Both the position numbers and the translations under genes were made by a program. Below are positions 1 to 64,000 of a stretch of 64,000 nt of DNA, one piece after another. Numbering within the stretch: position 1 is the stretch's first letter; every line of letters begins with the position of its first letter. Origin of the DNA: Iocasia fonsfrigidae (lineage in GTDB: Bacteria > Bacillota > Halanaerobiia > Halanaerobiales > DTU029); contig NZ_CP046640.1 in NCBI RefSeq assembly GCF_017751145.1, forward strand, positions 3,576,137-3,640,136, read 5' to 3'. The notes under the pieces were generated by a model that had not been told where the DNA came from, searched no databases, and was given only the letters and a program-made list of their open reading frames with translations.

Positions 1-490
1 TAAAGATGTTAACGGTAACTTCGTTTATGCAAATAAATCGGCAGGCCATGATGTCTTTAAACATAAACAAATGGGTGGGGTCGGAGACTTTCTTGCATCT
101 TATCTAAAAAAAGAAATTTGTGACCGGGTTAAGGTTATTGAATTAAATGTTTTACAACGAGCCTCAATGCACTGTGTTTCAAAGGTTGATCTTGATGAAG
201 CCTATTTTTGCGGTCGGGATGCTGTTAAATTTGCCTTAGCTGGTGAAACTGGGAAAATGGTGGCTATAGAAAGAATAAATAACCATCCATATCAAAGTAA
301 AATCAAACTAGTCCCAGTAAATCATGTTGCTAATCATGAAAAAAAGGTCCCCATTTGCTGGATTAACAAAAGAGGTAATTATATTAAACAAAAAGCTATA
401 GACTATATCTTACCATTAATACAGGGCAAAGTAGATATCCCAAGGGAAAATGGTCTCCCCAGATTTGCTAAACTAAAGTATATCTTATAA
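1..490 (+). CDS. 6-phosphofructokinase (PPi-dependent type), C-terminal part
   Basis: Only the last ~162 residues are present: the frame is open from base 2 and stops at 488-490, so the gene begins before the window. The visible part holds the GG(V)GD segment, a DEAYFCGRDAVKFA helix, a GKMVAIER strand and a KKVPICWINKRGN-IDYILPLIQG tail. These are typical of phosphofructokinases that phosphorylate fructose 6-phosphate in glycolysis, and the tail resembles the pyrophosphate-using/mixed clade. The residues that decide ATP versus PPi use are upstream and cannot be seen, so the phosphoryl donor is inference. It is convergent with ptsI; a long hairpin separates the two genes. Confidence 0.8.
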   Translation, partial: KDVNGNFVYANKSAGHDVFKHKQMGGVGDFLASYLKKEICDRVKVIELNVLQRASMHCVSKVDLDEAYFCGRDAVKFALAGETGKMVAIERINNHPYQSKIKLVPVNHVANHEKKVPICWINKRGNYIKQKAIDYILPLIQGKVDIPRENGLPRFAKLKYIL

Positions 491-555
491 AAAACATGCA
501 ATTTGTAAGATATAAGTCAAGATATAACAACAAACAGAAAATTAAGTGATTTTTA

Positions 556-602
556 GCAAACTTAAAACAAGATCTTTATTAAAGACCTTGTTTTAAGTTT
601 GC
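556..602. terminator. Bidirectional hairpin between pfk and ptsI
   Basis: The arms GCAAACTTAAAACAAG and CTTGTTTTAAGTTTGC pair almost perfectly, with an inner TCTTTA/TAAAGA extension. The hairpin sits exactly between the 3' ends of two convergent genes and has A/T tracts on both sides, as expected of a shared terminator. Confidence 0.75.
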
Positions 603-603
603 T

Positions 604-2319
604 TTAACTATTCTTAAGATAATCTTCAATCTCTTTCTCAGTTTTAAACTCTAATACCCTGGCTGCTTTTTCTTCCGCATTATGCTGCTTTAACCGTCTG
701 ACATCTCTTTTTATCTCCAGGATAGAACCTGGATTCATACTCAATACCCTGATCCCCATACCTAAAAAAACAGGTGTAAGCAAAGGATCTGCAGCTGCTT
801 CTCCACAAATCTCTACCCCAATACCATTTCTTTTAGCCGCTCTGGCTACCTGGTCAATCAACTTTAGGACAGCAGGGTGATATGGTGAATATAAATTGGC
901 AATTTTACTATTATTCCTATCTACAGCCAGAGTATATTGTACAAGGTCATTTGTCCCAATACTAAAGAAATCAACTTCTGCCGCAAAAAGCTCAGCCAGA
1001 ACAGCTGTTGCCGGAACCTCAATCATAATTCCAGTCTCAACATTTGGATTATAGGCAATCCCTGCTAATTCCAGTTCACTTTTTACACCTGCAAAAAGAT
1101 CCTTTGTCTTTCTAAGCTGTTCCAGTGACGATATCATCGGAAAAATAATTTTTAGATTTCCACAGGTGGATGCCCTGAGTAAAGCCCTTAGTTGGCTCCT
1201 GAAGATATCCTGCCTATCAAGCAAAATTCGAATACCACGCCAACCCAGAAATGGGTTAATCTCATCAGGAGAATCAAAATAAGGCAGATCTTTATCTCCC
1301 CCAATATCAAGGGCTCTTACCACAACAGGTTTAGGTGCCATTGCTGTTAATACCTTCCTATAGACATTATACTGCCTTTCTTCGTTCTTTAAATCATCAT
1401 TATTCATATATAAAAACTCTGTACGAAAGAGACCAATACCATCACCATTAACTTCCAGGGCCTTCTCTAATTCCTGTTCAGAAGCTATATTAGCAGCAAG
1501 CTGAACCTTGAACCCATCAATAGTAACAGCAGCCTTATCTTTAAGAACCAGCAGGTCATCCTGCCTTTTCTTATAATTAGCCAGTCTTTCTCGGTATTTA
1601 TTTAGTAATTCAACGGAAGGATTAAGGTAAATCTTACCCACTATACCATCCAGGATAATCGTATCCCCCTGGGATACTTCTTCAAGTATCCCCTCTATAT
1701 TAACTACTGCAGGTATTGTCAGACTCTTAGCCATTATCGCTGTATGAGAGGTCTCCCCACCATGGCTTAAGATAAAACCACCTAATTTGTCTTTATCCAG
1801 TAAAGCGGTTTCTGAAGGGGTAAGGTCATCAGCAAGTATAATAGAAGCAGCTGGCAGGTCATGTAGAGAAGTGTTTTCTCCATTTAAAGCAGACAGCAGG
1901 TGATTCCCAACATCCTGAATATCTTTAATCCTTTCCCTAAAAAAATTATTTTCCAGGCGATTAAACTTTTCAATAACTACATCAATAGCCTGATTAACAG
2001 CAGCCTCACTATTCATCTTATGATTTATAATTAATCCCTTAATCTCCTGATCAAGAACCGGGTCATTGAGCATATGAACATGGGCATCAAATATTTTTGT
2101 CTCAGCTGCCTCCAGTTCCTGAGCAGCTCTATCCCGTATCTCCTTAAGACGTTTATTAGCCCTTTCTTTTGCCTGACAGTATCTCTGTAATTCAGCTTCA
2201 ATATTATCACTAGCAATAGTAGCAGCATTAACAATTTTTTTCTCCCGGGAATACTTATATACTTTACCTATTCCTATTCCCTTTGATACAGGTATTCCTT
2301 GATAAACTTTACAACTCAT
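604..2319 (-). CDS. ptsI: PTS enzyme I (PEP-protein phosphotransferase)
   Basis: Cytoplasmic enzyme I takes phosphate from phosphoenolpyruvate onto a histidine and passes it to HPr. The swivelling domain carries GGETSHTAIMAKS with the active His at about residue 192, close to the family position. The C-terminal PEP-binding barrel has GLFRTEFLYM, RALDIGGDKDLPY and FSIGTNDLVQY. The start at 2319 (MSCKVYQG, 571 aa) is chosen because GGGGAG lies 8 nt upstream; a longer frame runs into ptsH and has no better site. It overlaps or abuts the end of ptsH (stop at 2324), so the two are translationally coupled. It would supply phosphate to both HPr proteins and hence to the DhaM relay at 19.8 kb. Confidence 0.95.
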   Translation of the reverse strand: MSCKVYQGIPVSKGIGIGKVYKYSREKKIVNAATIASDNIEAELQRYCQAKERANKRLKEIRDRAAQELEAAETKIFDAHVHMLNDPVLDQEIKGLIINHKMNSEAAVNQAIDVVIEKFNRLENNFFRERIKDIQDVGNHLLSALNGENTSLHDLPAASIILADDLTPSETALLDKDKLGGFILSHGGETSHTAIMAKSLTIPAVVNIEGILEEVSQGDTIILDGIVGKIYLNPSVELLNKYRERLANYKKRQDDLLVLKDKAAVTIDGFKVQLAANIASEQELEKALEVNGDGIGLFRTEFLYMNNDDLKNEERQYNVYRKVLTAMAPKPVVVRALDIGGDKDLPYFDSPDEINPFLGWRGIRILLDRQDIFRSQLRALLRASTCGNLKIIFPMISSLEQLRKTKDLFAGVKSELELAGIAYNPNVETGIMIEVPATAVLAELFAAEVDFFSIGTNDLVQYTLAVDRNNSKIANLYSPYHPAVLKLIDQVARAAKRNGIGVEICGEAAADPLLTPVFLGMGIRVLSMNPGSILEIKRDVRRLKQHNAEEKAARVLEFKTEKEIEDYLKNS

Positions 2320-2323
2320 AAAT

Positions 2324-2590
2324 CTACTCCCCATCCTCCAAATCATTGATAAATTCTGTCAAGGTTTTAATGGCAAATTCCTCATCCTCACCCTCTGCTT
2401 TTACAACTACTTCCCTCCCATAGTCTATACCCAACGACATAACAGCCAGTATACTTTTGGCATCAGCTTCTTTACCCTCATACACCAGAGAAATTTCTGA
2501 ATAAAAACTATTAGCCTTCTGTACTAGTGTACTGGCAGAACGGGCATGAATCCCGGTTTTATTCCTTATTTCAACTACCTGCTGCTGCAA
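2324..2590 (-). CDS. ptsH: HPr phosphocarrier protein (TTG start)
   Basis: Small PTS phosphocarrier between enzyme I and EIIA-type proteins. It shows the NKTGIHARSAS active-site loop and AKSILAVMSLG with the regulatory serine used by HPr kinase in Firmicutes. The start is set at TTG 2590 rather than the in-frame ATG 2599. AAGGAG touches that ATG directly but sits 9 nt before the TTG, and the TTG start places the active histidine exactly at residue 15 as in other HPr proteins. The usual HARPA motif reads HARSA here (Pro18 to Ser). It is followed without gap by ptsI and preceded by a DUF1232 gene 41 nt upstream. Confidence 0.9.
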   Translation of the reverse strand: MQQQVVEIRNKTGIHARSASTLVQKANSFYSEISLVYEGKEADAKSILAVMSLGIDYGREVVVKAEGEDEEFAIKTLTEFINDLEDGE

Positions 2591-2631
2591 ATGTTTCATC
2601 TCCTTATATGTGGGTAGAATAAGTAATATTA

Positions 2632-2922
2632 TTATTCCACAGTATAATCATCTTGATCAATATCAACTGCCTCCCTATCTTTACTGTGCTTTTTATCTCC
2701 TTCATAATTTCCCAGTAGAGTCTTTAAAATGGGCCACATTAGAACAAAAACAGCCAGGTCATCTAAATATCCAACAAAAGGCAGATAGATCTCACTAAAT
2801 AAATCAATAGGAGAAAGAAAGTATATAAAGGGAAGTAAGAACAAAAATTTCTTACTAAAACCTACTTTACTATCACTAAGATAGCGGATAATTTTTATAA
2901 GACCAAAAAGACTTTTCCCCAT
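2632..2922 (-). CDS. DUF1232 (YkvA-like) small membrane protein
   Basis: A protein of about 96 residues with the DUF1232 pattern: a short basic N-terminus (KIIRYLSDSK), a hydrophobic segment ending in YFLSPIDLF, then PFVGYLDDLAVFVLMWP. The SPxDLxP...GYLDD core is diagnostic for this family, whose function is unknown. One or two membrane-associated helices are visible, followed by an acidic tail. Starts at 2922 (GGGGG 5 nt upstream), 2934 or 2964 are all possible; I chose the one nearest family length. It is on the same strand as ptsH-ptsI and may be co-transcribed with them, which would be coincidental to PTS function. Confidence 0.7.
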   Translation of the reverse strand: MGKSLFGLIKIIRYLSDSKVGFSKKFLFLLPFIYFLSPIDLFSEIYLPFVGYLDDLAVFVLMWPILKTLLGNYEGDKKHSKDREAVDIDQDDYTVE

Positions 2923-3112
2923 ACAAACCCCCATTCTATCCTGTACAAGATAAAAATTAATCAAAAGAAAATAATTTGTTTTTTATATATACATTCTATT
3001 ATAACCCAAAATGGGAAAAAAACAAAATTTTTTAATATTACTATACTTTTTCCCTTTATTTTTTATTAATATTAAATTATAATATATATATACTACAAGG
3101 GAGTTGATAGAA

Positions 3113-3493
3113 ATGAGTAAAATTAAAGAAATTAACACTGAAAAAAGCCCAGCGGCTATTGGACCATATTCCCAGGCCATTAATATTGACAGGCTAATCT
3201 TTACCAGTGGCCAAATACCTTTTACAGCTGAGGGTGAACTGGTCAGTGATAATGTACAGGATCAAGCCAGACAATCACTAAACAATATTAAAAACATTCT
3301 GGAAAAAGCTGGTTCAAGTATGGAAAAGGTAATTAAGTGTACTGTCTTTATTAGTGATATGAACGAATTTGGCCAGGTTAATGAAGTATATCAAGAGTTC
3401 TTTAGCAAACCGTTTCCCGCCAGAAGTACAGTTGAAGTCGCCCGCTTACCTAAAGATGTTAAGGTAGAAATAGAGGCCATAGCACTTACTTAA
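3113..3493 (+). CDS. ridA: RidA family enamine/imine deaminase
   Basis: A 126-residue protein matching the RidA/YjgF/TdcF family along its length: SPAAIGPYSQA at the N-terminus, LIFTSGQIPF, the central KCTVFISDMNEF helix and the C-terminal PARSTVEVARLPKDVKVEIEAIA with the conserved Arg that binds carboxylates. Members are cytosolic trimers that hydrolyse reactive 2-aminoacrylate-type enamines made by PLP enzymes. GGGAG lies 9 nt before the ATG at 3113. The gene stands alone on the plus strand, followed by a hairpin. Confidence 0.9.
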   Translation: MSKIKEINTEKSPAAIGPYSQAINIDRLIFTSGQIPFTAEGELVSDNVQDQARQSLNNIKNILEKAGSSMEKVIKCTVFISDMNEFGQVNEVYQEFFSKPFPARSTVEVARLPKDVKVEIEAIALT

Positions 3494-3507
3494 TAAGAAA
3501 ATTAACA

Positions 3508-3538
3508 AGCCCTACAGATTTGATCTGCAGGGCTTGTC
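3508..3538 (+). terminator. Hairpin after ridA
   Basis: ACAAGCCCT...AGGGCTTGT arms with an inner ACAGAT/ATCTG pairing form a strong stem 15 nt past the ridA stop. The T-run after it is poor on either strand, so it may work with a factor or as a bidirectional barrier. Confidence 0.6.
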
Positions 3539-3624
3539 CCCATCAAACATCCTATTCTAACCCTTTTTTATTATTTTAAACTTGTTTTAAAGTTTAAAAA
3601 CTAACAAAAATATAAAAATTGTTC

Positions 3625-5418
3625 TTATTTATACAGAGGCCCAAAATTCTTACAGGCCCTGTAATCTGCCCCTTCTAAATCACTGCTGCCAAATGCCTTC
3701 CAAGTATCAGGTCTAAATATCCTGTCTTCTGAAACATTATGCATGGAAACTGGAATTCGCAAGAGAGAGGCCAGCGTTATTAAGAGGTCACCAATATGTC
3801 CATAACTTATTACCCCGTGATTTGAACCCCAGTTATCCATTACAGAATATACATCTCTAAAAGCCGTTTTTTCTGTTAAAACAGGTGCAAACCAGGTTGT
3901 CGGCCAGGTTGGGTCTGTTCTCTTATCCAGAATATCATGTACATCTTCTGGTAGTTCTACAGTATAGCCCTCAGCAATCTGTAAGACTGGTCCCAGTCCC
4001 TTAATAATATTAATCCTGGACATAGTTACTGGCATCTCCCCTTTAGTAACAAATTGTGAGGAGAATCCTCCACCTCTGAAATATCCTAGACTGGCAGGCC
4101 GCCAGGTAGTGGCCTCCAGGCATTTGTCAACTTCTTCATCTGTAATATCCCAGTATGGTTTCATAACTGGTTTTCCATTATCACTCTGTTGACCTGTTCC
4201 ATCAAGGGCAGCTGATCCTGAATTTATTAAATGGATTATACCCTTACTGGCCCGCCCACTTAATTTCTGTCCGGTAACACGCTCTACAGCAGCTGAACTC
4301 CAGTATGTCCTTACATCAGCAAAGACCTGGGCTGTTCCTGTTAATAAATGTCCAAATAGCATGGTAATACCATTTAAAGTGTCATTCTCAGTGGCTACGT
4401 TAAATGACTCCCTGATACCATTCCAGTCAAATGAGGAATTTAAAATTGCTTCCATAAAGTCTCCATTGGGGAAATGATCAGTCCACTGTCTCTGTCCCTG
4501 AAATCCACTGGCTATTGCATTATGTCCCAGGGCTTCTTCTTCAAAATTAAGCTCTGCTAGTTTATCATTTCCTATCATCAGGTCCCTTACTATCAGGGTC
4601 ATTTTAACTACAAATTCCCAGTCACGATCTTTTTCCTTACGAGAACGCTGTGTTTCTGGAGAATTATTATCCTGACCCTCCTGACAATTTTCTTTAACCC
4701 AGTTAATTGCCTTCTGGTACTCATCATGATCATATATCTCTTCTTCTATCCTGCGGTAGAGCTCTGACATATCAACATATTCATTCCTCATACCTAAGTA
4801 ATCCTGAAAAAATGACTCATCCACAATACAGCCAGCTATCCCCATAGAAACAGAACCAATTGATAGGTATGATTTATTTTTCATGGTTGCCACAGCAATA
4901 CCAGCCCTGGCAAATTTCAATAATTTTTCTTTTGCCTCTTCTGGGATAGTATTGTCATCCATATCCTGAACATTCTCACCATATATTCCGAAAGCAGGTA
5001 ATCCTTTCTGGTTATGGGCCGCCAATACAGCTGCCAGATATACTGCCCCTGGCCTTTCAGTACCATTAAAACCCCAGATAGCCTTTGGTCTCCCTGGGAC
5101 TGTATCCATGGTTTCAGTACCATAACACCAGCACGGAGTCACAGAAATACTGACACCTACATTTTCTTTCTCAAATAATTCCTCAGCTTTAGCTGCTTCA
5201 GCAACACCACCAATACAGGAATCAGCGATAACACACTCAACAGATAAGCCGTTAGCATATCTTAGATTATTTTCAATCAGCCCAGCAACAGATTTGGCCA
5301 TATTGAGTGTCTTCTCTTCTAAAGAATCCCTGATACCCCTTCTACCATCTATAATGGGTCTAATCCCAATTTTGGGCATGTTTCCTATTAGTCTTTTCTT
5401 ACCTTGATTAACCATCAC
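3625..5418 (-). CDS. fucI: L-fucose / D-arabinose isomerase
   Basis: A 597-residue isomerase of full family length. The Mn-binding residues are visible at the expected places: Glu344 in ATENDTLNG, Asp368 in FADVRTYW and His534 in [12 protein letters not shown], matching Glu337, Asp361 and His528 of E. coli FucI. Family knowledge: the enzyme converts L-fucose to L-fuculose and D-arabinose to D-ribulose. No fucK or fucA is nearby. Upstream on the same strand are a dead ribokinase and a LacI regulator, then a ulosonic-acid gene set, so D-arabinose is a plausible real substrate (inference). Start GTG 5418 or ATG 5415, with AAGGAG 6 or 9 nt upstream. Confidence 0.93.
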
Positions 5419-5421
5419 TAA

Positions 5422-5646
5422 TCACTCCTTTAATACACTCCCCATTCGATCATTAAAGACCATTGCTCACCTAATAAACTCCACTTTCCCACCAAGTTTC
5501 CCTATATCGGCTGCCTGATTAACACCTTTAACCCCAGGAAACTCATTAAACGATTCTCCAATAATAGTTTCACCCTTTTCTGGATTACGTACTGTCTTAA
5601 CTACTAGAGCCATATTCATACTATCAGCTACAAGTATATTCTCTAT
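5422..5646 (-). pseudogene. Decayed ribokinase (PfkB family) N-terminal remnant
   Basis: Reading the minus strand from 5646 gives a ribokinase-like N-terminus: ENILVADSMNMALVVKTVR, NPEKGETIIGESFNEF, PGVKGVNQAADIGKLGGK and VEFIR. It then has a TGA at 5469-5467, followed in the same frame by AMVFNDRMGSVLKE, which matches the next ribokinase segment (KVGNDxFGxxLKE). Three lesions are visible. The start codon reads ATA although GGGAG sits correctly upstream, there is an internal stop, and everything after ~75 residues is missing. The usual PGGKGANQA motif is altered to PGVKGVNQA. It lies between the LacI gene and fucI, the usual place of rbsK behind an rbsR-like regulator. Confidence 0.8.
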
Positions 5647-5674
5647 TTTAGATTGCTCCCTTAAAACAAAACCT

Positions 5675-6685
5675 TTAATTTTTAAGATTTAAAACTGAGT
5701 CCCCAATTGCAATTTTAGCCTCCAATTTTATTTCTTTTTTTCCTTTTTTTGAACCCAAAAGTTTATTTAATAATATTTCTGCTGAATTTTTACCAATTTC
5801 ATGAATCATCTGTTCCAAATATGTCATTTTAGGACAAATTAATTCATTCATAGATATATTACCAAAACTTACAAGAGAAAAATCCTTTGGTATTTCCAAA
5901 TTGTCTTTATTAGCCTGTATTAGAATACCCTTAGTTATCAAACTACTGCCAGATATTATAGCTGTAGGCCTTTTTTTTAGATTTAATAGTTCTTTCAAAC
6001 TTTTCTTTCCAAAATCAACCGTAAAATGCCCAAATTTCAAGTAATCATTATTAATCTCTAGTTTAAATTCATAGCAAGCCTTTGTATATCCTACATATCG
6101 ATCATAATTAGTAATAATATCTCTAGGCCCAGTTGTAAGTGCTATTGACCTATGGTTTTGGTCCAACAAATACTTAACCATTTGATAAGTTGCAGTCACT
6201 TTATCTACATATACTGAGTCAAATTTATTCTTTACTGGTCTTCTATCAATAAAAACAATTGGCATACCTGCTGCCTGTAGTTCATTTAAATAATCTTCAT
6301 TCTCACCTGTAGAAGAAATTACTAAAGCATCAATTCGTTTTTCATATAATAATTTTATATATTCTAGTTCTTTTTGAGGACTATCATCTGTACTACCTAA
6401 AATAAGAGTATAACCTTCTTGATGAACTATATTCTCAATTTCCTTTATTATTCTCATAAAAAAAGGATTAGATATATCGGAAATTATAATACCAATTGTA
6501 TTTGTTGTATTACTTTTCAGACCCTGGGCTATCCGGTTGGGTTTATAATCTAGTTTTTCAATAACTTTCAAAACTTTTTTGCGTAAAGCAGGATTCACAT
6601 TATCTGCTTTATTTATTACTCTAGAAACGGTTGCAATAGATACTCCCGCTTCCTTTGCAACATCCTTTATAGTATAAACCTCCAT
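5675..6685 (-). CDS. LacI-family transcriptional regulator
   Basis: A 336-residue repressor. The N-terminal helix-turn-helix with hinge (YTIKDVAKEAGVSIATVSRVIN, then LDYKPNRIAQGLK) is followed by a periplasmic-binding-like sensor domain (IGIIISDISNPFFMRIIKEIE). The start at 6685 is chosen because the helix-turn-helix must begin near residue 4; GGAGAG lies about 10 nt upstream. The longer open frame would add a non-family hydrophobic stretch. It precedes the ribokinase remnant and fucI on the same strand. Repeated CG-centred palindromes upstream of the lyase and dctP genes (11.1 and 12.1-12.4 kb) have the form bound by this family, so it probably controls the island; direct evidence is absent. 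Confidence 0.9.
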   Translation of the reverse strand: MEVYTIKDVAKEAGVSIATVSRVINKADNVNPALRKKVLKVIEKLDYKPNRIAQGLKSNTTNTIGIIISDISNPFFMRIIKEIENIVHQEGYTLILGSTDDSPQKELEYIKLLYEKRIDALVISSTGENEDYLNELQAAGMPIVFIDRRPVKNKFDSVYVDKVTATYQMVKYLLDQNHRSIALTTGPRDIITNYDRYVGYTKACYEFKLEINNDYLKFGHFTVDFGKKSLKELLNLKKRPTAIISGSSLITKGILIQANKDNLEIPKDFSLVSFGNISMNELICPKMTYLEQMIHEIGKNSAEILLNKLLGSKKGKKEIKLEAKIAIGDSVLNLKN

Positions 6686-7003
6686 AAACCATACACTCTC
6701 CAAACTCTTTATATGAAATATTAATATAATTATAATGATTTCTAGAAATATAATCAAGTTTTCAGGTCAATATTGAAAAAATGACTATTCCTATTAAAAT
6801 TCAAAGACTTTAACTATATAATTATGTGCTTAATTATATAACTAAGAACTAAAAAAATAAGCCCTTTCACAATTTATTTATACTACAGTTTACTTTAATT
6901 TAATTTCCCTGTACATTTGATTATGAAAGAGACTTATATAAAAATTATTTCTACAAGTCAGTTTACAAATTAATTATGATATATTATGATATATATTGTA
7001 TTA

Positions 7004-7963
7004 TTATTTTACTTCACTTAATGGTTCTTTTCCTTCTATAACATTCACAACATTCTGCATAGAATATTGGGCTATTCTTTCAGTTGCTTCATAAGTAGCA
7101 GCACCAATATGTGGCAAGGCAATAACACGCTCATGTTTAACTAAAGCTGAACCCACCGGAGGTTCATTGATAAATGCATCTAAAGCAGCTCCTGCAATTT
7201 CTTTATCCTCAATAGCTTTTAATAATGCCTCTTCATTAACTACTCCACCTCGAGCTGTATTGATTAAAAAGGCATTTTTCTTCATTGCCTTAAGTTCATT
7301 CTCAGATATAAGGTCTCTGGTAGCTTTATTTATTGGAATATGCAGAGATATAAAGTCTGATTCTTTAATTATTTTCTCTAATTCAACATATTCTAAATTA
7401 TATTTTTCAGCAAATTCTTCATCTTTAAAAAGATCATAAACCATTACATCCATATTTAAACCCTGAATAATTTTCACTAAACATTTACCTATATTCCCCA
7501 AACCAATAATACCCAACTTCTTTCCAGTTACTTCTGTCCCCATAGAAGATATCCATAAATCATCTTTCATTTTATTATCTAAAAAAGTAATATCTCTTGA
7601 TAAACAAAAAATAATACCCAGCACTAATTCAGCAACAGAATTACTATTTAAACCAGGACAATTAGTCACTCTAACATTTTTTTCTGCAGCTGACTTTTTA
7701 TCAATATTATCAGTACCAACCCCAAACTTACAAACTACTTTTAAATTACTAGCAGAATTTAATACCTTCTCAGTTACCTTTTCTAATCCAACAATATAAC
7801 CATCAACATCTTTAATTTTTTCAATAATTTTTTCCTCACTTAAAGCTGCATTTTCATAAACAACAATTACTTCATAACCTTTTTTTTCTAATGGTTTTAC
7901 AAGTTTTTTATCTATAGTTTCTTTTTCTTTTTTTGTCAATGTAATTAATATTTTTTTAGACAT
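7004..7963 (-). CDS. D-2-hydroxyacid dehydrogenase (SerA-like)
   Basis: A 319-residue NAD-dependent D-isomer 2-hydroxyacid dehydrogenase. It has the catalytic-domain VCKFGVGTDNIDKK segment, a Rossmann nucleotide site GKKLGIIGLGNIGKCLV, the catalytic Arg in NTARGGVVNEEAL, the Glu in the DAFINEPP segment and His in LPHIGAATYEA. Such enzymes interconvert 2-keto acids and D-2-hydroxyacids; the exact substrate is not evident. It is the last gene of the TRAP cluster, 28 nt after dctM, so it probably acts on the imported acid or on a 2-keto acid product. The gene is visibly AT-richer than the dha or liv genes. Confidence 0.88.
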   Translation of the reverse strand: MSKKILITLTKKEKETIDKKLVKPLEKKGYEVIVVYENAALSEEKIIEKIKDVDGYIVGLEKVTEKVLNSASNLKVVCKFGVGTDNIDKKSAAEKNVRVTNCPGLNSNSVAELVLGIIFCLSRDITFLDNKMKDDLWISSMGTEVTGKKLGIIGLGNIGKCLVKIIQGLNMDVMVYDLFKDEEFAEKYNLEYVELEKIIKESDFISLHIPINKATRDLISENELKAMKKNAFLINTARGGVVNEEALLKAIEDKEIAGAALDAFINEPPVGSALVKHERVIALPHIGAATYEATERIAQYSMQNVVNVIEGKEPLSEVK

Positions 7964-7991
7964 TTAAAAATCAACTCCCTTATCTTATCCA

Positions 7992-9272
7992 CTAATATCC
8001 AAGTAATCTTGGCACAAACAATACAACCTCAGGCATAAAAGTAATAATTAACAATGCAATAATTTCCATAATCATAAAGGGTAATATAGAACGTGTTATC
8101 TGACCCATTGATATATCTGCAATAGGACAAGCAACAAACAAGCAAACACCTAGTGGAGGTGTAGCAAGGCCAATATTTAAGTTAACCAGCATAATCAAAG
8201 CAAAGTGTAGGGGATCAATACCTAGTTGAATTGCAATAGGCATTAAGATAGGACCAAGTAAAATGGCATTTGCTCCTGTTTCCATAATCATACCCATAAA
8301 TAATAAAAACGCATTAACTAGTAACAAGAAAGTAACTTTAGTAAGATCTAAAGATAATAAGAAACTTGCTAAAAACTGTGGGATTCTTTCAATAGACAAA
8401 GCCCAACCAAAAACATTAGCAGCTCCAATAATCATGATTATAACAGAGGTAGTAATACCGCTTTTGATTAAAGATTTTTGTAAATCTTCCAGGCTCAAAG
8501 ACTTAAATACTAAAAATCCAATAACCAAAGCATAAGCAACAGCAATTGCAGCAGCCTCTGTTGGTGTAAAGAGACCACTAAAAATACCTCCTACAATTAT
8601 TATAGGCATAATCAAAGAATATATTGCTTTCTTAGTTACAACCCAAAATTCTTTACTACTCACCTTTCCTTCACGATACGGATGATCCTTTTTCTTACTA
8701 ATAATATAAGCCATCACCATTAAAGCAAGTCCTATTACTATTCCAGGTATAATACCCGCAGCAAAAAGACTACCTACAGACAAACCCATAATCGAACCAA
8801 ACACAACCATAATGATACTAGGGGGTATAATAGGCCCAATAACCGAAGAAGCAGCTGTAACTGCCGCACTATACTCGGGTTCAAATCCTTGCTCTTCCAT
8901 AGCAGGAATTAATATCGAACCAAGTGCTGATGTATCGGCAACTCCTGCACCAGTTAAACCTGCAAAAAGTATACTTGCTAGTATATTAACTTGAGCTAAT
9001 CCTCCCCTTACCCTTCCAATAATTAAATTTGCAAACTCAACTAAACTTTTTGTAATACCAGTTCTATTCATTAATTCTCCTGCTAAAATGAAAAAAGGGA
9101 TAGCCAATAGAACAAAAGAATCAATTGAGCTGAAAAATCTTTGCGCAATAACTTCAATCGGCATTACACCCCAAGCAAGTAAGAATACTAAAGAACTAGT
9201 AGCCAACGAAAATGCTATTGGTACACCTAAAATCATAGTAATTATAAAAGGTATAAAAAGCCACCAAGCCAT
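7992..9272 (-). CDS. dctM: TRAP transporter large permease DctM
   Basis: A 426-residue membrane protein with the 12-13 hydrophobic segments of the DctM/SiaM family. Recognisable elements are GVPIAFSLATSS near the start, FAGLTGAGVADTSALGSI, GPIIPPSIIMVVFG, GLFTPTEAAAIAVAY and ATPPLGVCLFVACPIAD. It forms the sodium-coupled channel of a tripartite transporter for organic or sugar acids. The start at 9272 follows the dctQ stop by one base with GGGGGG upstream, so the genes are translationally coupled. The partner binding protein is at 9.9-11.0 kb. Confidence 0.93.
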   Translation of the reverse strand: MAWWLFIPFIITMILGVPIAFSLATSSLVFLLAWGVMPIEVIAQRFFSSIDSFVLLAIPFFILAGELMNRTGITKSLVEFANLIIGRVRGGLAQVNILASILFAGLTGAGVADTSALGSILIPAMEEQGFEPEYSAAVTAASSVIGPIIPPSIIMVVFGSIMGLSVGSLFAAGIIPGIVIGLALMVMAYIISKKKDHPYREGKVSSKEFWVVTKKAIYSLIMPIIIVGGIFSGLFTPTEAAAIAVAYALVIGFLVFKSLSLEDLQKSLIKSGITTSVIIMIIGAANVFGWALSIERIPQFLASFLLSLDLTKVTFLLLVNAFLLFMGMIMETGANAILLGPILMPIAIQLGIDPLHFALIMLVNLNIGLATPPLGVCLFVACPIADISMGQITRSILPFMIMEIIALLIITFMPEVVLFVPRLLGY

Positions 9273-9273
9273 T

Positions 9274-9807
9274 TTACATCCCCCCATTTCTATCAAAAAT
9301 AAATCTATCTAAATTATCAATAACTAAATATATTAAGTTAATAATCATTAAAATTCCACCTACAGGTATAGCTACTTTGGGCCAAAACATTTTTAATTCT
9401 AATGCAGTTGACGTAATCCTATTTGCTTTTATAGCTGACTCCCATCCAACATTTATAAAGTAGAACAAAAAAAATATCATGATAATTGCATTAAATATTA
9501 CAATCAGATTCCTATATCTTTTGGGAAATAGTGTAATAAAAAAATCCACACCAGCGTGAGCACCCCTTTTCAAGGCAGCACTAGCTGATAAGACTCCAAT
9601 CCAAATTAATAAATATCTTGAAAGTTCTTCAGTCCATGAAAAAGAAACCCCTAAAAATCTAGTTATAATCTGTAATAATACAATAATTAACATTATAAAC
9701 ACCAATATAGCAGTAAAGTTAATCGTTATTACATCAATAAAATTAGTAATTTTCTTAATTGGTTTATATATAAAAAAATGTTTTTTATTATCTTTTCCTT
9801 TTGTCAA
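9274..9807 (-). CDS. dctQ: TRAP transporter small permease DctQ
   Basis: A 177-residue four-helix membrane protein: helices near residues 22-45, 50-75, 95-115 and 130-155, with the FSWTEELSRYLLIWIGVLSAS motif of DctQ subunits. It bridges the binding protein and the large permease. The start is TTG at 9807 with AAGGGGGG 7 nt upstream. It overlaps no neighbour but ends one base before dctM. Confidence 0.9.
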   Translation of the reverse strand: MTKGKDNKKHFFIYKPIKKITNFIDVITINFTAILVFIMLIIVLLQIITRFLGVSFSWTEELSRYLLIWIGVLSASAALKRGAHAGVDFFITLFPKRYRNLIVIFNAIIMIFFLFYFINVGWESAIKANRITSTALELKMFWPKVAIPVGGILMIINLIYLVIDNLDRFIFDRNGGM

Positions 9808-9835
9808 AACAAAGCCCCCCTTTTTTAAGTGTAAT

Positions 9836-9867
9836 ATTTCCGGAGTAAAAAATTTTACTCCGGAAAT
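9836..9867 (-). other. Intercistronic hairpin between dctP and dctQ
   Basis: A perfect inverted repeat (ATTTCCGGAGTAAAA with TTTTACTCCGGAAAT) lies between the binding-protein gene and dctQ. It lacks an immediate T-run, so an mRNA-stabilising or partial-termination role that raises dctP expression over the permeases is more likely than full termination (inference). Confidence 0.7.
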
Positions 9868-9891
9868 AATTTTATTACTTTATTTGATTTC

Positions 9892-10956
9892 CTAATAACC
9901 TAAGGCTTCTTCTGCATTAGAAACAGCTTCTAACATACCAGCTACTGTTTCTTCACCAATTTTATCTTGTAAATATTCTACTACTGGTGGTTGAGCAATT
10001 TCTGCAAAGGCTGTTTTTTCTTCCATAGTTGGCACATATATATTCATACCTTCATCTTTTAATTTCTCGAGCCCTGGGCCACTAGAATGAATTGTTTCAA
10101 TTCCTCTATTAACAACCTCAGCTTGTCTTGCTGCTTGTATCATAACTATCTGAATTTCTTCAGGCAAACTATTATAGAAATCGTCATTAATAACAAAACC
10201 ATCTTCACTCCAGAGATGTCCGTCCAAAGTTAAATAATTTTGAACTTCATTTAAGTTGTTTACAGCTATTACAGAAACAGGATTTTCTTGACCATCAACT
10301 ACACCTGTCTGTAAAGAAGTATATAATTCGCTAAACGCCATTGGAACAGGATTAGCATCAAAAGCCTTCATCATTCTAACAAATACCGGTGATTGCATAA
10401 CACGCATTTTTTGACCTTTTAAATCTGCTGGTGATTTAATAAATTTATCACTATGACTAAAGTGCCTTACACCATTCTGCCCCATTGCTAACAGTCTTAA
10501 ACCAGTTTTTTCTCTCATATCTTCTTTCAAATTTGTCCAGTATTCACTATTATCAAAAACATACCAAGCTATCTCTGGGGATTTGAATAAATAAGGAATA
10601 TTAATCACTTCAAATTCTGGATAAAATCCAGCTAAAACTCCCGTTTCAACACATCCTTGTATGCTGCCATTCATTACCATTTCAACTGAAGCCTTATTAT
10701 CACCTAACTGAGCATTAGGATATAATTCAACCTTAACAGCACCATCTGTTCCTGATTCAACAAGATTTTTAAAGATAAAAGCTAAACCATGTTCTTGTTC
10801 CCATTGCACAACTTCTGTGTTTAATGTCTCAGGAGCATTATAAGATATTCTCATCACCACAGGATTATCTGGAGTTGGATTAACTGCCATACTAACCATA
10901 GAAACTGCCAATAGTAAACAAAGTGTTATCACACTAATTATTGATATTTTTCTCAT
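9892..10956 (-). CDS. dctP: TRAP substrate-binding protein DctP
   Basis: A 354-residue secreted binding protein with a Sec signal peptide (MRKISIISVITLCLLLAVSMV, cut near residues 24-25, no lipobox). The mature part shows DctP/SiaP hallmarks: NAQLGDNKASVEMV, PYLFKSPEIAWYVFD, RVMQSPVFVRMMKAF with the conserved Arg that grips the ligand carboxylate, and TSLQTGVVDGQENP. It captures a carboxylated ligand outside the cytoplasmic membrane for DctQM. The ligand is unknown; the neighbouring lyase and KdsB homologue suggest a 2-keto-3-deoxy sugar acid. AAGGAGG precedes the ATG. A CG-centred operator-like site lies ~165 bp upstream. Confidence 0.92.
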   Translation of the reverse strand: MRKISIISVITLCLLLAVSMVSMAVNPTPDNPVVMRISYNAPETLNTEVVQWEQEHGLAFIFKNLVESGTDGAVKVELYPNAQLGDNKASVEMVMNGSIQGCVETGVLAGFYPEFEVINIPYLFKSPEIAWYVFDNSEYWTNLKEDMREKTGLRLLAMGQNGVRHFSHSDKFIKSPADLKGQKMRVMQSPVFVRMMKAFDANPVPMAFSELYTSLQTGVVDGQENPVSVIAVNNLNEVQNYLTLDGHLWSEDGFVINDDFYNSLPEEIQIVMIQAARQAEVVNRGIETIHSSGPGLEKLKDEGMNIYVPTMEEKTAFAEIAQPPVVEYLQDKIGEETVAGMLEAVSNAEEALGY

Positions 10957-11121
10957 TATTCTTCCTCCTTAATAGTTTTTTTAAGCAAAAATATTTTTTT
11001 GAATGTTTATCTTTATATCCCCCCCTAGACTAGAATTATATTACTTTTAACTAAAGTTAGTTTTAGTGTATAAACAAACTAACTCTTCTGCCTCATTCAT
11101 TTTAACACAAAGATGCTTTAG

Positions 11122-11135
11122 TGGAAACGTTTGTA
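11122..11135. promoter_or_regulatory. LacI-type operator upstream of dctP
   Basis: TGGAAACGTTTGTA is a CG-centred palindrome related to the three sites upstream of the lyase gene. It lies in the 240-bp gap before dctP, a position suited to control of the transporter by the local LacI regulator or by CcpA. Confidence 0.5.
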
Positions 11136-11195
11136 ATTTAACAATCTTTTCAATATCTTTTTTTTATAACTTAAATATTAGTTTTCTTTCTTCTT

Positions 11196-12086
11196 TTATA
11201 TTTGTTCAAGTATTTTTTGCATATCATTTCTTAGGGCTTTAATTTCCTCTTCACTTATATCTAATAATGGTTTATGTGTATATGTTTTCTTTAATCCTCT
11301 AATCTCAACACCAGTTTTTAAATAAGCTAAGTTAGCTCCTTCTTTCAAGATAATAGTTGCCTCAGTACATAATTTTTGAATTCGTCTAGCTTCTTCATAA
11401 TTTTCATTCATGGTTAAATCATATAATTTTACAAACAATTCAGGAAACACATTAGAAATACCTGACACTGCACCTTTTGCTCCACATACCATAGCTGGAA
11501 GTATTAAAGGATCACAACCTTGTAATACATCAAAATTATCATCAGTCTTATTTATAAAATTATTTAAACGAATCATATCTGACATACTATTTTTTATGCC
11601 AACAATGTTTATAATTTTAGACAATTCAGTTACTGTCTCTGGAAGTAACTCACTACCAGAACGACCAGGTAAATTATAAAGATATAAAGGATAATCCTCT
11701 CCAACACTTTTAGCAATTGCATGATAATATTCTTTTATTTCCTGTTGATTCACACAATGATATATAGGAGTAATAGCCCCAATACCAGATACACCCACCT
11801 CTTTAGCATGTACAGCTAATTCACAAGCATTACTTGTTGGTATTGAACCAATCATTGCAAAGATAGGCACCCTACCATCTGCATACTCAACTGCCAATTC
11901 AGCAACTTCTTTTCTTTCTTCCTTGTCTAGCAAAAATGCTTCCCCTGTTGTACCAAGAATATAAAGTCCATGCACTCCCTTTTCAACAAGGAAGTTAATA
12001 TGATCCTTTAAAGCTTCTTTGTCTAATTTCCCTTCTTTAGTAAATGGAGTCAATAGTGCTGTATTAATACCCTTCATGCGTTTCAT
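11196..12086 (-). CDS. DapA/NanA-family lyase (2-keto-3-deoxy acid aldolase type)
   Basis: A 296-residue class I aldolase of the dihydrodipicolinate synthase / N-acetylneuraminate lyase family. It shows the pyruvate-binding GTTGEAFLL, the Tyr motif YLYNLPGRSG and the Schiff-base Lys in IVGIKNSMSDM. The family condenses or splits pyruvate with an aldehyde; the many paralogues differ in the aldehyde. Placement beside a TRAP transporter, YhcH-like protein and KdsB homologue argues for cleavage of an imported ulosonic acid rather than lysine synthesis. If that acid is KDO, the products are pyruvate and D-arabinose, the second a FucI substrate. The start ATG 12086 has AGAGG upstream; ATG 12077 is also possible. 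Confidence 0.85.
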   Translation of the reverse strand: MKRMKGINTALLTPFTKEGKLDKEALKDHINFLVEKGVHGLYILGTTGEAFLLDKEERKEVAELAVEYADGRVPIFAMIGSIPTSNACELAVHAKEVGVSGIGAITPIYHCVNQQEIKEYYHAIAKSVGEDYPLYLYNLPGRSGSELLPETVTELSKIINIVGIKNSMSDMIRLNNFINKTDDNFDVLQGCDPLILPAMVCGAKGAVSGISNVFPELFVKLYDLTMNENYEEARRIQKLCTEATIILKEGANLAYLKTGVEIRGLKKTYTHKPLLDISEEEIKALRNDMQKILEQI

Positions 12087-12146
12087 TTCTAAATACACCT
12101 CTTTTTATAGTTTTGTTTTATAGAATTATTTAATAATTCACTTTTT

Positions 12147-12160
12147 TGTAAACGTTTTAT
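12147..12160. promoter_or_regulatory. LacI-type operator 1
   Basis: TGTAAACGTTTTAT, a CG-centred near-palindrome about 60 bp before the lyase start. The identical 14-mer recurs at 12358. Confidence 0.6.
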
Positions 12161-12256
12161 ATAGATTCAAACTATTTAAAATTAATTTCATTTCATTATT
12201 TAAAGTTATCTTAAGTATAAAACAATTTATTGTTATTTAGTTAGAATATTTAAACT

Positions 12257-12270
12257 TGTAATCGTTTTAC
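12257..12270. promoter_or_regulatory. LacI-type operator 2
   Basis: TGTAATCGTTTTAC differs from the 12147 and 12358 copies by two bases and keeps the CG centre. Confidence 0.55.
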
Positions 12271-12357
12271 CGGTAGAAAATTAAAAAATACATAATTGTA
12301 TTACGTAATTATATTGAATTATTAATCCTTTTCAAAAACATAACACAAACCCAATAA

Positions 12358-12371
12358 TGTAAACGTTTTAT
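12358..12371. promoter_or_regulatory. LacI-type operator 3
   Basis: TGTAAACGTTTTAT, an exact copy of the site at 12147. It resembles a CcpA cre but lacks the final C of that consensus. Confidence 0.6.
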
Positions 12372-12580
12372 CATGAAGACTAATAATAAATCAAGATAAT
12401 CTTAACTATGCATTACTCATTAAAATATATTTTTTTCGAAATACATACTAAAATTTAATATCCCTTAAGAACAATTCCTGTATTAATAATATCATGTATT
12501 AATTATTTTTTCAATAACTATTATATGTCTATAACTACAACAAACGCAAATTAAAGCAATAATCCTTGCTTTTTCTCTAA

Positions 12581-12635
12581 GTTTCATATGTTCTTTATTA
12601 TTAATTATTGTTCTTTAATAAAGAACATATGAAAC
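12581..12635. promoter_or_regulatory. Long inverted repeat with GTTCTTTA half-sites
   Basis: 20-bp arms GTTTCATATGTTCTTTATTA and its complement flank a 15-nt loop. The right arm also forms a compact palindrome TGTTCTTTAATAAAGAACA at 12609-12627. It begins 4 bp after the IclR stop. It has no T-run, so an operator (possibly for the adjacent IclR protein) fits better than a terminator. Confidence 0.55.
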
Positions 12636-12638
12636 GAG

Positions 12639-13403
12639 TCAACATTCTTTCCAACCTAATTTTTTAGAAATAATAACAGTAATCTCTTTCATAATATCAG
12701 CATATTCTTTAATCTTTTCATCAGAAAATCTTGGGGATGGACCCGTCAAACTCATAGAAGCAAAAGCCTCCCCCTTTTCGTTGAAAATTGGAACACCTAC
12801 ACACCTCACTCCCGGCTCGTGTTCAATATCATCTATAGCATAACCCCTTTTTCTTATATTACCAAGTTCTTTTTTTAACTCATCAGAATCAATTATAGTA
12901 TTTGCTGTAAATAGAGGAAGGCCCTTTTCTTCAATAATTTTATCTATCTCTTCTTCTTTTAGAAAAGCCATAATCGCCTTCCCTACTCCTGTACAATGCA
13001 TATATACCCTCCTTTCATTAAGAGATACTGCACTAAACTTATTACCTGGTTGAGCCGATTCAATATATACAACCATACCATCATCTAATACTGTTAAATG
13101 AACAGTTTCTCCAATTTTATCAACAAGTTCTTTCATAAATGGAATTGCAACCTCTCTTAATTGAAAACCTTCTCTTACAATATTACCAAGTTCAAATAAA
13201 CGTATTCCTAGTTTATATTTATTTGTAATTTCATTTTTTTCTACCCAATGATTTTGCGCAAATGTATTTAAAAGATTATAAATACTACTTTTAGATACAC
13301 CGAATTCTTTACTGAGATCGGTAACACCCATCTCGCCATTTTTAGCTAAACAGTCAATAATTCTTATTCCTTTTTGTAAAGATTTGACTATTCCACTTAC
13401 CAT
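12639..13403 (-). CDS. IclR-family transcriptional regulator
   Basis: A 254-residue regulator. The winged helix (GIRIIDCLAKNGEMGVTDL, then FGVSKSSIYNLLNTF) precedes an IclR effector domain with GETVHLTVLDDGMVVYIES, RRVYMHCTGVGKAIMAF, GYAIDDIEHEPGVRCVGVPI and ASMSLTGPSPRF. Many relatives sense sugar-acid intermediates. ATG 13403 is the family-like start, although the AAGGGGG stretch is 12 nt away; the open frame continues upstream and overlaps the end of the KdsB gene. It is co-directional with the KdsB gene before it and the lyase after it. Confidence 0.9.
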   Translation of the reverse strand: MVSGIVKSLQKGIRIIDCLAKNGEMGVTDLSKEFGVSKSSIYNLLNTFAQNHWVEKNEITNKYKLGIRLFELGNIVREGFQLREVAIPFMKELVDKIGETVHLTVLDDGMVVYIESAQPGNKFSAVSLNERRVYMHCTGVGKAIMAFLKEEEIDKIIEEKGLPLFTANTIIDSDELKKELGNIRKRGYAIDDIEHEPGVRCVGVPIFNEKGEAFASMSLTGPSPRFSDEKIKEYADIMKEITVIISKKLGWKEC

Positions 13404-13446
13404 TACTAAGTTCAACCCCCTTAATAAAAATATTAAAACTTCCTTT

Positions 13447-14172
13447 TTAAACATTATTATGTTTTAGTAACTTACTTACTCGTTTCAAATCATCCTGAGT
13501 ATCTACACCCACTAGTTTACAATCTGTTTCTAATACTTTTATTTTAAACCCATTTTCGATCACTCTAAGTTGTTCTAATGATTCTGCAATTTCTAATTCT
13601 GTCGGTTCCATCTTAACATAATCCAAGAGAAATTCCCGTTTATACCCATATATACCAATATGTTTAAAATAATCTTGTGCTTTATTTTCCCGTAAATAAG
13701 GAAGTGGATATCTTGAAAAATAAATTGCATTAGAATTTTTATCTGTTATAACCTTAACACAATTTGGATTCATAATATCTCTCTCGTTTTCAATCTTTTG
13801 TTTTAATGTAGCCATTACACATTCCTCATCACTAAACGCTTCAATAACTTGATTAATCACTTTACTATTTATTAAAGGTTCATCTCCCTGAACATTTATT
13901 ATAATGTCAACATCAATTGCTGAAGCTACCTCTGCTATACGACTACTACCGTTGATATGATCTTTCCGAGTCATCATAACCTTTCCACCAAAAGATTTAA
14001 CAATATCATATATTTTTTTATCATCACAGGCAACAACAACATCATATAAATCAGCTTTACTGACACGTTCATAAACATGCTGAATCATTGGTTTTCCATT
14101 AATATTAGTTAATACCTTGTTTGGTAATCGTGTTGACTTTAACCTTGCTGGAATTACAGCAACTATTTTCAT
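13447..14172 (-). CDS. kdsB: CMP-KDO synthetase homologue (KdsB-like cytidylyltransferase)
   Basis: A 241-residue protein with the KdsB layout: PARLKSTRLPNKVL nucleotide loop, VVVACDD, NVQGDEPLI with the metal-binding Asp, FSRYPLPY, HIGIYGYKREFL and ESLEQLRVIENG. Family role: activate 3-deoxy-D-manno-octulosonate with CTP for outer-membrane LPS. The usual HxSGTDR motif reads HINGSSR, so substrate preference may differ. It lies among transport and catabolic genes rather than with kdsA/kdsD or waaA, which suggests scavenging or activation of an imported ulosonic acid (inference). GAGG sits 7 nt before ATG 14172. Its end abuts the IclR gene. Confidence 0.85.
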   Translation of the reverse strand: MKIVAVIPARLKSTRLPNKVLTNINGKPMIQHVYERVSKADLYDVVVACDDKKIYDIVKSFGGKVMMTRKDHINGSSRIAEVASAIDVDIIINVQGDEPLINSKVINQVIEAFSDEECVMATLKQKIENERDIMNPNCVKVITDKNSNAIYFSRYPLPYLRENKAQDYFKHIGIYGYKREFLLDYVKMEPTELEIAESLEQLRVIENGFKIKVLETDCKLVGVDTQDDLKRVSKLLKHNNV

Positions 14173-14324
14173 CTTATCACCTCTCAAAATATCTTAAATC
14201 CTTTTAGGATAATAATTAGTTACTAATCTAACGTCAATTAAATCAAATATATTTAATATGCTGAAGTGTTAAAAATTAATTATAACAGTAGCTAATATTA
14301 CTCATGGAAACAATTATTTCTTTA

Positions 14325-14771
14325 TTAAATTTTAATTTTTATAATAATTTTCTCTACAGCAACTCGAGTCTCTTCAGGATTCAATCCTGACATATGAGCA
14401 TCTTCTGGAAAAAAAATAGCAAAATCATTATTTTTAAGGTGTACAAATGATTTTACTTCACCTTTTAAAATTTTCAAATCGTTTTTATTGTTATAAACAA
14501 TTTCATTAAGTATATTTATTGGAGAATAAGCTATTTTTTCTTCACCATTTAGAATAAACTGAATATCTATAAACTTTTCATGAGCTTCCCAAAAAGTCTC
14601 ACCTAAGTATAAAGTATCATATGTTTCTTTTATAATTAATATATTATCATTTACATTATATTTCCCATATGGTAGATCTTCTAAATTTTCTTTAATTAGA
14701 TACTCAAACCCAATTTTAAAATTATTATTTAATATATATTTCTTGTAATTTAAAATATTAGATGCAATCAT
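14325..14771 (-). CDS. YhcH/YjgK/YiaL (DUF386) family protein
   Basis: A 149-residue cupin-like protein with the family signatures GETFWEAHEKFIDIQFIL and AIFFPEDAHMSGL, which carry the conserved Glu/His metal ligands. Relatives occur in sialate (nan) and yia operons next to TRAP transporters, and the sialate member is reported to speed anomer exchange of the sugar acid. Here it is the first gene of the ulosonic-acid set, so a mutarotase-type job on the imported acid is plausible. AGGAGG is well placed before ATG 14771; an upstream in-frame ATG lacks such a site. Confidence 0.85.
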   Translation of the reverse strand: MIASNILNYKKYILNNNFKIGFEYLIKENLEDLPYGKYNVNDNILIIKETYDTLYLGETFWEAHEKFIDIQFILNGEEKIAYSPINILNEIVYNNKNDLKILKGEVKSFVHLKNNDFAIFFPEDAHMSGLNPEETRVAVEKIIIKIKI

Positions 14772-14801
14772 AAAACACCTCCTTTTAAATATTAAAGACA
14801 A

Positions 14802-15332
14802 TTACAATATTACAAATCTTTTAAACATATATTGATTAACCAAAACTCAAATTGAATTTGTTAGCAATACCAAAAATTTTATAATATATATCACTAAAAC
14901 CTTGTTATATTAAAAATTTGACTTAAAAACTTGTCCCCCTCTTTTTGAAGTTATTTGGTGGAATATTACCTTTTTCAATCAGAAAAAGAAAAGTCGGTGA
15001 CCAACTTTGAAACCAAATGATTAATGTCTTACTTGCTTATATTCAGGTTCAATATTATATTATTTACTATATCATAATTTTACTTGTTAGCAAAGACTTT
15101 ATGTTCAAAAACAGAAATTCTTAATTTAAAAACAAAAATAACTAAAAATAGTTTCCTTATTAATTTTTAACCTTTACTAACATCAAAAATCATTAAAACT
15201 GGTAGAGAACTCCTTCCACCATTATAATGACTGGCTTTATAGAGATATTCGTTTTGAAATTTTTATATCAACAAATCATATTTCCTCACTACCAGGGCTA
15301 ATTCACGATAATATAAGCTGTTTCTGTATGAG
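14802..15332. other. AT-rich gap, no gene recognised
   Basis: About 530 bp with no open frame that resembles a known family on either strand. It borders the intron remnant and may contain further eroded mobile DNA, which I cannot identify. Confidence 0.4.
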
Positions 15333-15446
15333 CTACAATTGGCTGGTCAATAATTCATCAGTTACACTTCGCATAACTCTTTCTGCTGCTCCCTTACTCT
15401 TGACATATAGTTGCTTATCATCTGTATAATGGCAGAATCCGCACAT
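15333..15446 (-). mobile_element. Group IIC intron remnant: reverse-transcriptase palm fragment
   Basis: The minus strand encodes CHYTDDKQLYVKSKGAAERVM, split here as CHYTDDKQLY and VKSKGAAERVMRSVT. This matches the catalytic palm of group II intron reverse transcriptases (RYADDxxIYVKSxRAxERVM). It begins at GTGCG (15444-15440), the usual 5' end of such introns, which comes 8 nt after the hairpin of the chemoreceptor terminator on the same strand. Group IIC introns insert exactly there. Nearly all of the intron is deleted, the YADD motif is changed to YTDD, and the fragment stops after ~37 codons. Confidence 0.7.
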
Positions 15447-15451
15447 TAAAT

Positions 15452-15485
15452 AAAACAGTCCTGCCTTTAAAGGCAGGACTGTTTT
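15452..15485 (-). terminator. Intrinsic terminator of the chemoreceptor gene
   Basis: AAAACAGTCCTGCCT pairs perfectly with AGGCAGGACTGTTTT around a short loop, 14 nt past the mcp stop, followed by TTTTATTT on the minus strand. Confidence 0.9.
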
Positions 15486-15498
15486 ATTTTTCTTTACC

Positions 15499-17484
15499 CT
15501 ATATTTTAAACTTATCCACTGTTTCACTAAGCCTTGCTGATCCATCTGCTAGCTGTTGGGTAAGTGATATAATCTCCTCAGTAGAAGCTATCTGTTCTTC
15601 ACTGGAAGCAGCAACCTCTTCAGCAGTCTGGGCAAATTCTTCACTAACAACAGATATGTCATTAATTGCCTGATCAACACTCTGGCTATTATGATTCATA
15701 ACACCAGTCTTCTCTTTAACCCTATCAAGAGACTCTTTTAAATTAACAGCCATCTGATTGATATCAGCAAATATTTTACCTGTCTCCTGAATGGACAGTA
15801 CACTATCATCAACATTAGCTGTACCCTCAGACATTTGATCTACAGCATCTTTAATTCCAGTCTGTATTTCACTAATTAGGGCAGCTATTTTATCAGTAGC
15901 ACCTGCTGATTCCTCAGCTAATTCCCTTATCTCATCTGCTACTACACTGAATCCACGTCCTGCTTCCCCAGCACGGGCAGCCTCTATCGCTGCATTTAAA
16001 GCCAGCATATTTGTTTGTTCAGAGATACTACTAATTAATCCAACTATTTGTCCAATCTCCTGAGAATACTCTCCAAGTGTATTAATCTCCTTACCTATTC
16101 TACTGTTATCATCTTTAACTGCCTTTACTTTGTTAACAGATTCCTTAATTGATTTATTCCCCACAGATATCTTTTGACTTACTTCCTCTGCTTCATTAGC
16201 AAGTTCAATAGAACTGGTCCTAATTCCGTCTATTTCATTGCTTAATAATTTTACATTATTAGCTGTTTCATCAACCTGGGCACTCTGCTCTTCGGCACCT
16301 GAAGCAACATTTTGTATACTCACTCCAACCTGTTCAGCTGTATTACCAATCTGTTCTACAGAATGCTGTACCTCATTACTTGACTGGACTACATTAGAGG
16401 AGACATCCTTGACCTGTTTTATTATATCTCTAAAATTTACTGTCATTTCCCTTACCTGTCTGGCTAAAATACCTATCTCATCCTTACGATTCATAGTATT
16501 TCCTGTTATTTCTTTTCTTAAATCTCCTTTAGCCAGACTACTTATTACTTCTAACAGTGTTAGAATTGGTGAGGTTATGTAATTCGCAATAAAATTGCTA
16601 ACTAGTAGCCCGATTAAGATTGCTATCAGACTGATCAAAAAACTCCCCTTTTTTACAATCTGTAGACCATTTAAAACCTCCTGGCTTTTTACCCCCATTG
16701 CTATCGACCAGTCAGTTAAGTCTATTGGTGTATAGACCAGCCACCTCTCTTCCCCCTGCTGCTGATAAAAGTCTACTCCTGACTTACCATGCATTTTGGC
16801 TGTAATGCCTTTAAGACCATCTCCTGCATTATCAATCAAAGAACTATTACCTATGTATTTTTCCTCAGGATGGGCAATTGTATTATTATCATCATTAATA
16901 ATCCAGCCAAAGCCTTTCCCGTTTATATTCATCTCTTGGACTAAAGTCTGTAGAAACTTAAGTTCTATCGTTGCCCCTACAATACCAATAACCTGATCAT
17001 CAGTAAAGCGTTTTATAATCGGGCTAGCAATAACTATAATCTGTTTGCCTGTTGCCTTACTTATTACCGGGTCAGAAATCACTGTCTCATTATTATTAAT
17101 TGCTCTCTTAAAATAGGGTCGATCCTTAATATTCCCATTCTCACCAGCAGTAACCTGATACTCTCCTGTTAAATCTGCTACCAGAATAGATTCTATATAG
17201 TCCTCGTGGCTTAGTATCCTCTCAAATATAGGCTGCTGTTGCCCCCAGTCCATAAACTTTATTGCATCAGTATCAGCTAAATTCATAATCTGAGCCCTGA
17301 TAGCCTGTAACTGTAAAGAAATTGCCTCTGCATTACTATTAACAAGCTGTCTGGCAGAATTAACTGCCATCTCCCTTATTACTCCTTTAGACTGGTTATA
17401 TGCAAACCATGAACTGGTAGCAATAAGTACAATAACCAGTAGACTAATTATAAGCATTAATCTTGATTTAATAGTCTTCAACAT
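15499..17484 (-). CDS. Methyl-accepting chemotaxis protein with dCache sensor
   Basis: A 661-residue transmembrane chemoreceptor. A first membrane helix (about residues 9-28) is followed by an extracytoplasmic double-Cache domain ([38 protein letters not shown]), a second helix near 282-302, HAMP, and a long signalling coiled coil. The hairpin tip region reads [21 protein letters not shown], the CheA/CheW contact. It reports ligand binding to the flagellar chemotaxis system. It follows dhaL2 after a terminator, so its ligand could be related to Dha-type compounds only by proximity. GGAGGG precedes the ATG. Confidence 0.93.
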
Positions 17485-17504
17485 AAAAATCCCTCCAAAC
17501 TATT

Positions 17505-17533
17505 GAAAAAAGCTGGACCCAGCTGGACCCAGC
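17505..17533 (-). terminator. Repeat-built terminator between dhaL2 and mcp
   Basis: A 10-bp unit (AGCTGGACCC) repeated in tandem folds on the minus strand as GCTGG...CCAGC with an inner CCAGCTGG, followed by TTTTTT. This should end dhaK2L2 transcription before the chemoreceptor gene. Confidence 0.6.
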
Positions 17534-17546
17534 ATAATATATATCC

Positions 17547-18173
17547 CTAATTTAAATAATCACTAATTGCCTGACAAATCAGGAGTGCTGCTGTAGCACC
17601 AGGGTCTTGATTCCCCCTTGATTTTTCACCATAATAATGTGCCCTGCCAAATTGTGAAACCATCTCCTTGGTCTTTTCTACCCCTTCGGCAGCAGCCTCT
17701 GCAGCTGCACGATATGCTTCTGGGAGTTCTTTTCCCTCTTTAACAGCCGCATCAAGGGCTTCAGCTGCCGGGACAAGGGAATCAAGGATAGTCTTATCCC
17801 CCACCTTGGCCTTACCCCTTTTTTTAATTCCTTCTACTGCTGCATAGGCCATCTCAACAAGGTCATCTGCTTCCAAAATTTCTTTGCCTTTAGAGGCTTT
17901 GGCAGCACTCATAATTGCAGATGCCAGTAGTATTCCCATAGTTCCTGCCGCATTTGACATAGACATACTTATCTTCAATAGGCCTTGACCTATATCGTCT
18001 CCATCATAGGATTCTATCGCCTCTACAGCAGAATCAAAGCCCTTACACATGGTAAGTCCGAGGTCACCATCACCCATAACAGAATCAAGTTCTATTAAAT
18101 ACTCCCTCTTTTTATGCATTGTATCTCTAATAGCCTTAACAATACCTTTTATCTCATCAATCTTCAATTTCAT
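17547..18173 (-). CDS. dhaL: Dihydroxyacetone-kinase subunit L paralogue (DhaL2)
   Basis: A 208-residue eight-helix DhaL protein. The ADP/Mg site residues are visible in SVMGDGDLGLTMCKGF, MSNAAGTMGILLASA, GKAKVGDKTILDSLVPA and the C-terminal SRGNQDPGATAALLI. In PTS-type kinases DhaL holds ADP that is rephosphorylated by DhaM and passes phosphate to the substrate on DhaK. It lies 14 nt after dhaK2 and pairs with it. No second DhaM exists here, so the DhaM at 19.8 kb may serve both sets (inference). Confidence 0.9.
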   Translation of the reverse strand: MKLKIDEIKGIVKAIRDTMHKKREYLIELDSVMGDGDLGLTMCKGFDSAVEAIESYDGDDIGQGLLKISMSMSNAAGTMGILLASAIMSAAKASKGKEILEADDLVEMAYAAVEGIKKRGKAKVGDKTILDSLVPAAEALDAAVKEGKELPEAYRAAAEAAAEGVEKTKEMVSQFGRAHYYGEKSRGNQDPGATAALLICQAISDYLN

Positions 18174-18187
18174 CTCCCATCACCCCC

Positions 18188-19198
18188 TTATCTTATATTA
18201 GCCTGTGAAAAAAATGGAGTATCTGCCGGGGCATCAAGCAAGTCCTTTAGTTCCTCATCTAGTTTCAGTAAGGTAATAGACATTCCGGCCATCTCCATAG
18301 AGGTAGCATATTCACCAATTAAATTACGGTATATTTTAATTCCTTTGTCATTCAAAATTTCGGCTACTTTCCTATAGACAATGTATAATTCTTCCTGCGG
18401 TGTTGCTCCTAGGCCATTAAGCAGTACAGCAACTTCATCACCTTCAGTATAGGGTCCATCTTCGAAAATAGCCGCAAGTATTGTTTCAGCTATTTCGTCT
18501 GCACTCTTCAATGGCCCCCTGTGGATACCTGGTTCACCATGTATACCCATACCTATCTCCATTTCATCATCAGCAATCTCAAAGGTTGGTTTGCCTACCT
18601 GTGGAATTGTACATGGTGAAAGGGCAACCCCCATTGTTCTGATATTGGACAAGGCCTTCCTGGTTACAGCAGCAACCTCTTCAAGCTCTGCCCCGGCAGC
18701 CGCCTTGGCTCCAGCAATCTTATAGGCAAAAACTAGTCCAGCTACACCCCGTCGTTTCTCTTCTTCTCCCTTAGGGGAAGAGGCAACATCATCTGTTACC
18801 AGTACTGTTTCAACCTTGATATCATCCATTTCTGCCATCTCTGAAGCCATATCAAAGTTCATACAGTCTCCACCATAGTTCCCATAGAGATAAAGAACAC
18901 CTTTCCCACTATCTATTTCTTTAGTAACATTATACATCTGCTGAGCACTGGGGGAGGCAAACACATCACCTATTACTACCCCATCAAGCATGCCTTTTCC
19001 CACATAACCCAGGAAGATAGGTAGATGGCCAGAACCCCCACCAGTAGCAATAGCAACCTTATCCTTTACCGGGGCATCTTTTCTGACCAGCTCGCGCAGG
19101 TCGTCTCCAACTGTTCTTAATTCCTCTGGATGGGCCTTAAGAAGGCCTTCTATCATCTCATCAACAAAATTATCTGGATCATTAATAATCTTTTTCAC
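18188..19198 (-). CDS. Divergent DhaK paralogue (DhaK2), substrate uncertain
   Basis: A 336-residue DhaK-type subunit. It keeps the covalent-binding His in GIHGEPG, the His of GGGSGH at residue 58 and the Asp of NYGGDCMNF. The segment after GGGSGH reads LPIFLGYVGKGMLDG instead of the canonical EPAHGGFIG, and the DDVAVxDSxYTxGRRG segment is replaced by DDVASSPKGEEEKRRG. Both changes line the substrate pocket and its lid, so another short ketose or aldose such as a tetrulose is possible. It is aligned end to end with DhaK1 and forms an operon with dhaL2. Confidence 0.85.
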   Translation of the reverse strand: MKKIINDPDNFVDEMIEGLLKAHPEELRTVGDDLRELVRKDAPVKDKVAIATGGGSGHLPIFLGYVGKGMLDGVVIGDVFASPSAQQMYNVTKEIDSGKGVLYLYGNYGGDCMNFDMASEMAEMDDIKVETVLVTDDVASSPKGEEEKRRGVAGLVFAYKIAGAKAAAGAELEEVAAVTRKALSNIRTMGVALSPCTIPQVGKPTFEIADDEMEIGMGIHGEPGIHRGPLKSADEIAETILAAIFEDGPYTEGDEVAVLLNGLGATPQEELYIVYRKVAEILNDKGIKIYRNLIGEYATSMEMAGMSITLLKLDEELKDLLDAPADTPFFSQANIR

Positions 19199-19301
19199 AT
19201 TATCCCTCCTGAGATTTAATGATTTTCATAAATTAATTATAAATTTTTTAATTCAGTATATTTAAGTTGCATTTAATTTATTCACACTAATGCTTTGTGT
19301 A

Positions 19302-19428
19302 AGCCAATTATATTAATGGAGCGACTCTATATTTTTCACGTAGGCAGGATGCCGAAGTGAAAAATATGTGACAGTAAGTGGAGGCAGGACGCTGTAACGA
19401 ACGACAAGCGAAATTAATATAATTGGCT
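19302..19428. repeat. Nested-palindrome intergenic element A (MITE/REP-like)
   Basis: Outer arms GCCAATTATATTAAT and ATTAATATAATTGGC enclose an inner pair ATATTTTTCAC / GTGAAAAATAT with a central GGCAGGATGCC mini-hairpin, and a second GGCAGGACGC motif to the right. No frame is coded. It lies between the private HPr gene and dhaK2. Its architecture recurs at 52571-52681. Confidence 0.6.
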
Positions 19429-19508
19429 GGAACGGAAAAGTCTAATATTTAAGTGCTACTTATATAGTAAAACAGACTCATAATTGATTTAAAAAACTGA
19501 TAAATCAT

Positions 19509-19769
19509 TTACTCTAAACCATGTAGTAATAGTTCTTCTAATTGATTTAATGCCTCTTCTTCATCCTGTCCCTCAACCTGAAGTGTAAATCTGGCACCAC
19601 AGGGAATACCCAGGGTCATTATACGCATAATACTTTTCCCATTATATGTTTTCCCTTGATAAGAAATTTTAATATCTGAAGAAAATGTATTGGCCAGTTT
19701 TGCAAAGCGGGCAGCAGGGCGGGCATGTAATCCTGTTTCATTCTTTAAAGTAATTTCTTTTTCAAGCAT
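19509..19769 (-). CDS. Second HPr, dedicated to the Dha relay
   Basis: An 86-residue HPr-domain protein with the His15 loop ETGLHARPAARF and the GKSIMRIMTLG segment holding Ser46. It is the only other HPr in the window and sits 4 nt after dhaM. In many bacteria the HPr domain is fused to DhaM, so a stand-alone copy here probably carries phosphate from enzyme I to DhaM. Whether it also works in the general PTS is open. Confidence 0.88.
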   Translation of the reverse strand: MLEKEITLKNETGLHARPAARFAKLANTFSSDIKISYQGKTYNGKSIMRIMTLGIPCGARFTLQVEGQDEEEALNQLEELLLHGLE

Positions 19770-19773
19770 GATA

Positions 19774-20178
19774 TCAATCCCTTTCTATCTTCCTCATATC
19801 ACGTACAGCTTCAGCAGCAGCCAGTACACTCTCAAGATCAGCTCCGGCAGAAGCCTCAATAGCAGCCATAACTGCCCCTTCCAGAATAGGTGCATCGGCA
19901 ACCCTGATGTTCCGGGCTTTTTCGGCTGACATTCCCTCTACAAGCATCTCCACACTCATAACTGCACTCCCTAGATCGGCAATAATAACTACTCCCTCGC
20001 TGGAATAAACCCCTTCTACAGCCTCTAATATTTTATCAGGGTCTGTACCAATACCACCTTCTTTGTTACCACCACAAGCAGAAAGCTTTAAATCTAAAAC
20101 ATCTGCCATCTGCAAGGCTATATCTTTAATACCATCTGCTGCCTGACTACTATGTGATACAATTACAATACCTACCAT
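19774..20178 (-). CDS. dhaM: DhaM, EIIA-type phosphotransfer subunit
   Basis: A 134-residue protein with the EIIA-Man-like fold of DhaM: the phosphorylated His in IVIVSHSSQAADG (about residue 9), GIGTDPDKILEAV, and IIADLGSAVMSVEM. It moves phosphate from HPr to ADP bound in DhaL. Unlike the long E. coli DhaM it holds only the EIIA domain, which is usual in Firmicutes, and the HPr function is on the next gene. It lies 3 nt after dhaL1. Confidence 0.92.
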   Translation of the reverse strand: MVGIVIVSHSSQAADGIKDIALQMADVLDLKLSACGGNKEGGIGTDPDKILEAVEGVYSSEGVVIIADLGSAVMSVEMLVEGMSAEKARNIRVADAPILEGAVMAAIEASAGADLESVLAAAEAVRDMRKIERD

Positions 20179-20180
20179 TT

Positions 20181-20819
20181 TTACGCCACACCCTTCAATA
20201 CAGCCGCAAATTCTTTAATCATTAGATAGCAGGAGACTGCCCCAGGGTCGAGATGCCCCTTACTACGTTCTTTCAAAAAACTGGCCCTACCCTTTTTAGC
20301 AAGCAAAGGCTTTGTCGCCTCCATTGATTCTTTAGCAATACTTACTATTTCTTCTAATATCTCATTATCTGTTTTTTCATCTAAGCTAGATTTAAAATAA
20401 TCAACTACTGGTGTCAAAGTATCTACAATTGTTTTATCACCTGGTTTTGCCTTACCCCTCTTCACTAATCCCTCCAGGGCAGCCCTGAAAAGATTCTTTA
20501 TATCAGTTAGATCAAGTTCTTTTTCTCCTGTAACCTCTCTACCGGCATACATAAAAGCGGTACCATAGAGTGGACCTGAGGCACCACCTACGGTAGAAAC
20601 AAGGGTCATTCCAATCGTTTTTAAGATAGTGCCTATACATTTATCTTCAACTTCAGGTAATTTCTCTACTACTGCTTTAAATCCTCTGTTCATATTTATA
20701 CCGTGGTCAGCATCACCTATCGCTGAATCCAGTTCTGTTAAGTATTCCTTATTTTTTTCCATGGTGGAAGCTATATTTTTTATAATATTAATAACTTGTT
20801 CTTTATTACAATTAATCAT
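20181..20819 (-). CDS. dhaL: Dihydroxyacetone kinase subunit DhaL
   Basis: A 212-residue DhaL with SAIGDADHGINMNRGF, TVGGASGPLYGTAF, GKAKPGDKTIVDTLTPV and SKGHLDPGAVSCYL, which carry the Asp ligands and ADP contacts. It overlaps the dhaK1 end by 8 nt, and dhaM follows 3 nt after it, so the canonical dhaKLM order is preserved. It transfers phosphate to dihydroxyacetone held by DhaK. Confidence 0.94.
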   Translation of the reverse strand: MINCNKEQVINIIKNIASTMEKNKEYLTELDSAIGDADHGINMNRGFKAVVEKLPEVEDKCIGTILKTIGMTLVSTVGGASGPLYGTAFMYAGREVTGEKELDLTDIKNLFRAALEGLVKRGKAKPGDKTIVDTLTPVVDYFKSSLDEKTDNEILEEIVSIAKESMEATKPLLAKKGRASFLKERSKGHLDPGAVSCYLMIKEFAAVLKGVA

Positions 20820-21822
20820 CTTTTTTCCCTCCCTGTTTCAAAACAAGGGTATCAGCCGGTTCATCCAGTAATTCTTTTAGTTCATCATCCAGTTTAAGCA
20901 TAGAGATTGAAGCCCCAGCCATTTCCAGGGAGGTCATATATTCATCAACATATGTTTTGTATACCTTAATGCCTCTCTTTCGGCACAAATCCTGAACAGA
21001 TTTATTTAAAATATAAAGCTCCATTAGCGGGGTAGACCCCAGGCCATTAATTAAGAGAGCTACTTCATCACCAGATTTAAAAGGCAGGTCTTCAACAATA
21101 CTATCTACCAGATTTTCAGCAATCTCTGCTGCTGATTTAATTTTTATTTTTTCCACACCAGGTTCACCATGTATTCCCAGGCCCACTTCCATCTCATCTT
21201 CAGCTATTTCAAAGGTTGGTTTCCCTACAGAAGGCACAGTACATGAAGTTAGAGCCATCCCTTTGGAACGAAGGTTATTGATAGCCTTCTGGGCGACCCT
21301 TTTAACTTCACTTAAGGAAGCCCCTTTTTCTGCCATAGCACCTGCAATCTTATGAACAAAAATTGTTCCGGCAATACCCCTTCTTCCTGTAGTATAGGTA
21401 CTATCCTCCACAGCTACATCATCATTTATAATAACCTGCTCGATCTCTATTCCATCCATTTCAGCCATCTCACTGGCCATTTCAAAATTCATAACATCAC
21501 CTGAATAGTTTTTGACAATTAAAAGTGACCCTTTCCCTGTATCAACAGCCTTAATCGCCTCCAGAATCTGGTCTGGTGTTGGTGAAGTAAAAACCTCACC
21601 TGAAACCGCAGCATCCAGCATACCATAACCGATAAACCCCCCATGGGCAGGTTCATGGCCGCTGCCACCACCACTAATAAGAGTAACCTTATCTTTCTTC
21701 TTACTCTCTTTCCTGATTAGGACATTAAAACCATTAACCCTTACTATCTCCGGATGAGCCATTACCATACCAGTCAACATCTCATCAACAACCTGTTCCG
21801 GGTCATTAATAATCTTCTTCAC
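20812..21822 (-). CDS. dhaK: Dihydroxyacetone kinase subunit DhaK (GTG start)
   Basis: A 336-residue canonical DhaK: ISGGGSGHEPAHGGFIG with Gly53 and His56, NYSGDVMNF with the catalytic Asp, TTGRRGIAGT, and GIHGEPG with the His that binds the ketone covalently. The start is GTG 21822. AAAGGGGG lies 8 nt upstream, the paralogue at 18.2 kb begins at the same residue, and the numbering of Gly53/His56 then equals E. coli DhaK. The longer frame to 21915 adds an unrelated N-terminus. It makes dihydroxyacetone phosphate from dihydroxyacetone using PEP. Confidence 0.94.
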   Translation of the reverse strand: MKKIINDPEQVVDEMLTGMVMAHPEIVRVNGFNVLIRKESKKKDKVTLISGGGSGHEPAHGGFIGYGMLDAAVSGEVFTSPTPDQILEAIKAVDTGKGSLLIVKNYSGDVMNFEMASEMAEMDGIEIEQVIINDDVAVEDSTYTTGRRGIAGTIFVHKIAGAMAEKGASLSEVKRVAQKAINNLRSKGMALTSCTVPSVGKPTFEIAEDEMEVGLGIHGEPGVEKIKIKSAAEIAENLVDSIVEDLPFKSGDEVALLINGLGSTPLMELYILNKSVQDLCRKRGIKVYKTYVDEYMTSLEMAGASISMLKLDDELKELLDEPADTLVLKQGGKKDD

Positions 21823-21953
21823 ATTCTCAACCCCCTTTACCATACATATATTGTAACACAAAGATAAGCGCTGAACAAAATGGCTTCGCCACCCAGACTT
21901 AATCAAATATATCAACTTTCTTAAGTCAACTATTTATTACACATAGTTAACCA

Positions 21954-21969
21954 GACAAATATATTTGTC
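21954..21969. promoter_or_regulatory. Perfect palindrome upstream of dhaK
   Basis: GACAAATATATTTGTC is a 16-bp perfect palindrome about 130 bp before dhaK and just past the cyuA stop. It has no following T-run, so an operator is more likely than a terminator. The binding protein is unknown. Confidence 0.4.
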
Positions 21970-21985
21970 GGTCTTCAAAGCTATC

Positions 21986-23332
21986 CTATCCCCCGATAGA
22001 AATCCTGTTCTCCTTATATTCCTTCCTGGCAGTTTCAGCCCTCTCTTCCATAATATCTATAATAACCGAGTCCATATTTTTCATGCCTATACAGTTAACT
22101 CTTCCCATATTATTCACAGTTACTTCTATAGATGCATCTATTACACCCTGGGCAGAGTCAATACCCTTGTCATCCAGGGCAAATAGGGCCGAGAGATAAG
22201 CCTCAAAAGCAGCCGTTCCTACCTTAAGTGCACAACTTTCCTTGGCACCATCACAGACCATACCTGCTGTATTAGCTAACAAAGTCTTTACTGCCAGCAC
22301 AGCCTGTTCATAATTACCCTCCAATATATATGTCAACCCGGCAGCAGCACCTGAACCAGCAGCTACAGCACAGCCGCATACTGGTGAAAGCCTACCTATC
22401 TTGCTTTTTACATAACTAGTAGTAAGATGGCTGATTGCTATGGCCCTGGCAATCTCTTCATCTGTTCTTCCCTTTTTTCTCCCTACAATTGCCAGGGGGA
22501 TAATAGCTGTAATCCCATGATTGCCACTACCAGCACTACTCATTACTGGTAAAAAGGCTCCACCCATCCTGGCATCAGATGCTGCAAAACTATAACTCTT
22601 TATTAAGTAACCAAGCTCTTGCTCAAGTTTATTTTCTTTCATAATTTTCTTTAATGCCTTACCAAACCCGGCACCAGCTGCTGTATCATCACGCAAACCA
22701 TACTCAGCCATCTTTAAATTCATCTTAACACCATTCATAATATAAGCTACATCATCTTGATCAATATCATCTACTAAAGAAAGGACTTCTCTATAACTTA
22801 ATTTGCCTATCATATCCTGGATTGATTCTTTCTTATCTTTAGTGTTAGGGAAATCTTTCTTTTCAAATATCGTTTTCCCATTCTTAGAGACCATAGTAAT
22901 ATTAGAATGGTCACCTTCAATAATGCAAATAGTAGCCTGCTTTTTTACAAATACTGCTGCATGAATATACACCCCACTCTTTTCCGGGTGGCAGATAATT
23001 GATACCCTCTTATCTTTAATCCATTTTTTAGCCTCTAGCACATCCTCTTTTTGACAATCACGCAGTACCTCTAATCCATAACTGGCCTTGCCACAGATAA
23101 GCCCGAGGACAGCAGCTATTGCATTCCCGCGGGCCCCATCTGTCCCAGGTATACCTACATCCATGCCATTTTTATAAACACTATCACTAACTTCAACTTC
23201 TATATAATCTATTTCTTCTTTTACTTTAATCTCCTGGCAGGCCCTTGCAACAGCAAGAGCCACAGCACCAGGTTCAGTACAGCCGAGGGCAGGTTTAACT
23301 TCTTTTTCTAAGAATTCTTTTAATGTAAACAT
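21986..23332 (-). CDS. cyuA: L-cysteine desulfidase family (CyuA/UPF0597)
   Basis: A 448-residue protein of the CyuA/CdsB group related to the catalytic chain of iron-sulfur serine dehydratases. Cys residues for a [4Fe-4S] cluster are visible in PALGCTEPGAVALA, SPVCGCAVAAGSG and AGMVCDGAKESCALK. SSAGSGNHGITAIIPL is also typical. The family splits L-cysteine to H2S, ammonia and pyruvate, although some members may act on other hydroxy- or thio-amino acids. It is the last gene of a liv-type transport operon, 48 bp after the ATC-hydrolase-like gene. Confidence 0.85.
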   Translation of the reverse strand: MFTLKEFLEKEVKPALGCTEPGAVALAVARACQEIKVKEEIDYIEVEVSDSVYKNGMDVGIPGTDGARGNAIAAVLGLICGKASYGLEVLRDCQKEDVLEAKKWIKDKRVSIICHPEKSGVYIHAAVFVKKQATICIIEGDHSNITMVSKNGKTIFEKKDFPNTKDKKESIQDMIGKLSYREVLSLVDDIDQDDVAYIMNGVKMNLKMAEYGLRDDTAAGAGFGKALKKIMKENKLEQELGYLIKSYSFAASDARMGGAFLPVMSSAGSGNHGITAIIPLAIVGRKKGRTDEEIARAIAISHLTTSYVKSKIGRLSPVCGCAVAAGSGAAAGLTYILEGNYEQAVLAVKTLLANTAGMVCDGAKESCALKVGTAAFEAYLSALFALDDKGIDSAQGVIDASIEVTVNNMGRVNCIGMKNMDSVIIDIMEERAETARKEYKENRISIGG

Positions 23333-23380
23333 AGGTATCCTTCCTTATTTAAAGTTTTTCAGGAATGTTAGCTTATTAAA

Positions 23381-23869
23381 CTATTTCTTGGTAATTACTA
23401 TTTTACAGACATCACCACCGGAGGCAATTGTCTCCTGGAGGTCAAATTCAAAATTATCATAGGTAGATAATATCCCCCGATCACCATCCATAGCAATATC
23501 ACAGAGATGGTCAATATCTTCCTCATTATCAGTTAGTTTCATCCAGGCAGCAACCAAGGGACAGTAATTAAATTCAACAACAAATTTATCATCGGTAGAT
23601 TCAACTATATCCATTTCAAAGATATCTTTAACCTGATCATTAGCAAACTCAGCAGCAAACTCTTTCAAGTCATCTGTATCAGTAAATTTATTATCACCAT
23701 GAAAACAACCACATTTAAAAATAGCCTTTCTAGCAAAATCATCCCAGTCCAGCCCTTTTTTGCGAGCCTCATCAAGCAGGAAATAGAACCAGGTCGCCCT
23801 ATGTTCAAACGCACCCCTTAGATCATTAATGTGTTCTTCATTTAACTTAGCATTGTTTTTAATAGTCAT
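23381..23869 (-). CDS. L-2-amino-thiazoline-4-carboxylate hydrolase-like protein
   Basis: A 162-residue protein resembling the ATC-hydrolase family: RATWFYFLLDEARKKG, CGCFHGDN, EFNYCPLVAAWMKL and LCDIAMDGDRGI, ending with ETIASGGDVCKI. Characterised members of the broader family open the thiazoline ring of L-ATC to N-carbamoyl-cysteine. Many homologues are uncharacterised, so the substrate is uncertain. Its place between an amino-acid ABC importer and a cysteine desulfidase suggests a joint route for a cysteine derivative. Confidence 0.75.
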   Translation of the reverse strand: MTIKNNAKLNEEHINDLRGAFEHRATWFYFLLDEARKKGLDWDDFARKAIFKCGCFHGDNKFTDTDDLKEFAAEFANDQVKDIFEMDIVESTDDKFVVEFNYCPLVAAWMKLTDNEEDIDHLCDIAMDGDRGILSTYDNFEFDLQETIASGGDVCKIVITKK

Positions 23870-23904
23870 TAGTAATTCCTCCCTTTATATTTTTAAATAG
23901 TTTA

Positions 23905-24618
23905 TCAATCAATACCTAAATAAGCACTGGCAACCTGTGGGTCATCAATTAAGTCATCAGCCTTGCCAGAGTGAATAATCTTTCCTGTTTCCAGCACATA
24001 ACCCCTGTCAGCAATTTGTAGAGCCATATTAGCATTCTGTTCAATTAAGAGAATGGTTTTTCCCCATTCCCTGATCTTGATAAATTGCTCAAATATCTGT
24101 TCAATTAATATCGGTGCCAGACCCAGTGATGGTTCATCTAACATAATAAGATCAGGGTTTAACATCAGTCCCCTCCCAATAGCAAGCATCTGCTGTTCCC
24201 CACCACTAAGGGTACCACCATTCTGTTTCCTTCGTTCCTTTAGCCTGGGAAAGAGGTCATATACCTGAATTAAATTCTCTTTTACCCTATCTTCTATTTC
24301 CTTGGTATTACCAAAATCACCCATTTTCAGATTCTCTTCAACAGTCATATAGGGGAAAATGTGACGCCCTTCCGGGACATGACACATACCCATCTGGACA
24401 ATTTCACTCGCTTCACAATCCGTAATATCATTTCCTTTAAAGACAACTCTACCACCACTCTTAGAGACCAGATTAGAAATACTCCTTAAGGTACTGGTCT
24501 TACCTGCACCATTTGACCCTATCAAGGTAACAATCTCCTTTTCTTTTATCTGAAAACTTATACCCTGAACAGCAGCAATATTACCATAATTAACATATAA
24601 ATCCTCAACTTTAAGCAA
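23905..24618 (-). CDS. livF: Branched-chain amino-acid-type ABC ATPase LivF
   Basis: A 237-residue ATPase with Walker A GSNGAGKTS, Q-loop region, signature LSGGEQQMLAIGRGL, Walker B PDLIMLDEPSLGLAP and switch His in LLIEQNANMAL. HVPEGRHIFPYMTVEENL is typical of LivF. It energises the importer with LivG, LivM and LivH. It is 23 nt downstream of livG. Confidence 0.93.
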   Translation of the reverse strand: MLKVEDLYVNYGNIAAVQGISFQIKEKEIVTLIGSNGAGKTSTLRSISNLVSKSGGRVVFKGNDITDCEASEIVQMGMCHVPEGRHIFPYMTVEENLKMGDFGNTKEIEDRVKENLIQVYDLFPRLKERRKQNGGTLSGGEQQMLAIGRGLMLNPDLIMLDEPSLGLAPILIEQIFEQFIKIREWGKTILLIEQNANMALQIADRGYVLETGKIIHSGKADDLIDDPQVASAYLGID

Positions 24619-24641
24619 CTTTTTTCACCTCTCTTCACTGC

Positions 24642-25412
24642 TTAATGAACTGAGCCTTTACCAAGATAGGCCTCAACCACCTCTTGATTACATTGAACAT
24701 CTTTTGGTGTACCATGGCATATCTTTCTACCGTTATTTAAAACAGCTATCCTATCACAGACATTCATAATAAATTTCATATCATGTTCAATAACAACAAT
24801 GGTTAATCCTGTATTATTTATCTGCTTAATAAGCTCCATCAAACTGGCAGTCTCAGCCGGGTTCATACCAGCTGCCGGTTCATCTAATAAGAGGATATCT
24901 GGTCCAACCGCCAGAGCCCTGGCTATCTCCAATTTGCGCTGGTTGCCATAGGGCAGATTTGAAGCAAAATCAGCAGCATATTTCTCTAAACCAACCCTTT
25001 TTAATACCTTCATACCTTCATCAACAGTAAGCTGTTCATCTTTTTTAAACTGACCAGTATTAAAAATAGCATCCCATAATTTTGTCTTTGTCTGAGTATG
25101 AAAACCAATTTTAACATTATCAAGTACAGTCATATATTTAAACAATTTAATATTTTGAAATGTTCTAGCCATACCCAGTTTGGCAACCTGTGATGGCGAA
25201 GCCTCTGTAATACTCTCACCCTTAAAGAAAATATCCCCGGCAGTAAGGGTATATAAACCTGTTAAGCAATTAAAAAAGGTTGTTTTTCCGGCTCCATTGG
25301 GTCCAATAATACCAAATATTTCTCCCTTTTCTACCTGTATATCAACTCCATCAACAGCCTTCAACCCTCCGAAATGCTTACTTACTTTTTTAGTCTCAAG
25401 AAGTGGAGACAT
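24642..25412 (-). CDS. livG: Branched-chain amino-acid-type ABC ATPase LivG
   Basis: A 256-residue ATPase: GPNGAGKTTFFNCLTG, ARTFQNIKLFKYMTVLDNV, NLPYGNQRKLEIARALA, DILLLDEPAAGMNP and IVVIEHDMKFIM. The GMARTFQNI segment and the atypical LPYGxQRKLEIARAL signature are LivG features. The start ATG 25412 (AAGGGGGG 8 nt upstream) lies inside the end of livM, a 17-nt overlap. Confidence 0.93.
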   Translation of the reverse strand: MSPLLETKKVSKHFGGLKAVDGVDIQVEKGEIFGIIGPNGAGKTTFFNCLTGLYTLTAGDIFFKGESITEASPSQVAKLGMARTFQNIKLFKYMTVLDNVKIGFHTQTKTKLWDAIFNTGQFKKDEQLTVDEGMKVLKRVGLEKYAADFASNLPYGNQRKLEIARALAVGPDILLLDEPAAGMNPAETASLMELIKQINNTGLTIVVIEHDMKFIMNVCDRIAVLNNGRKICHGTPKDVQCNQEVVEAYLGKGSVH

Positions 25413-26400
25413 TACTGTCACCCCCCTTATTCTTAGTCACCTTTTTTTTAGTAGACCTGCCTAATTTTTGTGATAACATTTTACTACCGGCAATACCCTG
25501 GGGTCTTACCAGCATTGTAATCACAATTGCCGCACCAAAAATAACCAGACGGTATTCAGCAATAGACCTTACCAATTCTGGTAGGATGGTCAGAAAGGTT
25601 GCTCCGATAACAGGACCCAGCAGTGTACCCTGTCCACCAACTATGACCATACCAAGTATGGAAAAACCCTCATCGAGAATAAAGCTATCGGCACTTACAT
25701 AACTAGTAAAGAAGGCATAAAAACAACCTGCTACACCTGCCCAAAAAGTCCCATAAGCAAAGTTTAATAACTTATATTTAAAAGTTTCTACACCCATAGA
25801 TCTCGCTGCCAGTTCATCTTCTCTGATAGCAATCCAGGCCCTCCCAATACGGGAATTTAATATCCGCTTAGTAATAAACAACATTAATAACACAATAAAG
25901 AGTATAATATAGTAAAATTGTGTATTATTTGTTATTTGATAACTAAACAATTTAGGAAAAGGTATACCTGGGATACCCATTGGTCCACGGGTTAATGAGG
26001 TCCAGTTTAAAACGGTTAACCTGATAATCTCTGAAAAACCAAGGGTTGTTATGGCCAAAAAGATACCCTTTAACCTCAAGGTCGGCAGACCGAGAAACAT
26101 ACTAAATAAGGCAGCCGCTAAACCACTTAATGGTAACAACAACCAGAGACTCAAGCCAAAGCGGGTAGCCAGGATAGCTGCTGTATAGGCACCTACACAG
26201 TAAAACCCTGCATGACCAATATTAAACTGTCCGGAATAACCATTTATTACATTAAGGCTGCTGGCCAGCAGAATATAGATTAAAACATTGACCAATACAC
26301 GCATATAATACGAGTTATCTACAAACAGAGGAAGGATAAATGCTAAAACAATTGAAGCTATTAACAAAATCTTCTTATTTTTCCGAAAAAATTCCCTCAT
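25396..26400 (-). CDS. livM: ABC permease LivM
   Basis: A 334-residue permease with about ten membrane helices and LivM motifs YSGQFNIGHAGFYCVGAYTA, GIFLAITTLGFSEIIRL, RSMGVETFKYKLLNFAYGTF and the EAA-like IVGGQGTLLGPVIGA. Its start overlaps the livH stop by 4 nt (ATGA). A Ser/Lys-rich tail follows the last helix. Confidence 0.93.
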   Translation of the reverse strand: MREFFRKNKKILLIASIVLAFILPLFVDNSYYMRVLVNVLIYILLASSLNVINGYSGQFNIGHAGFYCVGAYTAAILATRFGLSLWLLLPLSGLAAALFSMFLGLPTLRLKGIFLAITTLGFSEIIRLTVLNWTSLTRGPMGIPGIPFPKLFSYQITNNTQFYYIILFIVLLMLFITKRILNSRIGRAWIAIREDELAARSMGVETFKYKLLNFAYGTFWAGVAGCFYAFFTSYVSADSFILDEGFSILGMVIVGGQGTLLGPVIGATFLTILPELVRSIAEYRLVIFGAAIVITMLVRPQGIAGSKMLSQKLGRSTKKKVTKNKGGDSNVSTS

Positions 26401-27272
26401 ACCTTCCCCCCCTCCTTCCGGCCCATAATCCCTGAAGGTCTAATTAATAATATAGCAATAATAATTACAAAGGCTATAATATCACGGAAACCAGAATGGA
26501 GATAACCTACACCCAGGTTTTCGGCTATACCTAATACGATACCACCTATGGCAGCACCCGGTATACTTGTCAAACCACCAAAGACAGTTGAAGCAAAGGC
26601 TTTCATTGATGCACTGGCCCCCATAACTGGATGGACAGAATTATAGTAAATACCCAGCAAAACACCAGAAACCCCACCAAGGGCACAACCCAGTGAATAG
26701 CCTGTCCTGATAGTCTTACTGACATTTACACCAACCAGGGCAGCAGCATCTTTATCCATTGAGACTGCCCGCAAAGACAAACCTGTCCTGGTACGATATA
26801 AAAACTGCTGCAGGGCCAGACTCAAAGCAATTACTATTACAGCAATAATAATCTGGATATATGTTATTCTAATATCTCCGATAACAAAATACTTACCTTC
26901 AAAGATACTGGGGATTACCCTTTGCTGTGTCCCCAGGATCACCTGTGTTAAACTCCGTAGAAAAATGGATAAACCTATGGTCATGATTAAAGGTATCTCC
27001 CTAGGGGCATCTTTGAAGGGCCGATAGGCCAGGCTATCAACAAGCATTCCCAAAATCCAGGTTACTATAAAACCAACTATTAAAGCAAACAAAAGATTGG
27101 TACCTAAAAAACTTATCATCAAAAAACCTGTAAAGGCACCCAGCATAATCACTTCACCATGTACAAAACTAACCAGGCCCACAACACCATATATTACAGA
27201 AAAACCTATGGCCATCAAGGCATAAATCATTCCCTGGGTAAGCCCATTAATAAGCTGTTGTAAGAAAAACAT
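26397..27272 (-). CDS. livH: ABC permease LivH
   Basis: A 291-residue permease with LivH features: INGLTQGMIYALMAIGFSVI at the start, VSFVHGEVIMLGAFTGF, RAVSMDKDAAALVGVNV and TVFGGLTSIPGAAIGG. It forms the channel with LivM. It begins 67 bp after livK; a hairpin lies in that gap. Confidence 0.93.
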   Translation of the reverse strand: MFFLQQLINGLTQGMIYALMAIGFSVIYGVVGLVSFVHGEVIMLGAFTGFLMISFLGTNLLFALIVGFIVTWILGMLVDSLAYRPFKDAPREIPLIMTIGLSIFLRSLTQVILGTQQRVIPSIFEGKYFVIGDIRITYIQIIIAVIVIALSLALQQFLYRTRTGLSLRAVSMDKDAAALVGVNVSKTIRTGYSLGCALGGVSGVLLGIYYNSVHPVMGASASMKAFASTVFGGLTSIPGAAIGGIVLGIAENLGVGYLHSGFRDIIAFVIIIAILLIRPSGIMGRKEGGKV

Positions 27273-27294
27273 AGTTTCCCTCCAATCCTTCTTT

Positions 27295-27327
27295 ATAAGA
27301 GGCCGCCTTAACAGGGCAGCCCCTTAT
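27295..27327 (-). other. Intercistronic hairpin between livK and livH
   Basis: ATAAG(A/G)GGC-GCC arms form an imperfect stem of about 13 bp. It is the same arrangement as after dctP and araF: a hairpin directly after the binding-protein gene. Confidence 0.6.
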
Positions 27328-27339
27328 CTTATACTGCAA

Positions 27340-28464
27340 TTATTTAGTATAATCCTCTTTTATAACCCATTCGTTATCTTCTACTACCATAATTTTATAT
27401 TTGCGTACAATGTCACCCTGTTCTGTAAAGACCAATTTACCAGTAACACCAACAAAGTCCTGAGTATTAGCCAGTTCATCACGGATTGCTGCCCTGTCAA
27501 AACCAGCCCGTTCAATAGCCTCAGCCAGCATTAGTGTTGCATCATAAGCACAGGCTGCATGTAAGTTAGGTTCACGGTCAGCCCTTTCCTTAAATTCTGC
27601 TATAAAGGCCTGTACCTTGGGAGTTGGGTCATTAAGGGCAAAGAAAGTATTTGTTGCCAGGCCCTCAGCTGAACCCCCTGCCAGGTCTATAAAATTATCT
27701 GAAAAAACAGAACTTGGCGCTAACATTTCAACATCCCAACCCAGGTTATCAATCTGACGGCTTATCAATGATGCCTCATTATACATAGCTGCTATATAAA
27801 TACCATCAGGATTAGTTTCACGTATTTTGGTCAGCACTGCATTATAGTCCCTTTCACCCTCAAAGAACGGCTGAGAAGTAGTTACTTCCAGTCCCTTCTC
27901 TTTAGCTGATTCAACAAAACGATCCTTAGTTACTACACCCCAGTCATTATTGATATAAATAACGGCCACAGAATCAAGACCCATATATTCCTGAGCAATA
28001 TACTCGACATTGAAAGGACCTTCAGCATCCTGGGTGCCTACTATCCCAAACATATAATGACCTGCTGGTGCGTAATCAGGATGAGAAGCAGTAGGTGACA
28101 GCTGTACCATACCATTTCTTTCATAGATCGGTGCAGAAGCCAGGCAGGCTGTACTTGTAAAGTCACCAATCTCGGCAACTATTTCTTTGTTTTCTACAAA
28201 TCTCTGAGCAATAGTTGCAGCCTCCCGAGGGTCTCCCTTGCTATCCATAATAACAAGTTCTACTTTACGTCCCCTGATACCGCCTTCAGCATTAATCTTT
28301 TCAACAGCCATCTGGGCTGAGTAACGAAAGTTTTCTCCATATTCTGCATAATTCCCTGTAATAGGGGCTGATAGACCTATCTTTACAACATCCTCAGCAG
28401 AAACAGTTAGTCCAAGACTTAAAACCATAATACCTGCCAGAACTATTAATAACAATCTTTTCAT
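27340..28464 (-). CDS. livK: ABC substrate-binding protein, LivJ/LivK type
   Basis: A 374-residue periplasmic-binding protein with a Sec signal peptide (MKRLLLIVLAGIMVLSLGL, cleavage near SA-ED). The mature part reads VVKIGLSAPITGNYAEYGEN, ELVIMDSKGDPREAATIAQR, GDFTSTACLASAPIYERNGM and YDATLMLAEAIERAGFDR. The family binds amino acids, amides or urea-like ligands. With ATC-hydrolase-like and cysteine desulfidase genes downstream, a cysteine-related ligand is a reasonable guess. Confidence 0.9.
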   Translation of the reverse strand: MKRLLLIVLAGIMVLSLGLTVSAEDVVKIGLSAPITGNYAEYGENFRYSAQMAVEKINAEGGIRGRKVELVIMDSKGDPREAATIAQRFVENKEIVAEIGDFTSTACLASAPIYERNGMVQLSPTASHPDYAPAGHYMFGIVGTQDAEGPFNVEYIAQEYMGLDSVAVIYINNDWGVVTKDRFVESAKEKGLEVTTSQPFFEGERDYNAVLTKIRETNPDGIYIAAMYNEASLISRQIDNLGWDVEMLAPSSVFSDNFIDLAGGSAEGLATNTFFALNDPTPKVQAFIAEFKERADREPNLHAACAYDATLMLAEAIERAGFDRAAIRDELANTQDFVGVTGKLVFTEQGDIVRKYKIMVVEDNEWVIKEDYTK

Positions 28465-28605
28465 TTTACTCCTCCTTTTTAGTATTGAATACTGCCTGTA
28501 TACTTAGTATCATCCAATAAAAACAAGCCTTCATCTCTCTGCCAGAAATATACTACTATCATACTCACTCCTTTCTCTTGTTACATACATGTTATATTTA
28601 CGTTA

Positions 28606-28635
28606 ATTATATTATAGATATTCCTGTTTTGTCAA
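28606..28635 (-). promoter_or_regulatory. Probable sigma-A promoter of the liv-cyuA operon
   Basis: On the minus strand TTGACA (28635-28630) is followed after 18 nt by TATAAT (28611-28606), about 140 bp before livK. The rest of the 326-bp gap is AT-rich without a visible gene. Confidence 0.6.
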
Positions 28636-28790
28636 GTTATATTAAATATTTTAACCTAAATCTTGACTAATATTAAATTTACAGGGTATAAAATAACATA
28701 AAACTAACATATATATTGTCTGACTTTTTGAGATGAACTATGATATATAGTAAACCCAACCCACATCCACAGTCAGGTTCCTAACATATA

Positions 28791-29357
28791 CTAAATATTA
28801 AAATCACTGCCCTGTATGCCAACCCAGAGTCCTCTAGCCACTTTATCTTGTCTATTAATCACCTTATGTTCAAGGTTAGCCCTATAGACAATAGAATCCC
28901 CCTGCTGACAAACAACTGGTTCCTTACCTTCAATACTTACCTCAATCTCACCTTCTAATATATAGCCAAACTCTATTCCCCGGTGTGAAGTAAATTCCCT
29001 GTTTACAGTATTTGGTTTAAGGGTAATCAAAACAGGTTCAATTGAACAATCAATACTCTTGGGAAGTAAAAATCTCAAACTTGTATCACTATCATTAGTA
29101 ACCTCTATTTGATTATCTTTGATAAGATGTATAAAATCCTGTTCTTCATCAACAGCAAAGAGGTCTGCAATATGGATTGAAAAAAAGGTAGTTAACTTAT
29201 CAAGCACCTTAAGGGATGGAATGGTTTTACCATTTTCTAGCAAACTCAAAAAGGATGAAGATAGGCCTGTTTCTTCAGCCAATTCATTTAAACTCAATCC
29301 ATATTTGATCCTTTCTTTCCGTAATCTCTTACCTACATATTTGTATTTCTCATTCAC
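28791..29357 (-). CDS. XRE-cupin transcriptional regulator
   Basis: A 188-residue protein: helix-turn-helix of the XRE type (KRLRKERIKYGLSLNELAEE, LSSSFLSLLENGKTIPSL) at residues 7-62 and a small-molecule-binding cupin near 110-180 (HRGIEFGYILEGEIEVSI, GDSIVYRANLEHKV). Proteins of this build often repress amino-acid or polyamine utilisation operons. It lies directly upstream of the liv-cyuA operon on the same strand and is its likely regulator. Its own promoter contains a perfect inverted repeat. Confidence 0.9.
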   Translation of the reverse strand: MNEKYKYVGKRLRKERIKYGLSLNELAEETGLSSSFLSLLENGKTIPSLKVLDKLTTFFSIHIADLFAVDEEQDFIHLIKDNQIEVTNDSDTSLRFLLPKSIDCSIEPVLITLKPNTVNREFTSHRGIEFGYILEGEIEVSIEGKEPVVCQQGDSIVYRANLEHKVINRQDKVARGLWVGIQGSDFNI

Positions 29358-29499
29358 TTCAAATGCCCCCCTGTGAATTCCAATGCCTTATTTTTTCTTC
29401 TTACTCTATCTTCTCGCCAAGGACATTAATTTCCTCTTAATTTTATATTTACAAAAAATTCAAAAATATATGTTCTTTAGTATTACTTAATATATTACT

Positions 29500-29550
29500 A
29501 TTATAATTTACTAATATATAAAATGTCAAGGGTATTTTTATATTAGTAAA
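29500..29550 (-). promoter_or_regulatory. XRE-cupin gene promoter with embedded inverted repeat
   Basis: On the minus strand TTGACA (29529-29524), 18 nt, TATAAT (29505-29500). Arms TTTACTAATATA (29507-29518) and TATATTAGTAAA (29539-29550) straddle the -35 box and spacer, a layout for autorepression. The rest of the 29358-29665 gap is AT-rich and holds no gene. Confidence 0.6.
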
Positions 29551-29665
29551 ATTTTTTCGACAATTTTTTATATATAAATTTTTGCCAATATATAATACCT
29601 GTATATTTTTCAGCATAAAGAAGATTATAAATAAATAACAGCAGTTAATAGAAAGGATTATTATT

Positions 29666-30688
29666 ATGTCATTTACCCCTTCTTATGTTATTTTTAGAGA
29701 AAACGCCCTTGAATACCCCCTGGGGAATCAACTATATAAGCTTTTTACTAAAGAAAAAGACATAAAAGTACATAAGGTCGCCTCCAGAGGCCCTTTCCCC
29801 TTTGATAATGATATTTCCTTTCGTAAAAAATTCGCCCGGGCCAAGAGAACTATTGTTGTATCTGTTCGTTCTTTAAATAAATTCCAATCCTGTAAACCCT
29901 CTGCCCATTATCAATTACCACTGGTTACAGGTTGTCCTGCCCACTGTCATTATTGTTATCTCTCTACCAATCTGGGCAAAAACCCCTATATTAAAGTCTA
30001 TGTTAATCTTGAAGATATCCTGGCCAGGGCAGAAAAATATATAGTAAATAGAAAACCAAAAACCACAATTTTTGAAGGTGCAGCTACTTCTGATCCCCTA
30101 CCTGTAGAAAAGTGGACAGGTTCACTGGCCAGCACTATCAAATATTTTGCAGAAAAAAAGCTGGGAAGGTTCCGTTTTGTGACCAAATTTACTGAAGTCG
30201 AACCCTTACTGGGTATTGACCATCAGAAAAAAACTGAATTTCGCTTTTCTTTAAATAGCAAATATGCAGTTGAAAAGTTTGAACCAACAACTCCAGCCCC
30301 GTCAGAAAGAATAAAAGCAGCAGCCAAAGTTTATCAGGCAGCCTATCCCCTGGGGTTTCTAATAGCCCCTATTTTTATTTATAAGAACTGGAAAGATGAA
30401 TACAGTGAATTAATAAATGATTTAAGTAATAATCTTAATTCAAACGGTAAGGGTATTTCCTTTGAACTGATCACCCATAGGTTTACGGAAAGAGCCAAAA
30501 GAATTATTGAAGAGATTTACCCGGAGACCGAACTCCCTATGAATGAGGAAGCCAGACAGTTTAAATATGGGCAATTTGGCTATGGAAAATATATTTACCC
30601 AAAAGAAAAAATGAAAGAAATCGAGGACTTTATGAAAGGTATAATCAGCAAGGCTTTTCCAGAGGCAGAAATCAAATATTTTGTTTAA
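29666..30688 (+). CDS. splB: Spore photoproduct lyase (radical SAM DNA repair)
   Basis: A 340-residue radical-SAM enzyme that reverses the spore photoproduct, a thymine dimer of UV-exposed spores. The cluster Cys are 90, 94 and 97 in TGCPAHCHYCYLS. GRFRFVTKFTEVEPLL, EFRFSLNSKYAVEKFEPTTP and KYGQFGYGKYIYP align along the whole family. The H-atom-donor Cys of the Bacillus enzyme (AACTSD, Cys141) is Ala140 here (GAATSD), while Cys76 (FQSCKPSAHY) may serve instead, as in clostridial enzymes. It implies a sporulating present or past. The plus-strand gene is divergent from the XRE-cupin gene. Confidence 0.92.
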   Translation: MSFTPSYVIFRENALEYPLGNQLYKLFTKEKDIKVHKVASRGPFPFDNDISFRKKFARAKRTIVVSVRSLNKFQSCKPSAHYQLPLVTGCPAHCHYCYLSTNLGKNPYIKVYVNLEDILARAEKYIVNRKPKTTIFEGAATSDPLPVEKWTGSLASTIKYFAEKKLGRFRFVTKFTEVEPLLGIDHQKKTEFRFSLNSKYAVEKFEPTTPAPSERIKAAAKVYQAAYPLGFLIAPIFIYKNWKDEYSELINDLSNNLNSNGKGISFELITHRFTERAKRIIEEIYPETELPMNEEARQFKYGQFGYGKYIYPKEKMKEIEDFMKGIISKAFPEAEIKYFV

Positions 30689-30727
30689 GTAAACACCTGC
30701 CCCTGAAATATAGCCGTTAAATCTTTA

Positions 30728-31591
30728 CTATTTATTATAATTGTCATTCAAGAAAAATACTGACAGCGTTCCCGGACCGGCATGTGCACCAATAGTAGCA
30801 CTGATCATATTTATTATTATTCCCTTAGGTTTAAACCTCTCCCTAATCATATCAGCTAATTTTTCAGCAGCCTCCAGGTCATCACCATGACTAATGGCTA
30901 TCTCCTGTCCCGAGATATCCATACCCCGTTCTTCCATTAACCCCAGGATTCGTTTAAAAACACGTTTCCTGCCCTTCTTTTTTTCTATAGGGATAAGACG
31001 TCCTTCCTCTACGTCCAAAATTGGTTTTATATTTAGCACACCGCCAATAAAAGCAGAGGCCTTACTAACCCTCCCTCCGCGGTATAGATACTCAAGGTCA
31101 TCAACAGTAAAAATATGTTCCATATGTTTAGCATAAAACCTTGCTGCCTCTATTACCTCTTCTCTACTGACACCATCTTCAATTAGTTGTGCAGTCTTAT
31201 ATACTACCATCCCCTCGCCTAAAGAAGCGCATTTAGTATCAATTATTTCTATCTCAAAATCAGGGAACTCCTCTCTAACTTGAGCACTGGCTATTACGGC
31301 TGCCTGACAAGTACCGGAAAGTTCAGAAGAAAAAGCAAGATAAAGACAGCTCTGCTTTTCTTGAGCATATTTAGTGAACAAGTCCTTAAACTGTCCAACT
31401 GAGACCTGTGCTGTCTTATACACCCTACCCTCTCTCATCCCGTGAAATAGCTCAACAGGTTTAATCGTCTCCCCATCCCTGTAAACCTTATCATCCAGAT
31501 TAACTGTTAATGGCTCAACTACTATATCAAACTGATTTATTATATTTTCCGGCAGATCAGCTGCACTATCTGTTACCAATTGTAAACCCAT
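30728..31591 (-). CDS. DegV family fatty-acid-binding protein
   Basis: A 287-residue DegV protein: LVTDSAADLPENII, DGETIKPVELFHGM, TAQVSVGQFKDLFTKY with the lipid-carboxylate Thr/Ser, YLAFSSELSGTCQAA, and YLYRGGRVSKASAFIGG with the family RGGR motif. DegV/FakB proteins hold a fatty acid for phosphorylation by FakA. No fakA is in the window. Convergent with splB, with a 39-bp gap. Confidence 0.9.
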   Translation of the reverse strand: MGLQLVTDSAADLPENIINQFDIVVEPLTVNLDDKVYRDGETIKPVELFHGMREGRVYKTAQVSVGQFKDLFTKYAQEKQSCLYLAFSSELSGTCQAAVIASAQVREEFPDFEIEIIDTKCASLGEGMVVYKTAQLIEDGVSREEVIEAARFYAKHMEHIFTVDDLEYLYRGGRVSKASAFIGGVLNIKPILDVEEGRLIPIEKKKGRKRVFKRILGLMEERGMDISGQEIAISHGDDLEAAEKLADMIRERFKPKGIIINMISATIGAHAGPGTLSVFFLNDNYNK

Positions 31592-31714
31592 TTCTTTAAT
31601 CCCCCTAAGTAAATAATTTTGAATAGCTTATCAGAATATAAAGAACATTAATCGTCTTATAATATTAACTTCTGCTCCTAATATTAATATATCTCTTTTT
31701 TAACAATTTTTCAA

Positions 31715-32875
31715 CTAATTCTCCTCTTGCTGGATCATTGCCTCTATTAATACATCTACTACCTCAGGTCTGGTAATTTCTACTGGCGGACGTTCTCCCT
31801 GGCGTAGTAACTCCCTTACCCTGGTACCACTCAAACTAATCTGATAGGACTTATCATGGGGACATGTCTTAGCAGTGGCCATCCCCTGACATTTTGTGCA
31901 ATAAAAAGAATACTCAAATTTCAAAGGGGTAATACCTATTTCTTCCTCAGCAAACTCATCAAAAATTAATTGAGCATCATATGTACCATAATAATTACCT
32001 ACACCAGCATGGTCACGTCCGACAATAAAATGACTGCAACCATAGTTTTTACGGCATAGAGCGTGAAACACAGCCTCCCTGGGACCAGCATAGCGCATAG
32101 CAACTGGAAAAACCGTTAAATAGACCCTACTGGAGGGATAAATCTTATCTATCACAACCTCATAACTTTTAATCCTGTATTTGGCTGGTATATCACTGCT
32201 TTTTGTCTCGCCTACCAGTGGTGACAAAAATAAACCATCAGTAATTTCTAAGGCACATTTCTGAAGGTATTCATGTGCCCGATGAATGGGATTGCGGGTC
32301 TGAAAAGCAGCTACCTGTTTCCATCCCCTTTTACGAAATTCCCGACGAACATCTATAGGATCATGACGATAACTGGTAAAAGGTAAATCTGTTAAACGGT
32401 TGACCAGTATAAGCTCTCCTCCAAGCAGAACCTCTCCCCTTCGATCCAGTGCAGCAACACCAGGGTGATTTCTATCCCTTGTCCGATAAACATATTGAGC
32501 CTCTTTCTCCTTATCAGGTATAAACTTATCTTCCAGTTTCAGAATCCCATACACCTTACCAGCTTGACTAGCCAAAGCAATCTTGCTTCCTATTTTTAAT
32601 TCAGCAGCTTTATTTTTTGAAACCCCCAGTACAATCGGCAGCGGCCAGACCGTACCATTAGACAGACGCATCTCTTCAACAACCCCATTATATTCCTCTT
32701 CATTCATAAATCCCTCTAATGGACTATAAAGCCCAACCCCAATATTTTCAAGTTCCGTTAAATCCCGCCTACTAAGCATAAGTAGAGGCATTTCCTTTAA
32801 GTACTCCAGTATATTTTCCCTTTTATCCCCAGATACTTCTTTATTAACAAGCCTTCCCCCATGTGGCTTTATCAT
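31715..32875 (-). CDS. sat: Sulfate adenylyltransferase (ATP sulfurylase)
   Basis: A 386-residue enzyme that joins sulfate and ATP to adenylyl sulfate. The ATP/sulfate site motifs QTRNPIHRAHEYLQK and GRDHAGVGNYYGTYDAQ are intact, as is the zinc-like CTKCQGMATAKTCPHDK and the C-terminal LSGTRVRELLRQGE. No APS kinase, APS reductase or sulfate transporter lies within 10 kb, so its pathway partner is elsewhere or it runs in reverse. GGAGGGG precedes the ATG. Confidence 0.93.
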   Translation of the reverse strand: MIKPHGGRLVNKEVSGDKRENILEYLKEMPLLMLSRRDLTELENIGVGLYSPLEGFMNEEEYNGVVEEMRLSNGTVWPLPIVLGVSKNKAAELKIGSKIALASQAGKVYGILKLEDKFIPDKEKEAQYVYRTRDRNHPGVAALDRRGEVLLGGELILVNRLTDLPFTSYRHDPIDVRREFRKRGWKQVAAFQTRNPIHRAHEYLQKCALEITDGLFLSPLVGETKSSDIPAKYRIKSYEVVIDKIYPSSRVYLTVFPVAMRYAGPREAVFHALCRKNYGCSHFIVGRDHAGVGNYYGTYDAQLIFDEFAEEEIGITPLKFEYSFYCTKCQGMATAKTCPHDKSYQISLSGTRVRELLRQGERPPVEITRPEVVDVLIEAMIQQEEN

Positions 32876-32955
32876 AAAACCCCTCCAAAATATTACCTTA
32901 TATTTTTAATACTACTTAAATATATTATGGTTCAGATAATATTTTGTGAAGGGTT

Positions 32956-33221
32956 TTATAGACAAATGTATTTATCGGTATTCTTTAGTCTTTGGTTAGT
33001 AAATACACGATTGAGTATTGGGCATTGGATATCCTCCAGTATCCTTTTCTTGTGTTGGCATATTCCCAAGCCTTAGATTCATTAATACCTAATTTCTTAA
33101 GCATTCTAAATCAGTTCACCTTTAACTCTGGATTATCAATTCTTATTTTAAGCTAACGGTTGGCACTTCAACCCCCGTATCTAACTTTCACCGACAAAGA
33201 AAGCGCCCATGCTGGGCGCAC
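32956..33221 (-). mobile_element. Group IIC intron remnant (5' end plus maturase C-terminus)
   Basis: On the minus strand the sequence starts at 33221 with GTGCGCCCAGCATGGGCGC, the 5' end and first hairpin typical of group IIC introns, followed by GGTGAAAGTTAG and AACCGTTAGC of domain I. The rest of domains I-IV is deleted. From 33104 it codes MLKKLGINESKAWEYANTR, KGYWRISN, then after a +1/-1 frameshift CPILNRVFTNQRLKNT, the C-terminal maturase region, ending at 32956. No domain V is visible. The 5' end lies 6 nt behind the kinase-gene terminator hairpin, the target type of this intron class. Confidence 0.82.
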
Positions 33222-33227
33222 AACCAA

Positions 33228-33262
33228 AAACACACTTCCAGTTTTAAACTGGAAGTGTGTTT
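33228..33262 (-). terminator. Intrinsic terminator of the FGGY kinase operon
   Basis: AAACACACTTCCAGTTT pairs perfectly with AAACTGGAAGTGTGTTT, followed on the minus strand by TTTTTGG. It lies 70 bp after the kinase stop and served as insertion site for the intron remnant. Confidence 0.9.
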
Positions 33263-33332
33263 ATTTAGTTAAGATTTATTTTGCTGTTGTTTTTCCTGTC
33301 CTGAAGATCAGCACGTAACAATTACCACTTGA

Positions 33333-34847
33333 TTATTTAAATTTATCCCATAAAAGTGATAATGCGTCAATAGTTTCTCTATACAAAGAATATTTCTTAT
33401 CATAAACTTCTTTATTATCTGGATTAGGATAACAAGTATAAGCTACTTCTACCATAGAATTTGCAGCATCTTTATATGATTCAAATTTATTTGTTGCAAT
33501 TCCAGCACAAATCGCTGCACCCAATGTACCTAACTCTGTACTAGTTGTAACTTCAATAGGTATTTGAAGAATATCTGCAAATATCTGTACCCATACTTTC
33601 GAACGAGCCGCACCTCCCGCAATTCTTATAGCTTTAGGAGCTTTTCTATATGCCATTAGCTTGTCTAAGTGTGCTTTATGACAGAATACTACACCCTCAT
33701 ATATAGCTCTTAAGATATGTGCTTTAGTATGCCATCCATTTAAACCAAGGAAACATGATTTTGCAGTTACATCTACATTTGTACCAAATAAAAATGGTAA
33801 GAAAATAATATTAAACTCATCAGCTGATACACTTTCAACATATTCATTTGAATAATCGTATACAGATTTATTATCTTCTAAACCTTGATTTTTTTCTTCA
33901 CCCAAAAATTGAGAAACAAACCACTCCAAATTACTTGCAGAAGTTGGACTTGCTTCTGTCGTTAGCCAATATCCTTCCATGCAATATAACGAAGTCATAA
34001 ATAAATCTTTCGAAACTATAGGTTCTTTACTTATATATTCATTGATGCTCCATGTTCCCGCAACTATACATAGTTTTTCTTCATCTGCAATACCTGTTGC
34101 AATAGCACATGAATCAATATCAAATAATCCTCCAGCTACAGGTGTTCCTTCCTTTAATCCTGTTAGCTTTGCAACTTCTTCTGTTACATACCCAAAAATC
34201 TCTGAAGAATATTTTATTGGTGGCAATAATTCTAAAACATCTTCTATGTCAAACTCTTGTAATAAATTATTATCATATTTAACATCTTTTACGTTCATTA
34301 AATTCGTACCTGAGATATCTGTTATTTCTGCATGAGCTTCACCAGTCAAACAATATCTTATATAATCCTTGCACATAAATACCCATTTTGTATTTTCTAA
34401 TATTTGTGGTTTATTATCTTTAAACCATGACAATAAGGCAACAGGTTGTCCAGCCCAAATTGACTGCATTGTCTTTGGTAAAACTTTTTCAAAAGTACCA
34501 TCAGAATACCACTTTTCTACATAATCATTTGCTCTAGTATCAGTAGAAATAATTCCATTATACGCTGGCTTTCCTTCTTTATCAACTAAATACATACCAT
34601 TACCATGACCTGTAGTTGCAATTCCAACTATATTTTCAGAATTAATACCAGATTTATTAATAACTTCTTTTATTGCACTTACATTAGCTTGCCACATCTC
34701 ATTCATATTTCTTTCAGTAAATCCAGGTGCTGGCATGATCATTTCAGTTTTACAGCTTGCCACTGCAACTTCTTTTCCTTCCAAATCATATAGCGCAGCT
34801 TTTGACATCGTCCCACCATTATCAATACCTAATAAATACTTTTGCAA
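33333..34847 (-). CDS. FGGY carbohydrate kinase, LyxK-like
   Basis: A 504-residue sugar kinase. N-terminal LLGIDNGGTMSKAALYD phosphate loop, GIATTGHGNGMYLVD, AGGLFDIDSCAIATGI, the FGGY region EASPTSASNLEWFVSQF, LPFLFGTNVD and the C-terminal IRIAGGAARSKVWVQIFADI ATP site. It matches L-xylulokinase (LyxK) better than glycerol or xylulose kinases. It should phosphorylate a ketose made by the SDR or released by the EIIC. The start is TTG 34847 with GGGAG 8 nt upstream. Last gene of the island-2 operon. Confidence 0.87.
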   Translation of the reverse strand: MQKYLLGIDNGGTMSKAALYDLEGKEVAVASCKTEMIMPAPGFTERNMNEMWQANVSAIKEVINKSGINSENIVGIATTGHGNGMYLVDKEGKPAYNGIISTDTRANDYVEKWYSDGTFEKVLPKTMQSIWAGQPVALLSWFKDNKPQILENTKWVFMCKDYIRYCLTGEAHAEITDISGTNLMNVKDVKYDNNLLQEFDIEDVLELLPPIKYSSEIFGYVTEEVAKLTGLKEGTPVAGGLFDIDSCAIATGIADEEKLCIVAGTWSINEYISKEPIVSKDLFMTSLYCMEGYWLTTEASPTSASNLEWFVSQFLGEEKNQGLEDNKSVYDYSNEYVESVSADEFNIIFLPFLFGTNVDVTAKSCFLGLNGWHTKAHILRAIYEGVVFCHKAHLDKLMAYRKAPKAIRIAGGAARSKVWVQIFADILQIPIEVTTSTELGTLGAAICAGIATNKFESYKDAANSMVEVAYTCYPNPDNKEVYDKKYSLYRETIDALSLLWDKFK

Positions 34848-34881
34848 TCATATCACTCCCTAATTAAATTGTATAATTAAT

Positions 34882-36144
34882 TTATGAAAATAGCATTGAT
34901 AATCTAATAAATAACCATCCTAAAGGTGATGTCGCACCACCAACTAAACTTGTCATTCCTGTAGATTCTTGTACTCCTTCTGGAAGAGAAACATTAGCAA
35001 TTTCTGCCGCCTTAGTAAAATGGACAGCAATATCACTACCTGCATATAAAATTAAAGTTAATATAACAAGTCCACTTATAAATATTCTAAATATGTTTCT
35101 CTTACAATAAGGTGTTACCATTGGTATTAAAAATACTAATGAAGCTAAATCCACAAATGGTAATACTTTATTTCCAGGTAAAATTACTGCTAACAACAAT
35201 GCCGCAGGTATCATAAGCAATCCTGTTGCTAATACTGCTGGATCTCCAACTAAAAGCGCTGTGTCTAATCCAATATAGAATTCTCTGTTTGGAAATCTTT
35301 TTTTCAATGAAGTTTCTGCTGCATCTCTAACTGTTACCAATCCATCTACAAGTACATTTATCATTGCAGGTAATAAAACCATTACAGCAGCAACCTTTAT
35401 ACCAAGTGTCAAAATTTTTGTAACATTAAATCCAGCTAATATTCCTAATAATACCCCTAAAATTGTACCTAAAGTCAATGGCTCACCCACAATACCAAAT
35501 TTATTGTTAATTGTTTCGGGATTTGCTTCTATTTTCCGTAATCCTGGTATTTTTCCAATAATCCAATTTATTAATATACCTATAGGAGCATATACAGCAG
35601 AAGTAGCATGTGCAAATGAAATACCTTTTAAGTCAAATTCTTTTTGAATTCTTGGAGCAGTTTTATCCGCTATAACCAGAACTATAATAAATGTTATTAA
35701 ACAGCTTATAGTTGCAATCAATATACTGTTTGTTACTGCATATACAACACCACCAGTTAATAAAAAATGCCAGTAGTTAAAAATATCAATATTAACCGAT
35801 TTAGTTAAATTAAGTAATAACATAATAATATTTATACCTAAGGCGCCAAAAACAACAAATGGAACAATCGGTGATCCCCAACCAATAGTTGCACCTACTG
35901 GCCACCCAGAATCTATAACAGTAAGATTCAATCCAAATCTTTCAACCATAGCTTGAGCTGCAGGTCCTAAACTATTAAGTAATAAACCTATAACCAAACT
36001 GATACCCTCAAACCCAATTCCAATTAACATACCTGCTTTGAATGCTTTACCAACTTTAACCCCAAATATTAAAGCAAGCAAAAAGAAAATCACTGGCATC
36101 ATTACCGATGGCCCCATACTAATAAGTGAATTGATAATTATCAT
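34882..36144 (-). CDS. PTS galactitol-type EIIC, no IIA/IIB partner nearby
   Basis: A 420-residue membrane protein with about ten helices and the GatC/SgcC family segments PVIFFLLALIFGVKVGKAF, GWPVGATIGWGSPIVPFVVF, DKTAPRIQKEFDL, GISFAHATSAVYAPIG, KKRFPNREFYIGLD and GDPAVLATGL. Normally EIIA and EIIB phosphorylate the sugar on import. Neither gene is in the operon or window, but a sugar kinase follows 34 nt later. It may act as a facilitator or borrow distant IIA/IIB (inference). GGGAGG sits before ATG 36144. Confidence 0.88.
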   Translation of the reverse strand: MIIINSLISMGPSVMMPVIFFLLALIFGVKVGKAFKAGMLIGIGFEGISLVIGLLLNSLGPAAQAMVERFGLNLTVIDSGWPVGATIGWGSPIVPFVVFGALGINIIMLLLNLTKSVNIDIFNYWHFLLTGGVVYAVTNSILIATISCLITFIIVLVIADKTAPRIQKEFDLKGISFAHATSAVYAPIGILINWIIGKIPGLRKIEANPETINNKFGIVGEPLTLGTILGVLLGILAGFNVTKILTLGIKVAAVMVLLPAMINVLVDGLVTVRDAAETSLKKRFPNREFYIGLDTALLVGDPAVLATGLLMIPAALLLAVILPGNKVLPFVDLASLVFLIPMVTPYCKRNIFRIFISGLVILTLILYAGSDIAVHFTKAAEIANVSLPEGVQESTGMTSLVGGATSPLGWLFIRLSMLFS

Positions 36145-36226
36145 AAGAATACCTCCCTTTTTGTCTAACAAATAATTCTTGTGATTTTTTCATTATTTTG
36201 TAAAAACATCCTAATTTAAAAGGATT

Positions 36227-36279
36227 CTCCCGATTATTTAGAATTAAATAATAACTTTTGCACAAAATTATATCGGGAG
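36227..36279 (-). other. Long-loop inverted repeat between aldolase and EIIC genes
   Basis: CTCCCGAT and ATCGGGAG pair across a 37-nt AT-rich loop inside the 180-bp gap. It could be an RNA processing or stabilising stem inside the operon. No T-run follows. Confidence 0.4.
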
Positions 36280-36323
36280 CAATTCCTTTCAAACTATCTA
36301 ATCAGTAAATGGAATTTAAAAAA

Positions 36324-37187
36324 TTAATACCTATTATTTGATCCAAACAATAATATTTTTGCCTCAATAGTTTCTTTCATAGCTTTTGTAGGCTCTTCAT
36401 ATGCCATATGCGGCCACATTGACATATTATCTGTGCTATTAAGTTTCTCTTTCATAGCAGTAAAGAATGCATTCAATATCTCTGAGAAAATATTTATTTT
36501 GCAAATACCATTTTTTGCTGATTTCTCAATCATATTATCTGGTGTTCCAGAACCGCCATGCATAACCAATGGTACAGTAGATACCTGATTTAATTCTTTC
36601 AATAATTTAATATCAAGTTCTGGTTTTGCAACATAAACCCCATGGGCTGTTCCAATAGATACTGCTAATGCATCTACTTCTGTTTCCTTTATAAAATATT
36701 CCATTTCTTTTGGATCAGTAAGCGTACTTTTGTGTTCTCCTTCTGATTCAGAGCATCCTACTATACCATCTCCAACATGTCCCAATTCAGCTTCTACTGA
36801 AACTCCATACTCATGAGCATAATCTACCACTTCTTTTGTTTTCTTAATATTCTCTTCTAGTGGTAGTACAGACCCATCAAACATAACAGAAGAATACCCT
36901 TGACTAATTGCCTTCTTAATAATTTCAGAATTTGTAGCATGATCTAAATGAATACAAACTGGCACTGTTGCTTTTTCTGCAATTGTCTTCATCGTAACAG
37001 CTAAATGGTCAAATTGATCATCAGTTAAATCTGGTTTTAAACCCATTAAAATTACTGGTGATCTCAACTCTTCTGCAACATCCACTACTGAGCTAACCAT
37101 ATTGTAGTTGCTAGTGTCAAAAGCTGGAACTGCATACTGTTTTTTGCGCGCATCTCCTAAAATTTCTTTCAATGAAACTAATCCCAT
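36324..37187 (-). CDS. Class II aldolase (fructose/tagatose-bisphosphate type)
   Basis: A 287-residue zinc aldolase. Visible are VPAFDTSNYNM, the zinc site CIHLDHATNSE, EAELGHVGDG, ALAVSIGTAHGVYV, MHGGSGTPDNM and NIFSEILNAFF. The family splits ketose 1-phosphates or 1,6-bisphosphates to dihydroxyacetone phosphate and an aldehyde. It lacks clear GatY-type identity. In this operon it likely splits the product of the FGGY kinase. GGAG lies before the ATG; the gap to the SDR gene is 24 nt. Confidence 0.88.
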   Translation of the reverse strand: MGLVSLKEILGDARKKQYAVPAFDTSNYNMVSSVVDVAEELRSPVILMGLKPDLTDDQFDHLAVTMKTIAEKATVPVCIHLDHATNSEIIKKAISQGYSSVMFDGSVLPLEENIKKTKEVVDYAHEYGVSVEAELGHVGDGIVGCSESEGEHKSTLTDPKEMEYFIKETEVDALAVSIGTAHGVYVAKPELDIKLLKELNQVSTVPLVMHGGSGTPDNMIEKSAKNGICKINIFSEILNAFFTAMKEKLNSTDNMSMWPHMAYEEPTKAMKETIEAKILLFGSNNRY

Positions 37188-37211
37188 AATTGTTCACTCC
37201 TTTTTTATTAT

Positions 37212-37961
37212 TTACCTCATCAACATTCCACCAGTAACATCTATTGTGGCACCAGTGATATAATCTGCTTTATCTGATGCAAGAAAAGCAACTGTATACG
37301 CTACTTCTTCTGGCTCAGATATTCTTTTCAAAGGAATTCTATCAATATATTTTTCTGGATTATCTCCAATCATAGATGTTCTCATAATACCGGGTGCTAC
37401 TGCAGTTACATTTATTCCATATTTGGCTACTTCTCTAGCTAGAGAAACCGTAAAAGTAACTAGTCCACCTTTTGAAGCCGCATAATGAGCATGACCACTA
37501 GTTGACCCGTGAAAAGCAGCCTGAGAAACAATATTCACAATTTTACCCTTACTTTTTCTTTCTATTAAATGATTAACCATTTTTTTAGATAACATAAAAG
37601 GTCCTTCAAGATTAACTTTTAAAGTTCTTCTAAAATCTTTTACTTCCATATCTTTAACATAAGCTTTAGGCCAAACTCCTGCACAATTTACAAGAATATC
37701 TACTTTACCATATACTTCATTAGCTTTATTAAATATGTTGTCTATATCGTTTTCATCACTAATATTTCCATATAAAGATATGGCTTTACTTTCATATTTT
37801 TTATTAAGTGATTCAACAAATTCCATCACCTTTCTTTCATCAACTATATAATTTATCATTACATTAGCACCTTCAGCAGCTAAAACTTCTGATATGGCAG
37901 CACCAAGCCCACCACCTCCTCCAGTAACTATTGCAACTTTGCCCGAAAGATTAAAATCCAT
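37212..37961 (-). CDS. Short-chain dehydrogenase/reductase
   Basis: A 249-residue classical SDR: cofactor loop KVAIVTGGGGGLGAAISEVL, NCAGVWPKAYV, the Ser of NIVSQAAFHGS, catalytic Tyr/Lys in YAASKGGLVTFTVSLA and the C-terminal YITGATIDVTGGML. It oxidises or reduces a polyol or sugar with NAD(P). Gene order suggests oxidation of an imported polyol to a ketose before phosphorylation. Spacing to the neighbours is 17-24 nt. Confidence 0.88.
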   Translation of the reverse strand: MDFNLSGKVAIVTGGGGGLGAAISEVLAAEGANVMINYIVDERKVMEFVESLNKKYESKAISLYGNISDENDIDNIFNKANEVYGKVDILVNCAGVWPKAYVKDMEVKDFRRTLKVNLEGPFMLSKKMVNHLIERKSKGKIVNIVSQAAFHGSTSGHAHYAASKGGLVTFTVSLAREVAKYGINVTAVAPGIMRTSMIGDNPEKYIDRIPLKRISEPEEVAYTVAFLASDKADYITGATIDVTGGMLMR

Positions 37962-37978
37962 ATTTTCCCTCCTAACTG

Positions 37979-39052
37979 TTATTTTTTAAAAATCCACTTA
38001 TCTTTTACTTGATTATAAATATCTTTATTTACAACAAATCTTGATTCTTGGTTTCCAATAACTTTTACCATCTCTTTAGATAGCAAAATTGGTGAATTTA
38101 TAAAAGCATCTTTAGTTCCTCCTGCCAAATGTGGAGTTACAGTTGCATTTTCAAGTGTTACTAAAGGATACTCTTTTCCTGGTGGCTCTTCATCAAAAAC
38201 ATCTAATGCCGCCCCTACAATCTTTCCAGCTTTCAAAGCTTCATATAATGCTTTTTCATCTATTAATCCTGATCTAGCTGAATTGATAATATAAGCTGTT
38301 GGTTTCATCAAATTAATTAATTCTTCATTTATAAGCTTTTCTGTTTCCTTTGTTAATCTAGCATGCAATGTTACAAAATCAGAAACTTGCATCAGTTCTT
38401 TAAGACTAAGCATTTTTATCCCATCTATAGGGTCTTTCAAATACGGATCATAAGCAACTATATCCATTTCAAATCCTTTTAATCTTTGAGCAACTTTTTG
38501 TCCTATTTGCCCCAACCCTATAATTCCTACTGTTTTATATGATAAATCTGGAACAGAATCAGCATTAAAGTAATCTCTTACCCATTCCCCTTTTTTTAAT
38601 TCCAAATGACTTTTAGCAATATTTCTACATTCTGATATCAATAAACCTACTGTGAAATCTGCAACAGCATTAGCATTTCTTCCTGGAGTATTCATTACAA
38701 CTATATTTTTTTCATTTGCATAATTTACGTTTATATTTTCATATCCACCTCTAAGTACACCAATCATCTTTAGGTTATTGCAATTATCTATTAGTCGTTT
38801 TGTAATAGGACAAAATTGTGTAATAATAATATCTGCATCTTTAGTTGCATCTAATATATATTGTCCTGGTTCATATGCTTCACTACCACCAGTTTCAACC
38901 ATAAGATTTATATTTTGTAATTCTTCATAACTTGCCAAATCCCACTGAATAGTTTCAACCCCAATCCCTTGATCTTCAAACCCTTTAAAACCTGTTTTAA
39001 TATATTCTTGGGGTATCAACAAATCACCTATGCCCATTATTTTCGCACTCAC
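37979..39052 (-). CDS. 2-hydroxyacid dehydrogenase, SerA-like (island 2)
   Basis: A 357-residue D-2-hydroxyacid dehydrogenase, with Rossmann loop TVGIIGLGQIGQKVAQRL, Arg in INSARSGLIDEKAL, Glu in DVFDEEPP and His in TPHLAGGTKDAF. An N-terminal extension and the GVLRGGYENINVNYA segment set it apart from the paralogue at 7.0 kb, so it is not a duplicate. The start is GTG 39052 with AGAGGTG upstream. It is the first gene of the operon. The substrate is unknown, presumably an acid linked to the aldolase product. Confidence 0.86.
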   Translation of the reverse strand: MSAKIMGIGDLLIPQEYIKTGFKGFEDQGIGVETIQWDLASYEELQNINLMVETGGSEAYEPGQYILDATKDADIIITQFCPITKRLIDNCNNLKMIGVLRGGYENINVNYANEKNIVVMNTPGRNANAVADFTVGLLISECRNIAKSHLELKKGEWVRDYFNADSVPDLSYKTVGIIGLGQIGQKVAQRLKGFEMDIVAYDPYLKDPIDGIKMLSLKELMQVSDFVTLHARLTKETEKLINEELINLMKPTAYIINSARSGLIDEKALYEALKAGKIVGAALDVFDEEPPGKEYPLVTLENATVTPHLAGGTKDAFINSPILLSKEMVKVIGNQESRFVVNKDIYNQVKDKWIFKK

Positions 39053-39198
39053 AATATCACCTCTATATGTTCATATTTTTGCTTTTATCTTTCTTTTTTA
39101 TATGTATATTATCGTTTTTTAATCATAATATCACCTCTATATGTTCATATTTTGTTTCATATTCCTCTCATGCATATATATTATCATTTTTTAATCAT
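39053..39198. repeat. 74-bp tandem duplication upstream of the island-2 operon
   Basis: The unit starting AATATCACCTCTATATGTTCA and ending TTTTTTAATCAT occurs at 39053 and again at 39127, slightly diverged in the middle. Each copy includes the GAGGTG ribosome site and an ATATG-TT-CATAT near-palindrome. The remaining gap to 39462 is AT-rich without a gene. Confidence 0.75.
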
Positions 39199-39423
39199 AA
39201 TTACAACAAATTTTCCAATAAAATAGCTATAAATCTATATAATTAATATAATTTTTTATTATTTGATTAATTTATTGTTATGTTTTGATTGTTTATGTTC
39301 CTCTTTCCTATATCTAATGATAATTCTATTTTAATATTTAATAAATATTTTAGCCAATCATTAACTCTACCAAAATATACTCATAATTTCATATTTTTTA
39401 TTTAATTACTGGCTAATAAATGA

Positions 39424-39429
39424 TATAAT
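39424..39429 (+). promoter_or_regulatory. Probable -10 box of the deoR-type gene
   Basis: TATAAT 34 bp before the start, with only a weak TTTAAT at the -35 position. AAGGAGG follows at 39449-39455 as ribosome site. Confidence 0.4.
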
Positions 39430-39462
39430 GGTTACAAAAGATTTGTTAAGGAGGCTCTAAAC

Positions 39463-40230
39463 TTGAAATTACAACGTATAGAAAAAATAAAAGAATACAT
39501 AAAACTACATAGAAACTGCACTTCAAAACAATTGTGTGATATTTTTAATGTATCCATGGCCACTATGCGTAGAGATATTAATGAACTAGCTAAAAGAGGC
39601 GTCGTTAAAAAAGTTTATGGTGGCGTATCATTTATAGATAATAAAGATAGTAATTATCCAAATAATGTTAAATTTTCGGAAAAACTCGACAGAATCGGCA
39701 AACAAGCAGCTTCACTAGTGGAAGATGGCGATATCATTCTTATTAGTTCAGGTACTACAACTTACCACATGATACCTCATTTAAGAAATAAAAAAAATCT
39801 TACAGTAATTACAAACAATGTTTTGATCATAACTGAAGCATTAAAATATAATAACTTTCGCTTAATTGTAATCGGAGGTGATCTACAAAGAAATACCAAT
39901 TCAATAATTAGTCTAGATGCTGTTAATTTATTAGAAAAAGTTAATGCCCATAAACTCTTTATGGGAACTAATGCATTATCGTTAACTGCTGGTTTAACGA
40001 ATTCTTCATTTATAGAAGCACAAGTAAAACAAACTATGATTAATACAAGCAACAAAACCATTGTACTATTAGATCACAATAAATTTGACGCTGTTTCACT
40101 CTATACTTTTTTACATATTAAAGATCTTGATATTCTTATTACTGATAAAGAACCTGATAAAAAATATATTGAGAATTTTAAAGAGAACAATATTCAACTT
40201 ATTGTTGCTAATGAAAAATCAACTAACTGA
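39463..40230 (+). CDS. DeoR-family transcriptional regulator
   Basis: A 255-residue regulator. The N-terminal winged helix (RIEKIKEYIKLHRNCTSKQL, VSMATMRRDINELAKRGVV, KKVYGGV) is followed by a DeoRC sugar-phosphate sensor with ILISSGTTTYHM and NKTIVLLDHNKFD. The start is TTG 39463, 8 nt after AAGGAGG. It is divergent from the island-2 operon and almost certainly its repressor, probably sensing a phosphorylated intermediate. Confidence 0.9.
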   Translation: MKLQRIEKIKEYIKLHRNCTSKQLCDIFNVSMATMRRDINELAKRGVVKKVYGGVSFIDNKDSNYPNNVKFSEKLDRIGKQAASLVEDGDIILISSGTTTYHMIPHLRNKKNLTVITNNVLIITEALKYNNFRLIVIGGDLQRNTNSIISLDAVNLLEKVNAHKLFMGTNALSLTAGLTNSSFIEAQVKQTMINTSNKTIVLLDHNKFDAVSLYTFLHIKDLDILITDKEPDKKYIENFKENNIQLIVANEKSTN

Positions 40231-40673
40231 TATATGCAAAGCAAATAAATATATCATAAATATAAACAAATCGCCCCTATCACTCTGGGCTAATCTAGTG
40301 TCTGAAAACAAGACCAACACTCAACATTAGGATATGAGTCTTAACTAATCATTTTTAAAATTCACATATTTGTATTTTTTTATAAATAAAAAAAGAATAG
40401 CCCTAGCTATTCTTCAAAACTATTTTTATACATTAACAATATAAATATCTTTTATATTTAGAAATAAATTACTTTTTTATCGTTAGATAAGCATATCAAA
40501 AAGCACCATTGAAAAGCTCATTGTCATTTTAAATTTTTGACCAACTTTTCTCTAAGACAAGGTTTAACCAAACTAAGTACCCAAGTGAAAATTGATGAGA
40601 ATAGACTATCCAAAGATTCAATCATTTTAAAAAATAACATAATCACAATCGTTATTTTTAACATTATTTAACA
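40231..40673. other. Gap between convergent genes
   Basis: A 443-bp gap. It contains the minus-strand terminator at 40381-40414. A 33-codon minus-strand frame at 40524-40625 has no ribosome site, and a plus-strand frame tail ending at 40330 looks protein-like (LSLWANLVSENKT) but I do not recognise it. It may hold eroded mobile DNA. Confidence 0.4.
40381..40414 (-). terminator. Intrinsic terminator, minus strand
   Basis: AAGAATAGC / GCTATTCTT stem with 4-nt loop, followed on the minus strand by a T-rich tract (TTTTTTTATTTATA). It would end read-through from the PHP gene. Confidence 0.75.
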
Positions 40674-41510
40674 CTAACTTATTCCCAGATAGTCTTTTAA
40701 TTTTTTAACCCTCTGGTCATCTATTCTAACATCCCCTACCTGGATACCAGGTGTATTTTCCCCATGAAAATCACTACCACCAGTCACCAGTAAATTTAGT
40801 TTTTCTGCTATTTCCAGATAATATTGGCTGGTCTTTTCACTGTGTTTAGAGTGATAAACCTCAAGACCATCCAGACCATATTCAGTTAATTCCCTTATCT
40901 CCTCTTCACCAAAGGGTTTGCCCCTATTAATAAAATAGGGATGGGCCAGTACAGCAATACCACCTGCTTCTTTGATAATAGAAATTGCCTCAACCGGTTT
41001 CAACTGAAACTTGGGAACATAGGCCTTACCTCCATTACCAATCAGTTCATTTGTATAGGCATCATCTGTCTCCTTAATATAACCAGCCTGTTTTAAAGCC
41101 ATAGCCAGATGGGGACGGCCGATATATTTATCCCCAGCAAGTTTTGTTACATCCTCATAATGAATATTTATTCCCAGCTGGTTCAACCTATTAACCATCT
41201 CCCGTGCTCTGTCAAGTCTGGCCGTAAAAAAGGCCTCAACTCTTTTCAAAAAATCCCTGGATATATAATCCATATAATAACCCAAGATGTGGACTTCTGC
41301 TTTTTCTCTGACCGTTGAAAATTCTATGGCCGGGATAACCTCAATTCCCATCTCTTTACCTAATGCAATCATCTCTGGAACACCCTCAACAGTATCATGA
41401 TCAGCTAAGGCAATAGTACTTAAACCATTCTCTTTAGCCATCTTAACCAATTGCTCAGGAGGAAAACTCCCATCAGAATATGTTGAATGTATATGAAGGT
41501 CTGCTGACAT
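40674..41510 (-). CDS. PHP-domain phosphoesterase (RNase AM/TrpH-like)
   Basis: A 278-residue PHP metallo-phosphoesterase. Metal ligands are seen in SADLHIHSTYSDGS, IALADHDTVEG, IPAIEFST, VLAHPYF and GGSDFHGENT. Characterised relatives are 3',5'-nucleoside bisphosphate phosphatases / 5'-3' RNases. Fits a housekeeping role. GGGAG precedes the ATG. It lies 50 bp after yjbQ on the same strand. Confidence 0.88.
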   Translation of the reverse strand: MSADLHIHSTYSDGSFPPEQLVKMAKENGLSTIALADHDTVEGVPEMIALGKEMGIEVIPAIEFSTVREKAEVHILGYYMDYISRDFLKRVEAFFTARLDRAREMVNRLNQLGINIHYEDVTKLAGDKYIGRPHLAMALKQAGYIKETDDAYTNELIGNGGKAYVPKFQLKPVEAISIIKEAGGIAVLAHPYFINRGKPFGEEEIRELTEYGLDGLEVYHSKHSEKTSQYYLEIAEKLNLLVTGGSDFHGENTPGIQVGDVRIDDQRVKKLKDYLGIS

Positions 41511-41559
41511 ATATTTTACACTCCCTTTTCTAAATCAAAATTAAATTAATACATTGGCT

Positions 41560-41976
41560 TTATTCACCTATTACCTTAACAAGAACCCTTTTTTCTCTCC
41601 TACCATCAAATTCACCATAAAAAATCTGTTCCCAGGGACCAAAATCAAGATTCCCTTCAGTGATAGCTACAACAACCTCTCTCCCCATAATCTGCCGTTT
41701 CAAATGTGCATCTGCATTATCTTCAAAACCATTATGTTGGTATTGGGAAATAGGCTCATGTGGAGCTAACTCTTCTAGCCACTTTTTATAATCATTATGT
41801 AAACCAGGTTCATCATCATTAATAAAAACACTGGCCGTTATATGCATGGCATTGACCAGGCATAATCCCTCTTTTATTTGACTTTTTTTAATTATATCTA
41901 CAACTTTATCAGTAATATTTATTAATTCTACCCTGTTGTTAGTATCAAAATATAAGTATTCCCTATAAGATTTCAC
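41560..41976 (-). CDS. YjbQ family (UPF0047) protein
   Basis: A 138-residue protein with the full family signature: [41 protein letters not shown] and [20 protein letters not shown]. Members have weak thiamine-phosphate synthase activity in some tests; the physiological role is not settled. It is upstream of the PHP gene on the same strand. Confidence 0.9.
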
Positions 41977-42127
41977 CTAACCACTCTCCTGCATTTTTTC
42001 TTTATTATAACCCTTTTTGGGCTTTTTCTCAAGAAACAATAAAATAGTATGGTTTCAGGATCTTGCGAAAAAATTTAGCATCTCCGACAGAAGCATTTTC
42101 TCTTATATTTTTAGAAAGGGCAAGAAT

Positions 42128-42177
42128 AAACATAAAATGACTTTGATGCTTGTACCATCAAAGTCATTTTATGTTTT
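42128..42177 (-). terminator. Terminator of the uxu operon
   Basis: AAACATAAAATGACTTTGATG pairs with CATCAAAGTCATTTTATGTTT around a 7-nt loop, 10 bp beyond the uxuB stop. The arms are perfect. Confidence 0.85.
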
Positions 42178-42186
42178 GAGAGTTAT

Positions 42187-43800
42187 TTAATCAACATATT
42201 TTTTTAGAGTTGCTCTAACTGCACCCTTTGATGCAATTAGTTCTTCAAAATAATTTTCTATAACTTCTCCTAAGCCTACTTCATAAAGATCTATACCAAA
42301 GATTTTAACATTGGATAATATCGGCTTAAGCTGTTCATGAAAAGGTCCCTTATCTCCAAGAGAAATTGATGCAACATAAGGTGTTAATTCCTCTAAAAGA
42401 GGATCTGAACTAAGTTTCATTTTATTGCCATCATCATCAATACCTATTAAATATCTACACCAGCCCGCTAAAACAAGAGGAATAAACTTTAGATCCATTA
42501 TATTTAAATCTTCTCTGCTTATATAGGCTTTTATTGTTTCACCAAAGCGGATTCCTAATTTTTGAGAAGTATCAGTTGCAATTCTTTGTGGTGTATCAGG
42601 CATAAATGGATTTGGAATTCTTACCTTAAGCACTTCGTCAATGAATTTTTTAGGATCAATAATTTTAGGATTTACAACTACAGGCAGGCCCTCTACATAT
42701 CCTATTTTTTCTACAAGGTTTTTTAACTCATGATCTTCCATTTCCTTTGAAATCAAAGTATATCCTAATAAACAACCATATATAGCAAGAGCTGTATGAA
42801 GGGGATTTAGACAAGTGCAAACCTTCATTTTTTCAACTTTATCAACCGTTTCTCTATCTGTGAAAATAATACCAGCCTCTTCAAGATTTGGTCTGCCGTT
42901 AGGAAATAAATCTTCAATAATAAGATATTCTGATTCCTCTGCATTTACAAAAGGAGCTATATAGGTGTTTTTTGATGTAATTACATCCTCTACATCTTCA
43001 AAACCATCCTTTTTAAGCATCTCCCTTACACTCGGATCTGGTCTTGGAGTAATTTTATCAATCATCGTCCATGGAAAGGATACATACTTAGGATCATTGA
43101 TATAAACATCAAAGCCTTCATCTACACATTCTTTTTCTACCCACTTTTCGGCAAAAGCACTAACCGCCTGATAAAGTTTAGTCCCATTATGAGAACAATT
43201 ATCCATACTAACTAAGGCAAGGGGGTTTTTCCCATTTATATATCGTTCATAAACAAGTGCAGCCAATTTACCAATATAGCTTACTGGATTTTGTGGCCCA
43301 TTATTAAAATCCTCTACTACGTCAGATAAATATTCACCCTTAGCATCTTGTAAACTATATCCCTTTTCCGTGATCGTAAAACTTACCATTTGGAGACTTG
43401 GGTTTATAAAAATTTCTTTTAACCGTTTCCAGTTTTCTTCATTCTTTGGATCTACAATTAATGATTCTACAATGCTTGCAATAACTGTCTTTTCAATATG
43501 ACCATCTGCCTTTAAAGTTACAAGAGCACCCAGATTGTCATGAGGCCTATACATTTCATCGATTATTTCATAATCAAAACCCTCTGCAACAATAATTCCC
43601 CTATCACTTTTTCCTTCATTTAAAATACTTTGCTGTACATTTGCTATAAATGCTCTAAAAATATTTCCTGCACCAAAATGAATCCAGTTAGGATTTGCCT
43701 TCGTATTTTCTTTTACTTGCTGAAGATTAAATCTTGGAAGCTTAAACCCTGCTTTTTCCCAGACATCAATATCATTTAAGGCCTTCATATTTAATTTCAT
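42187..43800 (-). CDS. uxuB: Fructuronate reductase / mannitol-dehydrogenase family
   Basis: A 537-residue long-chain polyol dehydrogenase: NWIHFGAGNIFRAFIANVQQ cofactor region, SFTITEKGYSL, LALVSMDNCSHNG, VSFPWTMIDKITPRPD, and CTCLNPLHTALAIYGCLLGY with the catalytic Asn/His. It reduces D-fructuronate (or tagaturonate) to the aldonate. The start ATG 43800 is preceded by GAAGGTGG; a GTG 9 nt earlier overlaps that site. It pairs with uxuA 34 nt upstream. Confidence 0.9.
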   Translation of the reverse strand: MKLNMKALNDIDVWEKAGFKLPRFNLQQVKENTKANPNWIHFGAGNIFRAFIANVQQSILNEGKSDRGIIVAEGFDYEIIDEMYRPHDNLGALVTLKADGHIEKTVIASIVESLIVDPKNEENWKRLKEIFINPSLQMVSFTITEKGYSLQDAKGEYLSDVVEDFNNGPQNPVSYIGKLAALVYERYINGKNPLALVSMDNCSHNGTKLYQAVSAFAEKWVEKECVDEGFDVYINDPKYVSFPWTMIDKITPRPDPSVREMLKKDGFEDVEDVITSKNTYIAPFVNAEESEYLIIEDLFPNGRPNLEEAGIIFTDRETVDKVEKMKVCTCLNPLHTALAIYGCLLGYTLISKEMEDHELKNLVEKIGYVEGLPVVVNPKIIDPKKFIDEVLKVRIPNPFMPDTPQRIATDTSQKLGIRFGETIKAYISREDLNIMDLKFIPLVLAGWCRYLIGIDDDGNKMKLSSDPLLEELTPYVASISLGDKGPFHEQLKPILSNVKIFGIDLYEVGLGEVIENYFEELIASKGAVRATLKKYVD

Positions 43801-43833
43801 GCTAGCCACCTTCTTTCTTTTGGATTATATTTT

Positions 43834-44925
43834 TTAGTCATTAAACCCTAACATTCCTTGCTTAACTGATTTATCAATTGCTTCCCATAAACCGTTTAAA
43901 TATGTTGCTCCTAAAGCTCTATCATATAATCCATAACCTGGCATAGCTTTCTCGCCCCAAATCATTCTTCCATGATCAGGTCTTATAGGTCCTTCCATGC
44001 CAATATCATATAATGCCTTTACAATTTCATACATATCTAAGGAACCATCAGATGAAAGATGTGCTGCCTCATCAAATTTACCTGGCCCGTGATGAACAAG
44101 ATTTCTAATATGAGCAAAGTGTATTCGCCCTTTGAAACTTCTTATAATATCTGGAATATCATTATCAGGGTTAGAACCTAAAGAACCTGTACATATGGTT
44201 AACCCATTATTTTCCACAGAAACTGCATCAAGCATTCTTTGGATATTTTCTTTATTATTTATTATTCTTGGTAGATTAAATACAGACCATGCAGGATCAT
44301 CCATATGAATTGCCATCTTAATTCCATACTTTTGACAGGTAGGCATAATAGCATTTAAAAAATATATAAGATTTTCAAATAATTTTTCTTCATCTACATC
44401 CTTATACATTTCAAATAGTTCTCTTACCTTTCCTAGTCGTTCTGGTTCCCATCCTGGTAGTACAAACCCATTAGAGCTTGCTTCCATTTCCTTAAAAATC
44501 TTATCTGGATCTATTTTATCAATAACCTCTTGGTCATAAGAAAGGACTGTAGAACCATCAGGTCTTACCTTTGCAAGATCAGATCTTGTCCAGTCAAACA
44601 CAGGCATAAAATTATAGCATACTAAATTTATCCCTTCTTCCCCTAAATTTTCAAGAGTTTCAATATAATTATTGATATACTTATCTCTTGTAGGAAGACC
44701 AATCTTAATATCATCATGAATATTCACACTCTCAATACCGCTAACCTCTAACCCTGCTGACTCTACTTCATTTCTCATTGCCTGAATTGCTTCCCTACTC
44801 CACACTTCTCCAGGTTTAGAATCATATAGGGTTGTAATAACACCTACACAACCAGGAATCTGTTTGATCTGTTCTAAAGTCACATTATCATGCTTACTTC
44901 CAAACCATCTTAGCGTCATTTTCAT
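43834..44925 (-). CDS. uxuA: Mannonate dehydratase
   Basis: A 363-residue UxuA. MTLRWFGSKHDNVTLEQIKQ, GIESVNIHDDIKIGLP, GINLVCYNFMPVFDWTRSD, IHMDDPAWSVFNLPRI, CTGSLGSNPDNDIPD, HFAHIRNLVHH and RPDHGRMIWGE hold the metal-binding His/Cys/Asp residues. It dehydrates D-mannonate to 2-keto-3-deoxygluconate. KdgK and KDPG aldolase are not in the window. AAGGAG lies 8 nt before the ATG. Confidence 0.95.
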   Translation of the reverse strand: MKMTLRWFGSKHDNVTLEQIKQIPGCVGVITTLYDSKPGEVWSREAIQAMRNEVESAGLEVSGIESVNIHDDIKIGLPTRDKYINNYIETLENLGEEGINLVCYNFMPVFDWTRSDLAKVRPDGSTVLSYDQEVIDKIDPDKIFKEMEASSNGFVLPGWEPERLGKVRELFEMYKDVDEEKLFENLIYFLNAIMPTCQKYGIKMAIHMDDPAWSVFNLPRIINNKENIQRMLDAVSVENNGLTICTGSLGSNPDNDIPDIIRSFKGRIHFAHIRNLVHHGPGKFDEAAHLSSDGSLDMYEIVKALYDIGMEGPIRPDHGRMIWGEKAMPGYGLYDRALGATYLNGLWEAIDKSVKQGMLGFND

Positions 44926-44942
44926 ATTTACGTCTCCTTATT

Positions 44943-45638
44943 CTAATTACATTCGTTTTCCCTTTCCTTAAAAAATTCAGGATATTTATTAATAAGTTCT
45001 GTCTCTTCCACAAAAATCTTTGACAGATGTTTTTTGATTATATCTACAACCCCTTGAAGATTACCATTACATATTTTTTCTATAACCTCTAAATGCTGTA
45101 CAACTACATTAGAAAGTATTTTTTTATCCCATAAGGACATAAGCCGTATCCTCTTATAATGACCAGACATACTTTGAATAATTTCCCAGCACATGTTTTT
45201 ATCAGTACTTTTAAAAAATACACTATGAAAATTGTCATCATACTTCAAAAAAGACATATAATCATTATCCTTTATACTCTGCTTTTGCATCTCAATACAA
45301 TGCCTTAATATTTGTATATCACTTTCTTTACAGACACTAACAAACAATTTTATAGTATTTTCTTCGAGACTTTCTCTTAGAAATCTTTCTTCTGCAACTC
45401 GTTTTAAATCTATTTTGGAAACAATTGTTCCCTTTTGAGGAATAATATTAACAAGCCCCTCTTTTTCTAATTTAATAAGTGCATCCCTTACTGGCGATCT
45501 ACTTACATTTAATTTTTCAGAAATATCCTTGATGCTCAATGCCTCTCCTGGTTTTAAATTTAATGATATAATATTTTTACGAAGAGTATAATACACATTA
45601 TCTCCAATATTAAAAGATGCTTGATTTGATAACTGCAT
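44943..45638 (-). CDS. GntR-family regulator (FadR subfamily)
   Basis: A 231-residue regulator with an N-terminal winged helix (YYTLRKNIISLNLKPGEALS, LNVSRSPVRDALIKLEKEG, VNIIPQKGTIV) and an all-helical FCD ligand domain with the metal-binding Asp/His set (DDNFHSVFF, HYKRIRLM, QHLEVI). FadR-type regulators control hexuronate genes widely. It lies between uxuA and the Zn-dehydrogenase. The 28-bp palindrome in the dctP2 promoter is a likely target. Confidence 0.9.
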   Translation of the reverse strand: MQLSNQASFNIGDNVYYTLRKNIISLNLKPGEALSIKDISEKLNVSRSPVRDALIKLEKEGLVNIIPQKGTIVSKIDLKRVAEERFLRESLEENTIKLFVSVCKESDIQILRHCIEMQKQSIKDNDYMSFLKYDDNFHSVFFKSTDKNMCWEIIQSMSGHYKRIRLMSLWDKKILSNVVVQHLEVIEKICNGNLQGVVDIIKKHLSKIFVEETELINKYPEFFKERENECN

Positions 45639-45730
45639 ACGCCTACACCCCCTCTTTAATGACTTTGCTAAAATAAAATTCGATTAAATCTATTTAAAGA
45701 TTCAGGATATCTTTCCAAACTTATAACCAA

Positions 45731-46741
45731 TTAAAATGTTAACACAATTTTTCTAAACTTTCTACTAGAAACTACATCAAATGCTTTCTTAATGTCTTTG
45801 AAATTAAAAACATGTGATATCATATCTCCTGCTTGAATAATATCTCTAGCAAATAAGTCAATTACTTTTTCGAATTTATCATGCTGTAATCGAGAGCCAA
45901 TAATATCTAGTTCCTTAGCCGTGATCTTAAATTGTGCAATTTCTGAAACTCTAGTATCAAATCCCATTAACACAACTCTTCCTGCATTACCAACAACATC
46001 TACTAAAAATTCAAAGGACCCAGGGTTACATACTGAGTCAATACAAACTGTTGGTCCATAGTCATTAGAAGCAGCCTGTATCTCCTCCTTTAAAGTTGGA
46101 CTTTTCCCATTAATTGTATAAGCAGCACCCAATCTTTTTGCCTGATCAAGTTTGTCTTCTTCAATATCTACAGCTATAATTTTACAGCCAAAACTTTTAG
46201 CTACTTGTATAATTGTTGAACCTAAAGCACCTGCACCATATACTAATAAAGTATCATCTTCTTGAAGTCTCCCCCTGGCACAAGCTTGAAAAGCAATAGT
46301 AAAGGGTTCAATCAAAACAGCAGTCTTAAAGTCTAGATCTTTTGGAATTAAATATGCTGATGTCTCTGGTACTGTCATATGCTCACGATAACCACCATCT
46401 ATATTGACTCCTCTGACCTTTAAATCGACACAAACATTATCTCTACCATGTTTGCATGCATAACACATATTACAGCTTTCGGTCTGTTTAATAATCACAT
46501 GATCTCCAACTTCAAATCTCGTAACAGAGTTCGCAATTTCTTGAACTATCCCTGTTACTTCATGGCCAAGAATTCTAGGGTAGCTTGCAACTGGAGACTT
46601 CCCTAAATAAATACTAATATCACTACCACAAATACCAGCAGCTTTAACTTTTATAAGTATTTCGTTATCCTTTTCTAGTTTTACTTCTGGAATTTCAACA
46701 ACAGCTATCTTATTAGGTTCCTCAACTCTCAATGCTTTCAT
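45731..46741 (-). CDS. Zn-dependent alcohol dehydrogenase (RspB/LgoD-like)
   Basis: A 336-residue medium-chain dehydrogenase. The catalytic zinc site is ICGSDISIY with GHEVTGIV; the structural zinc Cys are in CNMCYACKHGRDNVC; the cofactor loop is LLVYGAGALGSTIIQVAKSF. It resembles RspB and L-galactonate/L-gulonate 5-dehydrogenases, which make tagaturonate or fructuronate, the UxuB substrates. That route fits the operon. ATG 46741 is preferred, with GAGGAGG 7 nt upstream. Confidence 0.85.
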   Translation of the reverse strand: MKALRVEEPNKIAVVEIPEVKLEKDNEILIKVKAAGICGSDISIYLGKSPVASYPRILGHEVTGIVQEIANSVTRFEVGDHVIIKQTESCNMCYACKHGRDNVCVDLKVRGVNIDGGYREHMTVPETSAYLIPKDLDFKTAVLIEPFTIAFQACARGRLQEDDTLLVYGAGALGSTIIQVAKSFGCKIIAVDIEEDKLDQAKRLGAAYTINGKSPTLKEEIQAASNDYGPTVCIDSVCNPGSFEFLVDVVGNAGRVVLMGFDTRVSEIAQFKITAKELDIIGSRLQHDKFEKVIDLFARDIIQAGDMISHVFNFKDIKKAFDVVSSRKFRKIVLTF

Positions 46742-46889
46742 CACAATTCCTCCTCAACTAGACTTTTACTTTTACTATAATTTTTCTAACTCCATTTACT
46801 AGCCATTTATAGCAGAATAGTCTATGAGATTCATTCGGTTAGACAAGATAAAAGTATCTTAATATAAACAATATTTCCTATGGACATCT

Positions 46890-47903
46890 CTAAAGGAATT
46901 TAATCTCTTCCCAAACACTATCATCCACAAAGATTCCCTTAGCATCATGCTCTTCTCTAAATCTCACGAAATCTTCACCAGGTGTAAAAATTCCCGTTGA
47001 ATCCTCTGATAGCTCTGAACTTTTTATGTGTGTTACAGCTTTTTTAATTGTAGCTGCCATATTCTCCTCTTTATCACTAATTTTCTTAGGATCAATAATA
47101 ATCATAACCTGTGATGCGCCACCACAACTTCCTTTTCCTTTTTTATCTAAATCTGCAGCTCCAATACCATCTGTTAAGATAGAACCTAAAATGTCTAGCA
47201 TAAAAGAAAAACTAGAGCCTTTCCAATATCCTATTGGCATGATTCTCATTGACTCTTCTATTGCACCTGGGTCATCAGTAATATGTCCATCTTTATCAAA
47301 CCCACCTGGAAATGGTAGCTTTTTGTTAGCTAATCTTGTTACTTGTAGTTTTCCATAGGAATATTGTGATATGGCCATGTCTAATTCAATTGCGGGCTCG
47401 CCATCAACACCTGGTACTGCCATTACAAATGGATTGTTTCCTAGCTTACATTCTTTTCCACCCCATGGCGGCATACATGATTCAGTGTTAGTCCACATAA
47501 TGGCAATGTAACCTCGATTAGCAGCATGTAAGCCATACGTACCACCACGCATCCAATGGGTCGTGTTTTTTAAGCCAACCATTCCTATGCCGTATTTATC
47601 CGCAAGTTCCATCCCTTTTTCCACACCATATAAAGCATTCAGAACACCAGGACCCATATTACCGTTATAAACTTGTATTGCACCAAATTCTTTTTCCAAA
47701 GTCGGCTCAGCGTCTACATCAACCCAGCCTTTTTGAATATAATCCACAAAACGGGCAACTCTATTTGTCCCATGTGAGTAAATACCATCATAGGTTGATT
47801 CTGTATGAACTCTAGCACAAGTTTCTGCTTTTTCTTCACTAAGTCCGTATTTTATAAACACTCTTTTAATCTCATTCTTAATTTCTTCAAAGGTTAATCT
47901 CAT
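46890..47903 (-). CDS. Ldh-family NAD(P)H oxidoreductase (YiaK/AllD-like)
   Basis: A 337-residue malate/L-lactate dehydrogenase-family protein (not the Rossmann LDH). It shows IYSHGTNRVARFVDYI, NGNMGPGVLNALYGVEKGM, NTTHWMRGGTYGLHAANRGY, the family Asn-Pro segment KLGNNPFVMAVP, and GSFSFMLDILGSILTDG-type helix. Relatives reduce 2,3-diketo-L-gulonate (YiaK), ureidoglycolate or other 2-keto acids. As in E. coli yia genes it is next to a TRAP transporter. The imported acid is therefore likely a hexonate or keto-hexonate. Confidence 0.87.
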   Translation of the reverse strand: MRLTFEEIKNEIKRVFIKYGLSEEKAETCARVHTESTYDGIYSHGTNRVARFVDYIQKGWVDVDAEPTLEKEFGAIQVYNGNMGPGVLNALYGVEKGMELADKYGIGMVGLKNTTHWMRGGTYGLHAANRGYIAIMWTNTESCMPPWGGKECKLGNNPFVMAVPGVDGEPAIELDMAISQYSYGKLQVTRLANKKLPFPGGFDKDGHITDDPGAIEESMRIMPIGYWKGSSFSFMLDILGSILTDGIGAADLDKKGKGSCGGASQVMIIIDPKKISDKEENMAATIKKAVTHIKSSELSEDSTGIFTPGEDFVRFREEHDAKGIFVDDSVWEEIKFL

Positions 47904-47935
47904 ATTTTAGTCTCCTTTTTATATCATTTTGATTT

Positions 47936-49213
47936 TTAACCGAAAACCATGTTTGGTAAAAACAGCACAACTTGTGGAAAGAATACTAATACTGCCAATA
48001 ATACAATAACAGCTCCTAAAAATAAAATTGATTCTTTTGTATATGTTTCAACTGGACATTGTAATATCGAACATGTTGTATACATTGTAACACCTATAGG
48101 TGGTGTCATTCCCCCCATAGTTACTAAAATCATAAATAAAATACCAAAATGAACGGGATCAAAACCTAAATTTGTTACAATAGGCAAGAAAATTGGTGTT
48201 AAAATCAATACATTTGCAGTTGCTTCCATAAACATACCTACCACAAAAACAAAAGCTAAAATAATAAATAATACAATATACGAATTTGATGATACATTAA
48301 TTATTAAATCTGCTAATGTTTGAGGAACTCTTCCCGTAACCAATGCATAACCAAAAGCATTAGAGCAAATGATAATTAACATAATTACAGCTAAATCTAC
48401 CGAAGTCTGTTTTAAAACCTCAATCATCTTTTTCATTGTCAATTCTTTGTAAACAAACACACCAATAATAAAGGCATATACTACAGCAAACGCACCTGCT
48501 TCAGATGGTGTGAAGATACCAAAACGAATCCCAACAATTAGTATAACAGGAAATAATAAGGCCCATATATTCTCTACTAAGCCTTTTAAAATTTCTAAAA
48601 CCGTTGGTGATTTTTCCATTTCTCTAGCATATTTTCTCTTTCTAGAAATAATATTCACTGTAGTCATAAACACAATCGTCAATAAAACACCGGGTACGAT
48701 TCCTGCTAAAAACAAACGACCTATTGATATTTCACCTGTGACCCCATATAAAATAAGACCAATACTTGGAGGTATTGTAGAGGTAATTAAACCACCCATA
48801 GCTAAGATAGCTGCAGTAAAGCCCTTAGAATACCCTCTTTTTCCCATATCCGGACCAAGGATACGACTTTCCATCGCAGCATCAGCTGTAGCAGAGCCTG
48901 AAATCCCACCCATCAACGTACTGAGAACTACAGAAACCTGAGCAAGACCACCATACATATGTCCCGTAAGTACTGTTGAAAACTTAATAAGTCTCTTAGT
49001 AATTCCAGTTTCATTCATTAAGTTTCCTGCAAGGACAAAGAAAGGGACTGCCAGTAATGAAAAGGATTGGGTACTACTTACCATTCTTTGAGCTACAATT
49101 TGAATAGGCACACCTTCACTAATAAAGAAAGAAAGAGTAGATATTCCAATTGCAAAGGCTACAGGCATCCCTATGGCCAATAGTATCACAAAGCTTATAG
49201 CTAAGATGATCAT
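47936..49213 (-). CDS. dctM: TRAP transporter large permease DctM (second system)
   Basis: A 425-residue DctM: GMPVAFAIGISTLSFF, LLAVPFFVLAGNLMNETGIT, LMGGISGSATADAAMESRI, STIPPSIGLILYGVTG, GIFTPSEAGAFAVVYAF and GGMTPPIGVTMYTTCSI. Compared with the 8 kb paralogue it is clearly divergent, so the two systems carry different ligands. It overlaps the dctQ2 stop by 4 nt. Confidence 0.93.
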   Translation of the reverse strand: MIILAISFVILLAIGMPVAFAIGISTLSFFISEGVPIQIVAQRMVSSTQSFSLLAVPFFVLAGNLMNETGITKRLIKFSTVLTGHMYGGLAQVSVVLSTLMGGISGSATADAAMESRILGPDMGKRGYSKGFTAAILAMGGLITSTIPPSIGLILYGVTGEISIGRLFLAGIVPGVLLTIVFMTTVNIISRKRKYAREMEKSPTVLEILKGLVENIWALLFPVILIVGIRFGIFTPSEAGAFAVVYAFIIGVFVYKELTMKKMIEVLKQTSVDLAVIMLIIICSNAFGYALVTGRVPQTLADLIINVSSNSYIVLFIILAFVFVVGMFMEATANVLILTPIFLPIVTNLGFDPVHFGILFMILVTMGGMTPPIGVTMYTTCSILQCPVETYTKESILFLGAVIVLLAVLVFFPQVVLFLPNMVFG

Positions 49214-49713
49214 ATGGTTTCCCCCCCTCCTTGGTTTTTCTGAATAATACCTTGATAATCATGTTTTATAATGTTGCCAACATATCCTATCAATCTTTTC
49301 ATAACAGTGTATAACATCAGTAAACATCCAACAGGTGCACTAATGGTAACAAAGGAATAACTTATTGGTAATGTATTAAACGTTCTTTGAAAATTGATTA
49401 TTGATAAATTTGTTCCATAATAAATAACAAATATCAAGAAAAACATAATCAATACACTATTAAATAAATAAATTGCATTTCGTATCGGAAGTGAAAACTT
49501 ATTTGCCAATAAATCAACACCCATATGTCGTTTACGGCGCATGGCTAGGTCTGCTCCAATAAAGCAGACCCAGGAAAATGTCAGTTGGGCAAAGTCAACT
49601 GACCAAGACATATCTATACCAAACCATCTCAATGTAGCAGCCGTAAAAACGAGTAATATTAGTATTGAAAGACCTATACATACAGTTATTTCTTCAATAC
49701 GTTGAATTTTCAT
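49210..49713 (-). CDS. dctQ: TRAP transporter small permease DctQ (second system)
   Basis: A 167-residue four-helix protein with DMSWSVDFAQLTFSWVCFIG and RRKRHMGVDLLANKF, the conserved DctQ segments. It lies 21 nt after dctP2 and overlaps dctM2 by 4 nt. Confidence 0.88.
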   Translation of the reverse strand: MKIQRIEEITVCIGLSILILLVFTAATLRWFGIDMSWSVDFAQLTFSWVCFIGADLAMRRKRHMGVDLLANKFSLPIRNAIYLFNSVLIMFFLIFVIYYGTNLSIINFQRTFNTLPISYSFVTISAPVGCLLMLYTVMKRLIGYVGNIIKHDYQGIIQKNQGGGETI

Positions 49714-49734
49714 GTCAAAACCTCGCTTTTAGTA

Positions 49735-50721
49735 TTATCTTCCTAGTTCTTTATCAATTTTATCTTTAAGTTCTCTATATCCTAAATCATCGTAAGTTGA
49801 TTCCGCAGCTGCTTTGAATGCATCAACATCTACAACTTCTATACCAGCATCAGTAATAGTTTGTAAAAATTCTCCATTCTTTTTAATAACAATATCAGAA
49901 GCATATTTACCTGCATTATAAGATTCTTCTGTAAGAATACTTTGATACTCTTCCGGTAACTTTTCAAACCAATTATTAGAAATCACAAGTCCAGTAAGCA
50001 ATTGGAAATGACCTGTTTGAGAAAGGTAATCAGTAACTTCATAAATACTTGAACCTACTGCTGCAGAGTTGTGTACCTCAACACCTTCAATTACCTTCTG
50101 TTGAAGTGCTTGGTACGCCTCTGACCACGGAAGAACTGTAGTATTCGCTCCCATTGCCTCCAGGGACTTCGTTACTACATCAGAACCAGAACTTCTAATA
50201 CGTAATCCATTCAAATCCTCTGGTTTAGTAACCGGTGACTTTGTAAAAAGATTTCTACTACCTTGATAGTAATTAAAAGATAGTACTTTAAATCCATATT
50301 CTTCAAATTCCCCTACTAAGTCTTTATATACTGAGGTTTTCATCAATTTTAAGGCGCCTTCATAATCATTAGCTAAATAAGGTCCTCCTAGAATTCCAAA
50401 ATCTTTAATATAATTGCTCATACGACCCGGATCTGTAATAATCCCAACACCAGCACCAACCTTGGCTTGTTCTAAAACATCTTCATCTGCACCGAGTTGC
50501 GAACCTGAGTATAGTTCCACTGTAACAGCTCCATCTGTTCTTTGTTCAACACTTTTTTTGAACACCTCAAGACCCTTATAAATAGGATCTGCCTCAGTCA
50601 ATACTGTACCTACTTTAAGTACATAACTTTCTCCCTTTGCATCTTTTCCTGTTCCACTACAAGCTGCCAGTGAAATAAGTAAACCTAAAATCAAAATACT
50701 TGCTAATAATTTTTGTTTCAT
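49735..50721 (-). CDS. dctP: TRAP substrate-binding lipoprotein DctP (second system)
   Basis: A 328-residue binding protein with a lipoprotein signal: LLISLAACSGTGKD places the lipobox Cys at about residue 21. Mature motifs are LYSGSQLGADEDVLEQAKVG, LRIRSSGSDVVTKSLEAMGA with the carboxylate-binding Arg, and AYQALQQKVIEGVEVHNSAA. It differs from DctP1, which is secreted without a lipid anchor. AGGAGG precedes the ATG. Its promoter carries a strong repressor-type palindrome. Confidence 0.92.
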   Translation of the reverse strand: MKQKLLASILILGLLISLAACSGTGKDAKGESYVLKVGTVLTEADPIYKGLEVFKKSVEQRTDGAVTVELYSGSQLGADEDVLEQAKVGAGVGIITDPGRMSNYIKDFGILGGPYLANDYEGALKLMKTSVYKDLVGEFEEYGFKVLSFNYYQGSRNLFTKSPVTKPEDLNGLRIRSSGSDVVTKSLEAMGANTTVLPWSEAYQALQQKVIEGVEVHNSAAVGSSIYEVTDYLSQTGHFQLLTGLVISNNWFEKLPEEYQSILTEESYNAGKYASDIVIKKNGEFLQTITDAGIEVVDVDAFKAAAESTYDDLGYRELKDKIDKELGR

Positions 50722-50742
50722 TTTAAAGCCTCCTCTAGATTT

Positions 50743-50780
50743 TATACTAATATACTAACATATTAGTATATTTTTGTCAA
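50743..50780 (-). promoter_or_regulatory. dctP2 promoter covered by a 28-bp palindrome
   Basis: TTGACA (50780-50775), 17 nt, TAGTAT (50757-50752) on the minus strand. The perfect palindrome arms TATACTAATAT / ATATTAGTATA (50743-50770, 6-nt centre) overlap the spacer and -10 box, a repressor arrangement; the FadR-type regulator at 44.9 kb is the likely ligand-sensing protein. Confidence 0.7.
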
Positions 50781-50994
50781 ACATAAGAACATTCGATTTT
50801 GAACCTTCCTTAAGGCATTAATCCAGCAAAAACTGTAAAGCTAGCTTAAGAGTATAAATACAATGTTGCATACTCCCTCATTAATAGAATCAGCAAACTA
50901 GTATATGTTTAATTATCATATTTTTCAGCACAATAACAAAAAAGTCTAATGCCATACATTATATAAAAATTCAAATATTCAACTAAAAATAAAT

Positions 50995-51019
50995 TAGAGA
51001 CCAATTTTTCAGGTCTCTA
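50995..51019 (-). terminator. Terminator after larA
   Basis: TAGAGACC and GGTCTCTA around a 9-nt loop, then ATTTATTTTTAG on the minus strand, 80 bp past the larA stop. The rest of the 377-bp gap holds the dctP2 promoter and no gene. Confidence 0.8.
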
Positions 51020-51098
51020 GTTGTAAGCTAATATTGTTATCCGGTAGTATTCTGCATCTACTTAAGTTAAGTAACAGACTTAATTATTTACTTAATAG

Positions 51099-52352
51099 TT
51101 AATCAGTATATAATGGCACTGTATTAGCACCATGTGGTATAATGTATACTAAATCTTCAGCTGATATTAACTGACTAACAAACTCATTAATATCTATAAC
51201 CGGGTCCATGAAAGTTTCTTGAACAATACCTCTTTTCATACTACTATATAAATAAAGAGGATTTTTTCTTGCTACCCTGGCAATGGCAAAAGCCTTATGT
51301 CCACCAAGTTCAAATACCTTTTTGATCTTTTCTTCAAGATATTCCGGTTTCTCAGCCTCTAATAACCATTTTTCAAAAGTATCTTCACCCAGTGATTCCT
51401 TACACTCAGCTATTAACAAAATTGGTGCTCCTTCTTTTACACAATATGAAGCATTTTCAAGTGCCTTTTGAGCCTGATACATATTAATATCCTTGGGAAA
51501 ACCACCAGTACTAACTATTACTGCATCTGCCAGTTTATCTATTTTAATAACAGAATTTTTCCTACACAACTCAACACCTTTTTCCCAGGCCTTTAGATAA
51601 TGACCTACTACCAAGTCTACAGGTTCATTTTTGCTGTCAACAATAACATTAGATATGAATTTCAAATTAGCCATTTTAGCTGCTTCTACTGCTGTCTGAT
51701 GAAATTTATTGCCGGCCAGATTGGCAGTCTTAGCTTCAGGTAGTCTCATTAAAGAATGATGGGTTTCTATAGTCTCCCGGCCACAAACCCCTGGTAACAG
51801 TGATTTCCTGCCACCTGAATAACCAGCCATATAATGAGGAGCAATAACACCTATGGCACATAATAAATCTGCTTCCATAGCCAGCGGATTTACATAAAGA
51901 GGAATCCCTTCACTTAACTTGCCAGCATAAACCATTTCTTCTTCACATTTATGATTTTCCCAATGATAACGATCTATTATATCTTTACCTACAGTCTCTT
52001 CAACCTCTTTTGGGGTCATTGGCCGGTGCATACCAGTAGCAATTAAAAGGCTTATATTTTCATCAACTATCCCTGCTTCTTCCAGTTCTTCTAACATCGG
52101 TTTAAGGACAATATTATATGGCACCGGTCTGGTTATATCATTAATAATAATCACAATCTTTTCTGGCTTTTCCTGCTGAACTAGACTGGCTAAGGTCGGG
52201 GAATCAACCGGATTGGAAAAACTAGCCTTTATCTTCTGCTGCCAGTCAATTTTCCCCCTTTCCTCTGCCGTAGATTCCAATATTTTATATTTTTCTGGCA
52301 GATTAAGATTAAGTTGACCTGTCCCATATGCTAAATTAATCTGTTTAACCAT
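51099..52352 (-). CDS. larA: LarA-type nickel-dependent racemase/epimerase
   Basis: A 417-residue LarA-family enzyme. IINDITRPVP, LIATGMHRPMTPKEV, and HYMAGYSGGRKSLLPGVCG followed by THHSL hold the Lys that carries the nickel-pincer cofactor and His residues around nickel. Lactate racemase is the founding member, but the family is broad and acts on many 2-hydroxyacids. The cofactor genes larB, larC and larE are not nearby. GAGGAG precedes the ATG. A stand-alone gene. Confidence 0.85.
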   Translation of the reverse strand: MVKQINLAYGTGQLNLNLPEKYKILESTAEERGKIDWQQKIKASFSNPVDSPTLASLVQQEKPEKIVIIINDITRPVPYNIVLKPMLEELEEAGIVDENISLLIATGMHRPMTPKEVEETVGKDIIDRYHWENHKCEEEMVYAGKLSEGIPLYVNPLAMEADLLCAIGVIAPHYMAGYSGGRKSLLPGVCGRETIETHHSLMRLPEAKTANLAGNKFHQTAVEAAKMANLKFISNVIVDSKNEPVDLVVGHYLKAWEKGVELCRKNSVIKIDKLADAVIVSTGGFPKDINMYQAQKALENASYCVKEGAPILLIAECKESLGEDTFEKWLLEAEKPEYLEEKIKKVFELGGHKAFAIARVARKNPLYLYSSMKRGIVQETFMDPVIDINEFVSQLISAEDLVYIIPHGANTVPLYTD

Positions 52353-52570
52353 TGTAATTCTCCTCAGTTTCTAATTTTTTCTCCTAATCTATATTTTTTG
52401 AATATCTACATTAATAATATATTATCAATTAATCCATTAAATTTCAATCTTATTTACCTATACCTTGATCCTTTTTTTAATGCCCTTACCACAGGCAATT
52501 CTTCACCAGAAAGAAACCTGATAAGGGTTCCAATTAATCTTTTTCTTTATAAATAATATTTTATAGTGTG

Positions 52571-52681
52571 TGTTCGAAAGGGCATAAATAGGGGATTATA
52601 TATCCCTGAACGAAGTTAAGGTGTTACCGTTGAGTGAAGGGATATATAATCCCCGGCGATATATACTGATACTTTCGAACA
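52571..52681. repeat. Nested-palindrome intergenic element B
   Basis: Outer arms GTTCGAAAG / CTTTCGAAC, inner perfect 17-bp arms GGGGATTATATATCCCT / AGGGATATATAATCCCC, and a 30-nt loop with an AAGGTGTTACC mini-hairpin. Non-coding. The build and the loop ends (ACG.A...AGTGA) resemble element A at 19.3 kb while the stems differ in sequence. It occupies the 451-bp gap between larA and cheY. Confidence 0.6.
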
Positions 52682-52705
52682 GACTCTTATAACATATTCA
52701 ACAAC

Positions 52706-52745
52706 AAAAAGAACCCTTAATTACCTGTAAAGGCAATAGGTTCCC
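52706..52745 (-). terminator. Terminator after cheY
   Basis: On the minus strand GGGAACC...GGGTTC with imperfect inner pairing is followed by TTTTTG, about 60 bp after the cheY stop. Confidence 0.55.
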
Positions 52746-52803
52746 TTAATCAATATATAAGATATTTAATTAAAAAACATGCCAAGCCCTCAGTTATATA
52801 GAC

Positions 52804-53163
52804 TTAATTTGCCTTACTAAGGGCTTCTTTTACCCTGTCTTTATTAAATGGTTTAACAATAAAATCCTTGGCCCCACTTTTAATAGCGTCCAGAACCATT
52901 GTCTGCTGCCCCATAGCACTGCACATTATAATACTGGCAGTTTCATCAATACTAATAATCTCTTTTAAGGCCTCCAGACCACTCATCTCAGGCATAGTAA
53001 TATCCATAGTAACAATATCAGGCTGAAGATCAGCATATTTGGCAACAGCCTCTTCTCCATTTGTCGCTTCACCAATTACCTCATAGCCAATCTCTTCAAT
53101 TAGATTCTTTAATGTCAGCCTCATAAACGCTGCATCATCTACTATTAATATCTTTTTAGCCAA
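52804..53163 (-). CDS. cheY: CheY-like response regulator (TTG start)
   Basis: A 119-residue single receiver domain: KKILIVDDAAFMRLTLKNLI acidic pair, phospho-Asp in PDIVTMDITMPEMSG, Ser/Thr in SIIMCSAMGQ and Lys in FIVKPFNKDRV. This is the flagellar-switch CheY type. The start is TTG 53163 because GGGAGGGAG sits just upstream and the protein then has exact family length; the longer frame adds an unrelated hydrophobic leader. Other chemotaxis genes are not adjacent. Confidence 0.9.
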   Translation of the reverse strand: MAKKILIVDDAAFMRLTLKNLIEEIGYEVIGEATNGEEAVAKYADLQPDIVTMDITMPEMSGLEALKEIISIDETASIIMCSAMGQQTMVLDAIKSGAKDFIVKPFNKDRVKEALSKAN

Positions 53164-53256
53164 GATAATCTCCCTCCCTAAATATAGTTGATTATATACC
53201 ACTATACAAGCTAATAATGTGATTACAATCACTGTATTGTTAAATTTTATTTTTCA

Positions 53257-54345
53257 TTACATTTTAATATAATTTAGTGGATTTACCGGCTGTCCATTAA
53301 TCTGAATCTCAAAATGGAGATGAGGACCAGTAGAGTTTCCAGTATTACCAGATAGGGCAATAGCCTGTCCCCTCTCTACCCGCTGTCCACTACTTACAAG
53401 CAGTTTAGAGTTATGAGCATAAAGCGACCGAACCCCTCTTTCATGTTCTATAATAACTGTATTACCATAACCCGATGCCCAACCACCATAAATAATCTTG
53501 CCACTACGAGCCGCCCTTATCCTTGTCCCTGTATTAACTGCAAAGTCTATTCCTTCATGCATCCTACCCCATCTCATCCCAAAATATGAAGAAATACGGG
53601 CATCAATCGGTTTGATAAAATGCTGGCTCAGCCTTTCCTGATAGCCAAACTCTGGTTTAGCACCTGGCAGTAAAACCACCTTACCTGGTTTAACTAAATC
53701 AGGATTACTTATACCATTAGCCTCAATAACCTCATCTAATGATACTGCAAAATCCCTGGTAATGGTCCAGAGGTTTTCACCTGGGTTTATCTTATAAAGT
53801 ATACCTTTAACAGGTAAAATAACCAGTACATCACCAACCTGTATCCTATTCATATTATTGATATCATTGGCACCAATTAAAGTGTCAATATCAATCCTAT
53901 AGCTATTAGCAATTTCCCAGAGATTGTCACCCTTTTTAACACGGTATTCCTCAACTCTATCAAAAAGAGTAAGTTTAACCTCATCTTCCCTAATGTTAGA
54001 CGGCTTTAAAACATCAGTCATTTCCTGCCCATTTGTATCTGTCCTTAAAGAATCCAGGGCTTCAGGAGTCTCCGCATCACCCACAGATGTCAGCAGGTTT
54101 TTTTCTTCTTTTATTAAATCTATCTTCTCTGTTAATTCAAGTTGTTCTCCTTCAACATCCTGTTCTTCATCATTTGTTTGAACTATATCTGTATCAAATA
54201 ACTTGTCCACCTCAACAGCATCATCAATTTGAATATCCTGTACTGGAAGACGCTTGGCTTCATTATCATAACCAGATATAAGGCTGTAATCTGGTAGTAA
54301 CAATAGTAGACTAATTATAAAAACAGTTATTATCAGCTTTTTCAA
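53257..54345 (-). CDS. LysM-M23 murein endopeptidase
   Basis: A 362-residue exported protein. An N-terminal membrane/signal helix (residues 4-20) is followed by an acidic linker, two LysM peptidoglycan-binding repeats (EYRVKKGDNLWEIANSYRID near 131-178; YKINPGENLWTITRDFAV near 184-229) and a C-terminal M23 lysostaphin-like peptidase. Its zinc ligands are in MHEGIDFAV and the HLHFEI motif. It cuts peptide bridges or acts as a wall-remodelling activator. It lies 94 bp upstream of cheY on the same strand. Confidence 0.9.
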   Translation of the reverse strand: MKKLIITVFIISLLLLLPDYSLISGYDNEAKRLPVQDIQIDDAVEVDKLFDTDIVQTNDEEQDVEGEQLELTEKIDLIKEEKNLLTSVGDAETPEALDSLRTDTNGQEMTDVLKPSNIREDEVKLTLFDRVEEYRVKKGDNLWEIANSYRIDIDTLIGANDINNMNRIQVGDVLVILPVKGILYKINPGENLWTITRDFAVSLDEVIEANGISNPDLVKPGKVVLLPGAKPEFGYQERLSQHFIKPIDARISSYFGMRWGRMHEGIDFAVNTGTRIRAARSGKIIYGGWASGYGNTVIIEHERGVRSLYAHNSKLLVSSGQRVERGQAIALSGNTGNSTGPHLHFEIQINGQPVNPLNYIKM

Positions 54346-54470
54346 TTAAGCCACCTCCATAAATATAAATAGTATAAATAATATAAATGCATGATCATTT
54401 TATCTTAACTATCCAATTAAATCAAGGACAAAAGTACTATTCCAGATAATATTTCTCTAAAAAATAGTGA

Positions 54471-54492
54471 AAACCCCGGTTTCCCGGGGTTT
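54471..54492 (-). terminator. Terminator after the epimerase remnant
   Basis: AAACCCCGG / CCGGGGTTT stem with a short loop, then TTTTCACTATTTTTT on the minus strand. It would end transcription of the DUF5107 gene and the remnant behind it. Confidence 0.85.
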
Positions 54493-54507
54493 ATAAAAAA
54501 TATTTTT

Positions 54508-54775
54508 TTAAGATAGACTTAACTGTAGCGTGAACTCCAATGATTTTCCACGCTCTAATTGATAGACCTTACCGTTTTCTAAAGCCGTAACAACCGAATC
54601 ATAATATCCATTACTGGGTTCAAAGGCCAATTATAATTGCCTTTAAAGCCGCCTTCAATAACCCAGAAACCAAGATAGGGAAAGGCAAAACTACAACACT
54701 GATACACTTATTAAACAGCTTAATGCCTTTTACTCCTTTAAAAACTATCTCTTCAATCTTTTTTTAACTCCTAAA
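54508..54775 (-). pseudogene. Aldose-1-epimerase-like C-terminal remnant, frameshifted
   Basis: The minus strand codes, across frames, IEEIVFKGVKGIKLFN, then FAFPYLGFWVIEGGFKGNYN, then after a one-base loss FEPSNGYYDSVVTALENGKV and YQLERGKSLEFTLQLSL to a stop at 54508. The PYLGFWVIEGGFxGxYN...EPSNGYYD pattern is that of galactose-mutarotase-like proteins. At least two frameshifts and the missing N-terminus make it non-functional. It directly follows the DUF5107 gene, itself a mutarotase-fold protein. Confidence 0.7.
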
Positions 54776-54781
54776 ACGGAT

Positions 54782-57700
54782 TTATCCTGCTATTTCTTTC
54801 AGAATATCAAGGTGAACTAAAACTCCCTGGTGATTAATATTTAGATTGTGAGCCTTTGATAAATGATCCTCTGCTTTTTGATATTTACCCAACCCCAGCA
54901 GCCCAAGAGCCATTAAATAATGGCAGTGTACTTTATTCTTCTGTTCTAAATCAGCATCAAAAACAAGAAAATCAGGTAAGGAAACAGCAAAATAGTCTAT
55001 TTCTATCTTATCATCCAGGTGTGCTTTTCCATAGTCAAGTAATTTCTTGAACTTCCTGACTGCTCCAGTTTCATCACCTAGTTCCCTGAGAGCCAGTCCC
55101 TGGTAAAAAATCAAATCAGCTGGCTGGTCATTATAAAAGAACATATCTGAGGGTTCTTCCGGGCCCTGACTGGCCTTACTTAAATATTTTTCAGCCTGTT
55201 CCTTTTTACCAAGTCTTTGGTAACTTAACCCAAGATAATAATTAATATCATTTTCCTGAACAATAGGTAATTTCCCTTCGCCAAGATTTACAGGATACTC
55301 TTTGGCCTGTAACAACAAATTAACCGCCTGCTGATATTTCTCTTCCTTGACAGCCAGTCTGGCCAGCTGTAATAAGGAAAAAACATACTGGGCAGTAACC
55401 TTACCCTCACCACCTTCCCAGGGGTGAAATTTCCTTTTTTTCAGGAGTTCAAGTGCCTTCTGATATTTTCCTATATTATTATAAAGGGTAAGATATTCAT
55501 TATATAAATCATCTCTTCCCTTAATTAAAGACATATTCTCTTCAAGGAAAGCAAGCCTTTCCAGATGACCAAGCTGTATTTTTTTATATAATTGATCAAG
55601 TTCAAAAAGGACCCTGGCATCAGTGGGATTTAGTTCAAAGGCTTTCTCCAGTGAAATCCTGGCTTCAGCAGTTTTCCCTTCTTTATTATAATAGGCTAGA
55701 GCCAGATTACGGTGGACAGTAGGGAAGTCATTATCCTCTTCTCTGGCCTTTTCCCAGAGACTAAGGGCCTTTTGATATTGCTTCTTATCATAATAGAGAT
55801 TCCCCAGATAATAAGGTGCCCGCGGATCATGTTCATTAACTTCCATTGCCCTTTCCAGAACAGAGATCGAATTAGCCCTATGGGGAAAACAATAATCAGA
55901 CTGAGCCTTTACTGCTAATTCATAATATCTCCAGCTCTTATCTTCTTGCTTAATTTGCTCACAATAATATCCTAAATAATAATAAATCATAGGGTAGACT
56001 TTTTCCTTGCTAGAAGCCCTCTCAATTAATCTCTCCAGAAGGTCTACTGCCTCATTATAAAACCCTGCCTCTGCATAATCAATAGCTGTTTCCAGATAAT
56101 TATGGTGGCTGTCCCGCATAATACAGGATAGTTTTTCTTTAACAGCCTGTGCCTGCTCTTTACCCTTATTAAAAGAATTAATCAGATAAAGTTCATTGCG
56201 TACAAGAAAATCAAGTCTGTCTATTTTGAAAGTCTCCTGAGCAAAATCACGTGCTTCTTCCATTCTATTCTGCACACGGAGTATCATAGTCTTTAGATTG
56301 CGGGCCTTGATATGATGGTAGTTTTTAATAATAGACTTATCTACATATTTTAAAGCCTCACCATAATTACTTTTCAAACAGGCAATCTGGGCCAAAACAT
56401 AATACCCACTGGCCTGCCAGGCCTCATTCCAGACCGCTTGATAGAAGGCATCAAAGGCTTCATCCAGTTTACCCTGCATTTTAAGTGTTAAACCTAAATT
56501 ATAATAAGGTTCACCATTATATGGATTAGGATTTTTCCAGGTAAGTCTCTCAATTGCCCTTCTAAAATAAACCTCACTTTCAGCAAACATACCCCTTCTA
56601 AAAAGCAGTCTCCCGTAAGCATTATTAATCCGAATATCACCGGGGTCCCTTTTTAATCCCTCCAGATAATAGGGATCAGGTTCATAGGTAGCATGTCGGT
56701 ATTGTTCTAAATGAAGGCCGGTCAAGAAAAGCCTTTCATTACTATCAATTTCTGCCGGTCTAACCGCTGGTTTAGCTGGTTTAGGTACTTCTATTTCATT
56801 ATCTCTATCTGTCTGGTAAGAGATAAGCAGATCCCCTTTATCTGTAATAACCTTTAATTCACACGAATCCTTAGTCCTGTTTTCAGCAAAGTTAATTTCT
56901 TTTTTATAAACCTTTTCAGGCCCGGTAGTAACTATCTCCTTTACTAAGACATCATCACCTGAGTTTAACCTTATCTGCAAATTTTCATAGATAGAAGTAG
57001 TATAAACAGCTAGGCTGGCCTTAGCACCTGCAAACTCTAGATTTACTAAAACATCTTTATTAGCATTCTTTACTTCACCCAGTTGTTTATAGGGCATAAA
57101 ATACTGTTTAAAGGTCTTTTCTTCATAGGGTTGTAACCAGGTGAAATCAGGTTGATTATCTGTATATACCCCGGTCATTAATTCAATGTAAGGGCCATCT
57201 TCATCAGTAAGATTCCTGTACCAGGCCTGACCAAAATCCCCATTACCCCAGGTCCATTGTTTCTTACCAGGTGCAATATGATGGTCAGCTACATGTAAAA
57301 TGCCAGCTTCCCTCCCAAAATCATAGCCCCCAACAAAATCATAATCGGAATGATAAGCCATATAAGAAGTAGGTACTGGTATGTTTTTATACATGGAAAT
57401 ATCAACACCATCAGAATAATCAACTTTATAATACTCTCCAGTAGCAAGAGGAAAAGTAGAAACATCCCTTTTACCATGGTCAAAAACAGCATTAACATCT
57501 GGTGGAAAAATCGACTTATACTGATCATTAACCGCTACCGCTGGGTTGGCCCACCATAAAAAGCTCTGTGGTAGCTTAGTACCATTATAAAGCTGACCCG
57601 CTATTTCCAGATAGGCCTTATCTGGGTAAAGGGTAATTCCAGCCATCCCTTTAGTTCCATACATCCTGTCAATTTCACTCAAATAAACAGTTTTACTACC

Positions 57701-58126
57701 ATCCTCATTCTCAACTAGGGTATATTCCAATGGTGCAAAGGTGCGCGGCCTGTGATGCTGTGGCCAGTTAAACTCAATCCCTCCAGATATCCAGGGACCT
57801 GTTAAACCTACCAAGGCAGGTTTAATAACCTGATTATAATAAACAAAATCATAGCCGTTTGTCTTATCATAAGCCCGCTGAATCCTTCCACCTATCTCCG
57901 GCATAATCATAATTTTTAGATAAGGGTTTTCCAGATACACTACCCGGTATTCCTTGCTTACCTTTTTATCATAAATTTTTTCAGTAAATGGTAATGGGTA
58001 AACCTTTCCTGAGCTCCCCTGATAAACCCTTTTTTCTAAAAACATTGGATTCTTATCAGCCTCTCCGACAGGGTAAGTAGGTATCTCAAGGTCCTCTTCC
58101 CACATTTTTACATAGTCTTTTTTCAT
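54782..58126 (-). CDS. DUF5107 domain protein with long TPR array
   Basis: A 1114-residue protein without signal peptide or membrane helix. Residues ~35-370 form a DUF5107 domain, a galactose-mutarotase-like beta-sandwich (MPEIGGRIQRAYDKTNGYDF, GGIEFNWPQHHRP, GILHVADHHIAPGKK). From ~480 to the end there are about 15 tetratricopeptide repeats (e.g. PYNGEPYYNLGLTLKMQGKL, HDPRAPYYLGNLYYDKKQYQ). The role is unknown; relatives sit in plant-sugar loci. It is divergent from an AraC gene 59-137 bp away, next to araFGH, so carbohydrate sensing or modification is a guess. Confidence 0.85.
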   Translation of the reverse strand: MKKDYVKMWEEDLEIPTYPVGEADKNPMFLEKRVYQGSSGKVYPLPFTEKIYDKKVSKEYRVVYLENPYLKIMIMPEIGGRIQRAYDKTNGYDFVYYNQVIKPALVGLTGPWISGGIEFNWPQHHRPRTFAPLEYTLVENEDGSKTVYLSEIDRMYGTKGMAGITLYPDKAYLEIAGQLYNGTKLPQSFLWWANPAVAVNDQYKSIFPPDVNAVFDHGKRDVSTFPLATGEYYKVDYSDGVDISMYKNIPVPTSYMAYHSDYDFVGGYDFGREAGILHVADHHIAPGKKQWTWGNGDFGQAWYRNLTDEDGPYIELMTGVYTDNQPDFTWLQPYEEKTFKQYFMPYKQLGEVKNANKDVLVNLEFAGAKASLAVYTTSIYENLQIRLNSGDDVLVKEIVTTGPEKVYKKEINFAENRTKDSCELKVITDKGDLLISYQTDRDNEIEVPKPAKPAVRPAEIDSNERLFLTGLHLEQYRHATYEPDPYYLEGLKRDPGDIRINNAYGRLLFRRGMFAESEVYFRRAIERLTWKNPNPYNGEPYYNLGLTLKMQGKLDEAFDAFYQAVWNEAWQASGYYVLAQIACLKSNYGEALKYVDKSIIKNYHHIKARNLKTMILRVQNRMEEARDFAQETFKIDRLDFLVRNELYLINSFNKGKEQAQAVKEKLSCIMRDSHHNYLETAIDYAEAGFYNEAVDLLERLIERASSKEKVYPMIYYYLGYYCEQIKQEDKSWRYYELAVKAQSDYCFPHRANSISVLERAMEVNEHDPRAPYYLGNLYYDKKQYQKALSLWEKAREEDNDFPTVHRNLALAYYNKEGKTAEARISLEKAFELNPTDARVLFELDQLYKKIQLGHLERLAFLEENMSLIKGRDDLYNEYLTLYNNIGKYQKALELLKKRKFHPWEGGEGKVTAQYVFSLLQLARLAVKEEKYQQAVNLLLQAKEYPVNLGEGKLPIVQENDINYYLGLSYQRLGKKEQAEKYLSKASQGPEEPSDMFFYNDQPADLIFYQGLALRELGDETGAVRKFKKLLDYGKAHLDDKIEIDYFAVSLPDFLVFDADLEQKNKVHCHYLMALGLLGLGKYQKAEDHLSKAHNLNINHQGVLVHLDILKEIAG

Positions 58127-58263
58127 GATTAATCACCCCTTTTCAACTATTTACTTTAATATATAATGAACACAGCTCTATAGCAATGGAATTTAAAATA
58201 GAAAAGATGGACTATATTCTTATTATTATTGAAATTATCTTGGTCTTTTTATATAATATAATT

Positions 58264-59139
58264 ATGAAAAATATAAAAAAGAAAAGCGGATTCCAAAATG
58301 AAAAAATCTTTGTTATACCGGAGAATATTATTAAAAAAACTTCTCGTCATCCATTGTTAAAAAACCTCTATGTGACAGATATTGGTTATTTTCCTCATGC
58401 ACAATATCACTATAGAAAAAGAAAAAAAGGGAGCAAACAATATATTTTAATCTATTGTTCAAAAGGAAAGGGGATAATCACTATCAATGGACAAAAACGA
58501 AATATGGAAGAAAATACACTGCTGATCATTCCGCCTTTTTTAGCACACATCTACAGCTCTGATAACAAAGAACCCTGGTATATCTACTGGTGTCATTTTA
58601 ACGGCCAGATAGCTGGGCATTATTTGAATCTTAATAACAAAGACAGTTTAACCATTTCCAGTATAGCAGTTAATAAATTACCCCTTATTACAGGTTTTTT
58701 TGACTCAATCTTTAATGTGCTAAACAGTGGATACAGTACTAATAACCTTATTTATTCAGCACAGGCCTTTAACCATATTCTCGCTACTATCTTTTTTAAA
58801 GAGACAGGTCAAGAAGATCAAAACTATATTAATGAAACTATTAGCTATATGAAAGAAAACTTCAATAAAAAAATAAGCCTTGATAAACTGGCCAGCCAGA
58901 ACAATCTATCAAAAAGCCAGTTCAATAAACTATTTAAAGAAAAAACCGGTTTTTCACCTATTGATTATTTCATTAGGTTAAAAATCCAACAGGCCTGTAA
59001 ATACCTGGATTTAACTGGCTTACAGATAAAGGAAATTGCCGCCAGACTTGCCTATAATGACCCCTATTACTTTTCAAGAGTCTTTAAAAAAATCATGGGG
59101 ATATCACCCAGAACTTATCGAAATATTAAAAAAGGATAA
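58264..59139 (+). CDS. AraC-family transcriptional regulator
   Basis: A regulator with an N-terminal cupin-like sensor (YILIYCSKGKGIITINGQKR, ENTLLIIPPFLAHIY) and a C-terminal double helix-turn-helix (KISLDKLASQNNLSKSQFNK, KEIAARLAYNDPYYFSRVFK, ending GISPRTYRNIKKG). The 291-residue form starting at ATG 58264 has family length. A frame open from ATG 58186 adds a hydrophobic stretch, and neither start has a good ribosome site. It is divergent from the DUF5107 gene and convergent with araH; likely control of the DUF5107 and/or ara genes. Confidence 0.88.
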   Translation: MKNIKKKSGFQNEKIFVIPENIIKKTSRHPLLKNLYVTDIGYFPHAQYHYRKRKKGSKQYILIYCSKGKGIITINGQKRNMEENTLLIIPPFLAHIYSSDNKEPWYIYWCHFNGQIAGHYLNLNNKDSLTISSIAVNKLPLITGFFDSIFNVLNSGYSTNNLIYSAQAFNHILATIFFKETGQEDQNYINETISYMKENFNKKISLDKLASQNNLSKSQFNKLFKEKTGFSPIDYFIRLKIQQACKYLDLTGLQIKEIAARLAYNDPYYFSRVFKKIMGISPRTYRNIKKG

Positions 59140-59142
59140 AAA

Positions 59143-59172
59143 AAATCACTGCAGCCTACCCACAGTGATTTT
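59143..59172. terminator. Bidirectional terminator between araC-type gene and araH
   Basis: AAAATCACTG / CAGTGATTTT stem with a 10-nt loop, A-tract on one side and T-tract on the other, between convergent genes. Confidence 0.8.
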
Positions 59173-59199
59173 ACAATCTTCCTTTATATTATTGTACTC

Positions 59200-60159
59200 T
59201 TACAGATTACGCTGTTTTAATTTATCAAGATAGATAGCAATTAATAGTACTGCCCCCCTGACAACATATTGATAAAAAGTAGGGACATTTAATAGATTTA
59301 AGGCATTAGAAATCATACCCATAATCAACACACCAACAATCACACCACTCATTGTAGCTATACCACCATTTAATGACACTCCACCAAGTACACAGGCTGA
59401 AATAACATCTAACTCCAGACCCTGGGCTGCATTTGGCTGCCCACTAGTCATACGAGAAGCCAGTATAACACCAGCAAAACCTGCCATAATTCCCTGCAGA
59501 GTAAAAATAGTTATCTTGGTAAAATCTACATTAATACCTGCTAACCTGGCTGCTTTGGTATTACCACCAATCGCCAATGTGTTTTTACCAAAAACCGTAT
59601 TATTAAGTAATATCCCAAAGATAATAAAAGATATAATGATAATCCAGATCGGGGTCGGTATACCAAAAATCATGCTATTACCCAGTTTAAAGAAACCTGC
59701 TTCCCTAATACCTACTGCCCTACCACCTGACAATATAAAAGCCATTCCCCTGAAAATCATCTGGGTAGCCAGGGTAACTATTAAGGCATTTAATCCCAGT
59801 TTAGCAATGGAAAAACCATTGATTATACCAACTATACCACCACCTATAATACCGGCAAAAATACCCAGCCATACATTCCCTGTAGCATTAATAATGACCG
59901 CAGCCATAACCCCTGAAAAAGCTACTGTCGAACTTACAGATAGGTCAAAATCACCACTGCCTAGAGCAAACATCATTGTATTGGCTATAATACCTATGGT
60001 TACTACTGAAAGTGCCAGTCCCACCATATTCCTCCAGGTGAAGAAATAGGGTACAAAGATAGACAGTAAAATAAACATTACCACAAAGATAACAATTATG
60101 CTATAATTATCATAAAAATATTTTAATGATAACTTTGATTTTACTCCACTATTATCCAT
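59200..60159 (-). CDS. araH: L-arabinose-type ABC permease AraH
   Basis: A 319-residue RbsC/AraH-family permease with ~9-10 helices: FALGSGDFDLSVSSTVAFSG, GIINGFSIAKLGLNALIVTL, IAIGGNTKAARLAGINV, SRMTSGQPNAAQGLELDVIS and CVLGGVSLNGGIATMSG. It works with the ATPase and binding protein upstream. The specificity call follows the AraF-like binding protein. Gap to araG is 34 nt. Confidence 0.88.
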   Translation of the reverse strand: MDNSGVKSKLSLKYFYDNYSIIVIFVVMFILLSIFVPYFFTWRNMVGLALSVVTIGIIANTMMFALGSGDFDLSVSSTVAFSGVMAAVIINATGNVWLGIFAGIIGGGIVGIINGFSIAKLGLNALIVTLATQMIFRGMAFILSGGRAVGIREAGFFKLGNSMIFGIPTPIWIIIISFIIFGILLNNTVFGKNTLAIGGNTKAARLAGINVDFTKITIFTLQGIMAGFAGVILASRMTSGQPNAAQGLELDVISACVLGGVSLNGGIATMSGVIVGVLIMGMISNALNLLNVPTFYQYVVRGAVLLIAIYLDKLKQRNL

Positions 60160-60193
60160 ATTATCAAATCTCCCTTGCCTTAAAAATTTTATT

Positions 60194-61684
60194 TCAGGAA
60201 ACAGGCAGTGCCATGGAAAGTATCTTCTCTTCGGTTGCCTCTTCCCGGTCTAATGAACCAACAATCTCACCACTTCTCATGACAATAATCCTATCTGCAA
60301 CACCCATCACTTCAGGCAATTCACTGGAAATAAAGACTACTGCTTTACCTTCACCGGCAAGCTGGTACATTATCTTATAGATTTCATATTTAGCCCCAAC
60401 ATCTATACCCCTTGTTGGTTCATCCATTAAAAAAACCTCAACATCTTCACTCAACCAGCGTGATAAAATCACCTTCTGCTGGTTTCCACCTGACAGATTC
60501 CCGGCCAGCTGCTCCCTTGATGGGGTTTTAATATCCAGACTCTTAATAAATATATCTGTTGTCTCTTTTTCTTTCTCCTTATCCAGAAAAAGGCCAGCCT
60601 TCAGACTGTGTCGCCTACAACTTACATTAATATTCTCACTAACAGAGCGTATACCAATAATCCCTTCATCTTTTCTATCCTCTGGCAAAAGGCAGATACT
60701 ATTTTTTATAGCAGTTTTAGGGTTATTAATTTCAACCCTCTCTCCATTTACTCTAATCTCACCTGATTCTACTGCTTCCTCACCATAAATCAGTTTAAAG
60801 AGTTCTGTTCTGCCAGCCCCAACTAACCCAAAGAAACCAACCACTTCCCCAGCTGCCACTTCAAATTCAGCCTTTTTACTAATACCAGGGCCATATATAC
60901 CTTTAACCTGAAAAATTGTTTTTCCCTTATCCCGGGGTTCATAACCATAGATATCTTTAATCTCACGACCCACCATCTTCTGAACCAGCAAGTCGTGGGT
61001 AACATTTTCCATATCTCTGTATGTTTCAATATGTTTTCCATCACGAAAAACAGTACAGGCATCACATAATTTAAAGATTTCTTCCATCCTATGAGATACA
61101 TAAATAATTGCGCACCCTTGTTCTTTTAAATTATTAATAATTTTAAATAAATGTTTAACTTCCCTTTCTGATAGGGAACTTGTCGGTTCATCAAAAGCAA
61201 TTATCCTGGCATTTTGTAATAAAGCCTTACCTATCTCAACCATCTGCCGCTGGCCGATAGACAGGTCTTTAAGTTTAGTGTCAGGGTCAAAATCCTCCAT
61301 CAAACCCTCAATCTGCTGCCGGGCTTTTTCCATTAATTCATGATGGTCAACAAAACCCTTCTTATGTGGAAAATTACCGACCATCAGGTTCTCAGCTACT
61401 GTCATCTCTGGAACCAGATTTAATTCCTGGTAGATAACGGCAATACCTGTATCAAGGGCATCCCTGGTACCGCTAAAATTGCGCTGTTTACCATCTATTA
61501 TTATCTGTCCCTTGTTCGGTTGAAATGCTCCACTTAGGGTGTGTAAGAGGGTTGACTTGCCAGCACCATTTTCACCAACTAACCCATGTATGCTCCCACT
61601 ATCAACCCCAAAAGAAACCTCATCAAGGGCCTTGACACCAGGGAAAGTTTTCGTTATATTCTTAAACTCTAGATAATGACTCAT
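60194..61684 (-). CDS. araG: Sugar ABC transporter double ATPase AraG
   Basis: A 496-residue protein with two ATPase halves. First: Walker A GENGAGKSTLL, signature LSIGQRQMVEIGKAL, Walker B IIAFDEPTSSL. Second: degenerate Walker A GLVGAGRTEL, signature LSGGNQQKVILSRWL, VFLMDEPTRGIDVGAKYEIY. This is the RbsA/AraG/MglA pattern. ATG 61684 is chosen, with GAGAGGAG 8 nt upstream. Confidence 0.92.
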   Translation of the reverse strand: MSHYLEFKNITKTFPGVKALDEVSFGVDSGSIHGLVGENGAGKSTLLHTLSGAFQPNKGQIIIDGKQRNFSGTRDALDTGIAVIYQELNLVPEMTVAENLMVGNFPHKKGFVDHHELMEKARQQIEGLMEDFDPDTKLKDLSIGQRQMVEIGKALLQNARIIAFDEPTSSLSEREVKHLFKIINNLKEQGCAIIYVSHRMEEIFKLCDACTVFRDGKHIETYRDMENVTHDLLVQKMVGREIKDIYGYEPRDKGKTIFQVKGIYGPGISKKAEFEVAAGEVVGFFGLVGAGRTELFKLIYGEEAVESGEIRVNGERVEINNPKTAIKNSICLLPEDRKDEGIIGIRSVSENINVSCRRHSLKAGLFLDKEKEKETTDIFIKSLDIKTPSREQLAGNLSGGNQQKVILSRWLSEDVEVFLMDEPTRGIDVGAKYEIYKIMYQLAGEGKAVVFISSELPEVMGVADRIIVMRSGEIVGSLDREEATEEKILSMALPVS

Positions 61685-61715
61685 AATACAACTCCTCTCT
61701 TCCAAATTAAAGAGA

Positions 61716-61748
61716 ATAGGCCAGGCAGCAGTACTGCCCTGGCCCTAT
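61716..61748 (-). other. Intercistronic hairpin between araF and araG
   Basis: ATAGG(G)CCAGG(G)CAG arms pair around CAGTA. Same placement as the hairpins after dctP1 and livK. Confidence 0.65.
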
Positions 61749-61757
61749 CTATCAAAC

Positions 61758-62726
61758 TTAGTCCATTAGTTCTTCATAATTTCCTCTATGCATCAATGTA
61801 CCAGCAGTCCAGGTAACCTTTGGCGGTTCTTCCCCTTCAGCAATCCATTTATACATCAATTCAGCTGTTTCATAACCATGTTGTCTGGCACTTAATTTTA
61901 CAGAGGCATAAAAACCGGTAGGTTCATTTTTTTCAAATTCATTAATAGCAAAATTAGAACCATTAATACCAATACCAATGACCTGATCAGCACCAAAACC
62001 CTGTCCCTCCAGGGCCCTTACTGCACCAATAACTGAAGAATCATTACCACCAGCAATAATCCATTTATCTACATCTGAATGCTTAGTAATAGTGATATTT
62101 GCAGCATTAAAAGAACCTTCAGTATCAAGAGTCTTCATTGGGCTTTCATATCTATTAGCTTCTGGGAACCCCTTTTCCAGGAGCACATCTGTTGCCCCAT
62201 TAGTTCTCTCAGCAATAGTTGGTAATTGATTATAGGTCATTTCCAGATAACCTACCTCATCATAATCCCAACCCATCTCATTCATCTGTTCAACCAGGGT
62301 CTTGCCCACTAACTTACCAATATTATAAGCAGAAATACCCATATGGTGTACTTCTTCCATAGGCTGCTCATCTGAACCAACAAAGCGGTCATCAACACTC
62401 ATAAACTTTAAACCCTGCATATCTGCCCTGGCCTTAATGGCAGGACCCAGCTTAACATCAGGTGTACAGATAATAAAACCCTGGGCTCCCTGAGCAGCCA
62501 AATTATCAATAGCCGATAATACCTTTTCACCATCTGTTGTACCAATCTTTATTACCTCAAAACCATAATCTTCTCCAGCCTCTTCAGCATATCTCCACTC
62601 ATCCTGGAACCAGGCTTCTTCAGGTTGTTTAACTAAAAAACCAATTTTGACATCTGCAGCCCCGGCAATAGAAACCACACCCAAAACCATTACAACACTA
62701 AGCACAAACAATAATAATTTTTTCAA
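61758..62726 (-). CDS. araF: L-arabinose-binding protein AraF
   Basis: A 322-residue periplasmic-binding protein with signal peptide (MKKLLLFVLSVVMVLGVVSI, cut near AGA-AD). It resembles E. coli AraF throughout: VKIGFLVKQPEEAWFQDEW, GFEVIKIGTTDGEKVLSAID, GAQGFIICTPDVKLGPAI, VDDRFVG, AGGNDSSVIGAVRALEGQGF and IGIGINGSNFAINEF. The start is TTG with AGGAGG upstream. It delivers L-arabinose (or a close sugar) to AraGH. No araA, araB or araD is in the window. Confidence 0.9.
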   Translation of the reverse strand: MKKLLLFVLSVVMVLGVVSIAGAADVKIGFLVKQPEEAWFQDEWRYAEEAGEDYGFEVIKIGTTDGEKVLSAIDNLAAQGAQGFIICTPDVKLGPAIKARADMQGLKFMSVDDRFVGSDEQPMEEVHHMGISAYNIGKLVGKTLVEQMNEMGWDYDEVGYLEMTYNQLPTIAERTNGATDVLLEKGFPEANRYESPMKTLDTEGSFNAANITITKHSDVDKWIIAGGNDSSVIGAVRALEGQGFGADQVIGIGINGSNFAINEFEKNEPTGFYASVKLSARQHGYETAELMYKWIAEGEEPPKVTWTAGTLMHRGNYEELMD

Positions 62727-62881
62727 GTTTTTTCCTCCTCTAATTATTTTGTTTATTACGCGACAAAAAACCCCCTCTGAAACTAAGAACTCACTTTATG
62801 AAGTCACCCCCTTTAATACCTTAAATAACTCATAAATAAACCCTGCCTAGATAAGAATGCAAAAAGAGACCCTCTTTAACA

Positions 62882-62901
62882 AATAACCTGACCAGGTTAT
62901 T
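62882..62901 (-). other. Leader hairpin upstream of araF
   Basis: AATAACC / GGTTATT stem with hexaloop in the ~250-nt untranslated leader, followed by a second small AAAGAG/CTCTTT stem with T-run at 62864-62878. Attenuation is possible but unproven. Confidence 0.4.
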
Positions 62902-62933
62902 GATAAAAAAGGGCCTCCTTGACCTCTTTAGCA

Positions 62934-62977
62934 ATTTGTACCGACCATCAGTACAAATATAAGTATTTTATTTGTAC
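62934..62977. promoter_or_regulatory. Triple ATTTGTAC operator of araFGH
   Basis: ATTTGTAC at 62934-62941, its complement GTACAAAT at 62951-62958 and ATTTGTAC again at 62970-62977. The last one overlaps the transcription start region. The half-site equals that of Bacillus AraR operators, but spacing is wider. Confidence 0.6.
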
Positions 62978-62980
62978 AAT

Positions 62981-63009
62981 ATTATACCAGAAATATAGTT
63001 AGATGTCAA
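62981..63009 (-). promoter_or_regulatory. Consensus sigma-A promoter of araFGH
   Basis: TTGACA (63009-63004), 17 nt, TATAAT (62986-62981) on the minus strand. A perfect match to consensus, implying strong expression restrained by a repressor. Confidence 0.85.
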
Positions 63010-63059
63010 ATAATTTACACTAAAGTCAATAGTGGAAATATTATAAGATAAACCCCAAA

Positions 63060-63647
63060 TTAAAGTTCAAACTGTTGATCGGCATCAATAATATCCCTGG
63101 CGATAATAACCATTTTTTTGTTCTGCTCATTGCTCCTTTTCTGTAGCAAGCGCATAGCCTCTGCCTCTTTTAAATCCATTCTGTCCATCAGGATACCTTT
63201 GGCCTGTTCAATTAATTTGCGAGCTTTCAAGGCCTCCTCTGCATTATCCAGTTCATCCTGTAGTTTTTTAAATTCTGCAAAACGGGCCCGGGCAATATCA
63301 ATCGCCGGTCTTATATCATTAATACCCACAGGTTTGATTAGATACCCAAATACACCAGCCTCTGTTGCCCGGTCAATCAATTTCTGATCATTATACCCAG
63401 TTATAATAATACAGGGAATTAAACACTGCTCATTGATCCTGCTGGCTGCTTCTATACCGTCCATAGAAGGCATATTAATGTCCAATAAAATCAAATCAGG
63501 CTTTTTCTCCAGGGCTAATTTAACTGCCTGTTTACCATCTAAAGCCTCCCCAACAACCCGATGACCGAGCTTTTCCAGATTAGATTTCAAACCCATTAAT
63601 ATGACTGACTCATCCTCAGCTATTAAAACATTTAATGATTTATCCAT
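63060..63647 (-). CDS. ANTAR-domain response regulator (AmiR/NasT type)
   Basis: A 195-residue protein. The receiver has acidic residues in VLIAEDESVIL, phospho-Asp in PDLILLDINMPSMDG and Lys in YLIKPV. After a coiled coil (residues ~118-140) the ANTAR RNA-binding bundle follows (LIEQAKGILMDRMDLKEAEA, LLQKRSNEQNKKMVIIARDI). Phosphorylated ANTAR proteins bind paired leader hairpins and prevent termination. It follows its sensor kinase by 13 nt, as in EutV/EutW pairs. The target operon is not evident. Confidence 0.92.
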   Translation of the reverse strand: MDKSLNVLIAEDESVILMGLKSNLEKLGHRVVGEALDGKQAVKLALEKKPDLILLDINMPSMDGIEAASRINEQCLIPCIIITGYNDQKLIDRATEAGVFGYLIKPVGINDIRPAIDIARARFAEFKKLQDELDNAEEALKARKLIEQAKGILMDRMDLKEAEAMRLLQKRSNEQNKKMVIIARDIIDADQQFEL

Positions 63648-63660
63648 AAATCACACCCCT

Positions 63661-64000
63661 TTAAAACGGTATACTGATATCCACCTGGGTACCATTAACA
63701 GATGACAACTTTATATCACCTCGAAACTGATGTTTCACAATAGAAAAAACTATGGATAAACCAAGACTATCTAATTCATCCATCTTAAAATCAGCTGGTA
63801 ACCCCTTCCCATTATCTTTAACTATCAGTTTAATCCTATCCCTGCTTTTACAGCATAATATCTTAACTTCCCCCTGGTTGTTTTCTGGAAAGGCATGTTC
63901 AAGGCAGTTGCTAACTAATTCGTTAATAACTAAAGCAATAGCAGAGGCCTTATCATAAGAAATAAAAATATCATCAAGTTCCAGTATCATCTTAACCTTA
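63661..64000 (-). CDS. Sensor histidine kinase (HWE/HisKA_2 type), C-terminal part
   Basis: Only the last ~113 residues are in the window; the frame runs open past 64000. Visible are the N-box INELVSNCLEHAFP, G1 box VKDNGKGLP and LGLSIVFSIVKHQFRGDI, ending in GTQVDISIPF. The ELVSNCLEHAF form is that of HisKA_2 kinases, the usual partners of ANTAR regulators. The sensor domain and phospho-His are outside the window. Confidence 0.85.
   Translation of the reverse strand, partial: KVKMILELDDIFISYDKASAIALVINELVSNCLEHAFPENNQGEVKILCCKSRDRIKLIVKDNGKGLPADFKMDELDSLGLSIVFSIVKHQFRGDIKLSSVNGTQVDISIPF

Follow-up and report, generated by a model that had tools for sequence, protein, structure and literature searches.

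EIIC proteins are viewed as parts of group translocation systems, and genome annotation scores every one of them as PTS. Those of the GatC type normally work only with sugar-phosphorylating partner proteins. Reports of uncoupled GatC transport concern evolved or deregulated E. coli proteins (PMC10989795; PMC12089948, citing Utrilla 2012). GalABC of E. coli takes up xylose in a strain deleted for ptsI; XylA and XylB are both required, and the uptake was interpreted as facilitated diffusion independent of phosphorylation (PMC10989795). GatC F340 mutants take up glucose when ptsGHI is deleted; galactitol uptake stayed PTS-dependent (PMC12089948). These findings on the GatC and GalABC proteins of E. 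coli show that the GatC-type fold can pass unphosphorylated sugars (PMC10989795, PMC12089948).

The window (the whole 64 kb stretch of DNA that was analysed) holds a five-gene operon at 33333–39052 on the minus strand, which encodes a D-2-hydroxyacid dehydrogenase (HADH), a short-chain dehydrogenase/reductase (SDR), a class II aldolase, a GatC-type EIIC and an FGGY kinase, all intact. A divergent regulator is probably the repressor of the operon. The features of the region are:

33333..34847, minus strand: carbohydrate kinase of the FGGY family, resembling L-xylulose kinase (LyxK); 504 aa from a TTG start; PF00370/PF02782
34882..36144, minus strand: GatC-type EIIC (PF03611); 420 aa from the probable ATG 36144; the ORF reaches TTG 36171
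36145..36323, minus strand: intergenic region 5' of EIIC with a predicted stem-loop, CTCCCGAT...ATCGGGAG (sequence reading and folding)
36324..37187, minus strand: class II (Zn) aldolase, GatY/KbaY/FBA family; 287 aa; PF01116, 304 bits
37212..37961, minus strand: SDR; 249 aa; PF13561/PF00106; YAASK catalytic motif at 160
37979..39052, minus strand: HADH; 357 aa; PF00389/PF02826
39049..39181, minus strand: imperfect direct repeat with 74-bp spacing in the leader of the HADH gene; the ribosome-binding region is duplicated
39463..40230, plus strand: DeoR/GlpR-family regulator, divergent; PF00455, PF08220

The gene content and order agree with those of the first-pass annotation: every gene is open at these coordinates, and the Pfam and NCBIfam assignments concur (FGGY_N/FGGY_C, EIIC-GAT, F_bP_aldolase, adh_short, 2-Hacid_dh and DeoR). 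The operon resembles the E. coli gat operon (GatABC, TC 4.A.5) in the family and fold of its EIIC, in its GatY-type class II aldolase and in its DeoR-type regulator. However, whereas the canonical galactitol (gat) operon has GatD, GatZ, GatA and GatB all present, the window operon lacks IIA, IIB and GatZ, has an SDR instead of GatD (a Zn-ADH), and adds the FGGY kinase and the HADH. As with E. coli GalABC (EcolC_1640–1642) and mutant GatC, a GAT-family EIIC would here handle unphosphorylated sugar that is then used by a cytosolic kinase. In those cases, a complete PTS was revealed as uncoupled by laboratory evolution, whereas here the uncoupling appears to be natural, clade-wide and operon-encoded.

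Phosphorylating partners and conservation of the gene set

Six-frame profile scanning of the full 64 kb window detected neither IIA nor IIB, in agreement with the earlier description of an intact GatC-type EIIC without either protein. The EIIC-GAT membrane domain of a Gat-type Enzyme II (TC 4.A.5) is thus present in the operon without co-encoded cognate IIA and IIB. Genome-wide, the host has three matches each to the PTS_IIB and EIIA_2 profiles. One IIB and two IIA matches lie in a complete gat operon (LevR-IIA-IIB-IIC) at C1:1354–1359 kb, one complete gatABC PTS 2.25 Mb from the window operon. The remaining matches belong to a fructose PTS and a PTS of lactose/cellobiose type. EI-like genes were read alongside both the gat operon and the fructose operon, and an HPr gene alongside the latter. 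Orphan gatA/gatB genes co-regulated with the operon would have spoken against the first-pass reading; the gatA and gatB genes found are not orphans but belong to a complete gat operon that has a regulator of its own. GatA and GatB of the window's own genome may nevertheless engage in cross-talk with the EIIC.

The same gene set (EIIC, FGGY kinase, SDR, HADH and aldolase) recurs, together with a GlpP-like gene, in 23 further loci from Clostridia, Bacilli, Selenomonads (Negativicutes), Lactobacillus and Enterobacteria; in addition to these, it occurs in three E. coli genomes (SE11 among them) and K. pneumoniae 176. IIA or IIB was found in the operon at none of the 23 loci by six-frame profile scans, and the absence is therefore not an accident of this genome. 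As background, of 28 EIIC-GAT loci in an even phylum sample, 27 have a IIB no more than about 1.4 kb away. The window EIIC and 22 EIICs from the related loci form one clade with a support of 100/100, nested within a 100/100 group that contains complete Gat systems. Wherever an orphan EIIC of the clade is intact, a cytosolic FGGY kinase accompanies it. We found no transport or enzyme data for any member, and no paper on this gene set among open-licence papers.

A IIB about 6.3 kb downstream at one locus (L010) adjoins an EIIC that is of lactose/cellobiose type by sequence, not Gat. A seeming additional orphan in Lactobacillus (L109/L115) was discarded upon finding a divergent IIA/IIB pair. An Aneurinibacillus locus (L039) gave no EIIA_2 or IIB match, but its EIIC is broken, so it provides no evidence.

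Could the orphan EIIC still be a PTS permease that borrows IIA and IIB in trans, with the kinase adding a second phosphate or handling a side product? The donors would be, in this genome, the gat operon at 1.35 Mb and, in other hosts, fructose, mannitol or cellobiose systems. The presence of a complete gatABC operon here would allow this, as would that of EI in all hosts (27 of 27 genomes examined). In Selenomonads, moreover, a second HPr gene sits directly upstream of the orphan EIIC, which could signal PTS coupling or PTS regulation. However, the genome of Brevibacillus parabrevis has no Gat-type IIA or IIB, its only IIBs being a cellobiose-type IIB and MtlA, and neither does that of Selenomonas artemidis, which has only FruA, FruBC and MtlA; supply in trans is therefore not a general rule. 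Whole-genome searches likewise gave no Gat-type IIA or IIB in one clostridial MAG hosting the orphan operon. The lack of IIA and IIB throughout the clade, without exception, would hardly be expected if transport depended on them, and a dedicated kinase is present every time. We thus consider borrowing in trans improbable. Taken together, the single clade of EIICs without IIA/IIB, the hosts that lack Gat-type IIA and IIB, and the constant FGGY kinase strongly support the earlier proposal that import would occur without phosphorylation.

Start, fold and residues of the EIIC

The EIIC probably starts at ATG 36144 rather than TTG 36171, since the resulting 420 aa is the length of most relatives; a GGGAGG stands upstream of this ATG. 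The protein scores 269 bits against Pfam EIIC-GAT and 427 bits against TIGR00827, below the cut-off of 542 for the latter model. An AlphaFold model (pLDDT 85) gave as its top Foldseek match the GatC of Leminorella grimontii (9u82; TM 0.86, VIA-align Z 43.4), a fold solved with D-xylose. UlaA (4rp8) came next among the structural matches, with a VIA-align Z of 27.9. In a search for a residue signature of uncoupling, R282, E286 and K290 proved invariant among the orphan EIICs; the corresponding positions of canonical GatCs carry S/A, K/R and mixed residues, respectively. At the published positions of xylose mutations in E. coli GatC, there was no matching change that might serve as an uncoupling signature; F340 could not be placed.

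Lone EIIC genes occur among housekeeping genes in Halanaerobiales, which suggests roles outside sugar operons. The EIIC might accordingly serve in export or sensing, or be vestigial, with the true importer encoded elsewhere, but we regard this as highly improbable. The EIIC is 54–79% identical between phyla and retains the residues that are invariant in canonical GatCs, including D303, which aligns with the substrate-binding Asp314 of UlaA. Furthermore, it is the sole transporter conserved along with the operon.

The stem-loop upstream of the EIIC gene has a predicted energy of −38.9 kcal/mol over 193 nt, a figure without shuffle control, and possibly has a regulatory role. A clear T-run is absent, in contrast to the terminators of relatives. 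The regulator in the relatives is a GlpP-type antiterminator rather than DeoR.

Enzymes of the operon and the proposed pathway

Among the E. coli enzymes compared, the window kinase, which has both FGGY N and C domains, is closest to LyxK (38% identity over the full length, 377 bits), as against XylB (26%, 139 bits) and LsrK (23%, 162 bits). It carries a GGLFD motif at 239, as does LyxK. LyxK-type kinases act on L-xylulose and 3-keto-L-gulonate, and L-xylulose, one of the kinase substrates suggested in the first pass, would fit this resemblance. The window kinase is 72–75% identical to those of clostridial loci. The Selenomonad kinase forms another branch (32–34% identity), so the substrate may differ between loci. 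Elsewhere, on plasmids of Phyllobacterium and Shinella, an ABC importer serves a kinase homologue (39%) and a DhnA/LsrF-like aldolase; another homologue (44%) adjoins an MFS transporter.

In the E. coli yia-sgb operon (LyxK/YiaP, 2,3-diketo-L-gulonate catabolism), a LyxK-family kinase acts once a sugar acid or keto-sugar has entered by a non-PTS route, as we suppose here; that system, however, has a TRAP transporter, a decarboxylase and epimerases, in place of the EIIC, aldolase, SDR and HADH, and the two kinases share only the modest identity given above. The AI-2 lsr operon (LsrK kinase, LsrF thiolase) shares an FGGY kinase, an LsrF-like class I aldolase in the enterobacterial version of the gene set, and a plausible DHAP product. 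AI-2 catabolism was considered because the kinase has LsrK as its top PDB match and because of this aldolase. It was ruled out, since the kinase lies much nearer to LyxK and both LsrG and LsrACDB are missing; the SDR and HADH also have no lsr counterpart. In E. coli, the ydj cluster, with the aldolase YdjI and the kinase YdjH, combines a transporter, kinase, class II aldolase, dehydrogenases and DeoR regulator, as here, but YdjH is a PfkB-family kinase and the ydj transporter is not known to be an EIIC.

The aldolase of the window resembles that of the ydj cluster, YdjI (6ofu) being its best PDB match, and is 37% identical to E. coli GatY. Its profile score and the zinc-ligand motifs (HLDHA, GTAHG and MHGGSG) place it in the DHAP-forming class II family. 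In the Enterobacteria and Lactobacillus loci, an unrelated class I LsrF-like aldolase takes its place. This alternation of two non-homologous families argues that aldol cleavage, as proposed in the first pass, is truly part of the pathway. The SDR resembles sugar/polyol dehydrogenases. In the HADH, GLGQIGQ forms the NAD motif, and the Arg, Glu and His regions are those expected (NSARSG, DVFDEEP and PHLAGG); the protein is conserved as well as the rest of the set, with two copies in Selenomonads.

We consider it likely that the operon forms a catabolic module, with the GatC-type EIIC as a PTS-independent importer, followed by oxidation, phosphorylation and DHAP-forming cleavage. The computations establish which genes are there, that IIA and IIB are missing, how far the set is conserved, and the fold and kinase family. 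PTS-independent transport is the part well supported by sequence comparison, and it is this and the aldol cleavage that stand from the first-pass interpretation; we infer the substrate, the mode of transport and the order of steps. The EIIC would import an unphosphorylated polyol, ketose or sugar acid by facilitated diffusion or ion coupling, the SDR would oxidise it, and the LyxK-like kinase would phosphorylate it in the cytosol. The aldolase would then split the phosphorylated ketose or keto-acid, and the HADH would act on a 2-keto or 2-hydroxy acid, which could be the substrate itself or the non-DHAP fragment. Control would be exerted by the divergent DeoR repressor here, and in relatives by the GlpP-type antiterminator acting on a leader terminator. 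Our best guess for the substrate is a sugar acid or an L-pentulose-type compound (ketose) yielding DHAP, based on the known substrates of LyxK-type kinases and on a RuBisCO-like protein of OiaX/MtnW type carried by a related cluster of orphan EIIC, FGGY kinase and SDR.

Unphosphorylated import might instead feed a plain polyol/ketose route, in which a pentitol, for instance, is oxidised to give L-xylulose or L-ribulose, phosphorylated at C1 and split into DHAP and glycolaldehyde, with the HADH merely clearing glyoxylate or a similar by-product. The LyxK-like kinase, the character of the SDR and the D-xylose in the GatC structure all agree with such a route. However, LyxK-type kinases normally phosphorylate C5, and the C5 product does not feed a DHAP aldolase. 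The equal conservation of the HADH and its doubling in Selenomonads also suggest that the main route includes a 2-keto acid. We regard the polyol/ketose route as a less likely alternative.

On balance, we lean towards the view that a monophyletic branch of EIIC left the PTS and became a stand-alone transporter for sugars or sugar acids, fixed together with a kinase in a conserved operon for an undescribed catabolic pathway, and that it reached Clostridia, Bacilli, Negativicutes and Enterobacteria by horizontal spread. If so, an EIIC clade that lacks phosphoryl donors and travels with a kinase would be the natural counterpart of the laboratory-selected uncoupled GatC mutants, and would give direct access to what couples EIIC movement to phosphorylation. 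The operon also hints at a DHAP-yielding pathway, still to be characterised, that occurs in bacteria of the gut and the environment, some E. coli and Klebsiella among them.

The operon and its relatives

The operon and the regulator gene beside it are arranged in the window as follows:

39052-33333, minus strand: D-2-hydroxyacid dehydrogenase (HADH), short-chain dehydrogenase/reductase (SDR), class II aldolase (ALD), GatC-type EIIC (EIIC-GAT; likely start codon ATG 36144) and FGGY kinase (KIN), all five frames open
39463-40230, divergent from the operon: DeoR regulator gene

The catalytic motifs of the aldolase, SDR, dehydrogenase and kinase are all retained. The first-pass annotation had described this gene content, and the absence of IIA and IIB, correctly: the five genes are intact and no IIA or IIB is encoded across the 64 kb.

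Upstream of the dehydrogenase gene lies a 74-bp imperfect tandem repeat (39049-39181). In each copy, GAGGTGATATT precedes an ATG/GTG start codon, which creates very short upstream reading frames. The adjoining hexuronate-type cluster (42187-50721), identified from translations, contains UxuB-like and UxuA-like genes, GntR, a Zn-alcohol dehydrogenase, a malate/lactate-dehydrogenase-like reductase and a TRAP transporter.

The gene set, whose conservation had been in question, recurs widely. With one genome scanned per species, 31 loci were recovered, 23 of which (L009-L028, L033, L036 and L038) group an EIIC, FGGY kinase, SDR, HADH, aldolase and GlpP-like antiterminator gene. No description of this set was found in the open-licence literature searched.

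Gene order in operons of the window type
Clostridia and Bacilli: GlpP-EIIC-KIN-SDR-ALD-HADH
Enterobacteria and one Lactobacillus: class I aldolase-GlpP-KIN-SDR-HADH-EIIC
Selenomonads: EIIC-HADH-SDR-KIN-GlpP-ALD-HADH
Window: HADH-SDR-ALD-EIIC-KIN; no GlpP-like gene, DeoR regulator

The enterobacterial version is present in K. pneumoniae 176 and in 3 of 5426 complete E. coli genomes. In part of the loci, the class II aldolase is swapped for an unrelated class I (LsrF/DhnA-like) aldolase, a substitution which argues that aldol cleavage is a genuine step of the pathway.

Among 101 related genomes, only that of the window host has the window's type of orphan EIIC, which lacks IIA/IIB partners. The GC content of the operon is 32%, versus 36-37% over most of the remaining sequence, and third-position GC is 0.15-0.22, versus 0.33 in the genes immediately adjoining. 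These observations suggest that the operon was acquired from another source; the uronate genes to its right, however, are also low in GC.

Absence of IIA and IIB

None of the 23 loci with the gene set has IIA or IIB within the operon. The sole IIB in any of these stretches (L010) lies ~6.3 kb downstream and adjoins an EIIC of another family. By comparison, background EIIC-GAT loci sampled evenly across the phylum had a IIB within the flank read in 27 of 28 cases, the exception being L177. When 57 EIICs were placed in a maximum-likelihood tree, the window EIIC grouped with 22 of the 23-locus EIICs in one clade (support 100/100), nested inside a 100/100 group that holds complete Gat systems. The simplest history is that IIA and IIB were lost once, at the base of the orphan clade.

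Other lone EIICs were also seen. Halanaerobiales and neighbours have a second, distinct clade (100/100) of EIIC-GAT genes without IIA/IIB, flanked by housekeeping genes (from translations: peptidyl-prolyl isomerase, GatCAB amidotransferase, dCMP deaminase-like and MgtE-like):

L113, 7636-9009
L116, 7474-8802
L117, 7350-8684
L118, 7234-8601
L119, 7390-8757
also L035 and L037

Clostridium carboxidivorans (L114, 6877-9066) has a second EIIC without IIA/IIB, partnered only by an SDR and an IclR-type regulator. In Aneurinibacillus thermoaerophilus (L105/L039), the orphan EIIC copy is broken and the GlpP-like gene is a remnant; the genome gave zero EIIA_2 or PTS_IIB matches.

The missing subunits might be supplied from elsewhere in the genome. 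The host genome, a single 3.93 Mb contig, does contain gatA and gatB, but in their own complete operon, 2.25 Mb from the window:

1.354-1.363 Mb: LevR-type regulator, IIA, IIB, IIC, aldolase/epimerase-like gene and EI

This operon holds the only other EIIC-GAT of the genome, 42% identical to the orphan; the further PTSs are one fructose and one lactose/cellobiose type. Borrowing of a Gat IIB in trans is thus possible in this organism. However, two hosts of orphan operons have no Gat-type IIA or IIB in the genome, and borrowing is therefore no general explanation. In Brevibacillus parabrevis, where the orphan is the only EIIC-GAT, the IIBs are a cellobiose-type IIB and MtlA only, and the IIAs MtlF and a regulator; Selenomonas artemidis is limited to FruA, FruBC and MtlA. 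Gat-type IIA/IIB are likewise absent from a clostridial MAG, which is possibly incomplete. EI is retained in all hosts.

A feature of Selenomonas and Centipeda (L023-L027, about 8600-8960) speaks against uncoupled import: the orphan EIIC is preceded, at a distance of ~40 bp, by a second HPr gene. Its product retains His15 (GLHARPA), while the Ser46 position is Asp by eye; the normal HPr gene adjoins EI elsewhere in the genome. The second HPr may act as a regulator of the kinase or of the EIIC, or may signal PTS coupling after all. With IIA/IIB in 0 of 23 operons, and with hosts devoid of Gat IIA/IIB, import by the orphan EIIC without PTS phosphorylation, the central proposal of the first-pass annotation, is nevertheless likely from the genomic evidence.

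Transporter, kinase and proposed pathway

The AlphaFold model of the window EIIC (pLDDT 85, pTM 0.83) resembles UlaA (Z 27.9) and, more closely, Leminorella grimontii GatC, whose structure was solved with D-xylose (TM 0.86; Z 43.4). D303, invariant across orphan and canonical EIICs, was aligned with the vitamin C ligand Asp314 of UlaA, using an open frame with numbering offset by 19. R282, E286 and K290 are invariant and clade-specific in the orphan EIICs. Published work shows that transport by GAT-family EIICs can proceed without phosphorylation of the sugar: a ptsI-deleted strain imported xylose through E. coli GalABC, with XylA and XylB required (PMC10989795), and GatC F340 mutants took up glucose after deletion of ptsGHI, with galactitol uptake still PTS-dependent (PMC12089948).

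Over its length, the window kinase shares 38% identity with the E. coli L-xylulose kinase LyxK, against 26% for XylB and 23% for LsrK; a quick tree, in which branches are long, places it with LyxK (SH-aLRT 95). Homologues at 37-44% identity are found alongside other importers: with an ABC transporter, LsrF-like aldolase and GlpD-like enzyme on Phyllobacterium and Shinella plasmids, and with an MFS transporter and AraD-like enzyme in one genome (G155). One related locus (L140) reads GlpP-SDR-ALD-HADH-KIN without an EIIC, with a DcuC carrier farther downstream. At another (L142, 5691-11031), an orphan EIIC-GAT (33%) and a kinase (37%) occur with an SDR and a RuBisCO-like protein near MtnW/OiaX; this may be a pathway for the decarboxylation of sugar acids in which the EIIC is PTS-free. 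The Selenomonad kinase (32-34% identity) falls on a separate branch, so the substrate may differ among clade members.

The theme that window-type operons and kinase-homologue clusters seem to share is import of a free compound, oxidation, phosphorylation in the cytosol by an FGGY kinase and carbon-carbon cleavage. Because the 2-hydroxyacid dehydrogenase is conserved, and given the L142 variant, a sugar acid or keto-acid is a reasonable guess for the substrate. For example, an aldonate would first become a 5-keto-aldonate by oxidation; a phosphate would then be added at C6, and cleavage would release DHAP and a three-carbon acid, a sequence that would resemble the last steps of inositol catabolism.

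In the relatives examined, the leader ahead of the first structural gene is predicted to form a strong terminator hairpin, in most cases with an evident T-run, as would be expected of antitermination; the window has only a weaker predicted stem-loop, preceding the EIIC. The hairpin leaders lie between the GlpP-like gene and the EIIC in L009-L016 and L028, and upstream of the class I aldolase in L017, L020 and L022. The predicted hairpins in operons containing GlpP-like genes suggest that GlpP-type antitermination operates outside glycerol metabolism. The known GlpP-type regulator senses glycerol 3-phosphate, and such a regulator would fit a DHAP-yielding route.

The orphan EIIC is thus likely to be a PTS EIIC that has become a stand-alone carrier with a dedicated kinase. 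What seems to be new is a natural clade of EIICs that would work without phosphorylation.
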